DNA from: Balneolaceae bacterium
Lineage (GTDB): Bacteria > Bacteroidota > Rhodothermia > Balneolales > Balneolaceae
Length of the DNA: 64,000 nucleotides
NCBI GenBank assembly: GCA_034521495.1
Contig: JAXHMK010000021.1
Location: 1-64,000 of the forward strand
Direction of reading: 5' to 3'
A program made the translations under genes and the position numbers. Under the pieces are notes generated by a model that did no database searches, was not told the DNA's origin, and saw only the letters and a list, made by a program, of their open reading frames with translations. Shown in pieces: positions 1 to 64,000 of this stretch; positions within the stretch are counted from its first letter, which is position 1; every line of letters begins with the position of its first letter.

Positions 1-1396
1 ACGATATGGGCTATGGCGATCTCAAAAGCTATAATCAGAATCAAAGATTCCCACTCCAAAGTGTGGATGGCTCAGCAAAAGGTATAAGATTTATGGCGAT
101 GCCCGTGCACCCGGAGCGCTGTGCCATCCGTCCAGTTTATGGTTTGTTAGCTGGAAGGTATCCTTTTAGTACGGTGCTTACAAGTGTCTGGCCGAATGAA
201 CCGGTTATTGAAAAAGGAAGGATGACGATTGCTTCGTTGCTGCAATCACAAGGATACAAGACATCTATGGTTGGAAAATGGCATTTGATTCGATCAATGA
301 GTACGCAAGACCGGGCAGACTATACCGGAAATAATGGTAATAACGCAAGCTGCAGCCTATTCGGCAATATGAAGAAGATCACATGCTTTTGCGAGATGAA
401 CCATTTGACCGAGATTCAATTTAGATTTTTGGTATTCGCGCATCGACTGATATCCCGCCTTACTTTTATATACGTGATGACCGTGTGGTGAACCCGCCTC
501 AAATACGGTAGATGATAATTTTAGCGGTGGGATATGGACGGATATCCAGGGTGTTTTCTGGCGAGAGGGCGGCATTGCGCCAAACATGGAATTTGGTGGA
601 TGTTTTGCCCCGTTTTACGGAAGAATCGATCCGGGTTATTGAGAACCACGGTTCTGCAAACTCCAATCAGCCTCTCTTTCTGTATGTTGCGTTCCGGCGC
701 CTCATACTCCCTCAGTGCCAAACCGAGGAATTTGAGGGAGTCAGCGGGGGCGGGATTTATGGCCGACTTTATCGCGATGACTGATGGACGTGAGATATTC
801 TTGCTGAGCTGGAAAACAGAGGTATGGCTGAAGAAACAATGGTGATTTTCACCAGCGATAATGGCCCTGTGTGGTATGATAAGGGATCGAATACGGCCAT
901 GATTCCAGCGGGGGCTTGCGGGGTATGAAGGGTGATGCACATGAAGGCGGGCACCGGATTGCCATTTATAGTTAGATGGCCAGGAGTGGTTGAACCGGGC
1001 ACAGTTACGATGGAGCGATTATCCTTCATGGATATGTTGGCAACTTTTGCTGACATCACGGGCAAAGGCCTTCCAGATAATACAGGGAGGACAGTTTCAG
1101 CATACTTCCTGCTGACTGGCGAACAGCCAGAAACAGAAGCGATTATCCAGTAGTCGTCACGGTTGGTTAACGTAGTTGATCTGTCCAAGACAGAACCTGG
1201 AAACTGATCGATGGGCTGGGTTCGGGAGGTTTTACCTCTCCAGCCTATATCAAGCCGGGTCCCGGTGATCCAAAGGCAACTTTATAACCTTGAAGACTTG
1301 GCTGAGACAAATAATTGTGGCATGATTCTCCTTGAGATTGTTGAACAGTTCAAGGAATTACTCAAACAGAATGATGAAAATGGTCATAGTCGATGA
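1..1396 (+). pseudogene. Decayed S1 sulfatase, cut by the window edge
   Basis: This is the wreck of a formylglycine sulfatase (arylsulfatase type), an exported enzyme that hydrolyses sulfate esters. The reading starts at a D-M-G-Y-G-D-L motif, so the N-terminal leader lies left of the window. The active-site motif A-P-G-A-L-C-H-P-S is readable with the Cys codon at 122-124. The frame then shifts before the G-L-L-A-G-R-Y-P-F segment. G-K-W-H-L lies near 275-290, and P-F-I-V-R-W-P-G-V-V-E-P-G near 960-1000. The C-terminal Q-L-Y-N-L-E-D-L-A-E-T-N-N block ends at the TGA at 1394-1396. At least five frame changes are needed to join these, so no product is expected. Family identity is secure; the subfamily is not. 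Confidence 0.85.
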
Positions 1397-1479
1397 TATA
1401 AAAAATGAGTAAATGGAAAATTTTTAAAGGTTACAACCACTATCTATAGGTAAAAAAATCAAAAATTTAATTTCAAATT

Positions 1480-2852
1480 ATGAGCCAACGAAATAAAAAT
1501 TTCAATGAAGTCTTTTTAAAAAAAATGGGCATCGCTTCAGCTAGTCGTCAGTGTCCCATTAGTGGGCAAAGGCAAAAGTACCTCATATCAGTTCAAGCCC
1601 AGACGCCACCCGGTTAAAAAAATATCCAAACAACCATGTAAACCTGGGCCTTATCGGGGCCGGAGGTATGGGACAGGGTAATATTGCAACTGCCTTGCAA
1701 TATGATGGTTTTAAAATAGTTGCCGCTTGCGATTTGTACGATAGCCGCCTAACCAGGTGCAAGGAAAGATTTGGAGATGATATATTTAGAACCATGGACT
1801 ATCGTGAATTGCTTGACCGGGAGAATGTGGATGCTGTGGTTGTTGGAAGTACTGATCATTGGCACGATCTTCACGCCATCCACGCGTTGGAGAAGGGCAA
1901 GCCGGTCTACTTGGAGAAACCGATAACTCAACTATCAATGGTTCATAGGTGATCGAAACCGAGCAGAGAACAGGAACGCCTTTGATTATCAAAAGCCAAG
2001 TGGACCAGTAGTATTATCTATAGAAAAGTTCGTAGTTTTTATCTTGCCGGTGAAATAGGTGAATTGAACTACGTAGAAGGCTATACGGACCGTTTTACAC
2101 CGAGGGGCATGGCAATACTCCATTCCCACCAATGCGACTACTGAAAACGTGGATTGGGAAACCTTTCGAAAAGATTTGCCCAATATTCCGTTTGGATCCT
2201 AAACATTTCAGATGGAGAAATTATAACGACGATGGCACGGGTGTGTCCGGAGACCTGTTCGTTCATCTATTTTCACGGATTCATATGATTTCGGGTTCGC
2301 TGGGACCAGAAAAAATTTTATGCAACCGGAGGCCTGGTATTCTGGGCAAGATGGGCGGGATGCTGAGGAGGTTGACGGCTCAGGCCTTTTGATTATCCTG
2401 GAGACAGAGGAGTCACCCAGCATTCAGTATGTCACTTAGAGTGAACTTTGCTGATGGATCAGGGGGAGGTTCGAGTATTTCGGCTTGTTGGGCTCAGGAG
2501 GTGAGATGCGATTTAGTGCGAAGAACCTGATGCTAAAGAAAAAGCAAAATGCCTGATGAAGCCAGGTATGAGAATTGATAATTTTAGTGAGGCAACACGA
2601 AAAGAATATGAATAGGTATGATCGCGAAAAATATCCCGAACAAAGAGCCAATATTATTGAACCTGGTGAGATTGTGGAGTATCGGAGCTCCTGCCGGCCA
2701 TAAGAAAACCCGTTTCGATCATTTTACGGAACTTTACAGGGGCTATCCGGGAAGGCCAAAAGTTATTTCAGGATGGAATGTTTGGTTTGCGAGCTGCTGG
2801 GCCGGCACTGCTTGCAAGTGATAGTTTGAGAGAAGGGAAAGCCATCCGCTGA
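1480..2852 (+). pseudogene. Decayed Gfo/Idh/MocA oxidoreductase
   Basis: A broken NAD(P)-dependent sugar oxidoreductase of the Gfo/Idh/MocA family. An ATG at 1480 opens a short leader resembling the Tat-type leaders of this family (F-L-K-K-M-G-I-A-S-A). The Rossmann fold follows in another frame: L-G-L-I-G-A-G-G-M-G-Q-G near 1650, then the D-x-Y/R segment, and a good L-E-K-P-I-T catalytic-lysine motif near 1915. Further pieces with R-W-R-N-Y-N-D and G-V-S-G-D-L-F-V-H-L-F (the metal/substrate-side region of exported members) sit near 2210-2280, and the tail G-L-R-A-A-G-P-A-L-L-A-S ends at a TGA at 2850-2852. Several indels and stops interrupt it. It resembles the intact gene at 12832 in family but is not a close copy. 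Confidence 0.85.
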
Positions 2853-2945
2853 ACGTCACGGTTGAGATGAGAGTCCTCTAAAATAAATTAATATAATAAA
2901 GTAATTAAAAACTTGAATATTATATTCAATAAAAGCAAAAAGACT

Positions 2946-3674
2946 ATGTTTATATATAAAACATCTAAACTATTAATTTTTATAATCGGCCTCCTTTTTT
3001 TGGGAATGTACGCTCTGAAAATAATAATGAGCAAGAAAACACTGATAGTGTCTACGGCGAGTGGATATACTCTTTTGTAACGGCCAGTCAACTGGACGCT
3101 GGCGTGGTTACAACATGGATGCTACGCCAGAGAAATGGAAAGAATCATGAGTGGGGATGATTGGTACTCTCGCCAAGAAGAGGGTTCCAGAGTTAACATC
3201 ATTACAAAAGAAAAATATCAGGATTTTGAATTCAGAGCCGAATATAATATGAGTGAAGGAGGTAACAGCGGCATTTTTCATCATGTGATTGAACAACCAG
3301 GGTTGGCGATACATTGGTCGGGGCCGGAGTTGCAACTTTCAGACAACGAGGCTTTTCCCCGTAATCCAACGCTTCTCAGTTGTCTTCACCACTATATGAT
3401 TTGGAAACCAGCCGTCCCACAAAATACTCGTCCGGCTGGTGAAATGGGCTGCAACAAAAATCATTTCCAATGGCCCATTTATGGAATATTGGCAAAACGG
3501 TGAAAAAGTTATTGAATTTGAACGATGGTCTGTTGGGTGGTTCGAAATGGTTCGTGACACCAAATTCGAATGTCACACATCTCCCGCGAACTGTCCCTGA
3601 AGGTCATATCTGGGTCGCAAGATCATGGAGATAAGGTGAAATTCAGAAATATTCGCGTTCGAGAATTGAATTGA
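2946..3674 (+). pseudogene. Decayed DUF1080 (3-keto-disaccharide hydrolase-like) protein
   Basis: A remnant of a secreted DUF1080 protein, a concanavalin-like family whose characterised members act on 3-keto-glycosides. The ATG at 2946 opens a hydrophobic leader. After a frame change, the family core is readable from 3135: I-I-T-K-E-K-Y-Q-D-F-E-F, then the hallmark S-E-G-G-N-S-G-I-F-H-H-V-I-E, then G-P-E-L-Q-L-S-D-N-E. The tail K-F-R-N-I-R-V-R-E-L-N ends at the TGA at 3672-3674. At least three frameshifts separate the blocks. It follows the decayed Gfo/Idh gene by about 90 bases; the two families commonly sit together and could have formed an oxidise-then-cleave pair. No product is expected now. 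Confidence 0.85.
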
Positions 3675-4071
3675 AAGGCATTCGATCTAACATTTTAAAA
3701 AAAAACTGCAATTTGCATCAATATTAGGTATACATAAACATTTAATCGTATTAGATAAAAGCAAGTACAGAGAAATGTACTGGGTTTGATATTTTTATTA
3801 TCTGCGTGTAATCACAAAAAATAATCACATTGGGTGGGTCGAGCGCCACTCCTAGCCACGAAAATATAGCACTTTCAGAAGGCTAGTGAGTTGGGATGGA
3901 CGCAAATTGATTGAACCGTGTGATAATCAGAAGTAAACTGATGATGATCTTTGATCCTCAATTTTATTATTCAAGAAATGATCGAAAAATAAACCTCAGA
4001 ATACGTCTTGACTGTAAAAAAGCTATGCCCTCTGGTTACTCAAGTAACAAAATATCTAAATATATCCATAG
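3675..4071. other. Non-coding gap with no recognisable gene
   Basis: An A/T-rich stretch of about 400 bases between two pseudogenes. No ORF of convincing length, RNA gene or strong hairpin was seen. It probably held the promoter region of the next sulfatase gene before decay. Confidence 0.5.
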
Positions 4072-5930
4072 ATAAAAATCAGTGATATCTTACGTAAAAA
4101 ATATATTCTATTGTTTCATTTTTGGATATTTGTCCTATTAATCAATATTAATTGTGTGGATGGCCGTAAATCTTTTCAAAATGATTCCACGATTTCAAAA
4201 CCTAACGTCATATTGGTGATGACTGATGATCAAGGCTGATGCGATTTTGGTATTAAAGGAAACAATGTGATAAAAACCCCTCACCTTGATCTTTTGGCTA
4301 AAAACAGTGCATCGCTAACTGATTTTTACGTGCACCCGGTTTGTTCTCCAACACGTGCAAGCCTTATGACGGGTCGCCATAACTATCGAACCCGCGTTGT
4401 TGATACTTGGCGCGGACGTTCAATGATGGATCCTGATGAGGTTACTATCGCTGATGTATTACAAAATGCGGGCTATCGAACGGGTATATTTGGAAAATGG
4501 CATTTAGGTGATAATTATCCAATGAGGCCGATAGACCAAGGTTTTGATGAAGCATCGGTACATTTTTGGCGGTGGAATTGGCCATGGCATTCCGAACCAA
4601 TTGGCAACGAGCGACGAACATGCGGATCCGCTGCTCTTATCATAACGGTAGATCGGTGCACACACATGGTTATGTCACAGGATGTTATCGGAGACTACAC
4701 CAACCGATTCAGACGCCAAGCCCATGCCGATAACGAACCCTTTTTTGTATATCTGGCTTCAAATGCCCACGCATCTCCCTTACCACGATGTTCCACAAGA
4801 TTGGTACGAATACTACCTTGAACAAGCTGATGAGTTAGCCAAACTGATAATTTCAGAGTCTGATGAAGATGAGTTGAATAATGAACTTGACACAGTAGCG
4901 CGAATCTTTGCAATGATTTCGAATATAGACGATAATGTTGGCCGGGTGATGAAGCAACTTCAGGATTTAGAGATCGCCGATGAAACACTTGTGATTTATC
5001 TGAACGACAACGGTCCTAATACACGTCGTTATGTTGGGCCGTTCCGTGGCATGAAAACTGAAGTTTATGAAGGAGGTATTCGTTCACCTTTGTGGTTTTA
5101 TTGGCCGTCGCGATTAAGTGCCGAGTGTCGGTGGTGATCGCCCTGCGGCGCGTGTGGACCTTATGCCAACGATCAAGGAGCGTGCGGCATTGAAATACCA
5201 GAAGATCTTGAGTTAGATGGCCGAAGTCTGTTACCGTTACTGACCAATGATAATAATGAAGATTGGCCAGAGCGCACAATTACCATCCAGACTCATAGAG
5301 GAGATAACCCTCAACGGTATCATCATTTTATGATTCGTGACGACACTTGGAAATTGGTCAATAACAGCGGGACTTCAATTTTGAAGAACTGCCGGCGTGA
5401 GCCAACAATTCGAGCTGCTCCTCAGCTTGCACCTCTGCGACATCCGGCGAAACTAACGATTTCAGCGGATGAAACGTTGAAATTTTAGAAAGGCTTAAAA
5501 ATGCTTATGATGAATGGTTTGACGACGTCTCCAGTACCCGGCCCTGACAATTTTGTAGCACCCAGAATCATGGTCAGGGCCACCCAGGCGGAGATCCTGA
5601 CCAAGCTCACTCGTCAAGATCTGCAAACAAGGGACAGTACGGCTAAAATCGGCCGCCACCAGGCTATCTGGAAGCTCCAAGTTTCAGAAGTCTGGCTTGT
5701 ACGACATCATACGTTACTCATCCATCCGGTAAAGGATGAAGCGGCAAGTCGCTAACAATTTCATTCGGTAATCAGAAATTGACTCGGAATATAAGTCCGC
5801 GTGCTGATGTATCTTTTTTCTTACGCAATGTTTACCTGGAATCAGGTGGGGCTTATTTGATTTAAGTGTGGAACTGAACACCAATAATGGTGAAGCAGAT
5901 ACCACCGCATCAGGTAATTCTCACCCGTAG
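4072..5930 (+). pseudogene. Decayed S1 sulfatase with C-terminal accessory region
   Basis: Remains of an exported formylglycine sulfatase. No ATG survives upstream of the hydrophobic leader (about 4090-4160). The N-terminal motif reads K-P-N-V-I-L-V-M-T-D-D-Q-G and is followed at once by an in-frame TGA where Trp-Gly is usual. The catalytic motif V-C-S-P-T-R-A is intact near 4335-4355, as are G-I-F-G-K-W-H-L-G near 4485 and N-D-N-G-P-N near 5005. Frame changes occur near 4660-4690 and 5110 and repeatedly after 5330. The tail near 5500-5700 still matches a sulfatase C-terminal extension (Y-D-E-W-F-D-D-V-S-S in mixed frames, then L-T-R-Q-D-L and a propeller or Ig-like start). The exact end is uncertain; reading could be extended to about 6000. 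The nearest intact relative in the window by motif is the gene at 23431. Confidence 0.85.
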
Positions 5931-6034
5931 CGATGACTAATAAACGTTTCCAGGTGCTCACTGGTTCGTGGATCTTGTACTCTGTTTGAGTTCTGTAACC
6001 TGATTATTCTTAATTCATTTAAAAATTTAAAAAT

Positions 6035-6318
6035 ATGATCTACATGCTAAAAAATACATTATTTCTGACTTTTCCCGTTCCATTTGTTGTAAATCATTAT
6101 TTAGTTGATGCTCCCTCATCTGCCATTCATTGATCATTTCTAAACCATCTCTATAAAACTACAATTTATATCGTTTTAGTGAACAAAAAGTGATTGAAGC
6201 ATTAATAGAGTACTGGTCACAGTATCAGAACGGTGGACTTACAAGACACATTATTGATGAAACTTCTTCAAAAAGAGGGGGCCATTACCTGAGAAGATGC
6301 CAAATTAAAAATGAATGA
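6035..6318 (+). pseudogene. Short unidentified gene remnant
   Basis: An ATG at 6035 opens a short hydrophobic leader-like peptide that stops within about 30 codons. In another frame downstream (6180-6318) is a readable segment containing V-I-E-A-L-I-E-Y-W-S-Q-Y. This is compatible with the C-terminal helix seen at the end of many sulfatases but too short to assign. It may be a gene start joined to a gene end by deletion. The rest of the 5931-6393 gap shows nothing recognisable. Confidence 0.3.
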
Positions 6319-6393
6319 GTAAAAGTGAAATGTAATTTCTGCTTATTTATTGCATCACAATAATATATAACGCCGACATTAAATTTGATAGAA

Positions 6394-8914
6394 AATGAAA
6401 CGAAGAACATTTATAAGTAATACTGCGCTTTATCTGCTTCCACTTTTCTTTTACCAACAATAAGTTTCAGCCAGTTTGGAGAAAGGAAAACCCCATTTCA
6501 AGCGATTGAAAGTCACCAGTTGAGTGATTTTGAGGATGAACAAGATGAAAGTCCAATTCTTTTCAAAATAGATCACATACTTATCTGGCAACGCTTAGGA
6601 GAAGAGAATATCCAGAAGACACGGAAATCATCTCGCTTTTGAATGGAGAAATGAAAAATGGGAAGAACAAAATCCGATTACGGCAAAAGAAGGTTCTTAT
6701 GAAGCCATTAGCGCAGATTGCCATTTAGATGGGCAACCAGGGATTGCCTGGACAGAGATTAAGGACAATCAATGGTTAATTAAAGCATCCGTCTATGAAA
6801 AGGGGCAATTTTCTATGCCCTTATTAATAAGTGCCCCGGAAAAGCGATCTATCAACCCGGTAATTAAAGCGGTTGCCGAAAGATTCATTTGTCATTTCTT
6901 GGGAGAGTTTTGAAGAAGGTAAATTCTGTATTTATATAGCAACTTTTTTAGATGGTAATTGGACAGCTCCATTGTTGATTTCTGAAAAAGCCAAAAACAG
7001 CTGTCATCCAGCGATTGAAAAAGACCTGGTAAGGAAATATATACATTGCCTATGATGTGTCTGATGGCCCCCACCGAAATATTGAATTGAAAATAATTAA
7101 TAAGAATTTGGATATTAAAACTGTACCTGTAGCTATAGGCGGAGGTTTTAAAGATCGTGTGAACATTAATGTAAAACCTGCCCTTGCTTTTGATAAGTCT
7201 GGAAAGCTATGGATCTCATGGGAAAACAATCGATTTGCACATCGATTAGAAGATGGTGATAATTATACTGGAGACAGGTGTTGTGCCATGGTTTGTTATC
7301 ATAATGGGAAATTATTAGAGCAAAAAGAAAATGGCAGGTGGCTTTTTAAAGGTAAGAATGATCACTGGCCAAACTTCCAAAAAGATCTTAATGGCAATCT
7401 CTATGTAGTTACTCATTGTGGTGGAGATTTTGAGGGGAATCCATATTGGAAATTCAGGATATCATATCTCGACCCTATTGAAGGATGGTCGAAGCCAATA
7501 ACCCTGCTGGAGACAAAACAAAAAGGGGAATCTATCATCCCTACGATCGCTTTTGATAAATCTTCTGAATCATTCTGGCTGGCATGGAAGAGTGAACAAT
7601 TCAAGAATCGGGATTACGATATTCCAAATAATACTGAAACATTAATCAGGTCAGAGGCGTGGTATGCTAGAGTTGAATCGTTTTCTTCGCCTGAAACTTA
7701 GGAACACAGGATGCAGACCTCAATCTCACTCCAACAATGGTAGAGGAATGCCATCCGGTAGATAAAGATGTTACGACCGTTTCGAGCGGCAGGTCTAAAT
7801 TCAAAAGACCCAGATGTTAACACAAAGGTGAAACTTACTCGCTGCTTATTGGTGAGTTTCATGAGCACTCGGAAAGATCAAGTACGCTGGCCTGCAGGTA
7901 CAGATGGCACTCTTCATGATGATTATCGTTTTGGATTAAGCTCAGAAGGTTAGTGCGGTTGATATGGGCATCACTCGATGAGTGCCTGATTCAGCAAACC
8001 GAAGTGTACTGGAGAAAACATTTTAAGACTAGCTGATTTCTACAATGACAATCCTCACTTTGTCATACCCTCGGACAGTAGAGTGGACGCTTACCAACCG
8101 AGGAGAATTTGAAACAAGTCGGGGTGTTGGTCACAGAAAATATAATTTTTCCGACCACTGAAGAAGCGAAGAAATATATCAGAAATAAAGATGAAATATA
8201 TTCAATAAACAATCCGGAAACAGCGAATGCTCCTAAGTTATGGAAATACATTCATGACAATGATATCAAATGTATCTCTATACCTCATCATCCTGCAGAT
8301 GAAACGCATGCCTGCTGCTGGGAAACCCGAGATGAAGAGATCGAACCCATCGTAGAAATTTTCCAGTGTCGTGGCAATGCTGAATACCGGGGAGCCCCTC
8401 GTATGATCAACGTGGAACGGCACAGGCCTACAGAAAACGACAAAGGATTTATTGATTATGCTTTACGGGAGAAAAAATACAAGCTTGGATTTATAGCGAG
8501 TGGTGACCACAATAGTATTGGTGTAGGGCTTGCATGTATCTGGGTAAAAGAAACTAACAGGAATGGCATGATTTAAAGCAATGAAGGATCGACGTGTATT
8601 TGCTACGACAGGTGATCAAATTGAAATTGATTTTCGATTAAATGAAGCTTTTCAAGGGGAATCCCTTCAAAGTTTTGATATTCCAATGATGGAATATAGA
8701 ATACAAGCTGCTGATGACATTGAAAGGGTGGATATACTTAGAAATAGCAGGATCGTGCGAACATTTAAACCAAAAGAGCCAACTTCAGGTTTTGACGGCG
8801 AATTCGTCTGATCAGAACTTTCAGGAAGAAAAAGGAATCCTTTATTATTACATGCGAATTATTCAGAAAAATGAGCATATTGGCTGGTCCAGTCCAATAT
8901 GGGTTGAATCATAA
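6394..8914 (+). pseudogene. Decayed exported propeller plus DUF3604 (PHP-like) protein
   Basis: The start at 6394 gives a Tat/Sec-like leader (M-K-R-R-T-F-I-S-N-T-A) that meets a stop after about 22 codons; the frame shifts and continues. The first half (about 6480-7700) has repeated W-x-W/S-W-E and A-F-D-K-S blocks typical of a BNR-like beta-propeller; the longest open part is 7057-7701. The second half is a DUF3604 domain, related to PHP-type metallohydrolases: G-E-F-H-E-H-S near 7851-7871, the D-G-T-L-H-D-D-Y-R-F block near 7910, a long open part at 8109-8576 with I-P-H-H-P-A-D and A-S-G-D-H-N-S-I-G, and an ending W-S-S-P-I-W-V typical of the family. About six frameshifts break it. The function of the intact relatives is not established. 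Confidence 0.75.
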
Positions 8915-9257
8915 TAATCAATCTTTTTCGGAAAACATCACTTGGCCTAACTGGATTGGATTTTCTGATGACCGTGTGTTAAACTGGAACAGAATTCTCC
9001 AATTATTATGTGTAGGTGATAATATAAATAATTACTAACAATCGAGAAGAATATGGAACATATCCGTAAATTGGATGACGGTCGTTAAAGAGGCTGTATA
9101 TTCAAAATCGCGGCAAGAGATTGTTCGGAATTTTTAAATTTAAACTTATTTACTAATTCTGTTATTTGAGTGTGATCGATTATATTTAGCGTCAATACAA
9201 ACTCTCGAAATCGAATAGTATATTTTGCTTAAATCCAGAACAAAAATAAATGTTTTC
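8915..9257. other. Gap between pseudogene and sulfatase
   Basis: About 340 A/T-rich bases. A short open stretch near 8935-9035 (I-T-W-P-N-W-I-G-F-S-D-D-R) has no recognised family and may be residue of the preceding gene. It presumably carries the promoter for the sulfatase at 9258, but no site could be assigned with confidence. Confidence 0.4.
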
Positions 9258-10895
9258 ATGAAAATTTTTGCCATAACTTTGTTCACTCTTCTCGGATTTT
9301 ATCCGTTTTCAACTATTGATGCTCAAAACAATGACCAACAAAAACCCAACATCATCGTCATGTACTCCGATGATCACACGGCTCAATCCATCGGAGCTTA
9401 TCAGGATGCGTTGAATTACGGGTTGAAACTGGACCATACGCCGACTCCGAATATCGACCGGCTGGCCGAAGAGGGAATGAGGTTTGATAATGCATTTGTC
9501 ACCAATTCGATCTGTGTTCCTTCCCGGGCGGTGATGCTGAGTGGCATGCACAGTCATAAGACCGGCGTGGTAACCAACATGGAGGCGATGCCGGTGGATC
9601 TGGAAACATTTCCTGTGATCCTCCAACAGAACGGGTATCAGACAGCGATGATTGGAAAGTGGCATCTCAAAAGTGAGCCCCAGGGATTTGATTACTATGA
9701 AGTGCTCTATGGGCAGGGACCCTATTACAATCCCACCATGCGTACCCCAAACGGAGATATCGAGTATCACGGCCATACAACCGGAATTATTACAGACATT
9801 GCCCTGGAATGGCTGCGGCTGGAGCGGGAAAGAGACAAGCCCTTTATGATGATCTATAACCATAAGGCGCCTCATCGCGAGTGGCTTCCGGGTCCGTCTC
9901 TGAACGATTACCAGGACCGGGATATTCCTGAGCCGCCTAATCTTTTTTACGATTACTCAGGGTTGACGACGGCCGCTCATGAGCAGGATATGGAGATCAG
10001 TGAGCTTGGAGGACCTCAGTCGATGAACTGGGGACGGGATTTGAAAGTGCCGCTGCATCCGGAAACGGGAGAACCAAATCCGGGCTGGGAGAGACTGGTG
10101 AATGGGAACAGCCTGAGTGAAGATCAGCTTGAACGTATTACGGAAGCGTATGCTGCCGATAATGAATATTTGTACGAAAATTATGCAGACTGGTCGGAAG
10201 AGGAACGAACCCGGTGGCGATATCAGCGGTATGTGAAAGATTACCTGCGGGTTATTCGTGAAGTGGACAATGAAGTCGGCCGGCTCATGGCCTGGCTGGA
10301 ACGGGAGAATCTGAAAGATAATACCATTGTGATCTATGGCGGAGACCAGGGCTTCTTTTTGGGGGAGAATGGCTGGTTTGATAAGCGATGGATTTACGAA
10401 GAATCATTCAGAATGCCCTTGATTGTTCACTGGCCCGATGGGATTGAACCGGGTTCCGTAAACGAACACCTGGTGCAAAATCTGGATATCGCTCCAACCG
10501 TTTTAGATCTGGCCGGAGTGGATAGACCCGACAGAATGCAGGGAAGGTCGATGGTCCCTTTGTTGAAGGGTGAAAATCCGAATGATTGGCGGGATGCCGT
10601 TTATTATCAATACTATGAAGGCCCGGAGGTGGAAAACGGGTGGCACGCGGTTGCACGTCATTATGGGTTGCGCACCCAACGGTACACGCTTGCACATTTC
10701 CCTGATCATGATGAGTGGGAGTTGTTTGACCTGGAAGAAGATCCCGAGCAGTTAAACAGTGTTTATGGAGATCCTGAGTATGCCGACGTACAAAAGGAAT
10801 TAAAACAAAAGCTGGATGAACTCCAGGAAAAATATGAGGATGATAGCTGGTCGCAGATTACTCCGGGAGTCCCGTATCATGGAAAGAATCAGTAG
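9258..10895 (+). CDS. Secreted S1 sulfatase (N-acetylglucosamine-6-sulfatase-like)
   Basis: An exported sulfatase that hydrolyses sulfate esters with a formylglycine made from Cys86. The ATG at 9258 is chosen over the upstream 9225 TTG because it places a clean Sec leader at residues 1-23, ending A-Q. Metal ligands S-D-D lie at 37-39, the catalytic motif C-V-P-S-R at 86-90, and G-K-W-H-L near 134. The later Y-N-H-K-A-P-H-R and Y-G-G-D-Q-G-F-F-L-G-E segments supply the usual His and metal Asp. The 545-residue length is normal. The pattern around C-V-P-S-R-A and K-A-P-H-R resembles heparan or GlcNAc-6-O-sulfatases (S1_11-like), but the substrate is not proven. The leader is strikingly like that of the different sulfatase at 37902. 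Confidence 0.88.
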   Translation: MKIFAITLFTLLGFYPFSTIDAQNNDQQKPNIIVMYSDDHTAQSIGAYQDALNYGLKLDHTPTPNIDRLAEEGMRFDNAFVTNSICVPSRAVMLSGMHSHKTGVVTNMEAMPVDLETFPVILQQNGYQTAMIGKWHLKSEPQGFDYYEVLYGQGPYYNPTMRTPNGDIEYHGHTTGIITDIALEWLRLERERDKPFMMIYNHKAPHREWLPGPSLNDYQDRDIPEPPNLFYDYSGLTTAAHEQDMEISELGGPQSMNWGRDLKVPLHPETGEPNPGWERLVNGNSLSEDQLERITEAYAADNEYLYENYADWSEEERTRWRYQRYVKDYLRVIREVDNEVGRLMAWLERENLKDNTIVIYGGDQGFFLGENGWFDKRWIYEESFRMPLIVHWPDGIEPGSVNEHLVQNLDIAPTVLDLAGVDRPDRMQGRSMVPLLKGENPNDWRDAVYYQYYEGPEVENGWHAVARHYGLRTQRYTLAHFPDHDEWELFDLEEDPEQLNSVYGDPEYADVQKELKQKLDELQEKYEDDSWSQITPGVPYHGKNQ

Positions 10896-10908
10896 TTGAG
10901 TTGAGAAG

Positions 10909-11053
10909 TATCCCCCTTTGAAGGGGGAAAGCGAACAGAGTGAGCCGGGGGATGACTTTCTAAGTCCAGAATTAACCATATCTTGGGTCATTTTTTCTAG
11001 AATCAAATACAATGTTTTCATCCCCCATTGCCCCCTTCGAAGGGGGACACTCC
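10909..11053. repeat. Paired palindromic repeat A1
   Basis: Two unlike imperfect palindromes facing each other, both built on CCCCCTTTGAAGGGGG. The left arm (10909-10955) carries the AAAGCGAACAGAGTGAGC variant; the right arm (11020-11053) carries the CATTGCCCCCTTCGAAGGGG variant. About 65 unrelated bases separate them. It begins 14 bases after the sulfatase stop codon. Orientation is reversed relative to copies at 17356 and 30788. Confidence 0.85.
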
Positions 11054-11151
11054 TAAAAAAAATCTTACTTCGGACTCATGTTAAAAAGCTTTTTCATTAT
11101 GTTTATGCATCTTAACAGAATATGCCACTTGAATTCCAAACTCTTAATTGT

Positions 11152-12693
11152 ATGAAACATCTTACATCATCCATTCTGATCACATTGCTCAGCGTGTTGT
11201 TTCTTGGTTTTACATGGACAGATAACAATTCTTTGTCTGACAGTGCCGCGGAACAATCAGATGACCGTCCCAATCTCATCCTCATCATCGCTGATGATAT
11301 GGCATGGAACGATTGTGGGGCGTGCGGCCATCCCAATATTCAAACCCCCAATATCGACAAACTGGCGGATGATGGAATGATGTTTCATAAGGCATTTCTG
11401 ACAACCAGTTCGTGCAGTCCGTCACGATCAAGCATGATTACCGGGACCTATCCCCATCAAACCGATGCTGAACAGCTTCACTGGGAGGTACCAGCGGAGA
11501 AAGTGACGTTTGTTGAAAAACTCAAAGAAGCTGGATACTGGACCGGCCAGGCCGGGAAATGGCACCTTGGAGATCATCTGGTTGACCGGTTTGATATGCT
11601 GGCCGAGGAAAGTACTGACGAATTGGAAAAATCCTATGGCGAACTTCCGGAGAGTGATAACAGCGGGTCGCACTTATGGGTGCCGCTGCTGGAGCACCGC
11701 CCGGACGATCAGCCCTTTTTTCTCTGGCTGGCCGCCCATGATCCGCACCGAGGCTATGAAGAAGGTATCATAGAGAACCCTCATTCCGTCGATGATGTAA
11801 TCCTCCCGCCCTATGTACCGGATACCGAAGAGGTGAGAAAGGATTACGCTCTCTATTACGATGAAATCTCCCGGATGGACAGCTATATCGGGGATGTGGT
11901 GGAGACTTTGGAAGAACAGGGAGTCAGCGATAACACACTCATTTTGTTTATCAGTGATAACGGCCGCCCGTTTCCGAGAGATAAAACCACGATGTATGAC
12001 AGCGGTATCAAAACCCCGTGGATCGTGAAATGGCCGGAACGAGTTGAAGCCGGATCACAAACCGAGTCACTGGTTAGTTCTGTGGATATCGGTACGACAT
12101 TTCTGTCTCTCGCAGGTATTGAGTCCTTTGAATCGTCTCCCGGAGTTGACTTTAGTCCGGTGCTGACAAATCCAGAGGCCGAAGTTCGCGACCGGATTTA
12201 CAGCCAGGCTCACTGGCACGATCATGAGAACTTTGTCCGAGCTGTCAGGGATGAACGCTTTAAGTACATCAAAAACTTTTTTAATGATCTGCCGCGTACG
12301 CCTCCAGCGGATGCTTTGACCGGCGGCACCTTTGGTGAAATTCGCAGGCTTGAAGAGAGCGGTCAACTTGATGACAATCAACGAGATCTCTATTACGAGC
12401 CGAGGCCGGAAGAGGAGTTGTACGATCTTGAAAACGATCCGCATGAACTGAATAACCTGGCGGATGATCCGCAATACCGGGACGAATTAACCAAGCTGAG
12501 AGGAGAACTTTTAGATTTCATGAAACAGCATGATGACGGCGTTCCCCGTCTGCGGACACCGGATGAATTCCATCGCGTAACCGGCGCACCACTGCCCAAT
12601 AACGAACTACCGAGAGCACCTAAAAAAGAGATGTTTGGCGGGTGTGAGTGTATTTATCTGCCGCCCGATGGTTACTTTGAAGATCTGCCATAA
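11152..12693 (+). CDS. Secreted S1 sulfatase (sulfamidase-like)
   Basis: A formylglycine sulfatase of 513 residues from the ATG at 11152. The ORF opens at 11122, but the later start puts a Sec leader at residues 1 to about 20. A-D-D at 47-49 supplies metal ligands, and C-S-P-S-R at 88-92 is the modification motif with Cys88. G-K-W-H-L-G near 139 and I-S-D-N-G-R near 270 follow. The order S-S-C-S-P-S-R-S-S-M-I-T-G with a downstream A-A-H-D-P-H-R resembles N-sulfoglucosamine sulfohydrolase-type (S1_8-like) enzymes, so it may cut N- or O-sulfate; this is inference. It lies between repeat A1 and an exported Gfo/Idh protein and shows no damage. Confidence 0.88.
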   Translation: MKHLTSSILITLLSVLFLGFTWTDNNSLSDSAAEQSDDRPNLILIIADDMAWNDCGACGHPNIQTPNIDKLADDGMMFHKAFLTTSSCSPSRSSMITGTYPHQTDAEQLHWEVPAEKVTFVEKLKEAGYWTGQAGKWHLGDHLVDRFDMLAEESTDELEKSYGELPESDNSGSHLWVPLLEHRPDDQPFFLWLAAHDPHRGYEEGIIENPHSVDDVILPPYVPDTEEVRKDYALYYDEISRMDSYIGDVVETLEEQGVSDNTLILFISDNGRPFPRDKTTMYDSGIKTPWIVKWPERVEAGSQTESLVSSVDIGTTFLSLAGIESFESSPGVDFSPVLTNPEAEVRDRIYSQAHWHDHENFVRAVRDERFKYIKNFFNDLPRTPPADALTGGTFGEIRRLEESGQLDDNQRDLYYEPRPEEELYDLENDPHELNNLADDPQYRDELTKLRGELLDFMKQHDDGVPRLRTPDEFHRVTGAPLPNNELPRAPKKEMFGGCECIYLPPDGYFEDLP

Positions 12694-12831
12694 TTGAGGT
12701 ATCTGGTGGTTGGAATGTGTATATGTATAAGGATCCGATCTCATTATATCGGTATACTATCTGGAATTGAACGTTTATGAATTTTTTCGTTATCCTGTTC
12801 AAATATTTAATCACGCACATAATTTTAAAAA

Positions 12832-14121
12832 ATGAAGAAGTTGGATAAAGATTCTAAGAAAAAAAGGTTCAGCCGGAAAGATTTTTTGAAAAAATCGATC
12901 CTCGGTTTAGGAGCCTTTACAATTGTTCCCCGCCACGTACTTGGGGGCAACGGATATACGGCTCCAAGTGATCAACTGACAAAAGCAGTGATCGGTGTAG
13001 GCGGTATGGGAAGGGGGCATTTGACGTATCCGGGTTCTAAGTTAATTGCTGTGTGTGATGTGGATGAAAACCATTTGAGCCGGGCATTGTCAATGACGCC
13101 GGATGGAGTTAGAGGGTACAGTGATTACCGGGAAGTGCTCGAACAGGATGATGTGGATATTGTGCATATTGTAACGCCTCCCCACTGGCATGGAAAAATG
13201 TCCGTGGATGCAGCCAATGCCGGTAAAGATATCTGGTGCGAAAAACCGATGACCCGAACCATTGGTGAAGGCCAAGAAGTTGTAAAAGCTGTAGAAAGAA
13301 ATGGAACCATCTTTCGCTTAAATACATGGTTTCGTTTTAGAAGTAATTTCTATGGCTTGGGAACTACAGTAAAGCCGATCAAGAAACTGGTTGAAAATGA
13401 TGTTTTCGGCTGGCCCCTGAAAGTAACGCTGAGCGAAACAACGGGATTTAACTGGAAGTTTGTTTGGAGGGGTAAAACGGATCTGGAGCCTCAATGGATA
13501 CCGGAAGCATTGGACTATAATATGTGGTTAGGGCCGGCACCGTATAAACCATACCATGAACATCGGGTTCACAGCAATTTTCGGGGATACTGGGATTACG
13601 ACGGCGGAGGACTGGGAGATATGGGTCAACACTATATCGATCCGTCTCAATACTTGTTAAATAAAGACCATACAAACCCTATTTACGTTGATGTAGATGC
13701 TCCGCAACAACATCCTGATGCAGCCTCCTCGTGGCGAAGAATTGAGTTTACCTACGATGATGGGTGTAAAATTGTGTTGGATGGTGAAAACCGGGATAAA
13801 GACGCTGCTTTTATTGAAGGGCCAAAGGGAAAACTGTACCGGGGTTTTCAATCAGATATTCCCAATATTAGAAAATTAGCAGATTCGTTGCCGGAACCTA
13901 AAACTCAAGTAACAGATTTTAGCGAAGCCGTTAAAAAACGGAAAACATTTGCCCTGAATGAGAAAAATGGTCACAGGTCATGCAATATCGTAAACCTTGG
14001 AATTATAGCCGTACGCCTTGGGCGGTCGCTGGAGTTTGATCCGGAAACGCAGACAATTGTGAATGATGAAGCGGCAAACCGGATGATTCATCAACCCATG
14101 CGTTCTCCCTGGCAGATATAG
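12832..14121 (+). CDS. Exported Gfo/Idh/MocA family oxidoreductase
   Basis: A 429-residue NAD(P)-dependent sugar oxidoreductase. The N-terminus carries a Tat-like leader, S-R-K-D-F-L-K-K at 14-21 followed by a hydrophobic stretch, with R-K in place of the usual twin Arg. The dinucleotide motif G-V-G-G-M-G is at 55-60 and the catalytic E-K-P at 137-139, preceded by T-P-P-H-W-H. The C-terminal half has D-G-G-G-L-G-D-M-G-Q-H-Y-I-D, the substrate-side motif of exported members. Tat export with bound cofactor is known for this group. In context with the HEAT-DUF1080 lipoprotein immediately downstream, it may oxidise a sugar to a keto-glycoside that the DUF1080 domain then cleaves; that is inferred. 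Confidence 0.88.
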   Translation: MKKLDKDSKKKRFSRKDFLKKSILGLGAFTIVPRHVLGGNGYTAPSDQLTKAVIGVGGMGRGHLTYPGSKLIAVCDVDENHLSRALSMTPDGVRGYSDYREVLEQDDVDIVHIVTPPHWHGKMSVDAANAGKDIWCEKPMTRTIGEGQEVVKAVERNGTIFRLNTWFRFRSNFYGLGTTVKPIKKLVENDVFGWPLKVTLSETTGFNWKFVWRGKTDLEPQWIPEALDYNMWLGPAPYKPYHEHRVHSNFRGYWDYDGGGLGDMGQHYIDPSQYLLNKDHTNPIYVDVDAPQQHPDAASSWRRIEFTYDDGCKIVLDGENRDKDAAFIEGPKGKLYRGFQSDIPNIRKLADSLPEPKTQVTDFSEAVKKRKTFALNEKNGHRSCNIVNLGIIAVRLGRSLEFDPETQTIVNDEAANRMIHQPMRSPWQI

Positions 14122-14284
14122 GTACTCGTTATCAATTAAATTCCATAGATCAACGTTGCGTGTTAACAATAAATAGTGTCAGGTCAATTATAATATACCG
14201 GGTAATTAATTTAGAAAAATGGGGTAATCCAAAGACAAGAATTACGGATGAACCTTGAATCTGCTACATTTAGAACTTTCATCG

Positions 14285-14346
14285 TTTCGCCCTCTCCCCC
14301 AACCCCTCTCCCCGCGGGAGAGGGGCGAAGGGGTGAGGGTGAAACG
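14285..14346. repeat. Intergenic palindrome
   Basis: A near-perfect palindrome running from TTTCGCCCTCTCCCC through a CCGCGG centre to GGGTGAGGGTGAAACG. It fills part of the 337-base gap after the oxidoreductase gene. It can fold into one long G/C-rich hairpin and may serve as a terminator, although no clear T-run follows on the plus strand. Confidence 0.75.
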
Positions 14347-14458
14347 AATTTTTTGCACTGATTCGTGATTATTTACCAGATTATTTAACACGTATAAAAA
14401 AATTATGATCGACATATCGACTGAAAACATAAATTAGACTGACAATTATCCAAACAAA

Positions 14459-17255
14459 ATGAAATTTTTCTCAACAGTTTTTAAAGCTGCTATTGTTTTC
14501 TCACTGGTATTTACCTCCTGTAAACCGGCTGAGGTTACACAGCAAGAACCTGAACCGGCTGCAGCGAATAATATTCATCAGGAGGTATCGAAACTCATTA
14601 TAAATATGCCGGCTGAGCATCATCAGGAAGAGGTTTGGGTCAATGAACAACTTGTGGATCTTGGAAGGTGATGCTGTTCATGTTCTGTCGGGAATGTTGA
14701 TTGACCCGGCCCTGGGCAGTGATCTTCAGGCCCGGTATGCACTGAGCAGCCTGGCGAACTATGTGGCCCGGCCCGGAGCCGAATCAGAAAAAAGAGCATT
14801 TGAAACGGCGTTGCTGTCCGAAATTCAAAAAGATCACTCGCATGAAGTACAATCATTTTTAATGGAGCAGCTCAGGCTTTCGGCAAGTGACAGATCAGTG
14901 CCGGTTTTAGAATCTTTTTTAACACATGACAGGCTATATAATGATGCACTGCGCGTCTTTTTGATTATTGACTCGCCCGCCGCCGCGAACAGTATAAGGC
15001 AATCCTTGCCTGCATCGGAGGGGCCGAAGAAAGTCGCGCTGATTAAAGCTCTTGGTGAGCTTAAAGACAGGCAGTCCGTTGAAATGATTCAGCATGCTGC
15101 CGGATCAGATCAGTGGCCATTGGTTCGTATGTCACTTTTTGCTCTATCCAATATTGGAGAGCCCGGCGCATCTTCACTTTTTGAGCAGGCCATAGATACG
15201 AACAGCGGATTCAGGCAGTCCGAAATCATCTCTTATTATGCAGGCTATGCAGAAGCCCTGCTGGAGTCTGGTTATGCTGCCGAAAGTGATGTCATAGCGG
15301 AATATTTTTTAAAAGGAGAATTTCCGGCACACATTAAAAGCAGCGCACTTCAAATCCGTTTTCAGGTTCAGGGTGAAGAAATTGTTGATGAGCTGATACA
15401 GATTGCACAAAACTCCGAACAAATTCTTGCAACATCCGCATTGAGGCTGATCAATGAGCTGGAAGGAGAAGAAATAACCAATAAATTGATAGATGGATTC
15501 GAAGAGTCATCTTCAGAATCCAATGCAACCTACTTTATTGAAGCGTTGGGAGATCGGGGGGACTTATCAGCAGTTTCTGTTTTAAGAGATCAAAGCGAAC
15601 ATTCGAGTAGTGAAATCAGATTGGCTGCGTTGCAGGCTCTGCACCAGATCCAGGATGAAGTTGAACCCGAACTTGCTATTGGAGTTTTAGATAAAGCCAA
15701 TACAGATCAGGAAATTGAACAGATTGAAAATCTACTGCTTCAATTGGAGCCTGACGTTGTGGTGCCTGTTGCGGCTAAATCATTAACGGAAGTTTCCTCC
15801 AAAACAAAGCCGGTCCTTATCGATCTTTTAGCGACCTACCGGGCGAATGATCATAAGACGACTGTGTTGAATGAGTGGGACAGTGACGAGGAAGCGGTCA
15901 GAGTGGCTGTATACGATTACCTGGGAGTTGTTGGGAATGAGACGGATGCAGACCTGCTTGTTGAACGATTCAATGACGATATTTCAGATGATGAATTACA
16001 ATTCCTTCAGACAGCCCTGGCTTCTGTCCTGAACCGGTCTGTGGCAGAAACAGAGCGAGACCAACTTTTCCGAACTTATTACAACAATGGTTCAAACCTG
16101 CAAAAAGCCCGTTTGACAAGCACCGTACCCCACATTGATGGAATGAATACTGTCGATATTATAGAAACGTCCCTTCGCCATTCCAACGCACAGGTGCAGT
16201 CCGCTTCTATGGAGGTGATGGGCATGTGGAACAGTACAGATATCCTGCCTCTGTTTACCCTGGCTGTATCAAAAACATCCGGCGAAGATCAACTGGCATT
16301 AATTAAAAACTTCACGCAGATCATCCATCGATCAGATAAGAGTCTTTCAGAGAAAGAGACGCTCATTCATGACCTCTTTTCAGCTATTGAGGGGAATCAT
16401 TACAAAATTGAACTGCTCAACCATCTTGCTGAAAGCAGTGAATTGTTAACCCTGCAAACCCTCACCCAGTATGTTAATCATGAAAGGGAAGAGATTCGGG
16501 AAGCTTCCGTTCGTATCCTGTCTGATATTTTAGAACCGCACTATTCTGGAGAATCTGAACAGTTAAACCTGCCCAACGGAATACTTGCGGTTTTGAATGA
16601 AGAGATCAGGGATAAAGTAAAAGATGAGCTTGTGGAAAGATCGAACAGTCAAAACAAAAACCAGGAAGATCAGGAAGCAGAAAGTGAACCGCTGTTTGGT
16701 TCCCTGTTTAATGGCGAAAACCTGGACGGATGGCAGGTCATCGGCAATCAGGAATCCTGGGGAGTGGAAGATGGAATTTTATATACCGATGGTGCCGGCA
16801 GCGGGTGGATATCGACCGAAGGTCAGTATGATGATTTTATCATTGAACTTGAGTACAGAGTACCTGAAGGCGGCAACAGCGGACTGTTTCTAAGGGCGCC
16901 CCATGAAGGAAATCCGGCAAATGAAGGATTAGAAATTCAAATATTAGACGACTATGCCGAACGGTACGCTGATCTGAAGCCGTGGCAATATACGGGCAGT
17001 ATCTACTTTGAACAGGCAGTCTCAAAAAGAGTGACCAAACCCGCCGGAGAGTGGCAGTCGATGAAAGTTCGGGCAGAGGGGCCGAACATTCAGGTAACAC
17101 TGAATGGAGAACAAATTATTAATGCCAATTTGATCCAATACATGGAAAATGCTCCGAATCATCCGGGCCTGCTAAAACGATCTGGTTATATCGGTCTGCA
17201 AAATCATGGCGACAGGGTAGATTTTCGAAATATTAAGATTACCGGGATTGACTGA
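14459..17255 (+). pseudogene. HEAT-repeat plus DUF1080 lipoprotein, single frameshift
   Basis: The ATG at 14459 starts a lipoprotein leader (lipobox F-T-S-C, Cys21). After 70 codons the frame ends at a TGA near 14671. The remaining 860 or so codons continue in the +2 frame through 17255. Removing one A from the GGAAGG run near 14662-14667 restores one open frame, so a single one-base insertion separates leader and body. The body is about 660 residues of helical HEAT-like repeats, then a DUF1080 domain over the last 190 residues (L-F-N-G-E-N-L-D-G-W, P-E-G-G-N-S-G-L-F-L-R, I-G-L-Q-N-H-G, V-D-F-R-N-I-K). Intact homologues would be outer-membrane-attached 3-keto-glycoside hydrolases with a protein-binding arm. 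It may be a very young pseudogene or a consensus error. Confidence 0.85.
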
Positions 17256-17355
17256 GGGATAATTTTATGATTGCTGTCAGAAGACACTATTCGGGATAAG
17301 ATCCTCAGATATTTTTATTGACAGAACGCATTTACCGGTTGAGGTTGTTTTGGAG

Positions 17356-17494
17356 AGTGTCCCCTTTGAAGGGGGCAATGGGGGATGGAAAGTAGTGAAT
17401 TCGAAATCCGATAATAAATATTTGAGTCAAATCAATACTCATCTGGTCATCCCCCTTGCTCACTCCGTTCGCTTTCCCCCTTCAAAAGGGGGAT
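17356..17494. repeat. Paired palindromic repeat A2
   Basis: Same two-arm element as at 10909 but in the other orientation: the CAATGGGGGATG arm first (17356-17386) and the GCTCACTCCGTTCGC arm last (17450-17494), about 65 bases apart. It sits 100 bases after the HEAT-DUF1080 stop. The rest of the 408-base gap shows no gene; an ORF over the repeat is a by-product of its composition. Confidence 0.85.
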
Positions 17495-17663
17495 TTTTCT
17501 CAATTTTAAATTCAACCGGTAAACTCGTTGAACAGACTTTACATAAAGGAGTTTTACCCTCAGATAAACTGTCCGCTGTTTAGCAGAGAATTAACTTTGT
17601 ATTCAAATCTCAGTTTATTACTCTTTTAAAGAGTAAAACAAGAACCCTCAACGGAAACTGAAA

Positions 17664-19265
17664 ATGACAAATTTGATGCACCTTCAACTGGTAAAAAAAG
17701 CAGTTATTTATGCAAACCTGCTTTTTTCGTTAATGCTTTTATTTCCCGCAGCTAATCATGGACAAACCGTAATCAGCGGTTATGTCTATCATGATGCCAA
17801 TGAAAATAATACGTTTGATTCCGCTGAGAAAGGTATTCAGGGGGTATTAGTTTCAAACGGTTCGGCGATTGTTGAGACTGATGAGAATGGATTTTACGAA
17901 TTGGAATCCTCAGATAATTCTGTTGTTTTTGTTCTTAAGCCCAAAAGCTGGACCACAGGTTTAAATCATAACAATATTCCGCAGTTTTATACCATTTTGA
18001 GTACCGATGGGGCCGGTGGAACAGAATATGAGGGATTAAAGCCAACAGGAGAGGCAGCAGAGTCCATAGATTTTGCACTCTATCCGCAGGAGGAAACCGA
18101 TCAGTTCAGGGTGCTCGTTTTTGGAGATACACAACCTCGTACCATCGAAGAGGTTAACTATATTGCTCACGATTCTGTTCAGGAAGTTATCGGTGTTGAT
18201 GCTGCCTTTGGCACCACATTGGGAGATTTGGTATTTGATGACCTCAACCTGTTTGAACCCTTGAACCAGGTGATCGGACAAATCGGAATTCCCTGGCGGC
18301 ATGTAATGGGAAATCACGATATTGATTTTTCTGCTGATACGAATTGGGACGCAAGAGGAACTTATTTGCGCACATACGGGCCCTCCTGGTATGCATTCAC
18401 GTACGGAAACACTCATTTTATAGTGACCGATAATATTCGCTGGATTGTAGAGGAAGATGACAGGTATTACCGAACCGGCCTTGGTGAAGAGCAGCTGGAA
18501 TTTGTTGAAAACTTTTTAGAGAAGATTCCCGATGATGAACTTGTGGTATTTATGACTCATATCCCCTGGGTGGATTCCACTCCATGGGCAGATGAAAATG
18601 AGAAACTGGAGCTTTTCAGGCTGATGGCAGATCATGATAACGCGATTACATTTGCGGCGCATACACACCGCCATTATCATCGGTTTATCGGGGAAGAGGA
18701 TGGTTTTTTCGGTAACGAAGAGCATCATATGGTAAGTATGGCAACAGTTTGTGGCTCATGGTGGACCGGGGCACATGATGAATACGGGATACCTCATTCA
18801 TTGATGCGAGACGGAACGCCAACCGGTTACGGTTTTTTGGATATCGAAGGGGATGACTGGAAATTTACATTTAAAGCCGCCCGCCGGCCAGCTGATTTTC
18901 AGATGCATGTTTCAGCACCCGATGAGGTTCCGGTTGAAGAACTGGATCAAGCAGAGATATTTGCCAACGTTTTTAATGCACTGCCTGATGCCTTGGTAGA
19001 AGCAAAAGTTGGTCACGAAGGAGAATGGGTGCCGATGTCAAAAACTCAAGAACCTGATCCTGTTTATAAGGCCATGAAAGAGCGTGAGGATCAGCTTACT
19101 GATCTCAACTGGAGACGTACAGGAGAGGCTAATCCAACTCCGCATCACTTATGGAAATCAAACTTGCCGTTAAACCTTGAGCCGGGAACCTATACTATAT
19201 TTGTACGGGCAACGGATGACTGGCATGATTACGAAGGACGAAGGATTGTGCGGATTGTTGAGTAG
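17664..19265 (+). CDS. Secreted calcineurin-like metallophosphatase
   Basis: A 533-residue exported metallophosphoesterase. A Sec leader covers residues 1 to about 34. An Ig/SdrD-like domain follows (I-S-G-Y-V-Y-H-D-A-N-E-N, then a D-E-N-G-F-Y turn), as in the metallophosphatase N-terminal domain. The catalytic fold carries all five metal blocks: F-G-D-T-Q near 152, G-D-L-V-F-D near 187, G-N-H-D near 215, M-T-H-I-P-W near 297 and A-H-T-H-R-H near 331. A C-terminal beta domain (about 430-533) matches the usual companion. These three-part enzymes are common next to polysaccharide genes in Bacteroidota, but the substrate (phosphoester or cyclic phosphate on glycan or lipid) is unknown. A decayed relative of the catalytic part lies at 59215. 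Confidence 0.88.
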   Translation: MTNLMHLQLVKKAVIYANLLFSLMLLFPAANHGQTVISGYVYHDANENNTFDSAEKGIQGVLVSNGSAIVETDENGFYELESSDNSVVFVLKPKSWTTGLNHNNIPQFYTILSTDGAGGTEYEGLKPTGEAAESIDFALYPQEETDQFRVLVFGDTQPRTIEEVNYIAHDSVQEVIGVDAAFGTTLGDLVFDDLNLFEPLNQVIGQIGIPWRHVMGNHDIDFSADTNWDARGTYLRTYGPSWYAFTYGNTHFIVTDNIRWIVEEDDRYYRTGLGEEQLEFVENFLEKIPDDELVVFMTHIPWVDSTPWADENEKLELFRLMADHDNAITFAAHTHRHYHRFIGEEDGFFGNEEHHMVSMATVCGSWWTGAHDEYGIPHSLMRDGTPTGYGFLDIEGDDWKFTFKAARRPADFQMHVSAPDEVPVEELDQAEIFANVFNALPDALVEAKVGHEGEWVPMSKTQEPDPVYKAMKEREDQLTDLNWRRTGEANPTPHHLWKSNLPLNLEPGTYTIFVRATDDWHDYEGRRIVRIVE

Positions 19266-19310
19266 CAAAAGAAAACAAGATATGTAACCTATTAAATTTG
19301 GGAAGTCATT

Positions 19311-20712
19311 ATGCTAAAAAAAATAAATGTAACCCTGTCTGTTCTTACAGTTATAATTTTGATTCAAATTGCAGGCTGTACATCCCGGGATGCTGGCAAT
19401 AACAATGAAATTAACAAACCCAACATTGTTCTCATTTTCCTGGATGATGCTGGTTTTGCCGATTTTCAGCCATTTGCCGAAACCCGGTATCCCACGCCCA
19501 ATGTACAAACGCTGGCTGAAGAGGGTCGGCAGTTTATGAACTTTTATGTACCCCAGGCGATCTGCTCAGCCTCCCGCGCGGCACTGATGACCGGTACCTA
19601 TCCCGAACGTAACGGCCTTTTTAATGCTCATCCGCCCAAGGCTCTGGGGCTTGAGACCAGGTTTGAGACCATGGCAGAAATGCTAAAAGAAAATGGATAC
19701 AGAACAGGATTTTTCGGTAAGTGGCACCTGGGAGACCAGGAGGAGACACGTCCGCATAACCGTGGTTTTGATGAAACAGCCGGCATTATGTATTCCAACG
19801 ATATGTGGGCCGGTCATCCCGAAAATCCTGAGTACTGGGGACAGTATCCCATGCACTACTGGAAAAACGGAGAGGTAATGATCGATTCGGTGACGGCTGA
19901 TCATCAAAAAAACTTTACCACCTGGTTTACCGAAGAGTCGGTCGATTTTATCAACAGAAACAGTGGCGATCCGTTCTTTTTGTATGTCCCGCATCCGCAG
20001 CCTCACGTCCCGCTGTTTGTCAGCGATAAATTTGAAGGCAAATCAGGTACCGGTCTTTACGGCGATGTGATGATGGAGATCGACTGGTCGGTCGGTGAGA
20101 TTGTAAAGGCACTGGAGGACAACGGAGTCAGAGACAATACGATTGTCATGTTTACTTCCGATAACGGCCCGTGGCTGTCCTATGCCAATCACTCCGGACA
20201 AACTCATTTCAGGGAGGGGAAAGGAACTTCATTCGACGGCGGGATTCGAAGTCCGTTAATCATTTCGTATCCGCAGGAAATTGAAAGCAAATACAGTGTC
20301 TCACAACACATTTTTCTCAATCGATCTGATGCCCACGATTGCCGAACTGACGGGATCAGAACTGCCTGATTACGAGATTGATGGTAAAAATGTGTGGAAT
20401 TTGATTGTCGGGGATGACGATGCCGAATCTCCACAGGAGTACTATGCGTTTACGAATGGAAATGAATTTCAGGGAGTAATGAGCGGTGACGGGAAATGGA
20501 AACTGCATGTACCTCACGGATATCGAACCAGTCCGGTTGGCGGCAGGGACGGCATGCCCGGCTTATATCAACAATCTGAGATTGAGCTATCACTTTTTGA
20601 TATGGTTCACGATCCGTATGAAAAGGTAAATGTGATTGACGAATATCCCGACATTGCAGATCGCCTGATTCGAATTGCCGAAGAACACCGGGCACAATTT
20701 TTTGAGGAGTAA
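19311..20712 (+). pseudogene. S1 sulfatase lipoprotein with one frameshift
   Basis: A lipoprotein sulfatase split by one base. The leader ends in I-A-G-C (Cys23). L-D-D-A-G at 44-48 and the modification motif C-S-A-S-R at 85-89 use Ala at the third position, an allowed variant of C-x-P/A-x-R. G-K-W-H-L-G and T-S-D-N-G-P-W are intact. Near 20286-20290 an extra A in a GAAAGC run shifts the frame: the first frame runs on nonsensically to a stop at 20369, and the true C-terminus (I-D-L-M-P-T-I-A-E-L-T-G onward, about 135 codons) continues in another frame to 20712. The catalytic fold would lose its C-terminal subdomain. One corrected base restores a protein of about 466 residues, so a consensus error is possible. 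Confidence 0.88.
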
Positions 20713-20799
20713 TGGATCAAAGTTTGTACTTGGTTGACAATGGAGTACTTCGAAATCACTACCATCGGATATCAGTAAAACGTTAACAACATTTAAAAA

Positions 20800-21766
20800 A
20801 TGAGTAGTGTAAGCATAAAAATTCGGTTTATTGTATGGTGTTATAATTTTCCCCTTTTTATGAAGGAGTGGCCGATGCCTGCCGACTTACCAACGGTGGT
20901 ATTCTCCAAGAAGAAGTGCTATATAAGCAGGTTGATTCCAGCCCGCCTCCAAAGTCTTCATGGACATCTATTATCCTCGAATTAATCAATCCAGAAAAAA
21001 AATATTCTGCAATTGTTTTCTACTTTGGTGGTGGTTGGGTTGGTGGTTCTATCAATCAATTTGAACCACATGCCAGGTATTTTTCACGAAGAGGTATGGT
21101 TGCTTTCCTTGTAGATTACAGAGTATATAACATGATATCATCAGATATCCTGCATTGTCTACTTGGTGGTGGTTGAGTGTGGCATCAATTGAACCACATG
21201 CCAGTACACGAGATATTCCCTAGCTACGTAACGGAATCCGTTGAGTCATTAGATGCAATCAGCTATGGAGAGCATGGAGATTTCATGTTGATACCTCGAA
21301 GATTGTTGCATCTGGTGGTTCTGCCGGAGGCCATCTGGCAGCAGCGACGGCATTAATCGATGACTATAACGAGAATACGGATAATATTTCAATAAGCAGT
21401 ATCCCGAACGCCTTGATACTCTTTAATCCAGTTATAGACAACGGCCCCGGTGGTTATGGATATGATAGAATTGGTGATGCCTACAAGGACTTTTCACCAC
21501 TTCATAACATTAAAAAGGGAGCGCCACCAACAATTTTATTTCTGGGAACAAATGATGATTTAATACCAGTAGAAACAGCCAAATACTACCAAAAAGTAAT
21601 GGAAAATGTTGATAGTAGATGTGAACTTCATTTATATGATGAACAAGAGCACGGCTTTTTCAACTATAGAAATTTTGAATATTATAAAAAAACAGTTTCT
21701 GAGGCTGATAGTTTTCTCCAATCACTTGGGTACTTAAACAAGGAACCAGGAATAGCAATTGAATAA
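20800..21766 (+). pseudogene. Decayed alpha/beta-hydrolase (esterase/acetylesterase type)
   Basis: A carbohydrate-esterase-like alpha/beta hydrolase in pieces. Opening codons near 20800 (hydrophobic leader) shift frame into 20868-21176, which carries the oxyanion segment V-F-Y-F-G-G-G-W-V-G-G. After damage, the nucleophile elbow G-G-S-A-G-G-H-L is readable near 21314-21340 in the frame that stays open to 21766. The acid (G-T-N-D-D-L-I-P) and catalytic His (E-Q-E-H-G-F-F) are both present. The break contains a partial duplication: the Q-F-E-P-H-A coding segment near 21050-21080 recurs, altered, near 21185-21205. Related enzymes remove acetyl or other acyl groups from polysaccharide. The catalytic triad is complete but not in one frame. 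Confidence 0.85.
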
Positions 21767-21860
21767 CAACGCTTGTAGAATATATGTCACTGACATACTG
21801 ATTCTTAAAAGAATTTAAATGATTGATTAATTAGTATTTATAAAGTTGATAATAAGAATT

Positions 21861-23282
21861 ATGAATCTTCCTAAAATTGGTAAAATATTCTGTTTTTCAG
21901 TTATCCTATTAGGCTGCATGCCAGCTTTATCCACGGGACAGAATGCTAAAATTGCAGAAACCAACGGAATATGGCATATAAATTCTCAGCAGCAATGGGA
22001 AGCGGCAGCAGAAGATATGCATGACTTTACCCTGTCTGACGGCCTTCTCCGACCCACTACTGAAAAAGCTCTGTTTAGCTCAATATTTAAGGAGTTTCAA
22101 GAAAAACGAAAACTTTCCTCTATCACTTTTCAGCAGTCGCCGCAATGGGATAATTGGCAGAAGATCGCAAAAGTGACCCCGGACAGTGCAGTGGATGCTC
22201 CTGTGTTTGTTCCGGTAGGGGAGGATAATTACTGGCTGCTGGCGGCCTTGCAGGGCGATCAGGAATATGGTTACCATGCATGGCATAGCGAAGATATGAA
22301 ATCTTGGAAGCATCACGGTCCGGTCACCAGCTGGCGGAACCGCTGGGTAACAACAGCGGAGTATCTGAATGGAACGTTTTACATCTATTTTGACAAGCCA
22401 AATGACGAGCAACCTCACCTGATTATGGACGATGATCTGGCTGATGGAAAACCGGGCAGGGAGATCGGGATGGTGTTCGATGATCCTTCGCACGGTTCAG
22501 ATATGGCGATATTTCGTGATGGGGACGGTACTTTTCACATGATATATGAAGACTGGACCCCGTTGAATCCGCGCGAGCATTCCTGGGATTCCCCTCTGGC
22601 CGGGCATACCAACAGCCCCGATGGCTATTCCGGTTTTAAACATCACGAATTTAAACCTCCGATTGATGAACGTGCACCTTCTACCGGTTCCACGGCGGAG
22701 TATGCCCCAGCCTCTTCACATTTTGTTCCCAATCGCTATGCCGGTCCGTTTACCTATCAGATTCCTGAAAAAGAACAGGATGCCTTTGGGGATTACACAA
22801 TGATAAAAGTAGGTGGACATTATTACCTGTTTTGTGATTATGATCCAAAAGAAGATGAAAAATCGATGCGTGTCGGTCGCTGGAGAAGCGATGATATTTA
22901 TGATTCGTTTATCTGGGATGGAGAGATCGGTGAAGGATTTCACCCTGACCCGACCATCGGTTTTGCAGAGGGAAAATTTTACCTGATCGTACAACGCAGC
23001 GATCACGACTTTGTGAGCAGTGGACCGTGGGTGGATGGCGTAGAAGCCCGAGCTGGTGTCGATACCGATAAGGATGGCCAGATCGACCAGTGGACGGAAT
23101 TTCAGGAGGTGTCTGAATCCTACAGTCAAAAAGCTGGCTTTGTTCGTGTAATTGAATCTGAACCGGCGAAATTACTAACTAATAACTTGCCAGCCGGATA
23201 TGGCTTTACGTTTGAGTTTCGTGTTTCTGGAGGTGAATTTGCAACTCCTGTGATGGACGCGATACAAGTAGAATTTGAATAG
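21861..23282 (+). CDS. Beta-propeller lipoprotein, GH43/GH32-fold-like, unassigned
   Basis: A 473-residue lipoprotein. The ATG at 21861 gives the leader with lipobox I-L-L-G-C; a TTG five codons upstream is less likely. The body looks like a five-bladed propeller glycosidase: an early D-A-P-V-F-V-P segment, Y-H-A-W-H-S-E-D-M-K-S-W, then H-G-S-D-M-A-I-F-R-D-G-D-G, S-T-A-E-Y-A-P-A-S-S-H-F and D-P-K-E-D-E-K-S-M-R-V-G-R-W. Blocks of the type 'W-x-S-x-D-M-x-x-W' and F-H-P-D-P-T-I-G-F are typical of such folds, but I cannot name a GH family or assign catalytic acids. It lies between an esterase wreck and a sulfatase, so a role on the same glycan is likely. Undamaged. Confidence 0.65.
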   Translation: MNLPKIGKIFCFSVILLGCMPALSTGQNAKIAETNGIWHINSQQQWEAAAEDMHDFTLSDGLLRPTTEKALFSSIFKEFQEKRKLSSITFQQSPQWDNWQKIAKVTPDSAVDAPVFVPVGEDNYWLLAALQGDQEYGYHAWHSEDMKSWKHHGPVTSWRNRWVTTAEYLNGTFYIYFDKPNDEQPHLIMDDDLADGKPGREIGMVFDDPSHGSDMAIFRDGDGTFHMIYEDWTPLNPREHSWDSPLAGHTNSPDGYSGFKHHEFKPPIDERAPSTGSTAEYAPASSHFVPNRYAGPFTYQIPEKEQDAFGDYTMIKVGGHYYLFCDYDPKEDEKSMRVGRWRSDDIYDSFIWDGEIGEGFHPDPTIGFAEGKFYLIVQRSDHDFVSSGPWVDGVEARAGVDTDKDGQIDQWTEFQEVSESYSQKAGFVRVIESEPAKLLTNNLPAGYGFTFEFRVSGGEFATPVMDAIQVEFE

Positions 23283-23430
23283 CTGTACTTAACTTGTTGA
23301 CACTCCTTGTGCTGCCTCCTGTTATTCAATCCTTTAGGCCCATCATGACGTTAAAAATATTTTTCCATAAAATTTCGGGTAAGTTCTCGAATCTTCAGAA
23401 AACAAGATCAATCTTTAAAAGCAAATAAAA

Positions 23431-25218
23431 ATGAATGCAACAAATTACAGTCTCATAATCATTCTGTTTGCGTTAGTGTTCAATGCTTGTACCGAAAACA
23501 AAATCGATAGAGAGAATGCATTGCCCAATGTTGTTCTGATCGTTACAGACGACCAGGGCTGGGGAGACCTGAGCTACACCGGCAATGAAAATATCCGAAC
23601 GCCCCATATCGATTCACTTGCTGTTGAAGGGGCTTCGTTTACCAATTTTTACGTGAGCCCGGTCTGTTCGCCAACCCGCGCGGAGCTTTTGACGGGACGA
23701 TATCATCCCCGAAGTGGGGTTTATGGAACATCAGCCGGTGGCGAACGAATGGACCTGGATGAAACCACACTGGCTGAGGTATTCAAACGAGCGGGATATA
23801 CAACCGGTATTTTTGGGAAGTGGCACAACGGCATGCAAGCTCCCTATCACCCCAATGCCCGTGGGTTTGATGAGTTCTACGGATTTGCTTCCGGCCACTG
23901 GGGTGATTATTTCAGTCCTAAATTCCTGGAACACAACGGGGAGTTGGTTCAGGGAGAAGGATATATCGTGGATGACTTTACAAATAAAGGGATGTCGTTT
24001 ATTGAGAACCATCAGGAAGAGCCTTTTTTCGCTTTCTTCGCCTATAATACCCCGCACTCACCGATGCAGGTGCCGGACAGGTGGTGGCAGCAGGTTGAAG
24101 AGCGGGGCATTGACATGCGTCACCGTGATCCCGAATTGGAAGACACCACCTTTACAACCGCAGCCCTGGCGATGGTGGAAAACATCGACTGGAATGTGGG
24201 GCGGATCAACCAAAAACTGGAAGATTTGGGCCTCGAAGAAAATACCATCGTGATATACATGAGTGACAACGGCCCGAATAGCTGGCGGTGGAATGGTGGA
24301 ATGAAAGGACGGAAGGGCAGCATTGACGAGGGCGGTGTGCGATCTCCGCTTTTTATCAGGTGGCCGGGGATGATAGAGAATGGGAAAGAAATTGATCAGA
24401 TTGCCGCCGGAATTGATCTGTTACCAACGCTCGCCGATTTGGCGGAGATCTCTTTTGAAACCAACAAACCTCTTGACGGTATCAGCCTGAAGCCGCTGCT
24501 TTTGGGTGATACGGACTCGTTGGATGATCGCCTTATTTACAGCCATTGGAACGGGCGGACCAGTGTGCGATCTCAGCAGTGGCGGCTGGATCATGAAGGA
24601 CTGCTCCACAACATCCCGCAAGACCGGGGACAGAAAAATGATGTTGCTGGTCAACATCCCGAGATAGCCGAATCGCTTTCAGATTCATTGGCAAACTGGG
24701 AAAAGGAAGTGTTAAGTGAATTGGAAAACAGTGAGCAAGACGACCGCCCATTCCCTGTTGGCCATCCGGAATTTCGAAACACGCAGCTTCCGGCGCGCGA
24801 CGGGATCCCGCATGGAGCTATCGAGCGTTCGAATCGGTTTCCGAACGATTCGTTCTTCAGAAACTGGAGCAGCACCTCAGACAGTATCACCTGGGATGTT
24901 GAGGTTCTGGAAAGCGGAGAATTTGAAGTAGAACTGTACTATACGCTCCCCGAAGGGAATGAGGGGACGGTCATGGAACTTTCATTTGGGAATAACAGCA
25001 TTTCGGAAACAATTGACACAGCTCATGATCCTCCAATTCGGGGGATGGAACACGACCGTATTGAGCGGCAGGAGTCGTACGTTAAGGATTTCAGACCTGT
25101 AAATCTAGGCAGAATCAATCTGAAAGCCGGACAAGGTGTTCTGACACTCAAAGCGTTGGATTTACCCGGCGGAGGCGGGCCGGATATTCGATTGTTGATG
25201 CTAAAAAGGGTGGATTAA
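23431..25218 (+). CDS. S1 sulfatase lipoprotein with C-terminal beta domain
   Basis: A 595-residue lipoprotein sulfatase. The lipobox F-N-A-C puts the acylated Cys at residue 20. V-T-D-D-Q-G at 38-43 and C-S-P-T-R at 79-83 give metal ligands and the formylglycine Cys79. I-F-G-K-W-H-N-G shows Asn in place of the usual Leu after the His. M-S-D-N-G-P-N is near 275. After the catalytic domain, residues about 460-595 form a beta-rich tail (W-D-V-E-V-L-E-S-G-E-F-E-V-E-L-Y-Y and D-L-P-G-G-G-G-P-D-I-R) that looks like a carbohydrate-binding or jelly-roll module. The decayed sulfatase at 4072 shares its V-C-S-P-T-R-A active site and had a similar tail. Confidence 0.88.
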   Translation: MNATNYSLIIILFALVFNACTENKIDRENALPNVVLIVTDDQGWGDLSYTGNENIRTPHIDSLAVEGASFTNFYVSPVCSPTRAELLTGRYHPRSGVYGTSAGGERMDLDETTLAEVFKRAGYTTGIFGKWHNGMQAPYHPNARGFDEFYGFASGHWGDYFSPKFLEHNGELVQGEGYIVDDFTNKGMSFIENHQEEPFFAFFAYNTPHSPMQVPDRWWQQVEERGIDMRHRDPELEDTTFTTAALAMVENIDWNVGRINQKLEDLGLEENTIVIYMSDNGPNSWRWNGGMKGRKGSIDEGGVRSPLFIRWPGMIENGKEIDQIAAGIDLLPTLADLAEISFETNKPLDGISLKPLLLGDTDSLDDRLIYSHWNGRTSVRSQQWRLDHEGLLHNIPQDRGQKNDVAGQHPEIAESLSDSLANWEKEVLSELENSEQDDRPFPVGHPEFRNTQLPARDGIPHGAIERSNRFPNDSFFRNWSSTSDSITWDVEVLESGEFEVELYYTLPEGNEGTVMELSFGNNSISETIDTAHDPPIRGMEHDRIERQESYVKDFRPVNLGRINLKAGQGVLTLKALDLPGGGGPDIRLLMLKRVD

Positions 25219-25366
25219 CCATTTTTAAAAAAACTTGACAAACCATCAGCATTTCTGCACATTTTCTGCGAGCTATTAATCAACACAGTTTAAACAATAA
25301 GTTATCCGTATTTCCGCTGACTCAGATCTCAAGCCGGATACATAATTAAAAAAGAATTCTTTACGT

Positions 25367-26254
25367 ATGGAACTTGCAATACACAACTGGATGCGCGCCG
25401 AACCGATTGAAACCACAATCGAACGAATTGCCCGCCTCGGCTACCATAAACTGGAAATTTCCGGTGAACCGGAATCCTACGACACTCAAAAAGTTGGCAA
25501 ACTGTTAAAAGACCACGGAATAGGCTGCTGGGGATCGGTCACCCTGATGATGGAAGAGCGAAATTTACTTGCTGCTGATGAAGATCAGCGGGCCATGTCT
25601 ATTCAGTATGTGAAAGATGTTGTAAAAATGGTAAAAGAACTGAATGGTACTATGGTATCTGTTGTGCCGGGCACTGTTGGTAAACTGGTTCCCGATGGCC
25701 GTCCCGAAGAGGAGTGGGAGTGGGCCGTATCATCCATGAAAGAGATTTATGACTATGCGGAATCACAGGAAATTCTGATCGGCATTGAACCCATTAACCG
25801 GTTCGAAACCTACTTTATCAACAGGGGTGACCAGGCTCTTGCACTTGCAAAAGAGGTAGGGCCCAACTGCGGTGTATGCCTGGACGTGTTTCATATGAAT
25901 ATTGAAGAAGATGATATTTATGACGCGATTCTCCGGGCAAAGGGAAGAATCAACGGCATTCATGTGGCGGATAATAACCGGATGGCACCGGGGATGGGTA
26001 AATTAAACTGGCCTAAGATTATAGACACGGTAAAAGAAGCTGGGTTTGACGGGGCTATTTCTGTGGAATTCTGTTCACCGGTTGACCGAACTCCTGCAAA
26101 TCCGTATCTGAATTCAATTGATGAGAAGCCGGAGGGGTTAAGTGCCGAACAGAAAAAATTTATTGAAGATCACGGCAGTACATCCGTTTCTGAAGAGTTC
26201 TATACGGAACTGACCCGCAGATCGGCTGAAAAGCTTTTACCGTTGATTAGTTGA
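25367..26254 (+). CDS. Sugar-phosphate isomerase/epimerase-like TIM barrel
   Basis: A 295-residue cytoplasmic TIM-barrel enzyme of the AP-endonuclease-2/xylose-isomerase-like group that includes ketose 3-epimerases. No leader. Metal ligands fit the family: Glu141 in G-I-E-P-I-N-R-F-E, Asp173 in C-L-D-V-F-H-M-N, the His in H-V-A-D-N-N-R-M-A-P-G-M-G (near 199), and Glu234 in S-V-E-F-C. This is the four-residue metal set of tagatose or psicose 3-epimerases. It opens a set of four cytoplasmic genes (epimerase, enolase-superfamily enzyme, VOC protein, hydroxyacid dehydrogenase) likely to handle the sugar or sugar acid released by the exported enzymes. The exact substrate is unknown. Confidence 0.85.
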   Translation: MELAIHNWMRAEPIETTIERIARLGYHKLEISGEPESYDTQKVGKLLKDHGIGCWGSVTLMMEERNLLAADEDQRAMSIQYVKDVVKMVKELNGTMVSVVPGTVGKLVPDGRPEEEWEWAVSSMKEIYDYAESQEILIGIEPINRFETYFINRGDQALALAKEVGPNCGVCLDVFHMNIEEDDIYDAILRAKGRINGIHVADNNRMAPGMGKLNWPKIIDTVKEAGFDGAISVEFCSPVDRTPANPYLNSIDEKPEGLSAEQKKFIEDHGSTSVSEEFYTELTRRSAEKLLPLIS

Positions 26255-26278
26255 TAACCCTGAAGTAGGGCAAATAAA

Positions 26279-26481
26279 TCTCCCCTTGCGCTTGCGTCCC
26301 GACCATTCGGGGAGGGGAGTGCCGAAGCACAGCGAAGGCGAGGGGTGTCAGTGATGCCCCCTTTCACGAACTGCCTGAAACAGGGTCATGTTCAACACAC
26401 CCCTGATAGCTTCGCTAAACGCTACGCTATCTGTCCCCTCTCGAGCCACATTTGGTCCCGAGACTTCGGGGAGGGGAATCT
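26279..26481. repeat. Inverted G/C-rich intergenic repeat
   Basis: A pair of facing arms of the CTCCCC...GGGGAGGGGAGT kind, the left arm carrying AGGGGTGTCA and the right arm ACACCCCTGA, joined by about 45 bases. It fills most of the gap between the epimerase and the enolase-superfamily gene. It resembles the right half of the repeat at 42902. It extends the next ORF upstream without being coding. Confidence 0.7.
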
Positions 26482-26519
26482 CAAAACTCAACATTCAAAA
26501 CGTAATCACGAAACACCAC

Positions 26520-27686
26520 ATGATCATAGAAAACGTAGAAGCTTATTGGCTTCGCTGTCCCATTCAGGAAGCAAAACAACACCGGTCCGATTATGGATTG
26601 CTTACCCATTTTGATATGACTCTGGTTGTTGTAACAACCAAAGATGGGTTGCAGGGTTTTGGCGAGGCGAAAGCGGCGGTTGGTTCTTCCGGGGTGTGTG
26701 CTTCCATTGTAAGCTGTGTGGAAAATGAACTGAAACCGGCATTAATTGGTCAGGATGCACGGAATATTACCCGGATCTGGGAACAGCTTTATAGCGGAAC
26801 GCGCGATCACTATGCCCTGGCAAGAGGCCGGAAATTTCCAATCCTGGGGAGAAGAGGACTCACTATATCGGCCATCAGCGGTGTGGATATGGCACTGTGG
26901 GATTTGAAGGGAAAAGCCCTGAATGTTCCGGTTGTGGAACTGCTTGGAGGAGCCTGCCGGGATCAGATGCCTGCGTATGCAAGCGGCGGCTGGGCGGATG
27001 TGGATGGCATTGGCGAACAACTTTCCGGTTATGTATCAAAGGGATTTGATGGAGTAAAGATGCGGGTAGGGGTGATGGACGATACAGTTGGAAAGAGCAT
27101 TGCCAGGGTAAAAGCTGCCCGCGAAGCCCTGGGACCTGATATTAAGATTATGGCGGATGCACACGGCACCTACAGTGTACCCGAAGCCAAACAGTTTTGC
27201 AGGGGAGTTGAAGATTCTGATTTATACTGGTTTGAAGAACCGATCAGCCCGGATAACCCGAAGGGAACCGCAGAGGTTCGTGCCTCAACATCCATTCCCA
27301 TTGCAGCCGGTGAAAGCGAATACACCTGTTTTGATGTCCGTGATTTGATCAGCCATCGGGCGATAGATGTTGTTCAGCCGGATGCAGCGATCATCGGCGG
27401 AATCTCGGAAGCGATGCGGGTGGGCCATCTTGCGCAGGCATGGCAGCTGGAACTTGCTCCTCACTGCTGGGGATCTGCTTTTTCATTTATGGCAGGTGTT
27501 ACCGTTGCATTTGCAAGCCCTTCAGCTACAATTATAGAATTTTCGCTGGGTGGCAACCCGATGATGTATGATCTGGTAAACGAAAACATAGAAGCAGAAA
27601 ACGGAAAAATAAAAGCTCCCGATACACCCGGTTTGGGCGTTACACCCAATTGGGATTTTGTGAAGGAGTACAAGCAAAAAATTTAA
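26520..27686 (+). CDS. Mandelate racemase/muconate lactonizing-type enolase-superfamily enzyme
   Basis: A 388-residue cytoplasmic enzyme that abstracts a proton next to a carboxylate, usually as a sugar-acid dehydratase or cycloisomerase. The ATG at 26520 is chosen because the ORF upstream of it is made of the repeat. The capping domain is residues 1 to about 125. The barrel has G-V-K-M-R-V-G (Lys-x-Arg general-base region), metal ligands in A-D-A-H-G-T-Y, W-F-E-E-P-I and A-G-E-S, and the His of A-P-H-C-W-G. The Lys and His on opposite faces fit the mandelate-racemase subgroup, which includes many acid-sugar dehydratases. Placement between an epimerase and a VOC protein suggests a sugar-acid path; the substrate is not known. 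Confidence 0.85.
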   Translation: MIIENVEAYWLRCPIQEAKQHRSDYGLLTHFDMTLVVVTTKDGLQGFGEAKAAVGSSGVCASIVSCVENELKPALIGQDARNITRIWEQLYSGTRDHYALARGRKFPILGRRGLTISAISGVDMALWDLKGKALNVPVVELLGGACRDQMPAYASGGWADVDGIGEQLSGYVSKGFDGVKMRVGVMDDTVGKSIARVKAAREALGPDIKIMADAHGTYSVPEAKQFCRGVEDSDLYWFEEPISPDNPKGTAEVRASTSIPIAAGESEYTCFDVRDLISHRAIDVVQPDAAIIGGISEAMRVGHLAQAWQLELAPHCWGSAFSFMAGVTVAFASPSATIIEFSLGGNPMMYDLVNENIEAENGKIKAPDTPGLGVTPNWDFVKEYKQKI

Positions 27687-27715
27687 AACATGAATAGTCT
27701 TTCCGAGCTTTTGAT

Positions 27716-27759
27716 AGCACGAACAGCCTGCCCCGAAAAGTCGGGGTCTCGCTCGTGCT
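27716..27759. repeat. Strong intergenic hairpin
   Basis: Outer arms AGCACGA and TCGTGCT enclose an inner CCCCGAAAAGTCGGGG stem-loop, 30 bases after the enolase-superfamily stop. It could be a transcription end or mRNA-stabilising structure; no T-run follows directly. Confidence 0.6.
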
Positions 27760-27835
27760 CATTTTGGGACACCCCGATGTTTCGAGTGCCATCTTGAACC
27801 TTAGACTTTAAACCTTAAACCCAAAAACCAATCCT

Positions 27836-28414
27836 ATGTCACGCGCAGTTAAAATCAACCATGTAACACTTATCGTAGATAATCTGGAAGAAGCTGGCGA
27901 ATTTTATGAAAAAGAGCTGGGCCTCGATCCGCTGCCCGCTTTCAATTTCGATTACCCGGTAATGTTTTTTGATATCAACGATGAACAGCAGCTCCATCTT
28001 TCAGAGTGGGAAGACACACCCTCATTCCGGGGCCACGTCTGCATGCAGGTGGATGATTTCAATTCCATCTTTAAACGTATGAAAGAGTTAGAGGCGATTG
28101 ATATCAAACCCTGGGGAAACGTGCGACAGTTACCCGATGGTGCCATGCAGATGTTTGTACGTGATCCCTCCGGAAATCTCGTAGAGTTGTCCTCCCATCC
28201 GGATGCTGATATTGATGAAGCTATTTTTGAGGATGAACTCTATGAAGAAGGGCTTTACAAATCCAATCGTGAAGATTACAGGGGATATAAAAGTGATGAT
28301 GCATCGCTTTATCACGGTGAGAAGAAAAAGAAAAGTAATCGGTTTGAATATTATTCTTGGAGAAGGTTTATGTTCTGTCTGTTAGTGTCATCTTTCTATT
28401 ACCGTCTGCTTTAG
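27836..28414 (+). CDS. VOC (glyoxalase/dioxygenase fold) protein
   Basis: A cytoplasmic protein of 192 codons with one VOC module in residues about 4-125. I-N-H-V-T-L-I-V-D-N-L provides the first metal His (His9), H-L-S-E-W the mid-strand His, and L-V-E-L-S-S the last Glu. F-Y-E-K-E-L-G-L and F-V-R-D-P-S-G-N-L are standard. Members are metal-dependent isomerases, lyases or dioxygenases, so its reaction cannot be named. The last 25 or so codons (after the Lys-rich K-K-K-K-S) are encoded by the hairpin repeat beginning at 28396. The natural C-terminus was probably nearer 28330 and the present tail looks acquired. It sits in the middle of the putative sugar-acid gene set. Confidence 0.8.
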   Translation: MSRAVKINHVTLIVDNLEEAGEFYEKELGLDPLPAFNFDYPVMFFDINDEQQLHLSEWEDTPSFRGHVCMQVDDFNSIFKRMKELEAIDIKPWGNVRQLPDGAMQMFVRDPSGNLVELSSHPDADIDEAIFEDELYEEGLYKSNREDYRGYKSDDASLYHGEKKKKSNRFEYYSWRRFMFCLLVSSFYYRLL

Positions 28415-28526
28415 CTGACGGTAATGAAAGGCAGGAGGTAAATGGCTTTAGCCACATTCAATTTGGGGCTAAAGCCCTTCTAAGGTATCAGATCTCTCTC
28501 CCGTTGGCTGAAGCCAACGGTAATAG
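28396..28526. repeat. Three-hairpin intergenic repeat
   Basis: Three consecutive stem-loops: TACCGTC...GACGGTA, then GGCTTTAGCC...GGGCTAAAGCC, then CCGTTGGCTGAAGCCAACGG. The outermost CTATTACCGT and ACGGTAATAG are inverted copies. The layout resembles the three-hairpin units beside the transposase at 48135 but the sequence differs. It overlaps the 3' end of the VOC gene. Confidence 0.8.
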
Positions 28527-28582
28527 ATAAACAGAGATAGAATTTACAGGTAGTTTAAAAAATTCGAATTTAGATTTTTACA

Positions 28583-29539
28583 ATGAAAAAAAATGTACTT
28601 CTTCTCGAAACCGTTGCTACAGAGGCGGATACCCTGTTGCGTGAAAATACAATTGTTCATGAGGCTTTTCAGCCTGTGAATCCGGTTGAAGTTGCCAAAA
28701 ATACTACCATTCACGCGATTGTCACCCGGGGCAAAGGCCAGGTGAACCGAGAGTTGATGGATGCCTGCCCCGATCTTGAAGTCGTGGCCCGCTGTGGTGT
28801 TGGCCTTGATAATGTGGATGTTCCCGAAGCAACAAAGCGGGGTGTCAAAGTCATTAACGCTCCCGGTTCCAACTCATCAACCATAGCCGAACATGCCTTA
28901 ACCCTGATGCTGATGTGTGTCCGAAATGCATGGACGTCTGTTGAGCGCGTCAAGGACGGGGACTGGAGCTGGCGGAACCGATACAGCGGGGATGAACTGA
29001 GAGAAAAAACACTTGGTATTTTGGGAATGGGAAATATAGGTCAACGGGTTGCAAAACTGGCTGATGCTTTTGGGATGAAGGTGATATATTGGGATAAATT
29101 TCCTGTTCAATCGGAATATGAAAGCGGCTCAATGCAAAATGTTCTGAAACGGGCGGATGTTGTGACGATTCATGTACCGCTTCTGGAAGAGACGAAAAAT
29201 TTGATAGGTAAAAAGCAGCTTGATCTCATGAAACCGGGTGCTTTTCTCATCAATACGGCAAGAGGGCCTATTATTGATGAAGCGGCTCTTTTAAAAGCAT
29301 TGGACAGCGGAACAATTGCAGGTTTTGCGGCTGATGTTCTTGCTGTTGAACCACCGGGTAGCGATCATCTTTTGGTGAATCATCCAAAAACCCTCATTAC
29401 CCCACACACTGGAAGCCTTACAGCCACCACCTACCGGAATATGTGTGTGTCTACGGTTCAAAATGTGATTGCAGTCCTCAGCGGATCAAAACCCGACCCG
29501 AAATCAGTGTTTAACAGGGATAATTTGAATAGCAATTAG
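28583..29539 (+). CDS. D-isomer-specific 2-hydroxyacid dehydrogenase
   Basis: A 318-residue NAD-dependent dehydrogenase of the phosphoglycerate/glyoxylate-reductase type that interconverts 2-hydroxy and 2-keto acids. The dinucleotide motif L-G-M-G-N-I-G lies near 146-152. Catalytic residues fit the family: Arg in N-T-A-R-G-P near 229, Glu in A-V-E-P-P near 258, and His in T-P-H-T-G near 275. V-A-R-C-G-V-G-L-D-N-V-D lies in the substrate domain. No leader. As the last of the four cytoplasmic genes it would be suited to reducing or oxidising the keto-acid left after dehydration by the enolase-superfamily enzyme; this order of reactions is inferred. Confidence 0.88.
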   Translation: MKKNVLLLETVATEADTLLRENTIVHEAFQPVNPVEVAKNTTIHAIVTRGKGQVNRELMDACPDLEVVARCGVGLDNVDVPEATKRGVKVINAPGSNSSTIAEHALTLMLMCVRNAWTSVERVKDGDWSWRNRYSGDELREKTLGILGMGNIGQRVAKLADAFGMKVIYWDKFPVQSEYESGSMQNVLKRADVVTIHVPLLEETKNLIGKKQLDLMKPGAFLINTARGPIIDEAALLKALDSGTIAGFAADVLAVEPPGSDHLLVNHPKTLITPHTGSLTATTYRNMCVSTVQNVIAVLSGSKPDPKSVFNRDNLNSN

Positions 29540-29721
29540 TGTGGTAAGTTTTAAAACCTTATAGTGCGAAGATCAAAAAAAAACCTAAATCCTGCTAAAT
29601 AGGCCACAAAATCACAAAAACACGAAAAATATTTTTGATTTAGTGTTTTTGCATCTATTAGATAATGCTTTATAAAGTTGCAAAACCAAGCTAAAATATG
29701 AATTTGAAATAAGAAAATACT

Positions 29722-30759
29722 ATGAATGTATTTCAAAATGGTTTAAGAATATTCAAAATTCTGGCGATTCTGATGATAGCAGCTTTAATTGGTACCCTGA
29801 ATGTGAATGCCCAGGAAAACGACCAATGGATTACGTTTGAACCGGGCGAGGGACCGGGCAACGGGCAACATATTGTACTGGTAAGCGGGGATGATGAATA
29901 TCGGTCCGAAGAAGCCCTGCCTATGCTGGCCAAAATTTTATCGAAACATCACGGATTTAAAACCACTGTTCTTTTTGCAATTGAGCCTGAGAGCGGTGAA
30001 ATCAAACCCGATTATCAAAACAATATTCCGGGTCTGGAAAATCTTGAATCTGCTGATCTGATGGTGATTTTTACCCGCTTCCGTGAATTGCCGGACGAAC
30101 AGATGAAATATATTGATGAATACGTGCAATCCGGTAAACCGATCGTAGCCTTGCGAACGGCAACGCATGCGTTTGCCTACTCAGAAAATTCGGAAAGTGA
30201 ATATGCAAAGTATTCCTACAATAGTGATGTTCCCGGCTGGGAAGGCGGATTTGGAAGACAAATTCTCGGTGAAACCTGGGTAGATCACCATGGAGATCAT
30301 GGAAGTGAAGGAACCAGGGGCTTAATTGATGGAATTATGGAGCGAAATGATCATCCAATAATTAGGGGTGTTTCCGATATTTGGGGACCAACGGATGTAT
30401 ATGGAACCAGGGAGCTTCAGGGCGATGTGGATGTTCTGGTATGGGGAGCATCAACCAATGGAATGACACCAGAGGCTTCTATCAATTGGGAAAAATCAAT
30501 CATGCCGGTGGCCTGGACAAAAACATATACTTCGGAACAGGGAAATACCGGGAAAGTTTTTACTACAACCATGGGATCTTCTGAGGATCTGGAAAGTGAG
30601 GGCTTTCGAAGGCTTTTGGTCAACGCCTGTTACTGGGCTCTCGACATGGGAGAGGAGGTTTCTGAAAATAGCAACGTTGAACTTATTGGAGAATATACAC
30701 CCACGAAATTCGGTTTTGGTGATTTTATCCAGGGCCTTAAACCGATTGATTATAAATAA
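29722..30759 (+). CDS. Secreted ThuA-like protein
   Basis: A 345-residue exported protein of the ThuA family (class I glutamine-amidotransferase fold, often encoded with trehalose or sugar-oxidation genes). A Sec leader spans residues 1 to about 32, ending N-A-Q. The fold starts at I-V-L-V-S-G-D-D-E-Y-R-S-E-E. The L-V-I-F-type strand M-V-I-F-T-R-F-R-E-L and the P-I-V-A-L-R-T-A-T-H-A-F block are typical; Thr takes the place of the amidotransferase Cys. D-H-H-G-D-H-G and F-T-T-T-M-G-S-S-E-D follow. Family activity is poorly defined; members are thought to act on keto-sugars. Its position between the sugar-acid genes and a propeller-cytochrome protein fits an oxidative sugar route. Confidence 0.82.
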   Translation: MNVFQNGLRIFKILAILMIAALIGTLNVNAQENDQWITFEPGEGPGNGQHIVLVSGDDEYRSEEALPMLAKILSKHHGFKTTVLFAIEPESGEIKPDYQNNIPGLENLESADLMVIFTRFRELPDEQMKYIDEYVQSGKPIVALRTATHAFAYSENSESEYAKYSYNSDVPGWEGGFGRQILGETWVDHHGDHGSEGTRGLIDGIMERNDHPIIRGVSDIWGPTDVYGTRELQGDVDVLVWGASTNGMTPEASINWEKSIMPVAWTKTYTSEQGNTGKVFTTTMGSSEDLESEGFRRLLVNACYWALDMGEEVSENSNVELIGEYTPTKFGFGDFIQGLKPIDYK

Positions 30760-30787
30760 TGTGAATTTGGTATAAGAGCTGTTTGAG

Positions 30788-30923
30788 GAGTGTCCCCTTT
30801 GAAGGGGGCAATGGGGGATGGAAAAAACAATTTTTTATTCTGAAAACTGGATATTTGTTTTCATAGCACTTTACTGTGTCATCCCCCTGCTCACTATGCT
30901 CGCTTTCCCCCTTCAATGGGGGA
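30788..30923. repeat. Paired palindromic repeat A3
   Basis: Same element and orientation as at 17356: a CAATGGGGGATG arm at 30788-30821, about 55 unlike bases, then an arm with GCTCACTATGCTCGC at 30880-30923. It starts 28 bases after the ThuA-like gene stop. Confidence 0.85.
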
Positions 30924-30979
30924 ATAAAAACAGAATTTTCAGACAACCTAAATCCTCGACAACTTACAAACTATAAACG

Positions 30980-33900
30980 GTGATTAACTTGAAAGTGAAT
31001 TTTAATCGAACACTCACGTTTTTAGCTATTGCTCTAATTTCTTTCAGTGCTGTTCAATGCACTCGAACAGATCATACTCTGCAGATCAGCAAGGATGCTC
31101 ATATTACACTAATCGGAAATAACCTCGGATCAAGAATGATGAATTTCGGCCATTTTGAAACCGAGATGCACGTTCGCTATCCGGATAGTTTACTCTTTAT
31201 TCGGAACATGAGTGATCCCGGAAACAGGCCCGGATTTCGTCCTCATGCATCCCGTAATTCACCATGGGCATTTCCCGGCGCCGAACAGTTTTACACCGAA
31301 TTAGCTACTGATTCAAACAGCCAGGGTCATTTTGAAACACCGGACGAGTGGCTGACCCGGCTTGAAACAGATATTATCATTGCATTTTTTGGCTATAATG
31401 AATCGTTTGAAGGAGAGGCCGGGCTGGAAAACTACAAAGCAGAACTGGATGCGTTCATCAAACATACATTAAATCAGAACTATAATGGAGAAACGCCCCC
31501 GCAGCTTGCCATTGTTTCTCCCATTGCATTTGAAAATCTTTCCGATGAGCATGATCTGCCCGATGGTCGCAGTGAAAACGAAAACCTGAGCCTCTATACG
31601 GAGGCAATGGAAGAGGTTGTCGATAAACACAATTCACTTGCCGAAGAGCATGATGTGCTTTTTGTTGATGCATTTTCGCCATCCAAAGACTGGTTTGAAT
31701 CGAGTGAAGATCCGTTAACCATTGATGGATCACAGCTCAATGAAGAAGGGTATGCGAAATTCGCAAAACTGCTGGCTGATGAGGTCTTTGGGGAGGTTGA
31801 TGCGGAAGTCGAAGAACATCGGGACTTAGTTCATGAAGCCGTACTTGAAAAAAACTGGATGTGGCATAATGATTTTAAAATTCCCAATGGTGTGCATGCT
31901 TACGGCCGTCGATACAATCCGTTTGGTCCGGACAACTATCCGGCTGAAATTGAGAAAACCCGGCAAATGACCGCTATCAGGGATACAGCGATTTGGCGTG
32001 CGGCAAATGGAGAACAGATGGATGTAGCGGCAGCGGATCAAAATACCCGGCAGCTACCGGAAGTGGAAACCAATTTCGATCCCGATCAGCATGGGAATCC
32101 CGAATACAAGTACGGAGAGGATGCACTCGAGACATTTGAAATGGCCCCCGGTTATGAAATTAAACTGTTTGCGTCTGAAGAAGATTTTTCCGATCTGGCA
32201 AATCCCGTTCAACTCTCATTTGATACCAAAGGGCGACTTTGGGTAGCTACAATGCCAAGCTACCCACACTACAAGCCGGGTGATGAAAAACCCAATGATA
32301 AGCTGATTATTCTTGAAGATACCGATGGCGACGGCCGGGCTGATAAACAGACCACATTTGTGGATGGATTACATCTTCCTGTAGGGTTTGAGTTTGCACC
32401 GGAAGGCGTGTATGTATCGCAGGGAACGAATTTGATGCTTTATACAGATACGGATGGCGATGACCGGGCAGACACCAGCGAAATTGTTTTGAGCGGTTTT
32501 GATGATCATGATACTCACCATGCACACAGTGCATATACAGCGGATCCATCCGGCGCTATCTACATGGGAGAGGGCGTATTTCTGCATACCAATGTTGAAA
32601 CGTCGTATGGGCCGGTTCGCGCAACGAACGGAGGGTTTTACCGGTACAATCCTCAGCGCCGCCGCCTGGAACGAACGGCCCAGTTATCGATACCCAATCC
32701 GTGGGGTATTGCATTTGACGAGTGGGGACAGAATTTCTTTGCCGAAACATCCGGCCCGGATGTTCTCTGGATGATGCCGGGTACAGTTAAACCCAGGTAC
32801 GGCGTAGCCAATCCAAAATCAAGAAACCTGATTGAAGATGAACACAGGGTTCGTCCGACTTCAGGGCTGGAATTTGTGTCGAGCCGGCATTTTCCGGATG
32901 AGGTTCAGGGAGACTTTTTGATCAACAATACCATAGGATTTCTGGGTACCAAACAGCATACACTGGAAGATGATGGCACGGGTTATAAAAGCCGCCACAG
33001 ACAGGATTTGGTTCAATCAAGCGATCGTAATTTTCGTCCTGTGGATATGGAATTTGCTCCCGATGGTTCACTTTACCTGGTGGACTGGCACAATGTATTG
33101 ATCGGCCATATGCAGCATAATGCACGAGATCCGCTCAGAGATCACGTTCACGGCCGAATTTATCGAATCACCTATCCTGAACGGCCATTGGTGGAACCCG
33201 CAAAGGTGGCTGGCGCAACCATCGAAGAGTTATTTGAAAATCTGAAGCTTCCCGAATTCAGAACCCGGGAACGAACCCGCTTGGAATTACGGAGTCGTGA
33301 TGCATCAGAAGTGTTACAACATTTAGATACCTGGATTGCCAATCTTGATGAAAGCGAAGAAAGATATGAACACCACTTATTAGAGGCACTGTGGGTAAGC
33401 TGGGGATTAAACCAGGTTCATGACCAACTGCTTCGCGAATTGCTTGATGCGGAGGATTATCGGGTCAGAGCTGCTGCAGTACGAGTGCTTCGATATACGG
33501 GTCACCAGGTGGAGGATCAGGTCGATCTGCTCGTTCAGGCAGCCGGAGATGAACATGGCCGGGTTCGTCTGGAGGCAATTGTAGCAGCCTCATGGCTGAG
33601 CCAGGACGACGGTTTATCCATTTTAAACGAAGCCGGAAACTACCCAATCGATGACTGGATGCGGCCCTCCTACGATACGGCTCTTGCACGCCTGCTTGGA
33701 GAAACCGTTCAAGACGAAGAACCCGAGGAGATTGAAACCAGCCTCACAGGAACCGAACGAGATTTATTCATGAAAGGCAGAGAGATTTATGCCCTGGACG
33801 GCTATTGTGGTACTTGTCATCAGCCCGATGGCAAAGGATTAACGGCTTCGGGTTTTCCTCCCCTTGCAGGAACCCGATGGGTAAACGGAAATGAAGAACG

Positions 33901-34168
33901 GCTGATCAAATTAACATTACATGGTTTGGCCGGCCCTATAGAAGTGCTTGGGAAAGAGTATCCCGGAAATGTTCCCATGACTCCTTTCGGGGGAATGCTC
34001 AATGACGAAGAGGTCGCAGCTGTACTCACGTATGTGAGAAATGCATTTGGAAATGAAGCATCGGCCATTACTCCCGAAAAAGTGAAAGAGGTACGGGAAG
34101 CCACTCAGGATAAGAATGGATTTTATTCACCCGATGAGTTGCTGGAACAACATCCTTTTGAGGAGTGA
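30980..34168 (+). CDS. SGNH-like, propeller, HEAT and cytochrome c fusion lipoprotein
   Basis: A 1062-residue lipoprotein (lipobox A-V-Q-C near residue 27) starting at a GTG. Four parts are visible: an SGNH-hydrolase-like domain (about 38-270), a six-bladed propeller of the soluble sugar-dehydrogenase or membrane-bound-dehydrogenase type (about 385-740), HEAT repeats (about 745-910), and a mono-heme cytochrome c (C-G-T-C-H near 942, later M-T-P-F-G-G-M as likely Met ligand). In the SGNH part, the first block reads L-I-G-N-N-L where G-D-S is needed, and the last reads D-G-S-Q-L where D-x-x-H is needed, so both catalytic residues seem missing. Likely an outer-surface or periplasmic dehydrogenase passing electrons to heme. 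The gene at 34932 shares its propeller-HEAT-heme plan. Confidence 0.85.
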   Translation: MINLKVNFNRTLTFLAIALISFSAVQCTRTDHTLQISKDAHITLIGNNLGSRMMNFGHFETEMHVRYPDSLLFIRNMSDPGNRPGFRPHASRNSPWAFPGAEQFYTELATDSNSQGHFETPDEWLTRLETDIIIAFFGYNESFEGEAGLENYKAELDAFIKHTLNQNYNGETPPQLAIVSPIAFENLSDEHDLPDGRSENENLSLYTEAMEEVVDKHNSLAEEHDVLFVDAFSPSKDWFESSEDPLTIDGSQLNEEGYAKFAKLLADEVFGEVDAEVEEHRDLVHEAVLEKNWMWHNDFKIPNGVHAYGRRYNPFGPDNYPAEIEKTRQMTAIRDTAIWRAANGEQMDVAAADQNTRQLPEVETNFDPDQHGNPEYKYGEDALETFEMAPGYEIKLFASEEDFSDLANPVQLSFDTKGRLWVATMPSYPHYKPGDEKPNDKLIILEDTDGDGRADKQTTFVDGLHLPVGFEFAPEGVYVSQGTNLMLYTDTDGDDRADTSEIVLSGFDDHDTHHAHSAYTADPSGAIYMGEGVFLHTNVETSYGPVRATNGGFYRYNPQRRRLERTAQLSIPNPWGIAFDEWGQNFFAETSGPDVLWMMPGTVKPRYGVANPKSRNLIEDEHRVRPTSGLEFVSSRHFPDEVQGDFLINNTIGFLGTKQHTLEDDGTGYKSRHRQDLVQSSDRNFRPVDMEFAPDGSLYLVDWHNVLIGHMQHNARDPLRDHVHGRIYRITYPERPLVEPAKVAGATIEELFENLKLPEFRTRERTRLELRSRDASEVLQHLDTWIANLDESEERYEHHLLEALWVSWGLNQVHDQLLRELLDAEDYRVRAAAVRVLRYTGHQVEDQVDLLVQAAGDEHGRVRLEAIVAASWLSQDDGLSILNEAGNYPIDDWMRPSYDTALARLLGETVQDEEPEEIETSLTGTERDLFMKGREIYALDGYCGTCHQPDGKGLTASGFPPLAGTRWVNGNEERLIKLTLHGLAGPIEVLGKEYPGNVPMTPFGGMLNDEEVAAVLTYVRNAFGNEASAITPEKVKEVREATQDKNGFYSPDELLEQHPFEE

Positions 34169-34189
34169 ATTGAAAATCCAATGTATAAA

Positions 34190-34285
34190 GAACCTGCGAG
34201 AGTCCGGTAGGTCCTCGCAGAGTTCGACTTCATGGCAAGGGACTCTTTCAGGAGCTGTCGCACTCTGAAAGGTCTTTTTTAGAAA
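34190..34285. repeat. Tandem intergenic hairpins
   Basis: Two neighbouring stem-loops, CTGCGAG...CTCGCAG and GACTCTTTCAG...CTGAAAGGTC, the second followed by TTTTTT on the plus strand. Position just after the fusion gene's stop makes a terminator role likely. Confidence 0.6.
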
Positions 34286-34530
34286 GAGCGACATGTGATA
34301 TCTTCCTTAAACTTGCGCAAGTGTTAAATCCGGTATTTCAAAGCATAAATTGGAATCGTGTGGGTACTGACTTGTCGGAAAAATCATTCTGCCATCAGTA
34401 AGTCGAGGATGTCACTTGTGCCCAATCTTTTTTTGCAAATGGAAAGGGGCACAAGTGACGCTGCGCTTAACACTTGCGCCAGATGGGAGAGCAGAGACGC
34501 AAACCAAACACGAAATCGATGTTAACGTCT

Positions 34531-34697
34531 CCATACTTTTGGTCCGTCAAAAGTATGCAAAACCTCCCGGCTGTGATGGCTTCCGGGCACGGTTTGCCCG
34601 CACGGGTACACTCTGCGAATGCTCACAGGTGAGCGCGCAGAGCGATTTCTCCCGTGCTGTGATGCAAACCATGCAATTCCTCCATCCATCAAGGCCG
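34531..34697. repeat. Dispersed 165-base repeat C, copy 1
   Basis: Starts with the inverted pair ACTTTTGG...CAAAAGTA, then a long G/C-rich part containing CCTCCCGGCTGTGATGGCTT and CACGGGTACACTCTGCGAAT. The same sequence recurs at 50472-50638 with scattered differences. ORFs across it on either strand lack any protein-like character. The remainder of the 34169-34931 gap has no gene. Confidence 0.85.
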
Positions 34698-34931
34698 AAG
34701 GGAGAGATGTCGAAATTGACGTTATTCAAGTTGTTAATATCGAATATGGTGCGGTAATAGCGGGTGGTATATAAATGTCAACTCTAAGATAGTGTTGTTC
34801 GCTGTTGGGTAAAATCAGTAGCTCAGGACGGTAAGAGTTTTGCAAAGACTTCTTTAAATCTGTTAGCTATATTTATGGTGTTTCATTATCTCAAAGGATG
34901 AACTTTTAAACATTAACAAAGATTAGTTTTC

Positions 34932-37616
34932 ATGAAATTTAATGTTAGCCGGGCAGGATTCTATCTGAATATCTTCTTTCTCTTATTAACGATGTTGATA
35001 GCTGGGGGATTTAGTGCCAATATAAATCAGCGAGTTGATTTACAGGATAGTGAACATTTTGCTGATGCAGAAAAAGATTCCGTTTTACAAAACATAGAGA
35101 CACTTCCCGGTTTTGAAGTTCAAAAGATCTATGAGGTACCACGCGAGCAGCAGGGATCGTGGGTAGCTTTAGGGGTCGGTCCAAAAGGGCACTTGATCGC
35201 TTCGGATCAAGAGACCAAAGGGATGTATCGAATTGAAATTTCTGGTGATATTGATAATCCGGAAGTCAGAACTGAAGAACTTGTGATGCCAATTTCCGGT
35301 GCGCAGGGTTTGCAGTGGATGGATGATCATTTATATGTGAATGTAAACGGAAAAGGCCTGTTCAGAATGAAGTATAATGAAGAAGGTGACCTCTTTAATA
35401 TCCTGGAATACCTTGGAGGACCTGATGGCGGTGGTGAACATGGGAATCATGCCTTGATAAAAGCACAAGATAATAATGGTTTGTATGTGGTAAACGGTAA
35501 TCATACTCCGCCACCTGACTTTACCTCAAGCAGCATAAAAAATTGGAAGGAAGATATCTTACTGCCCCGTAACTGGGATGCACGCGGCCACGCCAGGGGG
35601 ATCACAGCTCCGGGTGGATATATTGCCCGTATCAATTCAGATGCTACGGAGTGGCACATGGTCAGTATCGGTTATCGTAATACTTACGATATCGCTCAGA
35701 ATCAACATGGGGATCTGTTTGCCTATGATTCGGATATGGAATGGGATATGGGGATGCCCTGGTATCGTCCTACACGATTGGTTCACGCCGTTAGCGGAAG
35801 TGATTATGGCTGGCGGAGTGGTAGCGGAAAATGGAAAGAGTATTACGAAGATAGCTTGCCTCCAATCGTAAATGTAGGCCCGGGGTCACCCACGGGTCTC
35901 TTGTTTGGAACAGGAGCGAAATACCCGGCAAAATATCAGCATGCATTGTTTGGTTTAGATTGGACGTTCGGAACGATGTATGCGTTTCATATTAAACCGG
36001 AAGGGGCAAGTTATAAGGCAGAGGTTGAAGAATTTCTTTCCGGATCACCACTGCCGTTGACAGATGCTGTAATTGGGAGTGATGGATATTTATACTTTGT
36101 GACGGGTGGCCGGGATAAAGAATCTACACTTTACCGGGTTATTTATACTGGAAACGAATCTACCACCGAAGCAGAGTCGTTCGAAGAGGACGATGAGGCA
36201 AAAGAGGCCCGAGAACTGCGTAAAAGTCTCGAAGCTTTTCATGGAACTCAAAATTCTGAAGCGATTGATACGGCGTGGCCTCACCTGGACAATCACGATC
36301 GATTTATACGTCACGCTGCCAGGGTAGCTGTTGAATGGCAACCGGTGGATGCATGGGCAGAAAAAGCAATGAATGAGGAGAGACCCCAGGCGCGTATCAC
36401 AGCCCTGGTTGCATTGGCTCGCGCCGGTTCTGAAGAGTACCGTAACGGAGCAATTGAATCGTTGATAGACCTGAATTTTGAATCTCTGACTCCCATGCAG
36501 AAACTGGGATATCTGCGAGCCGCATCCCTCATATTCATGCGCCTGGGTGATCCCGATGATGAACAGCGCTCTGAAATCACTGACATCTTATTAGAACAGC
36601 TGCCACATGACGATGTACGAGTGAATACAGAAGTGATCAGGCTTTTGGTTTACCTGGAAGAGCCCCGGGTGATTGAAAAAGCCCTGGCACTTTTACAGGA
36701 AGAGAAAGCACCTCCGGTGCCCGATTGGAACTCTGCCCTGATTGCCAGGAGTGAAGAGTATGGCGGAACCATTATGGAAATGCTTAACAATCCACCTCCA
36801 ATTCATAAATTGGAATATGCATTTATGCTTAGAAATTTGGCTCACGGATGGACCATTGAGCAGCGTCGGGAATACTTTACGTTTATTAACGAGGCCTCTG
36901 AACAGGGGATGGGAGGAAATAGTTATTCCGGCTTTTTAGAACGAATGCGTGACGAAGCCTTGCGAAATGCTTCAGAAGAGGAAATAGAGGCAGTATCTGA
37001 TCTGACCGGAGTCAGCCTGAATAGAACACCCGATTTTGAAATTAATCCACCCGCCGGACCTGGACGAGAGTGGACTGTGGAAGAAGCTTTAGCAGTGCTG
37101 AATGAAGATCAAAACGGCAACGAAACAGATAGTGAATTAAGTTTCGAACGAGGCCGTAGCCTGTTTCATGCAACCGCGTGTGCATCCTGTCATCGGTTGG
37201 GCGGTTTCGGGGGGAATATCGGACCCGATTTAAGTAGTGTAAGCAATCGATTTAACAGAGAAGGAATATTGGAAGAGATTATTCATCCGAGCCGCTCGAT
37301 TTCTGATCAGTACAGTAGTTATATGGTTAAGACGAATGATGGAGAATCGTATACCGGACAAATTGTAAAACGCCGGGATACCGTGGAAATTTATACGCAG
37401 AATATGGATCAGCCTCCAACGATAGTCTCCCGCGATCAGGTTGCTTCCATTGAAGAAGCTGAAACCTCTCAGATGCCACCGGGGCTGATTAATGCATTGA
37501 ATCCTGAAGAATTAAAAGATCTGATGGCATACTTACTGGCTGCTGGAAATCCTGAAGCTGATATTTATAAGAGTGAAGACGATGAGACGAATTCTGAAAA
37601 TGATGAGGAGGAATAG
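34932..37616 (+). CDS. Propeller, HEAT and cytochrome c protein (PVC-type)
   Basis: An 894-residue exported protein with a Sec leader to about residue 32. Residues about 50-405 form a dehydrogenase-type beta-propeller (V-A-L-G-V-G-P-K-G-H-L, H-G-N-H-A-L, D-A-R-G-H-A-R-G-I). Residues about 425-700 are HEAT repeats. The tail holds a cytochrome c domain with A-C-A-S-C-H near 747 and N-I-G-P-D-L, then the Q-M-P-P-G-L-I-N-A-L ending typical of Planctomycete-like heme-binding domains. A very acidic tail closes it. It likely oxidises a sugar or alcohol in the periplasm and passes electrons to its heme. Partner of the 30980 protein by architecture, although it lacks the SGNH part. Confidence 0.85.
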   Translation: MKFNVSRAGFYLNIFFLLLTMLIAGGFSANINQRVDLQDSEHFADAEKDSVLQNIETLPGFEVQKIYEVPREQQGSWVALGVGPKGHLIASDQETKGMYRIEISGDIDNPEVRTEELVMPISGAQGLQWMDDHLYVNVNGKGLFRMKYNEEGDLFNILEYLGGPDGGGEHGNHALIKAQDNNGLYVVNGNHTPPPDFTSSSIKNWKEDILLPRNWDARGHARGITAPGGYIARINSDATEWHMVSIGYRNTYDIAQNQHGDLFAYDSDMEWDMGMPWYRPTRLVHAVSGSDYGWRSGSGKWKEYYEDSLPPIVNVGPGSPTGLLFGTGAKYPAKYQHALFGLDWTFGTMYAFHIKPEGASYKAEVEEFLSGSPLPLTDAVIGSDGYLYFVTGGRDKESTLYRVIYTGNESTTEAESFEEDDEAKEARELRKSLEAFHGTQNSEAIDTAWPHLDNHDRFIRHAARVAVEWQPVDAWAEKAMNEERPQARITALVALARAGSEEYRNGAIESLIDLNFESLTPMQKLGYLRAASLIFMRLGDPDDEQRSEITDILLEQLPHDDVRVNTEVIRLLVYLEEPRVIEKALALLQEEKAPPVPDWNSALIARSEEYGGTIMEMLNNPPPIHKLEYAFMLRNLAHGWTIEQRREYFTFINEASEQGMGGNSYSGFLERMRDEALRNASEEEIEAVSDLTGVSLNRTPDFEINPPAGPGREWTVEEALAVLNEDQNGNETDSELSFERGRSLFHATACASCHRLGGFGGNIGPDLSSVSNRFNREGILEEIIHPSRSISDQYSSYMVKTNDGESYTGQIVKRRDTVEIYTQNMDQPPTIVSRDQVASIEEAETSQMPPGLINALNPEELKDLMAYLLAAGNPEADIYKSEDDETNSENDEEE

Positions 37617-37723
37617 AGTATAATTATGAGATTTTCGGGCTAATACTTTTTGGCATTCAATGTGTATTAACTATAGAACTGATGATCACTACACTCATCA
37701 GTTCATGCATATATGCTGTCACG

Positions 37724-37785
37724 TACTAACCCATGTTTGACAGACACCGTTATCCCGGGCGAGATAATTGTCCGGGATTTTTTCT
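37724..37785 (+). terminator. Shared leader element E1 with terminator hairpin
   Basis: The string TAACCCATGTTTGACAGACA is followed by an ATCCCGG...CCGGGAT stem and a run of six T. The identical string and layout occur at 49375. It lies 117 bases upstream of the sulfatase start at 37902, and a second hairpin ACTGATGA...TCATCAGT lies just before it. Either it terminates the preceding unit or it is a conserved leader/attenuator; the sequence cannot decide. Confidence 0.65.
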
Positions 37786-37901
37786 CAAACTGCCTCCATT
37801 CTGCTGGTTATTTTAGTTGAGCCCGAAAACTATAAAAGCGAATCCCTCGAAATCATGTAGTATATTGAGGTCAAATTCAGAAATAAAAAATCAACGCCTG
37901 C

Positions 37902-39308
37902 ATGAAAATATTAGCAATAACACTAATCGCTCTTCTTGGATTTTATCCACTTTCAACATCTCTGGCACAAAATACTGATCAATCAAAACCCAATATCATT
38001 GTCATTTTTACCGATGATCAGGGATACGGTGATCTGAGCTCGTACGGAGCACCCAATATCCGAACTCCCCATATTGATAAAATGGCAGCGGAAGGACAGA
38101 AATGGACCAACTTTTATAGTGCAGCCAGTGTATGCACACCCAGCCGGGCTGGACTTCTGACAGGACGTTATCCGGTACGAAGCGGCATGGCAAGCGACGT
38201 GCACAGAGTCCTCTTTCCCGATTCCAAAGGAGGATTGCCCCAACGGGAAGTAACGATAGCTGAACAGGTAAAAAAAGCGGGGTACCATACGGCACTCATC
38301 GGGAAGTGGCACCTGGGTCACCTCGAGCAGTACCTGCCCACAAATCATGGGTTTGAAACCTACTACGGCATTCCCTACTCCAACGACATGGATGCAATCG
38401 AGGGAAAACCTCCCTATTGGGAGTACGCAGATGAATACATCCCCATTGATTACTATAATGTACCCTTGATGCGAAACACCGAAATTATAGAGCGTCCCGC
38501 AGATCAAAACACCATTACCCGCCGATATACGGAGGAGAGCATCTCCTTTATTGAGGAACACAGCGATGAGCCTTTTTTCTTGTATCTGGCTCACAGCCTG
38601 CCGCACATTCCGCTGTTTGCATCTGATGAGTTTACCGGCCACAGTGATGCGGGCCTGTATGGTGATGTGATTGAAGAGATCGATCACGGCGTGGGACAGA
38701 TCGTTGACAAACTGAAAGAACTTGAGATTGAAGAACAAACATTGGTGGTATTCACTTCCGATAACGGCCCATGGCTGGTTTTCAGAACGCATGGGGGCAG
38801 CTCCGGACTGCTTCGTGCAGGAAAAGGGATGACCTGGGAGGGAGGCGTTCGTGTCCCAGCTATTTTTTGGTGGCCGGGAACCATCCAGCCGGAAATTGTA
38901 ACCGATATCGGCAGTACCCTGGATATTTTTACAACAGTAAGTCACTTGGCTGGAGTAGCTGTACCGGATGACCGGATTGTTGATGGAGTTGATTTAACTC
39001 CAGTGCTGATGGGCGAGGGTGAATCACCCCGAAAAGAGATGCTGTTCTATCGCGGAGCTACCCTGTATGCGGCACGGAAAGGTAACTTCAAAGCCCACTT
39101 TATTATCGAAGGAGCCTACGGGCAGTTTGAAGAGAAACAGGTTTTGGATACTCCCTTGTTGTATGATTTACGTGAAGATCCGGCAGAGAAATATGATGTA
39201 GCAAACGAGCATCCGGAGGTACTTGCTGAAATTGAGAAGATGGTTGAAGAGCACACGGAAAACTTGGTTGAGGTGAAAGATCAACTGGCGGAGCGGGAAT
39301 CTAATTAA
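37902..39308 (+). CDS. Secreted S1 arylsulfatase
   Basis: A 468-residue sulfatase with a Sec leader at 1-22 ending L-A-Q. T-D-D-Q-G at 37-41 and C-T-P-S-R at 78-82 provide metal ligands and the formylglycine Cys78. G-K-W-H-L-G near 134 and F-T-S-D-N-G-P-W near 290 are as expected, and length is ordinary. It resembles the 19311 sulfatase in the central N-H-G/N-R-G-F-x-E-T and S-N-D-M region, so the two may act on related linkages. Its first 34 residues match those of the sulfatase at 9258 at 26 positions although the catalytic domains belong to different types. Immediately upstream lies the E1 leader element. Confidence 0.88.
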   Translation: MKILAITLIALLGFYPLSTSLAQNTDQSKPNIIVIFTDDQGYGDLSSYGAPNIRTPHIDKMAAEGQKWTNFYSAASVCTPSRAGLLTGRYPVRSGMASDVHRVLFPDSKGGLPQREVTIAEQVKKAGYHTALIGKWHLGHLEQYLPTNHGFETYYGIPYSNDMDAIEGKPPYWEYADEYIPIDYYNVPLMRNTEIIERPADQNTITRRYTEESISFIEEHSDEPFFLYLAHSLPHIPLFASDEFTGHSDAGLYGDVIEEIDHGVGQIVDKLKELEIEEQTLVVFTSDNGPWLVFRTHGGSSGLLRAGKGMTWEGGVRVPAIFWWPGTIQPEIVTDIGSTLDIFTTVSHLAGVAVPDDRIVDGVDLTPVLMGEGESPRKEMLFYRGATLYAARKGNFKAHFIIEGAYGQFEEKQVLDTPLLYDLREDPAEKYDVANEHPEVLAEIEKMVEEHTENLVEVKDQLAERESN

Positions 39309-39409
39309 AAGGTTATTAAAATGATTTGTGCAGAGGATCTTGAGTTAAAAATACATGAATGCATCCCCATTATTTATCAGATTTTAGTCAATCCTTCAAA
39401 TCAACCATC

Positions 39410-41086
39410 ATGAAAAAAAACATATTATTTTTCCTTACAATAAGTTTTTTGCTGATCAGCTGTACAAATCGTGGATCTTCTGATTCGAACAATTATGAAG
39501 CAGATGTCATCATTTACGGAGGAACATCGGCTGCGGTGACAGCGGCTGTAAAAGTGGCCAGAACAGGCCAGTCGGTGATTATAGTTTCCCCGGATAAACA
39601 TCTTGGCGGTCTTTCATCTGGAGGCCTTGGATTTACGGATACGGGAAATAAAGTAGTGATCGGCGGTTTATCCAGGGAGTTTTATCAGCGTGTGTATGAA
39701 TATTATCAGCAGGACGAGACCTGGCGCTGGCAGGATCGCTCGGAATTTGGAAATCGCGGACAGGGAACAACCGCACTGGACGAGGAGTTTGGCACGATGT
39801 GGATTTTTGAACCTCATATCGCGGAACAGGTATTTGAAGATTTTATCGAAGAGGAGGGGATTACCGTTCTCCGGGATGAATGGCTGAATCGAAAAGATGG
39901 AGTGGTGACCGAAAATGGGCGTATTGTCTCCTTTGAAACACTCAGTGGAAAAACATTCCGGGGAGAGATGTTTATCGATGCCACCTACGAGGGAGACCTG
40001 ATGGCGGCGGCCGGAGTCAGTTACCATGTAGGACGTGAGTCCAATGATACCTATGATGAGGAATGGAACGGAGTTCAAACAGGCGTCTATCATCACAGTC
40101 ATTATTTCCCGCCCGATGGACCCTATGTAGATCCTTACATATCGCCGGGCGATCCCTCCAGCGGAATTATTGGAAATGTATCCGTGGCACCTCCCGGTGA
40201 AAAAGGAAGTGGGGATCACAGAGTACAAGCCTATTGTTTTCGAATGTGTTTAAGCGATCATCCCGATAACAAAGTTCCGTTCCCGAAACCGGACAATTAC
40301 GAACCCTCACAATACATTTTGCTGCTCCGGTTGTTTGAATCCGGTTGGCACGAACGCAATAATTTTTTCACCAAGTATGATGAAATTCCCAATCGAAAAA
40401 CTGATACTAATAATCACGGGCCGGTAAGTACCGACTATATTGGGATGAACTACGACTATCCGGAGGCCTCCTATGATCGCCGTAAACAGATCATTCAGGA
40501 ACATGAGGATTATCAAAAAGGGATGATGTACTTTTTGGCAAATGATCCTCGAGTGCCCCGCGAAATTCAGAATGAAGTCAAACGGTGGGGCTTAGCCAAA
40601 GATGAATTTACCGACAATGGCCACTGGCCGCATCAATTGTATATCCGGGAAGCAAGGCGAATGATTGGGGATGTTGTCATGACTGAGCATGAAGTGCTTG
40701 GAAATCGTGATGTGCCTGAACCGGTAGGAATGGGTTCCTATACGCTCGATTCTCATAACGTCCAAAGATATATCACCCCTGAGGGGTATGTACAAAATGA
40801 AGGAGATATTGGCGTCAGTCCTGATCAGCCGTATCAAATTGCTTATGGATCCATCATTCCCAAAAAAGAAGAAATTCAGAACCTGCTGGTTCCTGTGGCG
40901 ATGTCTGCATCGCATATAGCCTTTGGTTCGATTCGTATGGAACCTGTTTTTATGATTTTGGGTCACAGTGCTGCCGCTGCCGCTGTTATAGCATTAAGGG
41001 AAGATCAGGCAGTGCAGGATGTGGACTACAGTGAACTTCGAAGCCAGCTTTTGGAAGATGGGCAGGTCTTGGAGTACTCAGAATAA
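39410..41086 (+). CDS. FAD-dependent oxidoreductase lipoprotein
   Basis: A 558-residue lipoprotein (lipobox L-I-S-C, Cys18) from the ATG at 39410; an earlier in-frame start at 39359 would spoil the leader. The FAD-binding Rossmann motif D-V-I-I-Y-G-G-T-S-A-A-V-T-A-A-V lies near 29-44, with L-G-G-L-S-S-G-G-L-G soon after and F-I-D-A-T-Y-E-G-D-L-M-A-A-A-G in the middle. This is the FAD-dependent oxidoreductase family seen beside xylan and other plant or algal glycan genes. The electron donor is presumably a sugar or related alcohol and the acceptor one of the nearby cytochromes; both are inferred. Its placement between two sulfatases links it to the glycan route. Confidence 0.85.
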   Translation: MKKNILFFLTISFLLISCTNRGSSDSNNYEADVIIYGGTSAAVTAAVKVARTGQSVIIVSPDKHLGGLSSGGLGFTDTGNKVVIGGLSREFYQRVYEYYQQDETWRWQDRSEFGNRGQGTTALDEEFGTMWIFEPHIAEQVFEDFIEEEGITVLRDEWLNRKDGVVTENGRIVSFETLSGKTFRGEMFIDATYEGDLMAAAGVSYHVGRESNDTYDEEWNGVQTGVYHHSHYFPPDGPYVDPYISPGDPSSGIIGNVSVAPPGEKGSGDHRVQAYCFRMCLSDHPDNKVPFPKPDNYEPSQYILLLRLFESGWHERNNFFTKYDEIPNRKTDTNNHGPVSTDYIGMNYDYPEASYDRRKQIIQEHEDYQKGMMYFLANDPRVPREIQNEVKRWGLAKDEFTDNGHWPHQLYIREARRMIGDVVMTEHEVLGNRDVPEPVGMGSYTLDSHNVQRYITPEGYVQNEGDIGVSPDQPYQIAYGSIIPKKEEIQNLLVPVAMSASHIAFGSIRMEPVFMILGHSAAAAAVIALREDQAVQDVDYSELRSQLLEDGQVLEYSE

Positions 41087-41341
41087 CAAGGAAAATTAAA
41101 ACAAAATATAATTCTCAGTGTGAATTCGATATGATAAAACAAGCACTGTTAGTGTTAACTGTTAGCGACACGATCCCACAGCTCAGGACTAACCGGGACG
41201 GGATCACTTCCTAAAATTCTTACTTTTTATAAACCATTTCCACAGTTTCAAATAATTGCTTTCTTTACAGCTTATAACTATATCTCTTAAGATGATTCGG
41301 TTATTAACTGATTACAGGCTCAATGAAAATGACTAAAAAAG

Positions 41342-42880
41342 ATGAATAAATACCTGGTTGCATCGCTTATTATCATTCTTAGCTTGATCTCTTTTTTCTC
41401 TTGTGATTCACCCGAAAATCAAACCAGGCCAAACATCGTTCTTATTTTAGCCGATGATATGGGCTATTCAGATATCGGACCGTATGGGGCTGAAATTGAA
41501 ACGCCGAACCTGGACAGGCTGGCTGAAAACGGCATTCGGTTTACGCAGATGCATAATACAAGCAAGTGCTTTCCTTCGAGAGCGGTACTGCTTACAGGTC
41601 AGTATGCTCAGAGAGTTGGGATGAGTGAATCGCCTGACAGTTTAACTAATGCCGTAATGTTCGGGGAAGTCCTGAAAAACGCTGGCTACACAACAATTTT
41701 TGTCGGCAAACATCATGGAACGGATAATCCTCATGAATGGGGATTTGATCACTACTGGGGATTACGGGACGGGGCGGCTAACTACTTTAATCCTGGTGAA
41801 CAGCGTTCTTTCGACCCTGGACCGCCCGCGCAGAAAGAAGCTTACTATCCCCGCACGTTTGTGTTTGATGATTCTTTAGCAGCTCCATTCACCCCTCCGA
41901 AGGATTACTACGGAACCGATACCTGGACCGACTGGGCGTTAGAACTGCTGGATCGTTATGAAGATGACAGCAATCCTTTCTTGCTCTATCTGTCGTACCA
42001 GGCTCCACATGATCCGCTGCAGGCTCCCGAAGAAGTAATCGATAAATATGAGGGTGTCTATGATGTGGGTTATGAGAAGATTGCAAGTGATCGTTATCGG
42101 CGTCAGTTGCAATCGGGGCTTTTGGACGAGCGTTTCCCCCGGTCGGAACCAACCTATCGCCAGTGGGAGACTCTTGATGATTCAACAAAAGCCGACCAGG
42201 TACGCCGGATGCAGGTCTATGCTGCCATGATCGACCGGATGGACCAGAACATCGGCAGAGTTATAGAATACCTGGAGGAACGGGATGAGCTGGATAACAC
42301 ACTTCTGATGTTTGTATCCGATAATGGTGCGTCAGCCGAAGTCGTAGAGATTGGCGAAGGAGAAATTGGTTCCATGACAAGATGGTCCTCACTGAAAGAA
42401 GACTGGGCAAATGTGGCCAATACACCTTTCAGAATGTTTAAAAATTATTCTCATGAAGGCGGAACGGCAACGCCGTTTATTGTCCACTGGCCGGATGTGA
42501 TTCCGGAAGGCGGACAAGTCGATCACTCGCTGCTGCACTTTATCGATATTATGCCCACACTGGTTGAGGTAAGTGGTGGATCGTATCCTGAGCAGTATAA
42601 AGGTGAACAACTCTATCCTATGGAAGGTGTTAGTTTTCTGCCGTTGTTTAAAGGGGATCCGGTTGAACGAACGGAGCCTTTATATTATGAATGGAACGAA
42701 GGCCGTGCCGTTCATACCGAAAACTGGAAGCTGGTACAATGGGGCGAAGAGTGGGAATTGTATGACAGGCGGACAGATCTCACGGAAACAAAAGATCTCG
42801 CTGATGAATATCCGGATACGGTGGAATTGTTGGAGGCGAAGTGGGAAGTATGGTCTGATAGGTTGAAGTCGATGGATTAA
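41342..42880 (+). CDS. S1 sulfatase lipoprotein (arylsulfatase type)
   Basis: A 512-residue lipoprotein sulfatase, lipobox F-F-S-C with Cys21. A-D-D-M-G at 37-41 and C-F-P-S-R at 76-80 hold metal ligands and the formylglycine Cys76. In place of the common G-K-W-H-L-G the protein has G-K-H-H-G, followed by W-G-F-D-H-Y-W-G-L-R-D-G-A-A-N-Y-F-N-P-G. V-S-D-N-G-A lies near 325. This pattern fits an S1_4-like arylsulfatase group, in which the Trp-to-His change is tolerated as far as I recall. No damage. About 250 bases upstream hold no gene but a GATCCC...GGGATC stem. Confidence 0.87.
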   Translation: MNKYLVASLIIILSLISFFSCDSPENQTRPNIVLILADDMGYSDIGPYGAEIETPNLDRLAENGIRFTQMHNTSKCFPSRAVLLTGQYAQRVGMSESPDSLTNAVMFGEVLKNAGYTTIFVGKHHGTDNPHEWGFDHYWGLRDGAANYFNPGEQRSFDPGPPAQKEAYYPRTFVFDDSLAAPFTPPKDYYGTDTWTDWALELLDRYEDDSNPFLLYLSYQAPHDPLQAPEEVIDKYEGVYDVGYEKIASDRYRRQLQSGLLDERFPRSEPTYRQWETLDDSTKADQVRRMQVYAAMIDRMDQNIGRVIEYLEERDELDNTLLMFVSDNGASAEVVEIGEGEIGSMTRWSSLKEDWANVANTPFRMFKNYSHEGGTATPFIVHWPDVIPEGGQVDHSLLHFIDIMPTLVEVSGGSYPEQYKGEQLYPMEGVSFLPLFKGDPVERTEPLYYEWNEGRAVHTENWKLVQWGEEWELYDRRTDLTETKDLADEYPDTVELLEAKWEVWSDRLKSMD

Positions 42881-42901
42881 ATTTTTAATGAGATATGAAA
42901 A

Positions 42902-43011
42902 AATCCCCCTTTGAAGGGGGAATGTGAGCGCGACGAATGTCGTGTGAACTCGGGGGATGAACACCCCTCCCGCCTAAAGGCGGACTCCCCTCAAGGGGAG
43001 ATTTAACCGCC
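42902..43011. repeat. Palindromic repeat A4, hybrid form
   Basis: Left arm TCCCCCTTTGAAGGGGGA to GGGGGATGA as in family A, but directly joined to a second unit (ACACCCCTCCCGCC...GGCGG...CTCCCCTCAAGGGGAG) like that at 26279. It starts 22 bases after the sulfatase stop. Confidence 0.8.
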
Positions 43012-43114
43012 CTAATTCCTCTTTACACCCCGAAGTATTGAGGGCAGGCAGGAGGGAAAAAACCGGCAACAGTATAATGTTAAATACAGGTTAATTTTTA
43101 AATTAAAGGTAAAA

Positions 43115-44980
43115 ATGAATCAGGCAATTAATGAGAGCTGGCGACATATTAAAACCGCAGGATTAACTCTTTTTTTGGGAATCTTCCTCTTTGGCTGCGG
43201 TGATCCGGAAACAGAAGAACTTCCCAATATTTTGTGGATCACAAGCGAGGATAACAGTCCGTTTTTGGGTGCGTATGGCGATGATTACGCAGATACTCCC
43301 AATCTGGACCGGCTGGCTGATGCAGGAGTTCTCTATGAAAATGCTTACGCTACCACTCCGGTTTGTGCACCGTCGCGCTTTACTCTTATTACCGGAACCT
43401 ATGCCAACCGAATGGGTACGGAAAATATGCGCAGTACTTATCCAATCCCTGAGAACATCCGGTTTTACCCGGCATACCTTAAAGAGGCCGGTTATCATAC
43501 CACCAACAATGTGAAAAAAGATTACAACACGATTGATCAGCCGGAAGTGTGGGATGAATCCAGTGGTGAGGCCCATTACAGTGACAGAGCGGAGGGACAG
43601 CCGTTTTTTCATATTCGAAATTTTACGACGACTCACGAAAGCAGGCTCCACGATCCAATTGACACACTGATTCATGATCCTGATGATGCTCCAGTACCGC
43701 CTTATCATCCAAATACAGAAACCGTTCGACGGGACTGGGCTCATTACTATGATCAGATGACACGGATGGATGAACAGGTCGGCGAGCTTCTGGATGAACT
43801 GGAGAAATCAGGTGAAGCCGAAAATACGATCATCTTTTACTATGGAGATCACGGGGGAGCTCTGCCCGGGGCGAAACGGTTTATGAATCAGCGGGGACTG
43901 CATGTACCGCTCATTGTCTATTTCCCGCCAAAATATGAACATCTGAAACCGGAGGAGAATCGAACAGATCGATTGGTTTCTTTTGTGGATTTTCCGGCAA
44001 CACTGCTGAGTCTCGCCGGCATCGAACCACCGGAATTTATGGACGGTGAACCGTTTTTGGGTGAATATGAAACCGAACCGCGTGAGTATATTCATACCTA
44101 TCGGGGAAGGATGGATGAACGATATGATCTGTCCAGAGGAGTTCGCGATCAGGATTTTCTCTACATACGAAATTATATGCCTCAGCGGATTTATGGGCAA
44201 TACTTGAATTATTTATGGAGAGCGCCCACCATGCAGGTTTGGGAAGAAGAATACCGGGCCGGAAACCTGAATGAAATACAGAGTCAGTTTTTTGAGTCCA
44301 AACCCGCTGAAGAGCTCTATTTGATTTCCGAAGATCCATATTCTGTGCATAACCTGGCCGATGATCCGGCCTACCGGGAAGAGTTGCAGCGATTACGTGA
44401 AGTAAACTCCGAATGGATTCGGGAGATCAACGATTTGGGCTTTATCCCGGAAGGAATTTTGGATGATATTCGCGGAGAGCGACCGCTTTACGATGCCGTT
44501 CGCGAGGATAATGTTCCGATTAATGAGATTATCGAAACTGCGGAGATGGCGTCCTATCAACCGGAAAATAATATGGAGGAATTGGTCAGCCGATTGGACC
44601 ATTCTGAGGCGTCCGTCCGGTTCTGGTCAGCGATGGGAATAGCGATCAGCGGAGATTCTGCATCTGAGTATTCATCAGAATTGCTCGAAAGAAGGAATGA
44701 TCCATCGGGATCTGTCCAGGTAGCCATTGCGGAAGCTCTTTTGGCTGCGGGTGAAATATCTGCTGCTATTGACTTGATTGAAGAAACTCTCAACAATCCG
44801 GACGGTCATGTAAAACTCCGGGCTGTAAACTTGATTGAAACCCTTGATGAAAGCCTGATTACGGATAACATCAGAAACACCATTCGCCAATTTGTGGATG
44901 AAATGGAAAACGATGAAGCCGCCGCTGCCGGCTATGTGTTCAGGGCTTCGGAAAGGCTTGTTGAGAAATTGGATTTGTAA
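43115..44980 (+). CDS. S1 sulfatase lipoprotein fused to HEAT repeats
   Basis: A 621-residue lipoprotein (lipobox L-F-G-C, Cys28). The catalytic domain has I-T-S-E-D-N at 42-47, where Glu replaces the first Asp of the usual pair, and P-V-C-A-P-S-R at 82-88 with formylglycine Cys84. The usual G-K-W-H is missing; the aligned site reads N-N-V-K-K-D-Y. Y-Y-G-D-H-G-G near 255 supplies the later Asp and His. Residues about 490-621 form four or so HEAT-like helical pairs (W-S-A-M-G-I-A-I-S-G, A-I-A-E-A-L-L-A-A-G, L-R-A-V-N-L-I-E-T-L). HEAT tails on sulfatases are unusual and may dock the enzyme to a partner. S1_8-like by general pattern; the substrate is unknown. Confidence 0.85.
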   Translation: MNQAINESWRHIKTAGLTLFLGIFLFGCGDPETEELPNILWITSEDNSPFLGAYGDDYADTPNLDRLADAGVLYENAYATTPVCAPSRFTLITGTYANRMGTENMRSTYPIPENIRFYPAYLKEAGYHTTNNVKKDYNTIDQPEVWDESSGEAHYSDRAEGQPFFHIRNFTTTHESRLHDPIDTLIHDPDDAPVPPYHPNTETVRRDWAHYYDQMTRMDEQVGELLDELEKSGEAENTIIFYYGDHGGALPGAKRFMNQRGLHVPLIVYFPPKYEHLKPEENRTDRLVSFVDFPATLLSLAGIEPPEFMDGEPFLGEYETEPREYIHTYRGRMDERYDLSRGVRDQDFLYIRNYMPQRIYGQYLNYLWRAPTMQVWEEEYRAGNLNEIQSQFFESKPAEELYLISEDPYSVHNLADDPAYREELQRLREVNSEWIREINDLGFIPEGILDDIRGERPLYDAVREDNVPINEIIETAEMASYQPENNMEELVSRLDHSEASVRFWSAMGIAISGDSASEYSSELLERRNDPSGSVQVAIAEALLAAGEISAAIDLIEETLNNPDGHVKLRAVNLIETLDESLITDNIRNTIRQFVDEMENDEAAAAGYVFRASERLVEKLDL

Positions 44981-45001
44981 ATTTAAAAAAAACTGATTAA
45001 A

Positions 45002-45035
45002 GAGTGTCCCCCTTTGAAGGGGCAATGGGGGATGA
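45002..45035. repeat. Single palindromic half-repeat A5
   Basis: One arm only of family A, AGTGTCCCCCTTTGAAGGGG then CAATGGGGGATGA, beginning 22 bases after the sulfatase stop. A separate hairpin GAAGGT...ACCTTC lies near 45125-45147. Confidence 0.8.
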
Positions 45036-45227
45036 CTCTTTACTCATCTTAATGCTCTGGAATACCAATTGGAAGCTCTGCTTATTTATTCACAGTTTAT
45101 TGGAAATGAAGCAGGAGCTTCATGAGAAGGTTTCGAAGGAGACCTTCGGAACCAGTAGGAAATCACATTTTTTAACTTTTTAATCGGTTTTCTGTTTGTG
45201 TATACTATCGCGGAATAGATGTAACCA

Positions 45228-47507
45228 ATGATTCATACCATTTTTTCTTCCAGATCTTTTCAGTTTGTCGGCATTTTTGCTCTATTTGTCACCTTTGGGC
45301 TCATCTACAGCTGTACCCAAAATAATCAAGCCAAACAAGAAGGCAGCGATGTTGATATCTCCCAAAACCACCGGTTTGTTGGAGATCAGACCTGTCAGTC
45401 GTGCCATGCAACCCAATGGGAAGAGTGGAAAGGATCTCATCACGATTACGCCATTGCCGAGGCAGACGAGGAATCTGTGCGAGGAGATTTTGACAATACC
45501 GAATTTCAGGATGGAGAGTACACATATCGGTTTTTTCGTGATGGAGAGCAGTATAAAGTAGAAGCTCCAGGACCGGATGGGGAAATGCAGGTTTATCATA
45601 TCTCCTACACCTTTGGCTGGGAACCGCTGCAGCAATATTTGATTGATTTCGGAAAGGGAAAGATGCAGGCGTTACAAATTGCCTGGGATACCGAACAGAA
45701 TCGCTGGTTTTCTCTCCGCCCTGAAGAGAATCCTGAGCCAGGCGACTGGCTGCACTGGACGGGAGCCAGTATGAACTGGAACACCATGTGTGCGGATTGC
45801 CACTCTACCAATCTGAAGGAAAATTATATCGCTGAAGCTGACTCCTTTCACACCACATGGTCGGTACTGAATGTGAGTTGCGAAGCATGTCACGGACCGG
45901 GCGGAGATCATGTGGATTTTGTAAACAGCCCGGAAGGTGAGCAGGCATCAAAGGAGAGAATACGGAGCGATCTGATCAACGGACGATTTACAAGCCAGAT
46001 GGATGAGATTAATACATGTGCTCCCTGTCACTCTTTACGGCAGAAACTGACGGACGAGTATATCCACGGCGATGAGTACCTGGATCATTTTGACCCGACG
46101 CTGCCTCATCCCGATAACTATTTTGCCGACGGACAGATCAGGGGTGAAGTGTATGTGTACGGTTCGTTCCTCCAAAGCAAAATGTTTGCTGAGGGAGTGC
46201 AATGCACCGATTGTCACAATCCACACACGCTTGAGTTAAAAGAGCCTCTAACCGAAAATAAGTTGTGTATGACTTGCCATGAACCGAGGTATAATACCCC
46301 GGACCATCATTTCCATGAAGTAAATACGGAGGCCTCTCAATGTATCAACTGCCACATGACCGGGCGGACCTATATGGGAAATGATTACCGTCGCGATCAC
46401 AGTTTTCGAGTTCCCCGGCCCTCTCAAAGTGCGCAATTTGGAACTCCGAATGCGTGTAATGATTGTCACACGGATCAATCAGCAGAATGGGCGAGCGAGG
46501 CTGTTGAGGAGTGGTACGGTGCAGACGATTCTACTCATTTTACAGATATTCTATTGAAAGCTGATAATCCCGGTTCGGAAACCATCCGTGCCCGAACACA
46601 GCTCAGCGATTTGATAGCCGATTCCTCTAAACCGGATATGATTCGGGCAACGGCACTCTGGTATGCCGGTCATTTTCCATCTATGGGAACAACGGATTTG
46701 ATTCGGGAGTCCCTGGAATCTGAATCACCACTCATAAGAAATAGTGCCGCAAAAGCCGTTCAAAATCTTCCTTCGGAGATGAGAACACTGGTGCTTAGAA
46801 AATCTCTGACAGATTCGGTGAAAGCAGTACGGATGTCAGCCATGCAAAATCTTGTTTCATATACTGCAGATGATTTTGGAAATGCATACAAAACTGATTT
46901 CCGCAACGCGCTTCAAGAATACAAAGAAACCCTGGAAGTGAATCGCTATTTCCCTCAGGGTGAGATGAACCGGGGTCAATTTTATGAGCAGCAGGGAGAC
47001 ACCGAAAAAGCGATTGAAGCGTATAAATCTGCTCTTGAGCGAGATGCCGAGTTCAATCCGGCGCGAATAAATCTTGCCTATCTCTATAATGGCCAGGGTC
47101 GAAATGACGAAGCGGAACGGCTCCTGAGAAAAGTGATTGAACAGGAACCGGAATTTGGCCAGGCTTACTATTCTCTTGCTCTGTTATTGGCCGAAGAGGA
47201 GCGGCTGGAAGAGGCGATTCCCTATTTTGAGGAGGCTTCTGAACTGAATCCACAACAGGCTCGAATTTTTTATAACCTGGCAATTGCAAATCAAACAATA
47301 GGACGTTCCGAGGAAGCGGAAACAGCCTACCTGGATGCCATCGAGCTGGAACCTGAAAACACCGATTACCGCTACGGCCTGCTGACTCTCTACATGCAGC
47401 AGGAAGAGTATGAAAAAGCTCTCGAGCAGGCGCACCGACTGCAGGAGTTGAATCCAAATAATGCCCGGATAGGACAGATTATTCAGTCAATTGAGAGGGA
47501 GATGTAA
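45228..47507 (+). CDS. Octaheme cytochrome c lipoprotein with HEAT and TPR repeats
   Basis: A 759-residue lipoprotein (lipobox I-Y-S-C, Cys29). Eight C-x-x-C-H heme sites can be counted: C-Q-S-C-H (56-60), C-A-D-C-H, C-E-A-C-H, C-A-P-C-H, C-T-D-C-H, C-M-T-C-H, C-I-N-C-H and C-N-D-C-H, spread over about residues 56-420. The order resembles the cytochrome c554/DmsE-type multiheme families. A short HEAT-like part follows (about 445-560), then TPR helices to the end (A-I-E-A-Y-K-S-A-L-E-R-D, A-R-I-N-L-A-Y-L-Y-N). It could collect electrons from the FAD enzyme and propeller-cytochromes of the cluster. That link is inferred from neighbours only; a respiratory role unrelated to glycans is possible. 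Confidence 0.88.
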   Translation: MIHTIFSSRSFQFVGIFALFVTFGLIYSCTQNNQAKQEGSDVDISQNHRFVGDQTCQSCHATQWEEWKGSHHDYAIAEADEESVRGDFDNTEFQDGEYTYRFFRDGEQYKVEAPGPDGEMQVYHISYTFGWEPLQQYLIDFGKGKMQALQIAWDTEQNRWFSLRPEENPEPGDWLHWTGASMNWNTMCADCHSTNLKENYIAEADSFHTTWSVLNVSCEACHGPGGDHVDFVNSPEGEQASKERIRSDLINGRFTSQMDEINTCAPCHSLRQKLTDEYIHGDEYLDHFDPTLPHPDNYFADGQIRGEVYVYGSFLQSKMFAEGVQCTDCHNPHTLELKEPLTENKLCMTCHEPRYNTPDHHFHEVNTEASQCINCHMTGRTYMGNDYRRDHSFRVPRPSQSAQFGTPNACNDCHTDQSAEWASEAVEEWYGADDSTHFTDILLKADNPGSETIRARTQLSDLIADSSKPDMIRATALWYAGHFPSMGTTDLIRESLESESPLIRNSAAKAVQNLPSEMRTLVLRKSLTDSVKAVRMSAMQNLVSYTADDFGNAYKTDFRNALQEYKETLEVNRYFPQGEMNRGQFYEQQGDTEKAIEAYKSALERDAEFNPARINLAYLYNGQGRNDEAERLLRKVIEQEPEFGQAYYSLALLLAEEERLEEAIPYFEEASELNPQQARIFYNLAIANQTIGRSEEAETAYLDAIELEPENTDYRYGLLTLYMQQEEYEKALEQAHRLQELNPNNARIGQIIQSIEREM

Positions 47508-47776
47508 TTTGAGCCAGGGTGTCTAATGTTTAAAAGTCTAAGGTTTAAGGTTCTTTTAGAAGGGTTCAGATACAGATGACCCAACCCGGTAGATGCGATT
47601 TACAAATGACGAATGAAGTCGAGGGGCAGTAATGAAGCATGATGATAAAGCCTTTGCTTTTAATCACGAGATTTCCTGTCCTCAATTATTTTTTTTGAGA
47701 TGGATCTGTTCGGAATATTAGAGAGAAGGAGAAAATTATCGTTGGTCAATCCGTCTAAAAGATTCTATTAAAGCGG

Positions 47777-48100
47777 GGTATCGTCCCTGCCGGGACTTTT
47801 GATGGATTTGCGATGACATTTAACCCCGGTTGAAACCGAGGCCTACTACCTGTCGTCCCGCATGGCGGGACTTGGGCGGGAAGATGAATTCATATTTGTT
47901 TCTGAAATTTCGGCTATTAAGTTTCTTTCATTCAACATGTCATTCCAAAGAATAGATAGTCAGGTAGATTTATAAGTGCATACTCAAGCAAAATCTCAAA
48001 TCCGCGTTTGCGGATGAAAGACAGTAGGCCCCAACTTCAGTTGGGGTTAAAAGCGATGCACTTATTGAAAAAAGTCCCGTCAGGGACGACACCCAGTCCC
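47777..48100. repeat. Paired three-hairpin repeat, left copy (B1 and B2)
   Basis: Two facing units. B1 (47777-47873) has stems GTCCCTGCCGGGAC, CCCCGGTTGAAACCGAGG and TCCCGCATGGCGGGA. B2 (47998-48100) has the same order inverted: TCCGCGTTTGCGGA, CCCCAACTTCAGTTGGGG and GTCCCGTCAGGGAC. About 120 bases separate them. The 3' unit ends 34 bases before the transposase stop codon side. A ring of short identical words (CAGTAGGCC, GACGACA) marks the arms. Confidence 0.88.
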
Positions 48101-48134
48101 ACGGGAAACTAAAATGGATACGGTTCACATTGAT

Positions 48135-48590
48135 TCATCCCCACACATATTTCTCATCCCAGGAAACACCGTATTTCTCCAAAAACATTCTGTATTCCTC
48201 TTTAAATGTCATCTTTTCGTGATGTTTTTTCTGATTCTTGATATAGTCTTTCAGCCGATTTACTCCCGAACGGCCAATACTAAATGCCCCATAGCCCGAC
48301 TGCCAATTGAATTGCCGCCGCTCCGGGTAAAAACAATCATTGATCCATTTGGATGAATTTCCTTTGATTGTCTGGATCGTCTTGGCCACGGATATAGTTG
48401 GTGACAGGGAGACCAACACATGCAGATGGTCAGCCATCCCCCCGACAGCAAGTACCGGATATCCCTTTTCGCGTCCGATACCTGTGATGTATTTATACAA
48501 TCGCTGTTCAAATTCAGGTTGTATGAGCGGATAATGATGTTTAGTGCTGAAGATGTAATGGATATAGAGTTGAGTATAGGTGTTTGCCAT
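48135..48590 (-). CDS. Y1 (HUH) transposase, IS200/RAYT-like
   Basis: A 151-residue single-domain transposase of the IS200/IS605 TnpA or RAYT type, which cuts and joins single-stranded DNA using a tyrosine. The H-x-H metal motif is at D-H-L-H-V-L near residue 55, and the likely nucleophile is the Tyr of L-K-D-Y-I-K-N-Q-K-K-H-H near 115. I-F-S-T-K-H-H-Y-P near residue 14 and the ending K-Y-G-V-S-W-D-E-K-Y-V-W are standard. It is complete. No TnpB gene accompanies it. Being bracketed by paired hairpin repeats fits a RAYT that handles those repeats. It is the only intact minus-strand gene seen. Confidence 0.9.
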   Translation of the reverse strand: MANTYTQLYIHYIFSTKHHYPLIQPEFEQRLYKYITGIGREKGYPVLAVGGMADHLHVLVSLSPTISVAKTIQTIKGNSSKWINDCFYPERRQFNWQSGYGAFSIGRSGVNRLKDYIKNQKKHHEKMTFKEEYRMFLEKYGVSWDEKYVWG

Positions 48591-48726
48591 GATGAATCGG
48601 TTTGAATTTTGTTAGTTGATTGTTACTTGTATGAACCGATTGGATGGCATTCCTTACAAAATTTATACATATAAAATTGTGGGAGCCAGTAGTGATATGG
48701 TAAATGATAGATAGATTATAGAGTAG

Positions 48727-49148
48727 GGTATCGTCCCTGACGGGACTTTTTTACTGGATGCCCCGGCACATACCCCCGGTTGAAACCGAGGGCTACTGCC
48801 TGTCGTCCCGCATGGCGGGACTTGCGTTTAAGTGGATACATGTTTGTTTCTTACTCGTTCCGAAGGTTCCTGATCTTCAAAACTTGTTGAGCTGCTACTT
48901 AGCCTTCGTCTTATCAATGGTTCAAACGCTACATACATTTTACCACAAGCTTCCAAGGACAATGTTCGTAAGGAAATAACTGACAGTCAGGGAAGTTGAT
49001 TGATAAGTACTGATTCAAGCAAAATCCCTAAATCCCGCCTTGCGGGATGAAAGCAAGTAGGCCCCAACTTCCGCAAAGCGATCCCTCCGGGGCAGTTGGG
49101 GTTTGATGCGATATCAACGTCATCAGAGTCCCGTCAGGGACGGTACTT
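48727..49148. repeat. Paired three-hairpin repeat, right copy (B3 and B4)
   Basis: B3 (48727-48833) repeats B1 with GTCCCTGACGGGAC, CCCCGGTTGAAACCGAGG and TCCCGCATGGCGGGA. B4 (49027-49148) repeats B2 in inverted form with TCCCGCCTTGCGGGA and a lengthened middle stem (CCCCAACTTCC...CAGTTGGGG), then GTCCCGTCAGGGAC. About 190 bases separate the arms. ORFs across it are by-products of the repeat. Confidence 0.88.
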
Positions 49149-49374
49149 CCTGCTTGAATCTAAAATCAATACAGCACCCGCAACCTGCATCCATCCAAAA
49201 ATCCTGCATCCTGTAGCTTTAAACAATTAATTTGAGTACGAATGAGGATTCTCTGTCTCTCTTTTAATGAATAAGTATTGAAGTGTATGTGGTAAGGTCT
49301 CAAAGGGTTTATTTCGAATCCTGAGAAATCTACAGATTCGAAGCTTCAAATCCGTAGCTGGAAATCTGTCATAG

Positions 49375-49436
49375 TAGTAACCCATGTTTGACAGACAGTT
49401 TGAGTCCCGGTCATGGAGATTGCCCGGGATTTTTAA
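49375..49436 (+). terminator. Shared leader element E2 with terminator hairpin
   Basis: Second copy of the element at 37724: GTAACCCATGTTTGACAGACA, then a GTCCCGG...CCCGGGAT stem and a T-run. It sits 67 bases before the sigma-factor start. An upstream stem of the CGAATC...GATTCG kind precedes it. No gene lies between 49149 and 49502. Confidence 0.65.
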
Positions 49437-49502
49437 TCGACTTTTCTCTTTACAATTTTTTACGTATTTAAAAGTGGAGTTACGAACAATTGATAGGATT
49501 GT

Positions 49503-50101
49503 ATGAGCTCAATGCTACCATCTGACATTTGGGATCAATTTGTATCTGGTGATCATGACTGCTTTTGCAGGCTGTTCAAAGGATACTATGAGGGACTCTA
49601 TGGGTACGGATTGAAGTTGTGCAAGGACCCTGAATTAGTAAAAGATGCCATTCAAAATCTTTTTATTACTATTTGGGAAAGACGCGATGAATTAACTCAC
49701 ATCACATCGCCAAATGTGTATCTGTATGTTTCTCTGCGGAGAAATATTTTAAGATCCAAGAAACGAAATGCTCGATTTAAAGATATCTCAGAGCACGCCA
49801 ATCATGAATTTGATATTTATTTTGGAGTTGAAGAGCTGATCATGAAAAATGAATCAAGAGATGAACAAAAAGAAAATCTTCAAGAAGCCTTACAATCAGC
49901 TTGTCCAATAAACAGAAAGAAGTTCTCTACCTGCACTACTACAATGGAATGAGTTACGGCGAAATCGAAGAGATTCTTTCTATCAATCGACAATCCGTAC
50001 GAAACCACATGTATCGCGCCATGGAAACACTACGGACAGTTTTGGATATTGATGTGATGCGGTTGGTTATCACTATTTTAATTGCCGTTCTGTTTTTGTA
50101 A
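49503..50101 (+). pseudogene. ECF sigma factor, one frameshift
   Basis: An extracytoplasmic-function RNA polymerase sigma factor of the FecI type, split in the linker. Region 2 is intact in the first frame (F-K-G-Y-Y-E-G-L-Y-G-Y-G, then D-A-I-Q-N-L-F-I-T-I-W-E-R-R near residue 60). Near 49895-49902 the frame changes, after which region 4 is complete in the other frame (L-S-N-K-Q-K-E-V-L-Y-L-H-Y-Y, M-S-Y-G-E-I-E-E-I-L-S-I-N, then R-N-H-M-Y-R-A-M). One lost base or two extra bases explain it. Its end at 50101 includes a hydrophobic tail. Without region 4 it could not bind its promoter. The FecR-type partner lies 2.4 kb downstream. Confidence 0.88.
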
Positions 50102-50298
50102 AAGGTTTCTTTTCTCTCATGGCCCACCCTCCGGCCCTGCGATCCGAGCGCTAATGGGCAAGAGGAATTGCACGTTTGAGCAATCTCCCGGAGGGGTGCA
50201 AACTCAGTAGCCCCGGATCAGGCACAGGAGCTCGCTCTGATTTGAAGCCGATGGGAAGAAGCCTCATTTACAGATGCCGACGATGGCCGATTCAGTTG

Positions 50299-50373
50299 AC
50301 AATGACGAACGTAGTCGAGGGCAGAGGAAATGTAACGTTGAGCGGGTTCTTCTCGGTTTTTCACGAGGAGTCC
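50299..50373. repeat. Repeat D, copy 1
   Basis: Contains GTCGAGGGCA, AACGTTGA, then CGGGTTCTTCTC and TTCACGA followed by CCCTC. The same order recurs at 52188-52265, and its first third again near 47596-47635. No coding meaning seen. Confidence 0.7.
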
Positions 50374-50471
50374 CTCGGTTCCACCTCGAGAAAACTCTGG
50401 CTTCATACCGGTGACAGTTCTCCAAAATACGCCATATAAAAGTATAAACGACCTTATCGAGTTCTGCCTTT

Positions 50472-50638
50472 CTACTTTTGTACCGGCAAAAGTATCCAAA
50501 ACCTCCCGGCTGTGATGGCTTACGGGCATGGGGTGCCCGCACGGGTACACTCTGCGAATGCTCACAAGGTGAGCGCGCAGAGCGATTTCACCCGTGCTGT
50601 GTTGCAAACCATGCCACTCCTCCACCCATCAAGGCCGT
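50472..50638. repeat. Dispersed 165-base repeat C, copy 2
   Basis: Second copy of the sequence at 34531-34697, same orientation: CTACTTTTG...CAAAAGTA start, CCTCCCGGCTGTGATGGCTT, CACGGGTACACTCTGCGAAT and the closing ATCAAGGCCG. I estimate close to nine of ten bases match by eye. Confidence 0.85.
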
Positions 50639-52187
50639 ATGTAATGGACCTATCATCGATAATCAGGGATAGTCGGAATAACGAGTTCCGACGGTTCGGG
50701 ATTCGTCCCCTTTTTTCGCAGTAAAAAAGGGACTATCTAAAAACGGAATTTAGATCATGTCATCTTTAAAATGGTGTTTTCCCGCTTTATTGATTGCAAA
50801 ATTGAGATGCAACCAATGACAGCTTGTAAAAAGGGTGTTTTTGAGTCGTTTTTGAGGGTCGAATCGAATTAAAAATAAGCTCATTGAAAGAGCGTAATCA
50901 CATAGCCCCGGGCAGAGTGATTTTCAGGCGAAGCCTGAGAAGAACATCGCCCGGGGGTAATATGAAGCCAAAAAACAGAACCCCGAGGCAATGCATTTAG
51001 ACAGGTCAGAGAACGCCGCCGAGGGGTTGCGGGGAAAAACCCTTTTGAAACAAAATCCCTGTCACTTTTCAAAATGGTGTTGCCCTGCTCAAATGCGTTA
51101 TCTGGACTACGCTACCTCGCTACGTCAGCACTTCGGAGATCAAGCAGGCTCATCAATGACCAGAGGACCTTCGGACAGACAAAAATTGCATCCTGCTATC
51201 TGACATTTACTGTTGCTCTGTTTCCTGCACACCTGCATCCTGAACTATGATAGAAACAGAGGACTTACCCCATTTTTATGATGCAAATTCATTGCACGTG
51301 CTTGTTCTTTCGTCTTGATACAGAAACGAACGAAATAATCGAATGAGGCGTGTGGATACTTAGCGGCGGACAGGAGTTCAACCGTCAGAATGCTATGACG
51401 GTCCAATATCGAACCGTCAGATAACCTGATTATTCGCTACTCGCAGAGTATGCAAAGGATTCGTTTCATCGGTTCGGCAATAGTTGTGCGTTTACCGGCC
51501 AACTCTTCGAGGCGCTGCGTATTGCCAATTGCTTTCAGTCTCCACTTTGGGACTAGACAAATTTACTGATCGTATTCACTCTGATAGATTATAATGTGTC
51601 GAATTTGCGGCGGAACTTGGCTCTGATGAGGGAGTCTCGCTCCCATGCAGTGCCTTGACATGTTTGTGCTCTTTCCAACCCGTCTGAAGATGAGGCCTAC
51701 TACCTATTGTTATAAAGGAACTTGCTTTGAGGGGTGGCTATGAACCTGACTGAAGGCGTGGGATATGGTTTCAGTCACCATGTCGATGGGCTTTATGATT
51801 AGAAGTTTGGTTTCGATTATTCAATATCTATTACTTCAAGGTCTTTCTGGCTAAAGAAGAATAAATCAAAACAGATGGATTCTCCGATGGCACTGCTTCG
51901 ATTATTCATTCACATCAAGCTAGGTAAGCTTCGATGTGATTATTAAAGAGATCCTTCCGATTTATTGTCCTCCGGTAAAATACCAAGGACCACAGATCAG
52001 GTAAAATTCCAAATCCGCTCTTGGCGGATGAAAGACAGTACCCAACTTCAGTTGGGGTTTCGGACGTGCGGATGCCACTGCGTGAAGAGGTAGGGTTTGT
52101 GTTAACCAGAATGCTGTAAACCCAAGATTCTGGCCCAAAGAATCGATCAGATTCAGACGAACTGTCCAAGGCGGAATGAATTTATAC

Positions 52188-52265
52188 GAATGATAAACGT
52201 CAGTCGAGGGGCATAGGAAGAATTAACGTTGACCGGGTTCTTCTCATTATTCACGATATCCCTCT
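52188..52265. repeat. Repeat D, copy 2
   Basis: Second copy of the 50299 repeat with the shared CGGGTTCTTCTC core and CACGA...CCCTC end, in the same orientation, 290 bases before the anti-sigma gene. Confidence 0.7.
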
Positions 52266-52553
52266 CTGCGTTCGTTATCACTCACTTGATCGGGATGACA
52301 GGACGGGGTTATGATTTCGGCGGGCTTCATGTACTGATAATGAACCCGGTTTTGTCTTGCCCGCCTCAGGAAACGTTCAAATGTCTAAAGTTTTCTTTAA
52401 ACCACAAACCTTAAACCATTTCGAATATTTCCTGAATTCAAAACCTAACTTCTGCTTCGTTACCTTCTCAGGAAATATTGAAATTAATTTGAGTACGCCA
52501 GCACTTCCCGCCACTCTCTTTAAGCAAATATAACATCAACAAGATATAATTCA

Positions 52554-53645
52554 GTGAAAGAAAAAGATTTCACAATCCAGGAATTAAAAGAAGATCCATC
52601 GTTTCGGCGAATGGTGAGGGGGATTGCATCTGCTGAAGAGGTTGAGAGCTGGAACCGGTGGATTGAATCAAGTGATGAAAATCGGCTAAAAGCGAAGAAA
52701 GCACTTTCTAAGATGGTCCGCTTTGAATTCAGGTCACCCGACATGCCAAATATTGAATGTGAGTGGAAACAGCTGCAAGAGGCGACGACCGGGAGTGGGA
52801 AAGTAAGAAAACCTCTGCCTCCAATCCGACGAGATAAAGACAGGTCGTTGAGATGGATATTTCGTGCTGTAGCAATCATTTTACTGGTGAGTTTTGTCGG
52901 CATAGGAACCTACCAGTTTAGCGAAGAAGATTCTTCTGTTCTCCAATTAGAACTGCTTACCGAAGAGAGAACAATTGAGACCGAACAAGGTGAACAAAAG
53001 ACCTTACAATTTTCAAACGGCTCGAAAGTAATCCTGAACAGCCACTCCTCACTTACCTATCGGTTAGGCGGTTCAAAAAATTCGACCATCGAAATAACAC
53101 TGGACGGAGAAGCGTGGTTTGATGCAGATCCAAACAGAGAGAGTGATCAGCCTGCATTTGCGGTTGCAACGCCTGACGGGATCATCAGGGATATCGGTAC
53201 AAAATTTTTGGTGACGGTTGAGAATGGGCACTCTCGAGTGGTATTACAAGAGGGCCTGGTAGAAGTGGAGCCGGTCAATAATAATCAGGGAAATCTGTCT
53301 GGACAAAACGAAGGAAGGTTCCGGGTGCGTAAAGGAGAAATGGTGGAATTCAGGCGTTCAGACATTATTACGAGAAAAGAAATTAATCCAACTTTTTATT
53401 CCTCCTGGGCCACCGGGGTATTAGAGCTTGATCAAAGTGGAGTTCAGGAATTTGCAGAGTATGTAGAACAACGGTTTGATGTGGATGTGCAGATCAGGGA
53501 TTTAAGTTTAAAGGATATTCAGTTAAATGGTACGGTGTACTTCAGATCTCTGGATGAATTGATGCGATCTGTATCTGAAGTGATTGGAATACCGGTTTAC
53601 CGATCAGCGGACAGAGACATGGTTTATATCGGAAATTTGAAATGA
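52554..53645 (+). CDS. FecR-type anti-sigma regulator
   Basis: A 363-residue inner-membrane anti-sigma/sigma-regulator protein, starting at a GTG. The cytoplasmic N-terminal part is residues 1 to about 100, with one membrane segment at about 101-120 (I-I-L-L-V-S-F-V-G-I-G). The periplasmic FecR domain has E-Q-G-E-Q-K-T-L-Q-F-S-N-G-S-K-V-I-L-N near 150-168, G-E-A-W-F-D near 193, and I-G-T-K-F-L-V near 220. The C-terminal secretin/STN-like domain has L-N-G-T-V-Y-F-R-S-L-D-E-L near 330-342. It would sense a SusC-type receptor and control the FecI-type sigma factor. The gene is intact although both its sigma partner and its receptor are broken. Confidence 0.88.
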   Translation: MKEKDFTIQELKEDPSFRRMVRGIASAEEVESWNRWIESSDENRLKAKKALSKMVRFEFRSPDMPNIECEWKQLQEATTGSGKVRKPLPPIRRDKDRSLRWIFRAVAIILLVSFVGIGTYQFSEEDSSVLQLELLTEERTIETEQGEQKTLQFSNGSKVILNSHSSLTYRLGGSKNSTIEITLDGEAWFDADPNRESDQPAFAVATPDGIIRDIGTKFLVTVENGHSRVVLQEGLVEVEPVNNNQGNLSGQNEGRFRVRKGEMVEFRRSDIITRKEINPTFYSSWATGVLELDQSGVQEFAEYVEQRFDVDVQIRDLSLKDIQLNGTVYFRSLDELMRSVSEVIGIPVYRSADRDMVYIGNLK

Positions 53646-53673
53646 TTTTAACAAACGGGCAAAACGACAAACA

Positions 53674-56600
53674 ATGGATGCTATCATGACTACAACAACT
53701 ACAAATAAAACTCTGAGTATTGTCTTGCTGTTTCTTGCAGTTTTTCTGTTTGGATATGCTGGACAGGCTCAGACATTAGGTTCAGTTTACACACAGAATA
53801 GCAGTGGACAACTCTATATCGAAGAAGGAGCAACTTTGAAGAGCGCTTTGGAAAAAGTGGAGGAGCGTTACAATGTGGGATTATTATATCGCTCTAATAT
53901 TGTGGAAGGTTTAACCGTAAGACAAGCTGAGAATCTTTCAATGAATGTTGAGGAAGCGCTATCATTCCTGCTGAATAAAACGGATTTGAGATTTAAAGCA
54001 CTGAATCCGAAAACGTATGGGATTTATAAAATTGCTGTTATGATGCCAGAAGCAGTGGAAATGGAGATGCAGCAAAACGTTTAAGCGGAACTGTTACGGA
54101 TGCGGAAACGGGTGAACCACTTCCCGGTGTGAATGTGATAGTAGCTGATTCTGAGGCAGGCTACTGGAACAATGATCGGTACAACTACAAATCTTGACGG
54201 GCAATATGAAATTCAGATACCGGATAATCAAAATACATTGACTATTTAGTTTTGTTGGTTATCAAAGTGAAGAGGTACAAATTGATGGTAGATCGACTGT
54301 TGATGTAGCTTTAGAAATCCAGACAGTTGCAGGTGAGGAAGCTGGTTCTAGTGGGGTATTCTCACAGTACAAGGAGAAAATATTTCTGGTTCTGTTTCCA
54401 TTGTAGATGTAGAGCAAGTTAAATCTGGATCATCTGGACAAATCACTAAGGAACTACAGGGAAGAGTATCCGGAGTTGATGTCATTGCGACGGTCAGCCG
54501 GGTTCGGCTGAAGTTGGTATAAGGAGGAATCAATACGTTTGGCGATAATGCACCCCTTTATATTGTGGATGGAGTGCCTGCGAGAAACATTACTGATTTA
54601 ACCCTGAAAACATTGAATCCATACAAGTATTGAAAGACGCCTCAGCTTCAGCAATTTATGGCTCTACGTGGTGCAAATGGTGTTATTATTCTTACTACAT
54701 CCAAAGGAAGAGAGATATCCAGGTAAATTATAGCAACAGATTTAGTATTGATGTACCGAAATCGGGTAATGTTTGGAATGCACTTAATCCACAAGAATAT
54801 GCCGAGTTAAAATGGATGGCAACGGAAGCTAGGATTTGATCCAAGACCAGATCAATATTATGGAAATGGTGATACACCAACTTTGCCAGATTTCATAGTT
54901 CCTATTGGTGCAGCACAGGGTGAGGTTAATCTGGATAATTATTTTGTAGTTCCAGAATACACTGGCGGCGGAAGTCAGTTACAAACTTTTAATCGAATAG
55001 TTCGTGCTAACCATCAAGGAACAAATTGGTACGATGAAATATTTGATCCTGCATTAACAATGAATCATAATCTATCTATAAGTGGTGGTGGAGAGCAAGG
55101 TAATTTTCTTTTTAGCCATCAATAACTTAGATCAGCAGGGAACCCTCATGGAAACATATAATAAAGAACTTCTTTTAGGGTAAATACACAATTTAACATC
55201 TCTGATAACGTGAGAATCGGACAGAACGCGACTTATGTGACTTCTGAAAATCCACAGTCATCTACTCTTTCCAAAGAGGTACAGCTATAGGGCAATCGGT
55301 TCGTGCTCACACTATTATTCCAGTACATGATGTAATGGGGAATTTTGCTGGTAATTTTGGATTTCGAAGAGAAATCATCGTAATCCTGTTGCTATGCAAT
55401 TTCGTAACCGAAACGATTCTTATAACAGAAATAAATTGTTCGGAAGTATATTCGCAGAAGTAAACTTTACTGACAATCTATTTTTAAAACAAGTTTTGGG
55501 GGAGATATTAGAAGTCAAAAGAATTCTCTCATTGCCTATCCATCTTTATGAAAGATCAAGAAAATAATGTTAATAGCGCATATAATATAAGTTTCACTGA
55601 TGAGAATTCTTGGACATGGACAAACACAATTGAGTATCAGTTAAGTTTTAGTGATGTGCATGATCTAGACCTTTTAGTAGGAACGGAAGCTTATAAAGAG
55701 AGCCAGTGGTTACAGGGTGCCTCCGTTCAAGATTTTTTCACTCTTGATCCAGATTTTATCAGCCTCTCCACGGGTACTGGCAGAAGATCAACATCAAGTA
55801 CAGAGTTGGAGAATACTCTATTATCTGGCTTTAGTAAGCGGAATACAGGTATGATGACAAGTATATACTTAATTTTTCTCTGAGAGCTGATGGATCATCC
55901 AAGTTTAGGATGAGAGTGGGGAGTGTTTAGAAGTGCTAGTTTCGCTTGGCGCATGTCAAATGGAGGATTTTATTAAAAATGTTTCATGGATATCAGACTT
56001 AAAGCTTCGGGCAAGTTATGGTGTAGTGGGGAACCAACTTAATGTAGATCCCGAAAATGCATTTACACTTTTTGCCGCAAGTAACCGTGCACTTACCCTA
56101 TAGATGGTAGTAATTCCAGTACAACGCAAGGATTTGTACCTGGTCGAATTGGTAACCCTGGGCTAAATGGGAAAAAAATGTGAATGCAAATATTGGTTTC
56201 GATGCTTTGTTAGGAGATGAAATACAAGTTGATAGCTGAGTATTATGAGAAGGATATAACTGATTTATTATTTAACCCAGATCTTCCTGGAACAGCAGGC
56301 GGTGCTACCCCGCCATTTACAAATGTTGCAAACATTCAGAATCAGGGAGTAGATGCTAATGTTACATACTATGGTAATGTTAATAGTGAATTCGATTACA
56401 CGTTTACAGTAAACTTTACATCATATAAGAACGAAATTGTAAAAATCACAGATGATATTGAGTGGTTCGGGGTGGATTCACGACGTTGGTCTGAAGATAT
56501 TGTCCGTAATGAGGTAGGTCAATCAGTATCATCTTTCTATGGATATAAAATCTTGCAGATTCTGAATCAGTCAAGAAGAAATTGATCAAGCAAATGCAGC

Positions 56601-57242
56601 CTCACCTGATGGGACTTACCAGACTGCAAGCGGAGTAGGTCGGTATAGATATTCCGATGTTAATGGAGATAACCAGATAACAGATGAAGATAGAACATTT
56701 TTAGGCGACCCTAATCCGGTTTTTTCATCAGCTTCAATTTGGGTGTTAATTATAAAAATTTCGATTTTAATATGTTTTTTTACGGCTCACAAGGAAATGA
56801 CATTTGGAATCAGTAAAGTGGCACACAGATTTTTATGGGACACATGATAATGCGAAAAGTAAGGCAGCTTTGTATGACTCCTGGACACCCAACAACCTCA
56901 ATGCTTCATTACCTATTCAAGAGGTTTCGGATAACTTCAGCAGAACTGGAGTACCGAATTCTTACGTTGAAGACGGTTCTTATTTAAGATTAAAACAAAT
57001 AACCATTGGGTATACTCTACCGACAAATGCATTGCAAAAAATCAGAATATCTAACATGCGGGTTTATGCTCAAGGATTAAATTTATTTACACTGACTGGT
57101 TACAGCGGACTTGATCCAGAAATTGGCGGTAGAGCCCCAAGTTATGGTATGTGATGAAGGGCAATACGTAGCACCAAAACAGTTTTCGTTGGGAATTGAA
57201 CTCACGATTCTAAAAAATAAAAGTATTAAAAAAGGGATATAA
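53674..57242 (+). pseudogene. Decayed SusC-like TonB-dependent receptor with STN domain
   Basis: A receptor for outer-membrane glycan import, badly frameshifted. The first 136 codons are open: leader to about residue 32, then the STN domain (A-L-E-K-V-E-E-R-Y-N-V-G-L-L-Y) that would signal to FecR. After 54084 the carboxypeptidase-like domain (T-G-E-P-L-P-G-V-N-V, G-Q-Y-E-I-Q-I-P), plug (N-A-P-L-Y-I-V-D-G-V-P-A, L-K-D-A-S-A-S-A-I-Y-G) and barrel are readable only by changing frame every 100-300 bases. The end, Q-F-S-L-G-I-E-L, stops at 57240-57242. More than ten indels are seen, both losses and gains. Its start 28 bases after the anti-sigma gene fits a FecI-FecR-SusC-SusD unit. Confidence 0.88.
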
Positions 57243-57244
57243 TT

Positions 57245-59171
57245 ATGAAAACAAAAAATAAAACTATGATGAAGAATATTTTGAAATATTCGGGTTTAAT
57301 GATATTACCCATACTTTTATTATCTACGTGCGACGTAAGGCAGATGATTTTTTGACTTCAGCCAAAGGTAGTTTAAGTGAAGAAGTTCTTAAAGATGAAT
57401 CAGGTGTTAATACGGTGCTTACTGGTGCTTACGGTGGATTAAACTATTTCGGTTTTTCTCATGGTCAAGCATCTCCAAGATATTGGTTATATGGAAGTAT
57501 TGTAGAGGCGATAGTAATGGAGGAAGTACGGGGCTGGAGTGGCAATACAAACACCTATTGGTAATGGAAATTCTCACCCTGGAATGAATGCATTTGATAT
57601 GCAATGGAGGGCTGATTACGACGGTATTAATCGTGCCAACGAGGTCTTAAAAATACTGGATCAAGTAGATGATATGACTGACGAGGAGAAAAATCGAGTT
57701 GCAGCAGAAGCCCGTTTTTTAAGGGGTCATTTCTATTTTAACTTGAAAAGGATGTTTAATATGGTTCCATGGATAGATGAGACTACAACTAATGTAAAAC
57801 AACCTAATGATAAAGATATTTGGCCTTTCATTGAGGATGATTTTCAATTTGCAATGAACAATTTACCTGAGATCCAACCGAACATAGCTAAAGTAAATAA
57901 ATGGGCAGCTGCATCTTATTTGGCTAAATCTTATGCCTATCGAGAAAAATGGCAAGAAGCAAAAAATCTTTTTGACAATATTATTACTCAGGGTGTTACT
58001 TTCAACAGGAATTTCATATGAACTAATGGATAAGTTTTCTGACAATTGGAGACCAGCTAAGGAAGCTGAAAATAGTGAAGCTGTATTTTCTATCCAACAG
58101 GTAGCAAATGATGCATCAGGAGGTGGATCGCTAGTTGCAAATGGCAGTTCAATGGGGCACTTCCCATCGCCAGGACCATTTTCATGTTGCAGTTATAATA
58201 ACCCTACTTCAAGATTTAGTAAACTCCTATAGAACCGATGATAATGGCTTACCCTTTGTTGAATCATATAATAATGATCACGTTATAAATGATTTAACAG
58301 TAGGTGCGAATGAGCAATTTAATCCGTATTCCGGCACTTTCAGACCCCAAGGTTAGATTGGACTGTAGGTCGACGAGGTGTACAGTATCACGATTGGGGT
58401 CCTCATATGGGAGCAGCTTGGGTCCGTGATAATAGCTCGATGGGAGTTTATCGTACTAAAAAACAAATATTTTTTAAATCTGAAGAAGATGAGTACGGGG
58501 ATTATAGCTAGTGGGGGCCATTGTCAGCAATTAATATTCCTGTTATTCGATTTTCTGATGTGCTTCTAATGGCTGCGGAAGCTGAAGTGGAAGTAGGTAA
58601 TAGTGAAAAAGCACGTGATTATGTAAATAGAGTTCGTCGACGAGCTGCAAATTCTGAGGGTTGGGTTGATAATGACCTTAACAGAGCGTATGCATTTGAT
58701 ATTGTAGAAACCGAATCAGATTTGACAAACCTCAGTAAATGCTTCAGCTGATAACTGGGTCGTTGTCGAGGAGGATAATACTATCATGTTTTTCTGGGCG
58801 GTGATGCAAGCAATTTAGATAACTGGAATCGGTACAGATGAACCCAACTATAATATAGAGGAGTATTCTTCTTCAGGAATGGAATTCAATAGGTCCTATT
58901 GAAGCTATTCGCTTCGAAAGAAAACTTGAATTAGCAAATGAAGGTCATCGGTTTTTTGATTTAGTAAGATGGGGTATAGCAGAGGAAGTTCTGAATGATT
59001 TTTTTGAATATGCAGAATTTGCTATAAGTACTACACCACCAATAACAGGAAATATTAGAGTTGGCGGCCAATTTACTTCAGGAAAAATGAATATTATCCA
59101 ATTCCCAAAGACAGATTGATTTAAGTACAGTAGATGGGGAACCTGTGTTGAAACAAAATCCTGGTTACTAA
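57245..59171 (+). pseudogene. Decayed SusD-like lipoprotein
   Basis: A glycan-binding SusD-family lipoprotein that would cap the SusC barrel. It starts 3 bases after the SusC end, with a lipobox L-L-S-T-C near residue 29. The frame breaks about ten codons later. Long readable pieces remain: V-N-T-V-L-T-G-A-Y-G-G-L near 57405, E-V-L-K-I-L-D-Q-V-D and A-E-A-R-F-L-R-G-H-F-Y-F near 57640-57740, V-I-R-F-S-D-V-L-L-M-A-A-E-A-E-V near 58545, and R-F-F-D-L-V-R-W-G near 58950. The end, L-K-Q-N-P-G-Y, stops at 59169-59171. At least seven frameshifts. The L-R-G-H-F-Y-F and R-F-x-D-L-x-R-W-G blocks make the family assignment firm. Confidence 0.88.
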
Positions 59172-59214
59172 TTTATCTTTCACAATAAAAGCACAATGTT
59201 AATTGATAAGTATC

Positions 59215-60146
59215 ATGAGTTTCAATAATTGGATCATTACTCGACGGGATTTTCTGAAAGCAACTGCAGGGTTTTCAGCCAATCTTTTTTTATCCGGATT
59301 CTCAGAAATGGGAAAACGAGAACCTCTAGTTCGAATTGGGATTGTAACCGATCCGCATTATGCCCAAATTGACAGTTGGGGCAACCGGTATTACATCAAT
59401 CACTGGATAAAATGAAAGAATGTGTTGAGTTCATGAACCGGGAAGAGGTTGATTTTCTTGTGGAACTGGGAGATTTTGTGAATGGGGCTGAAGAAGAAAC
59501 CCTTGGGCACCTGCATGAAATTGAAAATCTCTATTCCACCTTCAGAGGTCCACGCTACCACGTACTCGGCAATCACGATTTGGACAGCTTGTCAAAAATG
59601 CAGTTTCAATCGGTAATAAGCAATACTGGTCTCGAAGAGAGTGCCACGTGGTACTCGTTTGACAGAGAGGTCTCCATGTGGTGGTGCTGGATGCAAATTT
59701 TACGTCCGATGGTGACGACTATGATTCCGGAAACTTCCACTGGGCCGATGCGAATATACCAAAGGAACAGTTGGATTGGCTAGATTCATGACCTAAGCCA
59801 CAACTGGATTTACCGGTTCTCGTTTTCGTACACCAGCTTTTGGATGAGGATGAAGGCAGCCATTACATTAACAATGCGGCGGAGGTTCGACGGCACTTTG
59901 GAAAAGTTTCCAAATGTACTTGCTGTATTTCACGGTCATCGGCATGAAGGCCAGTACAGTCGCATTAACGGAATTCATTATTATACCTTCATTGCAATGG
60001 TTGAAGGATCGGGAGCTTCGCCAACAGTTCCTATTCCATTGCAGAGCGTATACGATAATGGGGATATCATCATAACGGGCTATCAAGGAGCGGAGAGCCA
60101 GCAAGCTTGCGATAGTCCAGGGTTGAAGTGTCCAGAATATATGTAG
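59215..60146 (+). pseudogene. Decayed exported metallophosphatase
   Basis: A broken calcineurin-like phosphoesterase with a Tat leader (T-R-R-D-F-L-K-A-T-A) from the ATG at 59215; a TTG at 59203 is less likely. Motifs survive in several frames: G-I-V-T-D-P-H-Y near 59338, E-L-G-D-F-V-N near 59465, L-G-N-H-D near 59565-59580, and F-H-G-H-R-H-E near 59930. The helix between them changes frame at about 59390, 59680 and 59800-59920. It begins 43 bases after the decayed SusD gene and may have been the last gene of that unit. The intact metallophosphatase at 17664 has extra flanking domains and is not a close copy. Confidence 0.82.
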
Positions 60147-60283
60147 TTGACAATTTAGTTGGTACTTTAACAAACATCCTGAAAAACTGCTAGTTTAAAA
60201 CGCCATACAAACAATGGCCAATTTGCAGTCGGGCAAATGCAGAAAGAGTGCTAATTTTAAACAAACAACTTACTAAATAGAGT

Positions 60284-60394
60284 TCAGTTTACTCTCTCAG
60301 TTAAAGAAATAGTCTCCAGTAGCTCACTATCTTGTTCTTCATAGAAAAGGCGACCTATATATAGATCCTCCAATGCTGAATTAAGAATTTTAAA
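60284..60394 (-). pseudogene. ParE/RelE-type toxin fragment
   Basis: The last 35 or so codons before a stop read K-I-L-N-S-A-L-E-D-L-Y-I-G-R-L-F-Y-E-E-Q, the start of a ParE/RelE-superfamily toxin (an N-terminal helix with E-D-L...F-Y-E). The rest of the toxin is lost, so it is not active. It lies on the same strand and downstream of the decayed antitoxin at 60587. Upstream of the fragment, the open frame is made of the hairpin repeat at 60425. Assignment rests on a short segment. Confidence 0.55.
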
Positions 60395-60424
60395 CCAAAA
60401 AGTTGTCAGACCTTTTTGGCCTCC

Positions 60425-60539
60425 GGGCCGACATTGAAACACAACGATGTATAAAGTTGATGTAAAGTAAGAAACCCGGATGGTTTCAATGCCGGGGTTA
60501 ACCCCGACAACACATTGGTTCAAAATGAGTTGTCGGCCC
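60425..60539. repeat. Hairpin element between toxin and antitoxin remnants
   Basis: Outer arms GGGCCGACA (60425-60433) and TGTCGGCCC (60531-60539), inner arms ACATTGAAAC and GTTTCAATGC, and a GGGGTTAACCCC palindrome near 60494-60505. The nested inverted arms make a long stem structure of about 115 bases. It appears inserted in the former toxin-antitoxin unit. Confidence 0.7.
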
Positions 60540-60586
60540 TTAGGGTAAAATTGTCATTGGACCAATTATAATTTTAGGTTTAATTC

Positions 60587-60810
60587 TCATTCAAAACGTT
60601 TTCTAAGCTCCTCTTTTGCATCTGGCCAGCTCTATCAACGCGTACCCTTCCTGAACGTACACGTTCTTCTGTTTCATCGGAGCACTCCTTCAATGCCACT
60701 CAGGGCGATTTGATCTGTTTCTCATCTTTTACCAGGTTTTCCCAGAGTCTGTGCATGAGCTGTAATTTTTCTTCTTTGGAGAGTTTTTCTATGTCGATAG
60801 ATGTTTGCAT
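60587..60810 (-). pseudogene. Decayed addiction-module antitoxin
   Basis: Read on the minus strand from 60810, the first 34 codons begin M-Q-T-S-I-D-I-E-K-L-S-K-E-E-K-L and continue L-M-H-R-L-W-E-N-L. This is the start of the small 'putative addiction module component' antitoxin family. A stop then follows K-S-P; E-W-H and E-T-E-E-R-V-R-S-G continue in other frames, and the typical K-R-F-E ending closes at 60587. At least two indels break it. Normal length is about 70-75 residues, as spanned here. Confidence 0.75.
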
Positions 60811-61007
60811 AACTGTAAATTTACTACAGAGTTATTATTTAACCTTATACTTACTAAATAACCGACTTATATTTAAAAAGTTTTGAAAAATGCAGTAATG
60901 TTCGGCGAAGTCTCAATACAATAGATGTCTTGTATTGCAAATGATCTATCCAAACAACGCTCGCATCAGGTGGATTTTAAAATCTATTGAGAGGGTGATA
61001 TAGGTGA

Positions 61008-61648
61008 CAAAAAAACCGCTTTCATCACTTCAAAAAATCATTTATAGTTAGTGTCGTAATAATAACCTCTTTGTTTACAAAAGCAGAATTTGCCAAACTG
61101 GTTATTGAAGGGCTCAATATTCCGCTTAGCATTACTGGTGAACACTTTAACGATGTTCCTCGAAATCATCCTCATTTTAAGTACATAGAAACATTATATG
61201 ATTATTCGACGCAATCAAACGATGCTTTCTTCAATTATAAAATATTGAACACTTTGAATTATTGGTTCGGCAGTACCTCTTATCATGGTCCACCTGCCTA
61301 TGCATATCCTGATCATGCAACTACAATTGAAATGGCAAGTGAAATTGTGTCGGGTATTGTCAATGTGATCTCATTTCTGTACTCTGATCATCCTGCAGCT
61401 AATTTAGCAAGTAATAGTGGCCTTGAAGATATCATTAAAAGAGGGTCTTGTCAGCAGATGAATCAATTGCTTGACAGCATTCATCGTACCGCCTCGTTGC
61501 GCTCAGACTGACGACCTAAAGATCGCGCGACGAAGTCTACCATATGTGCGGTGTTCAAAGAACGCTAAAACTTTCGCCAGATGGAAAAGATGGCATTCTG
61601 AGTCGTGGGGAAGCTGTCCGAATGATTACCAATTGCGCAAAAAAGTGA
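61008..61648 (+). pseudogene. SLH-domain protein remnant
   Basis: The longest open part (61071-61511, starting at a TTG) has T-K-A-E-F-A-K-L-V-I-E-G-L near the start and F-N-D-V-P-R-N-H-P-H-F-K-Y-I-E-T-L near codon 25. These are S-layer-homology motifs. A-Y-P-D-H-A-T-T-I-E-M-A follows as the start of a second repeat. After a frame change near 61500, D-G-I-L-S-R-G-E-A-V-R-M-I fits a third, ending at a TGA at 61646-61648. A stop just before the first hydrophobic stretch (61005-61007) and the frame change suggest a broken gene. It could have been a cell-surface anchor for the next enzyme. Confidence 0.6.
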
Positions 61649-61696
61649 ATTCTAAAATCGTTTATTTTGGTCCACAATTTCATCAACCTTATTAAT

Positions 61697-64000
61697 ATGA
61701 GAATGTTTTTTCAGCTTCCTTTAAAAAAGAATGGTTTTGAAATCTCCAGTCTTTCTATACTTTTTCTGAGTTTTTGCACACTTTTTATCTCTTGCACAAA
61801 TTCAGAAAAAATAAATCTACAGGCTCCAAAAGGTTTAATAATCGAGTTATTGCGGGTTCCGGAAGAAGCTGTTATTACAGATCCTCAACCTGAATTTGGA
61901 TGGATTGTGAATGACTCCCGCCGCGGAGCCATGCAGTCTGCCTGGCAAATATTGGTCAGTTCTGATAAAGAACGTATTCAGAATGATCAGGGAGATATGT
62001 GGAATTCAGGAAAAACCGACTCAGATCAGTCAACGGATATTTCCTATGCCGGTAAACCACTGGAGCCTAATACTGTCTATTGGTGGAAGGTACGTACATG
62101 GGATCAACATGGGGAGGTGAGCGCCTACAGCACCCCGCAAAAATTTAATACCGGTGATTTTAATAATGAAGAGAGAAGCTGGCCTGGTGAAAGCCACTGG
62201 GTGCAGCTGGATGTAAATGGTGAAACAAAACATGTCTTTGAAAACAGACACCCGATACGGTACCATGAGGTAAAACCGGTTTCAGTAGTCAGGAATTCTG
62301 CCGGCAATCACTTTATCCGATTTGAAAAGGCAGCTTTCGGAGCGCTTAAACTAACACTTGATGCTCCTGAAAATGCTGACACGCTTATTGTCCATTTAGG
62401 CGAAGATGATACTTCGGAAAATATGGTTAATAAGAATCCGGGCGGTTCAATTACCTATAATCAGGTGAAAGTTGCTCTTAAACCTGGTAAATCCGAATAT
62501 ATTGTTGAGATTCCCAGGTTTGTTTCAAACTATCCCAACAGCCAGGTACTCGCTGATCACATGCCAGAAGTAACCGCCTTTCGTTATGCAGAGATAGAAG
62601 GCTGGGAAGGTGATTTGCAGCCTGACCAGATACGCCAGCTTGCTTTGCTTTACCATTTTGATGATGAGGCATCTTATTTTCAATCATCAGACGATAATCT
62701 GAATCAGATTTGGGAACTTAGCAAGCATACGCTTAAAGTAACGCCTTTTATGGGTGTATATATTGATGGCGGTGCCAGGGAACGGATGCCCTATGAAGCT
62801 GATGCTTATGTTCAGCAGATCAGTCATTATAGCGTAGACCGTGAATTTGCCATACAGCGTTATACTACAAACTTTTTGATCTTTAATCCAAGCTGGCCTA
62901 CGGAATGGCATCTGCATATTGTTCTCATGGCCTGGGCTGATTATATGGCAACCGGTAACTCTGAATTTCTTGAGAAATATTATGATGAGCTTAAAAAGAA
63001 AACACTGCTCGCCCTTGCCAGGGAAGACGGGCTTATAAGCACCCGCACAGGCCTTGTTACGAACGAATTTCTGGAGAGTATTCACTACCAGGGCGATAGT
63101 ATCAGGGACATTGTGGATTGGCCGCAGGGAACGCCCGCTAACGAGACTGAACTCCGAAGTGGTCATGGCAGTGTCTCGTTAGCCGGAGAAACAGATCGTT
63201 ATATTTTTTCTGATATCAATACCGTGGTAAATGCTTTTCACTATCGCAACCTGGTATTAATGGCAAAAATTGCCGGAGTACTTGATAAAACTGAAGATGA
63301 ACAATTTTTCAATGAAAGGTCTGAACTTGTTAAGAAATCCATGAACGAAAAACTGCTGGATGAAGAAACCGGTTTGTACAGAGATGGCGAGGGAGTAGAT
63401 CATCATGCGTTTCATGCCAGTATGTTTCCCGTGGCTTTTGGTATTGCTCCGGAGGAGAATTATCCTCAAATACGTGATTTTTTAATCTCTAAAGGCATGG
63501 CAAGCAGTCCATACGGAGCTCCCTATTTGTTTGACGCTCTCTACGAACTGGGGGCTGAAGATTATGCGTTCGAACTTCTGACCTCAGAGACGGACCGAAG
63601 CTGGATGAATATGATCCGGTTTGGTACCACGATCACTTCTGAAGCCTGGGACCTCAAATACAAACAGAACATGACCTGGAATCATGCCTGGGGTGCCTCT
63701 CCGGCATACATAATCACACGCGGGATATTTGGGATTCAAGCCCTTGAACCTGCTTACAAGACCGTACTCATAAAACCTCAACCGGGAGAATTGCAGAGTG
63801 CCGAAATAAAAAGTCCCACAATCAGAGGCCCTATTCATGCCAAATTCAACAGTGAACCGGAGGGAGTATTTAGTATGGAACTTGTCATTCCTGCCAATAC
63901 CAATGCCAGGGTAATGCTGCCCAAGCCCGATAAAGAAGATTTTACTTTACAATTAAATGGAGATGAAGTCTCTTATACTATTGAAGAAGAGTCAGTTTTA
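61697..64000 (+). CDS. Alpha-L-rhamnosidase-like (GH78) lipoprotein, cut by window edge
   Basis: An open frame of 768 codons with no stop before the edge. The ATG at 61697 starts a leader ending L-F-I-S-C, a plausible lipobox. An Ig/Fn3-like N-terminal domain of the GH78 type follows (A-V-I-T-D-P-Q-P-E-F-G-W, then S-A-W-Q-I-L-V-S, Y-W-W-K-V-R-T-W-D). Next come beta domains and an (alpha/alpha)6 catalytic barrel. D-G-G-A-R-E-R-M-P-Y-E-A-D at about 357-369 aligns with the D-x-x-x-R-E-R region that holds the acid Glu in GH78. The C-terminal beta domain begins near codon 690. It would release alpha-L-rhamnose from oligosaccharides, consistent with a sulfated rhamnan-type substrate. The C-terminus is outside the window. 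Confidence 0.85.
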   Translation, partial: MRMFFQLPLKKNGFEISSLSILFLSFCTLFISCTNSEKINLQAPKGLIIELLRVPEEAVITDPQPEFGWIVNDSRRGAMQSAWQILVSSDKERIQNDQGDMWNSGKTDSDQSTDISYAGKPLEPNTVYWWKVRTWDQHGEVSAYSTPQKFNTGDFNNEERSWPGESHWVQLDVNGETKHVFENRHPIRYHEVKPVSVVRNSAGNHFIRFEKAAFGALKLTLDAPENADTLIVHLGEDDTSENMVNKNPGGSITYNQVKVALKPGKSEYIVEIPRFVSNYPNSQVLADHMPEVTAFRYAEIEGWEGDLQPDQIRQLALLYHFDDEASYFQSSDDNLNQIWELSKHTLKVTPFMGVYIDGGARERMPYEADAYVQQISHYSVDREFAIQRYTTNFLIFNPSWPTEWHLHIVLMAWADYMATGNSEFLEKYYDELKKKTLLALAREDGLISTRTGLVTNEFLESIHYQGDSIRDIVDWPQGTPANETELRSGHGSVSLAGETDRYIFSDINTVVNAFHYRNLVLMAKIAGVLDKTEDEQFFNERSELVKKSMNEKLLDEETGLYRDGEGVDHHAFHASMFPVAFGIAPEENYPQIRDFLISKGMASSPYGAPYLFDALYELGAEDYAFELLTSETDRSWMNMIRFGTTITSEAWDLKYKQNMTWNHAWGASPAYIITRGIFGIQALEPAYKTVLIKPQPGELQSAEIKSPTIRGPIHAKFNSEPEGVFSMELVIPANTNARVMLPKPDKEDFTLQLNGDEVSYTIEEESVL

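Follow-up and report, generated by a model that had tools for sequence, protein, structure and literature searches.

What an SGNH-fold domain might do once its catalytic serine and histidine have been replaced, and once it forms part of a predicted redox protein, is the question raised by an open reading frame (ORF) in the 64,000-nucleotide stretch of Balneolaceae bacterium DNA analysed here (the window; contig JAXHMK010000021.1). On sequence comparison, a binding or scaffolding module that presents substrate, as the initial annotation had proposed, fits best. In its full form, i.e., a non-hydrolytic obligate partner that would bind or position sugar for a propeller-cytochrome dehydrogenase, this reading is given about an even chance of being right.

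Domain architecture of the fusion protein

The ORF at positions 30980-34168 (+ strand, GTG start, 1062 aa) is a genuine reading frame, and domain matches bear out the four-part fusion of an SGNH domain, a dehydrogenase-type propeller, HEAT repeats and cytochrome c that had been read from its translation. All features given below lie on the + strand. At the N-terminus, a putative signal sequence (30980-31060) ends in a lipobox-like SAVQ-C (C27); a simple lipobox pattern is matched by 37 of the 80 homologues compared among the matches listed, and several others have a hydrophobic N-terminal stretch instead. The SGNH-fold core (residues 40-272; 31097-31795) is followed by a conserved C-terminal extension of the module (residues 273-385; 31796-32134), in which the clade alignment marks K291-N292, K300, H306, and R311. 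The beta-propeller (residues 386-735; 32135-33184) matches DUF7133 (residues 380-732, E 9.8e-71) and TIGR02604 (231.9 bits, above the curated cut-off of 122.2). The HEAT-repeat region (residues 736-920; 33185-33739) matches HEAT_2 (PF13646) at 817-895 and is helical in the model, and the cytochrome c (residues 921-1062; 33740-34165) matches Cytochrom_C (PF00034) at 932-1021. TIGR02603 was not listed for the cytochrome part at E up to 1, a search in which the hmmscan filters drop weak matches. Its CGTCH motif (943-947) and Met1000, a putative axial ligand, recur in all 80 rows among the matches listed (CxxCH 80/80, Met 80/80).

By sequence, the SGNH part is recognized below threshold, with Lipase_GDSL_2 (PF13472) at 118-259 scoring 25.0 bits under a gathering score of 32.9, and PF00657 scoring 18.9 bits under its gathering cut-off of 23.6. 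Structure prediction, one of the checks proposed at the outset, gave an SGNH alpha/beta fold: an AlphaFold2 model covering residues 30-385 (mean pLDDT 84.4, pTM 0.80) matches solved SGNH chains with Z up to 19.2, and the core matches SGNH esterases at Z 17-19. The pLDDT falls below 50 at residues 300-307 and 309-312, the region of K300, H306, and R311.

Replacement of the catalytic serine and histidine

The former active-site blocks can be placed on the protein as block I GNNLGSR (residues 46-52; 31115-31135), with G46-N47-N48 at 31115-31123 and the Ser site at N48 (31121-31123), and block V D-G-S-Q (residues 249-252; 31724-31735), with the His site at Q252. Profile alignment to the solved esterase 3mil puts the family's Gln on the block-V His, block I lying outside the aligned part. 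Against 26 His-bearing relatives, a profile-profile alignment over 318 columns (E 7.6e-76) puts GNN on GNS and DGSQ on NGVH. Structurally, the AlphaFold2 model has N48 (its residue 19) at the start of the helix following strand 1 and Q252 (its residue 223) in the loop preceding helix 226-241, the classic Ser and His places of the SGNH fold. Because of these three lines of evidence, N48 and Q252 are assigned to the Ser and His sites, an alignment slip is ruled out, and the proposal that both residues have been lost stands. The Asp-to-Asn exchange in the GDS motif, which had also been read as a sign of inactivation, proved uninformative, since BT4096 (7br2) also has Asn at this place (GNS) in its alignment.

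Conservation was assessed in two sets. One joins the window protein to the 80 closest loci among the matches listed, less L029, whose ORF is broken; in it, N48 and Q252 are each found in 80/80 rows. Within a broader alignment of 162 rows, a window clade of 108 rows was defined by identity to the window protein of at least 45% outside the motif columns or by an insert carrying W96 and F98; these motif-free definitions return the same 108 rows as picking by Asn at the Ser site. The proposed test of N and Q conservation across the fusion family, run on this clade, gave Asn at the Ser site in 108/108 rows and Gln at the His site in 107/108 (Ser in the remaining one). In block I, R52 is likewise present in 108/108 and S51 in 107/108; in block V, D249 is present in 108/108. 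Judged from these alignments, the loss of Ser and His is a family trait, beyond chance in one protein. The G-Y-N-E-S of block III (residues 138-142; 31391-31405), described as retained, is so in the window protein itself; across the clade, G138 and S142 (both 108/108) and E141 (106/108) hold, but N140 varies (N80 S24 T2 P1 L1 of 108).

A conventional SGNH esterase or deacetylase working with an unusual nucleophile would be in keeping with the intact fold, which by aligned length is nearest BT4096 (7br2, Z 19.2) and then acetylxylan esterases, but the His is missing in 108/108 clade rows, the oxyanion Asn is replaced in 28/108, and the Ser site holds Ala or Gly in 14 of 48 relatives. Asn is not known to act as an SGNH nucleophile. 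This explanation is considered very unlikely, and by alignment the window clade should not be labelled an esterase.

A decaying hydrolase remnant would explain the absence of both catalytic residues and the Pfam score under threshold. However, the conservation is centred on the old site: among the same 80 rows from the matches listed, invariant columns make up 20/39 of the former active-site blocks, chosen by the analyst after the SGNH block pattern, and 30/194 of the rest of the core (one-sided Mann-Whitney p 1.4e-7). The former active-site blocks being more conserved than the remaining domain, the domain is not in decay. The SGNH part is also under purifying selection: of 9 pairs, 7 gave a dN/dS value, in the range 0.007-0.069, some dS being near saturation (up to 2.0). 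Nor was a close relative without the SGNH domain found among 29 places with propeller identity of at least 76%; these lie within ORFs of 1042-1118 aa, each recovered by the SGNH query too. On conservation, domain retention, and dN/dS, decay was rejected as scarcely credible. In most pairs, dN/dS is higher in the SGNH part than in the propeller, which is counted against the binding-module reading.

Order of loss in the wider family

The framing of the initial annotation, which presents the catalytic loss for this fusion, was not supported in this respect: the loss is not peculiar to it, the Ser site being already variable outside the window clade. In 48 wider-family rows it is occupied by T22, S12, A9, and G5, and the His is kept in 48/48. 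A tree of 94 of the 162 rows, from which the trait columns were removed, has the His replaced by Gln just once, along the stem leading to the window clade (support 100/100); it carries a long-branch warning, and its outgroup does not make up a single side of a branch. Since the wider family shows variation at the Ser site with the His kept throughout, the Ser nucleophile is, on these alignments, taken to have been relaxed first, and the His to have been replaced by Gln later and once. Further switches map to the same stem: Asp takes the place of Asn249 and Lys that of Arg300, and an aromatic insert of 25 residues is gained. The insert follows block II (residues ~90-117; 31247-31330) and contains P-W-A-F-P-G-A-E, of which W96 and F98 are each present in 108/108 clade rows; the R87-D122 spacing is 34-49 residues in the 108 clade rows and 9-15 in 47/48 wider-family rows, with 28 in one. 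In addition, His184 of fused relatives is Phe in the window clade.

Split, fused, and rewired forms occur side by side in two genomes (G171 and G162), and one plasmid, from Runella rosea, carries the split form. For SGNH proteins, the family thus offers a case of stepwise loss (Ser relaxed, then His) with living intermediates. The wider-family rows sample two phyla (the window's and one other), five genomes behind the closest loci, and one plasmid; several are closely related, and their counts do not equal independent events. The 80 loci are the best among the matches listed, and thus close kin.

Linkage to the propeller

The propeller sequence is found in the same ORF in all 107 further window-clade rows. 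Of the 48 wider-family rows, 23 are fused, 23 lie directly upstream of the propeller gene on the same strand, and 2 are at contig ends; 'directly upstream' denotes stop-to-stop frames overlapping by <900 or apart by <400 bases, and the number becomes 22 without L182, whose frames overlap by 984. The coupling to the propeller is therefore tight, i.e., fused or directly upstream in every case open to judgement. As a weak control, no propeller was found directly downstream of 6 canonical or other SGNH rows, with 0-822 bases downstream in four of these and 969 in one; behind the sixth (L052), a fusion of the window clade follows after ~2.3 kb. The SGNH part is present as one copy only in its own genome (E up to 0.01), and pattern scans of viral contigs confirmed no relatives.

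This linkage would also suit a purely structural module without a ligand, helping the dehydrogenase to fold, dimerise, or stay anchored, in which case the split-gene forms would be separate structural subunits. Such a module is held to be rather unlikely, since the extra conservation is centred on the former active-site blocks and not spread across the domain, and a surface-only role would need no invariant N48, D249, R75, and R87 or near-invariant Q252.

A proposed role for the former active site

In the reading of a non-hydrolytic sugar-binding partner, the protein would be a sugar dehydrogenase that is exported and held by a membrane or lipid anchor, built on the PVC-type propeller / HEAT / cytochrome c plan, and the N-terminal SGNH-fold module its obligate partner, having lost ester hydrolysis. 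The former active-site cleft may be retained as a specific pocket for a sugar, or the end of a glycan, ahead of oxidation in the adjoining propeller, with electrons probably leaving via the fused cytochrome c. The Ser nucleophile would have been dispensable and the His retained in the wider-family module, and the exchanges of His252, Asn249, and Arg300, together with the aromatic insert, would have rebuilt the pocket along the window clade's stem. The linkage to the propeller makes this hypothesis directly testable through removal or exchange of a single domain. Counted against it is that the conserved Arg, Glu, and Lys would suit a catalyst as well.

A Ser-His pair elsewhere in the fold was also looked for, and the search returned conserved clade-specific candidates, S51 (107/108) and H306 (108/108), where the 48 wider-family rows have E29 D13 V5 S1 and Y27 D14 L5 S2, respectively; H306 falls in the part of the model with pLDDT <50. 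With these near-invariant residues another chemistry may operate, which is likewise counted against a purely binding role. Catalysis may have been relocated to an S51-H306 dyad, possibly with D249, or replaced by acid-base chemistry, e.g., elimination or isomerisation of the keto-sugar or lactone that the propeller produces. R300K and N249D (both 108/108), the tight linkage, which suits a follow-on step, and the 3-keto-disaccharide hydrolase and ThuA genes close by are consistent with this. However, S51 lies one helical turn beyond the usual Ser place and may point away from the pocket, and H306 is within the low-confidence stretch; relocation is judged improbable. A bolder reading, which we regard as improbable, is that the whole SGNH-fold family would serve propeller-cytochrome sugar oxidases as an obligate subunit without esterase activity, in split, fused, and fused-and-rewired forms, and the window-clade pocket would perform new S51/H306 chemistry on the oxidised sugar. 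If true, one polypeptide would both oxidise and process a glycan unit.

Genomic neighbourhood

A ThuA-family gene lies directly upstream of the fusion (29722-30759; PF06283, 7e-15). ThuA homologues are the commonest neighbour, being at most 4 genes away in 41 of the 80 loci among the matches listed and directly upstream in 29. Further upstream in the window, a cassette (25367-29539; domain matches) encodes an AP_endonuc_2 TIM barrel, an enolase-superfamily protein, a glyoxalase-like protein, and a 2-hydroxyacid dehydrogenase, and homologues of all four are near the fusion in five of the 80 loci among the matches listed (L013, L016, L026, L060, and L078). Downstream, a second PVC-type propeller / HEAT / CxxCH protein (34932-37616; TIGR02603 5.6e-29; TIGR02604 1.5e-12, under cut-off) is matched by no GDSL family in a search reaching E 1. 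Other nearby genes include Gfo/Idh/MocA, alpha-L-rhamnosidase, and several sulfatases; with ThuA and the 3-keto-disaccharide hydrolase, they are counted in favour of the sugar-dehydrogenase reading. Sulfated glycans as a general substrate are weakened as a candidate, the window's sulfatases having homologues in 9 of the 80 loci among the matches listed (flanks of up to 6 kb, many contigs being shorter). Promoter and terminator scans gave counts not above shuffles.

Comparison with known systems

The top structural match of the SGNH module is BT4096 of the GDSL family, by the PDB title of 7br2 a gut microbial diltiazem-metabolizing enzyme (Z 19.2, rmsd 5.0, 262 residues), which aligns with model residues 1-314, reaching into the extension, and also lacks the Asp of GDS in block I (GNS). 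It differs in having its own Ser and His at the aligned places and in being a stand-alone chain of 450 residues. The SGNH/GDSL-fold proteins Axe2 (acetylxylan esterase, 4jj4, Z 17.4) and PARMER_00689 (4q9a, Z 18.5) share the core fold and block order; relative to such hydrolases, the window protein has Ser-to-Asn and His-to-Gln exchanges, the clade insert, a long C-terminal extension, and the redox fusion.

The propeller is best matched by PQQ sugar dehydrogenases (E 4.6e-8), with PQQ-dependent aldose sugar dehydrogenases and AA12 at Z 24.3 (3a9g, rmsd 3.2, 285 aligned), 21.7 (2g8s), and 21.8 (6h7t), which makes PQQ a candidate cofactor, but non-dehydrogenase propellers appear in the same fold list at Z 22.7 and below. 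Since lactonase- and DFPase-type propellers are within ~2 Z of the best dehydrogenase, and the propeller profile had no significant sequence match among solved chains (best E 0.096), the dehydrogenase label represents fold rank and annotation. No paper on an SGNH/PVC-type fusion was found in the open-licence literature, which does not show absence. Lac161_ORF7, from a Verrucomicrobia metagenome, has TIGR02604, HEAT_2, and cytochrome c domains in identical order, with no mention of an SGNH domain; when purified, it was reported to split lactose (PMC5342196). With lactose cleavage reported for a PVC-type propeller / HEAT / cytochrome protein of this kind, the core here may be something other than a plain dehydrogenase. 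Compared with PVC-type heme-binding CxxCH proteins (TIGR02604, DUF7133), with which it shares the propeller / HEAT / cytochrome c core, the window protein carries in addition, at its N-terminus, the SGNH-fold module with its extension.

Architecture of the fusion protein and its locus

The ORF at 30980-34168 on the forward strand encodes 1062 residues. With domain boundaries set in this study, an N-terminal signal sequence that includes a lipobox-like Cys27 is followed by the SGNH-fold core (residues 40-272) and its conserved extension (273-385). Residues 386-735 form a propeller matching DUF7133 and TIGR02604, residues 736-920 consist of HEAT repeats, and a cytochrome c bearing CGTCH and Met1000 lies C-terminal to these. 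All parts of the fusion described in the initial annotation are thus present, and the motifs GNN (46-48), GYNES (138-142) and DGSQ (249-252) lie where it had placed them. Matches of the GDSL models of Pfam to the window protein all stay below gathering scores. Judged by its catalytic residues, the protein does not belong to the SGNH hydrolases, although it shares their fold; it does belong to the TIGR02604 proteins.

In the window, a ThuA-family gene immediately precedes the fusion; among the 80 best loci of the matches listed, such a gene is found at most four genes away in 41 and immediately upstream in 29. A cassette of TIM barrel, enolase-superfamily, glyoxalase-like and 2-hydroxyacid dehydrogenase genes recurs in five of these 80. 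Further window genes encode sulfatases, a 3-keto-disaccharide hydrolase domain, Gfo/Idh/MocA and alpha-L-rhamnosidase proteins, and a GH43-like protein with a match below the cut-off. This gene content suggests that a deoxy- or acid-sugar glycan is broken down oxidatively.

The locus holds another HEAT fusion, of 870 aa, with a 3-keto-disaccharide hydrolase domain (14643-17255). The ORF at 45228-47507 joins a multihaem cytochrome (C554/C7-like) to HEAT repeats and numerous TPRs, and the C-terminal part of a sulfatase (43115-44980) weakly matches HEAT_2 (E 0.00036, below the cut-off). Short ORFs dominate 1-9200 and 47600-61600, several being fragments of known families, namely, sulfatase (3-488, 4240-4818, 4652-5134), TonB receptor (56214-56582, a weak match), SusD (57539-58018) and metallophosphatase (59373-59780), with an IS200-like transposase (48135-48590) among them; these look like decayed or frameshifted glycan-utilisation genes.

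Loss of the catalytic Ser and His in a conserved pocket

That Ser and His are lost, as first proposed from the motifs, is borne out by three comparisons. In a profile of 67 SGNH parts, the family Gln aligned on the block-V His of the solved esterase 3mil (block I fell outside the alignment), and in a profile-profile comparison with 26 relatives (318 columns, E 7.6e-76) GNN fell on GNS and DGSQ on NGVH. The third is the AlphaFold2 model of the SGNH part (pLDDT 84.4, pTM 0.80), for which most of the structural matches listed were SGNH enzymes (top Z 17-19). In it, N48 opens the helix that follows strand 1, and Q252 is a loop residue before helix 226-241 (model numbering), the positions classically occupied by Ser and His.

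Across the window and 79 of the 80 closest loci among the matches listed (L029, a broken ORF, was left out), N48 and Q252 do not vary. In the window clade, which numbers 108 of 162 aligned rows whether delimited by its insert or by columns outside the motifs, the Ser site is Asn and the DxxH Asp site is Asp in all 108 rows, and the His site is Gln in 107. The sole other row, L107 (G178:C7), has Ser there and reads DGISL. Invariant columns make up 20 of 39 in the four former active-site blocks versus 30 of 194 in the remaining SGNH core. Pairwise dN/dS of the SGNH part (seven of nine pairs gave values) was 0.007-0.069, comparable with the values for the HEAT and cytochrome parts and, in most pairs, higher than that for the propeller. 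Block conservation and low dN/dS show that the pocket is maintained and is no relic. GYNES is kept in the window protein, but N140 (the oxyanion site) is replaced in 28 of the 108 rows, which counts against a fully intact oxyanion site.

Changes at the Ser and His sites in the wider family

The wider family comprises 48 rows without Gln, from the window's phylum, the phylum of locus L034 (Acidobacteria per its record) and one plasmid; six canonical or other SGNH proteins make up the rest of the 162 rows. His is kept in 48/48, and the DxxH Asp position is Asn in 46. The Ser site varies (T22, S12, A9, G5), so a Ser nucleophile is not required in the family. In a tree of 94 of the 162 rows, with trait columns omitted, the window clade forms a single 100/100 branch of 53 rows, adjoining 16 His-bearing relatives, of which 15 are seen fused and one (L123) runs to a contig end. 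The His site changed three times: His/Gln once, the Ser of L107 once and a gap row once.

H252Q, N249D, R300K, S51 and H306 distinguish the window clade. S51 and H306 may form a relocated catalytic pair; the model, with pLDDT < 50 in the H306 stretch, leaves room for this reading. Phe at position 184 is a further trait of this clade; 16 of the 17 fused relatives have His there, and the other rows are mixed. The R87-D122 spacing, widened by an insert with invariant W96 and F98, is 34-49 residues in 108/108 rows versus 9-15 in 47 of the 48 wider-family rows (28 in one). Loci L189-L193 of the second phylum, propeller fusions in frames of 1313-1512 aa, carry SGNH-like modules whose block I reads GGTDMVH or GGTDMVY and whose block V reads NGMHL; they are a far branch of this family.

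Linkage to the propeller and distribution

All 107 window-clade rows other than the window encode the propeller within the SGNH ORF. Among the 48 wider-family rows, a propeller is fused in 23 and encoded by the next gene downstream, in the same orientation, in 22 (23 with L182); two rows run to contig ends. A propeller-only search of 395 genomes gave 29 places at ≥76% identity (ORFs of 1042-1118 aa), all also recovered with an SGNH query. The split form occurs in a named record, a Runella rosea plasmid, where an annotated SGNH gene is followed by a propeller frame absent from the gene table; genomes G171 and G162 each hold split, fused and rewired forms. Carriage is patchy. The window's module as query picked out 31 of 296 genomes, and a relative's module 43 of 395 (including G097, weak and unclassified), with several forms counted in both cases; in the second phylum the figure is 24 of 297, of which four qualify through canonical SGNH rows alone.

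Proposed function and comparison with known systems

The best matches of the propeller are PQQ sugar dehydrogenases (structure, Z 24.3; E 4.6e-8), followed by other propeller enzymes (Z 22.7 and lower); sequence comparison of the propeller with solved chains gave no significant match. The SGNH module would hold a sugar beside the propeller, and the cytochrome would carry electrons off. The interpretation in the initial annotation, a sugar-binding or scaffolding role, is in part supported. The conservation, loss pattern, predicted fold and linkage are shown here, while the ligand, cofactor, electron path and export of the protein are presumed. Alternatively, the conserved module may serve a structural role only.

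A propeller/HEAT/cytochrome relative, described without an SGNH domain, is reported as a beta-galactosidase (PMC5342196), a warning that the chemistry of this core may not be simple. For the SGNH part, BT4096 (7br2) gave the longest alignment among the listed structural matches, reaching into the extension of the window protein.
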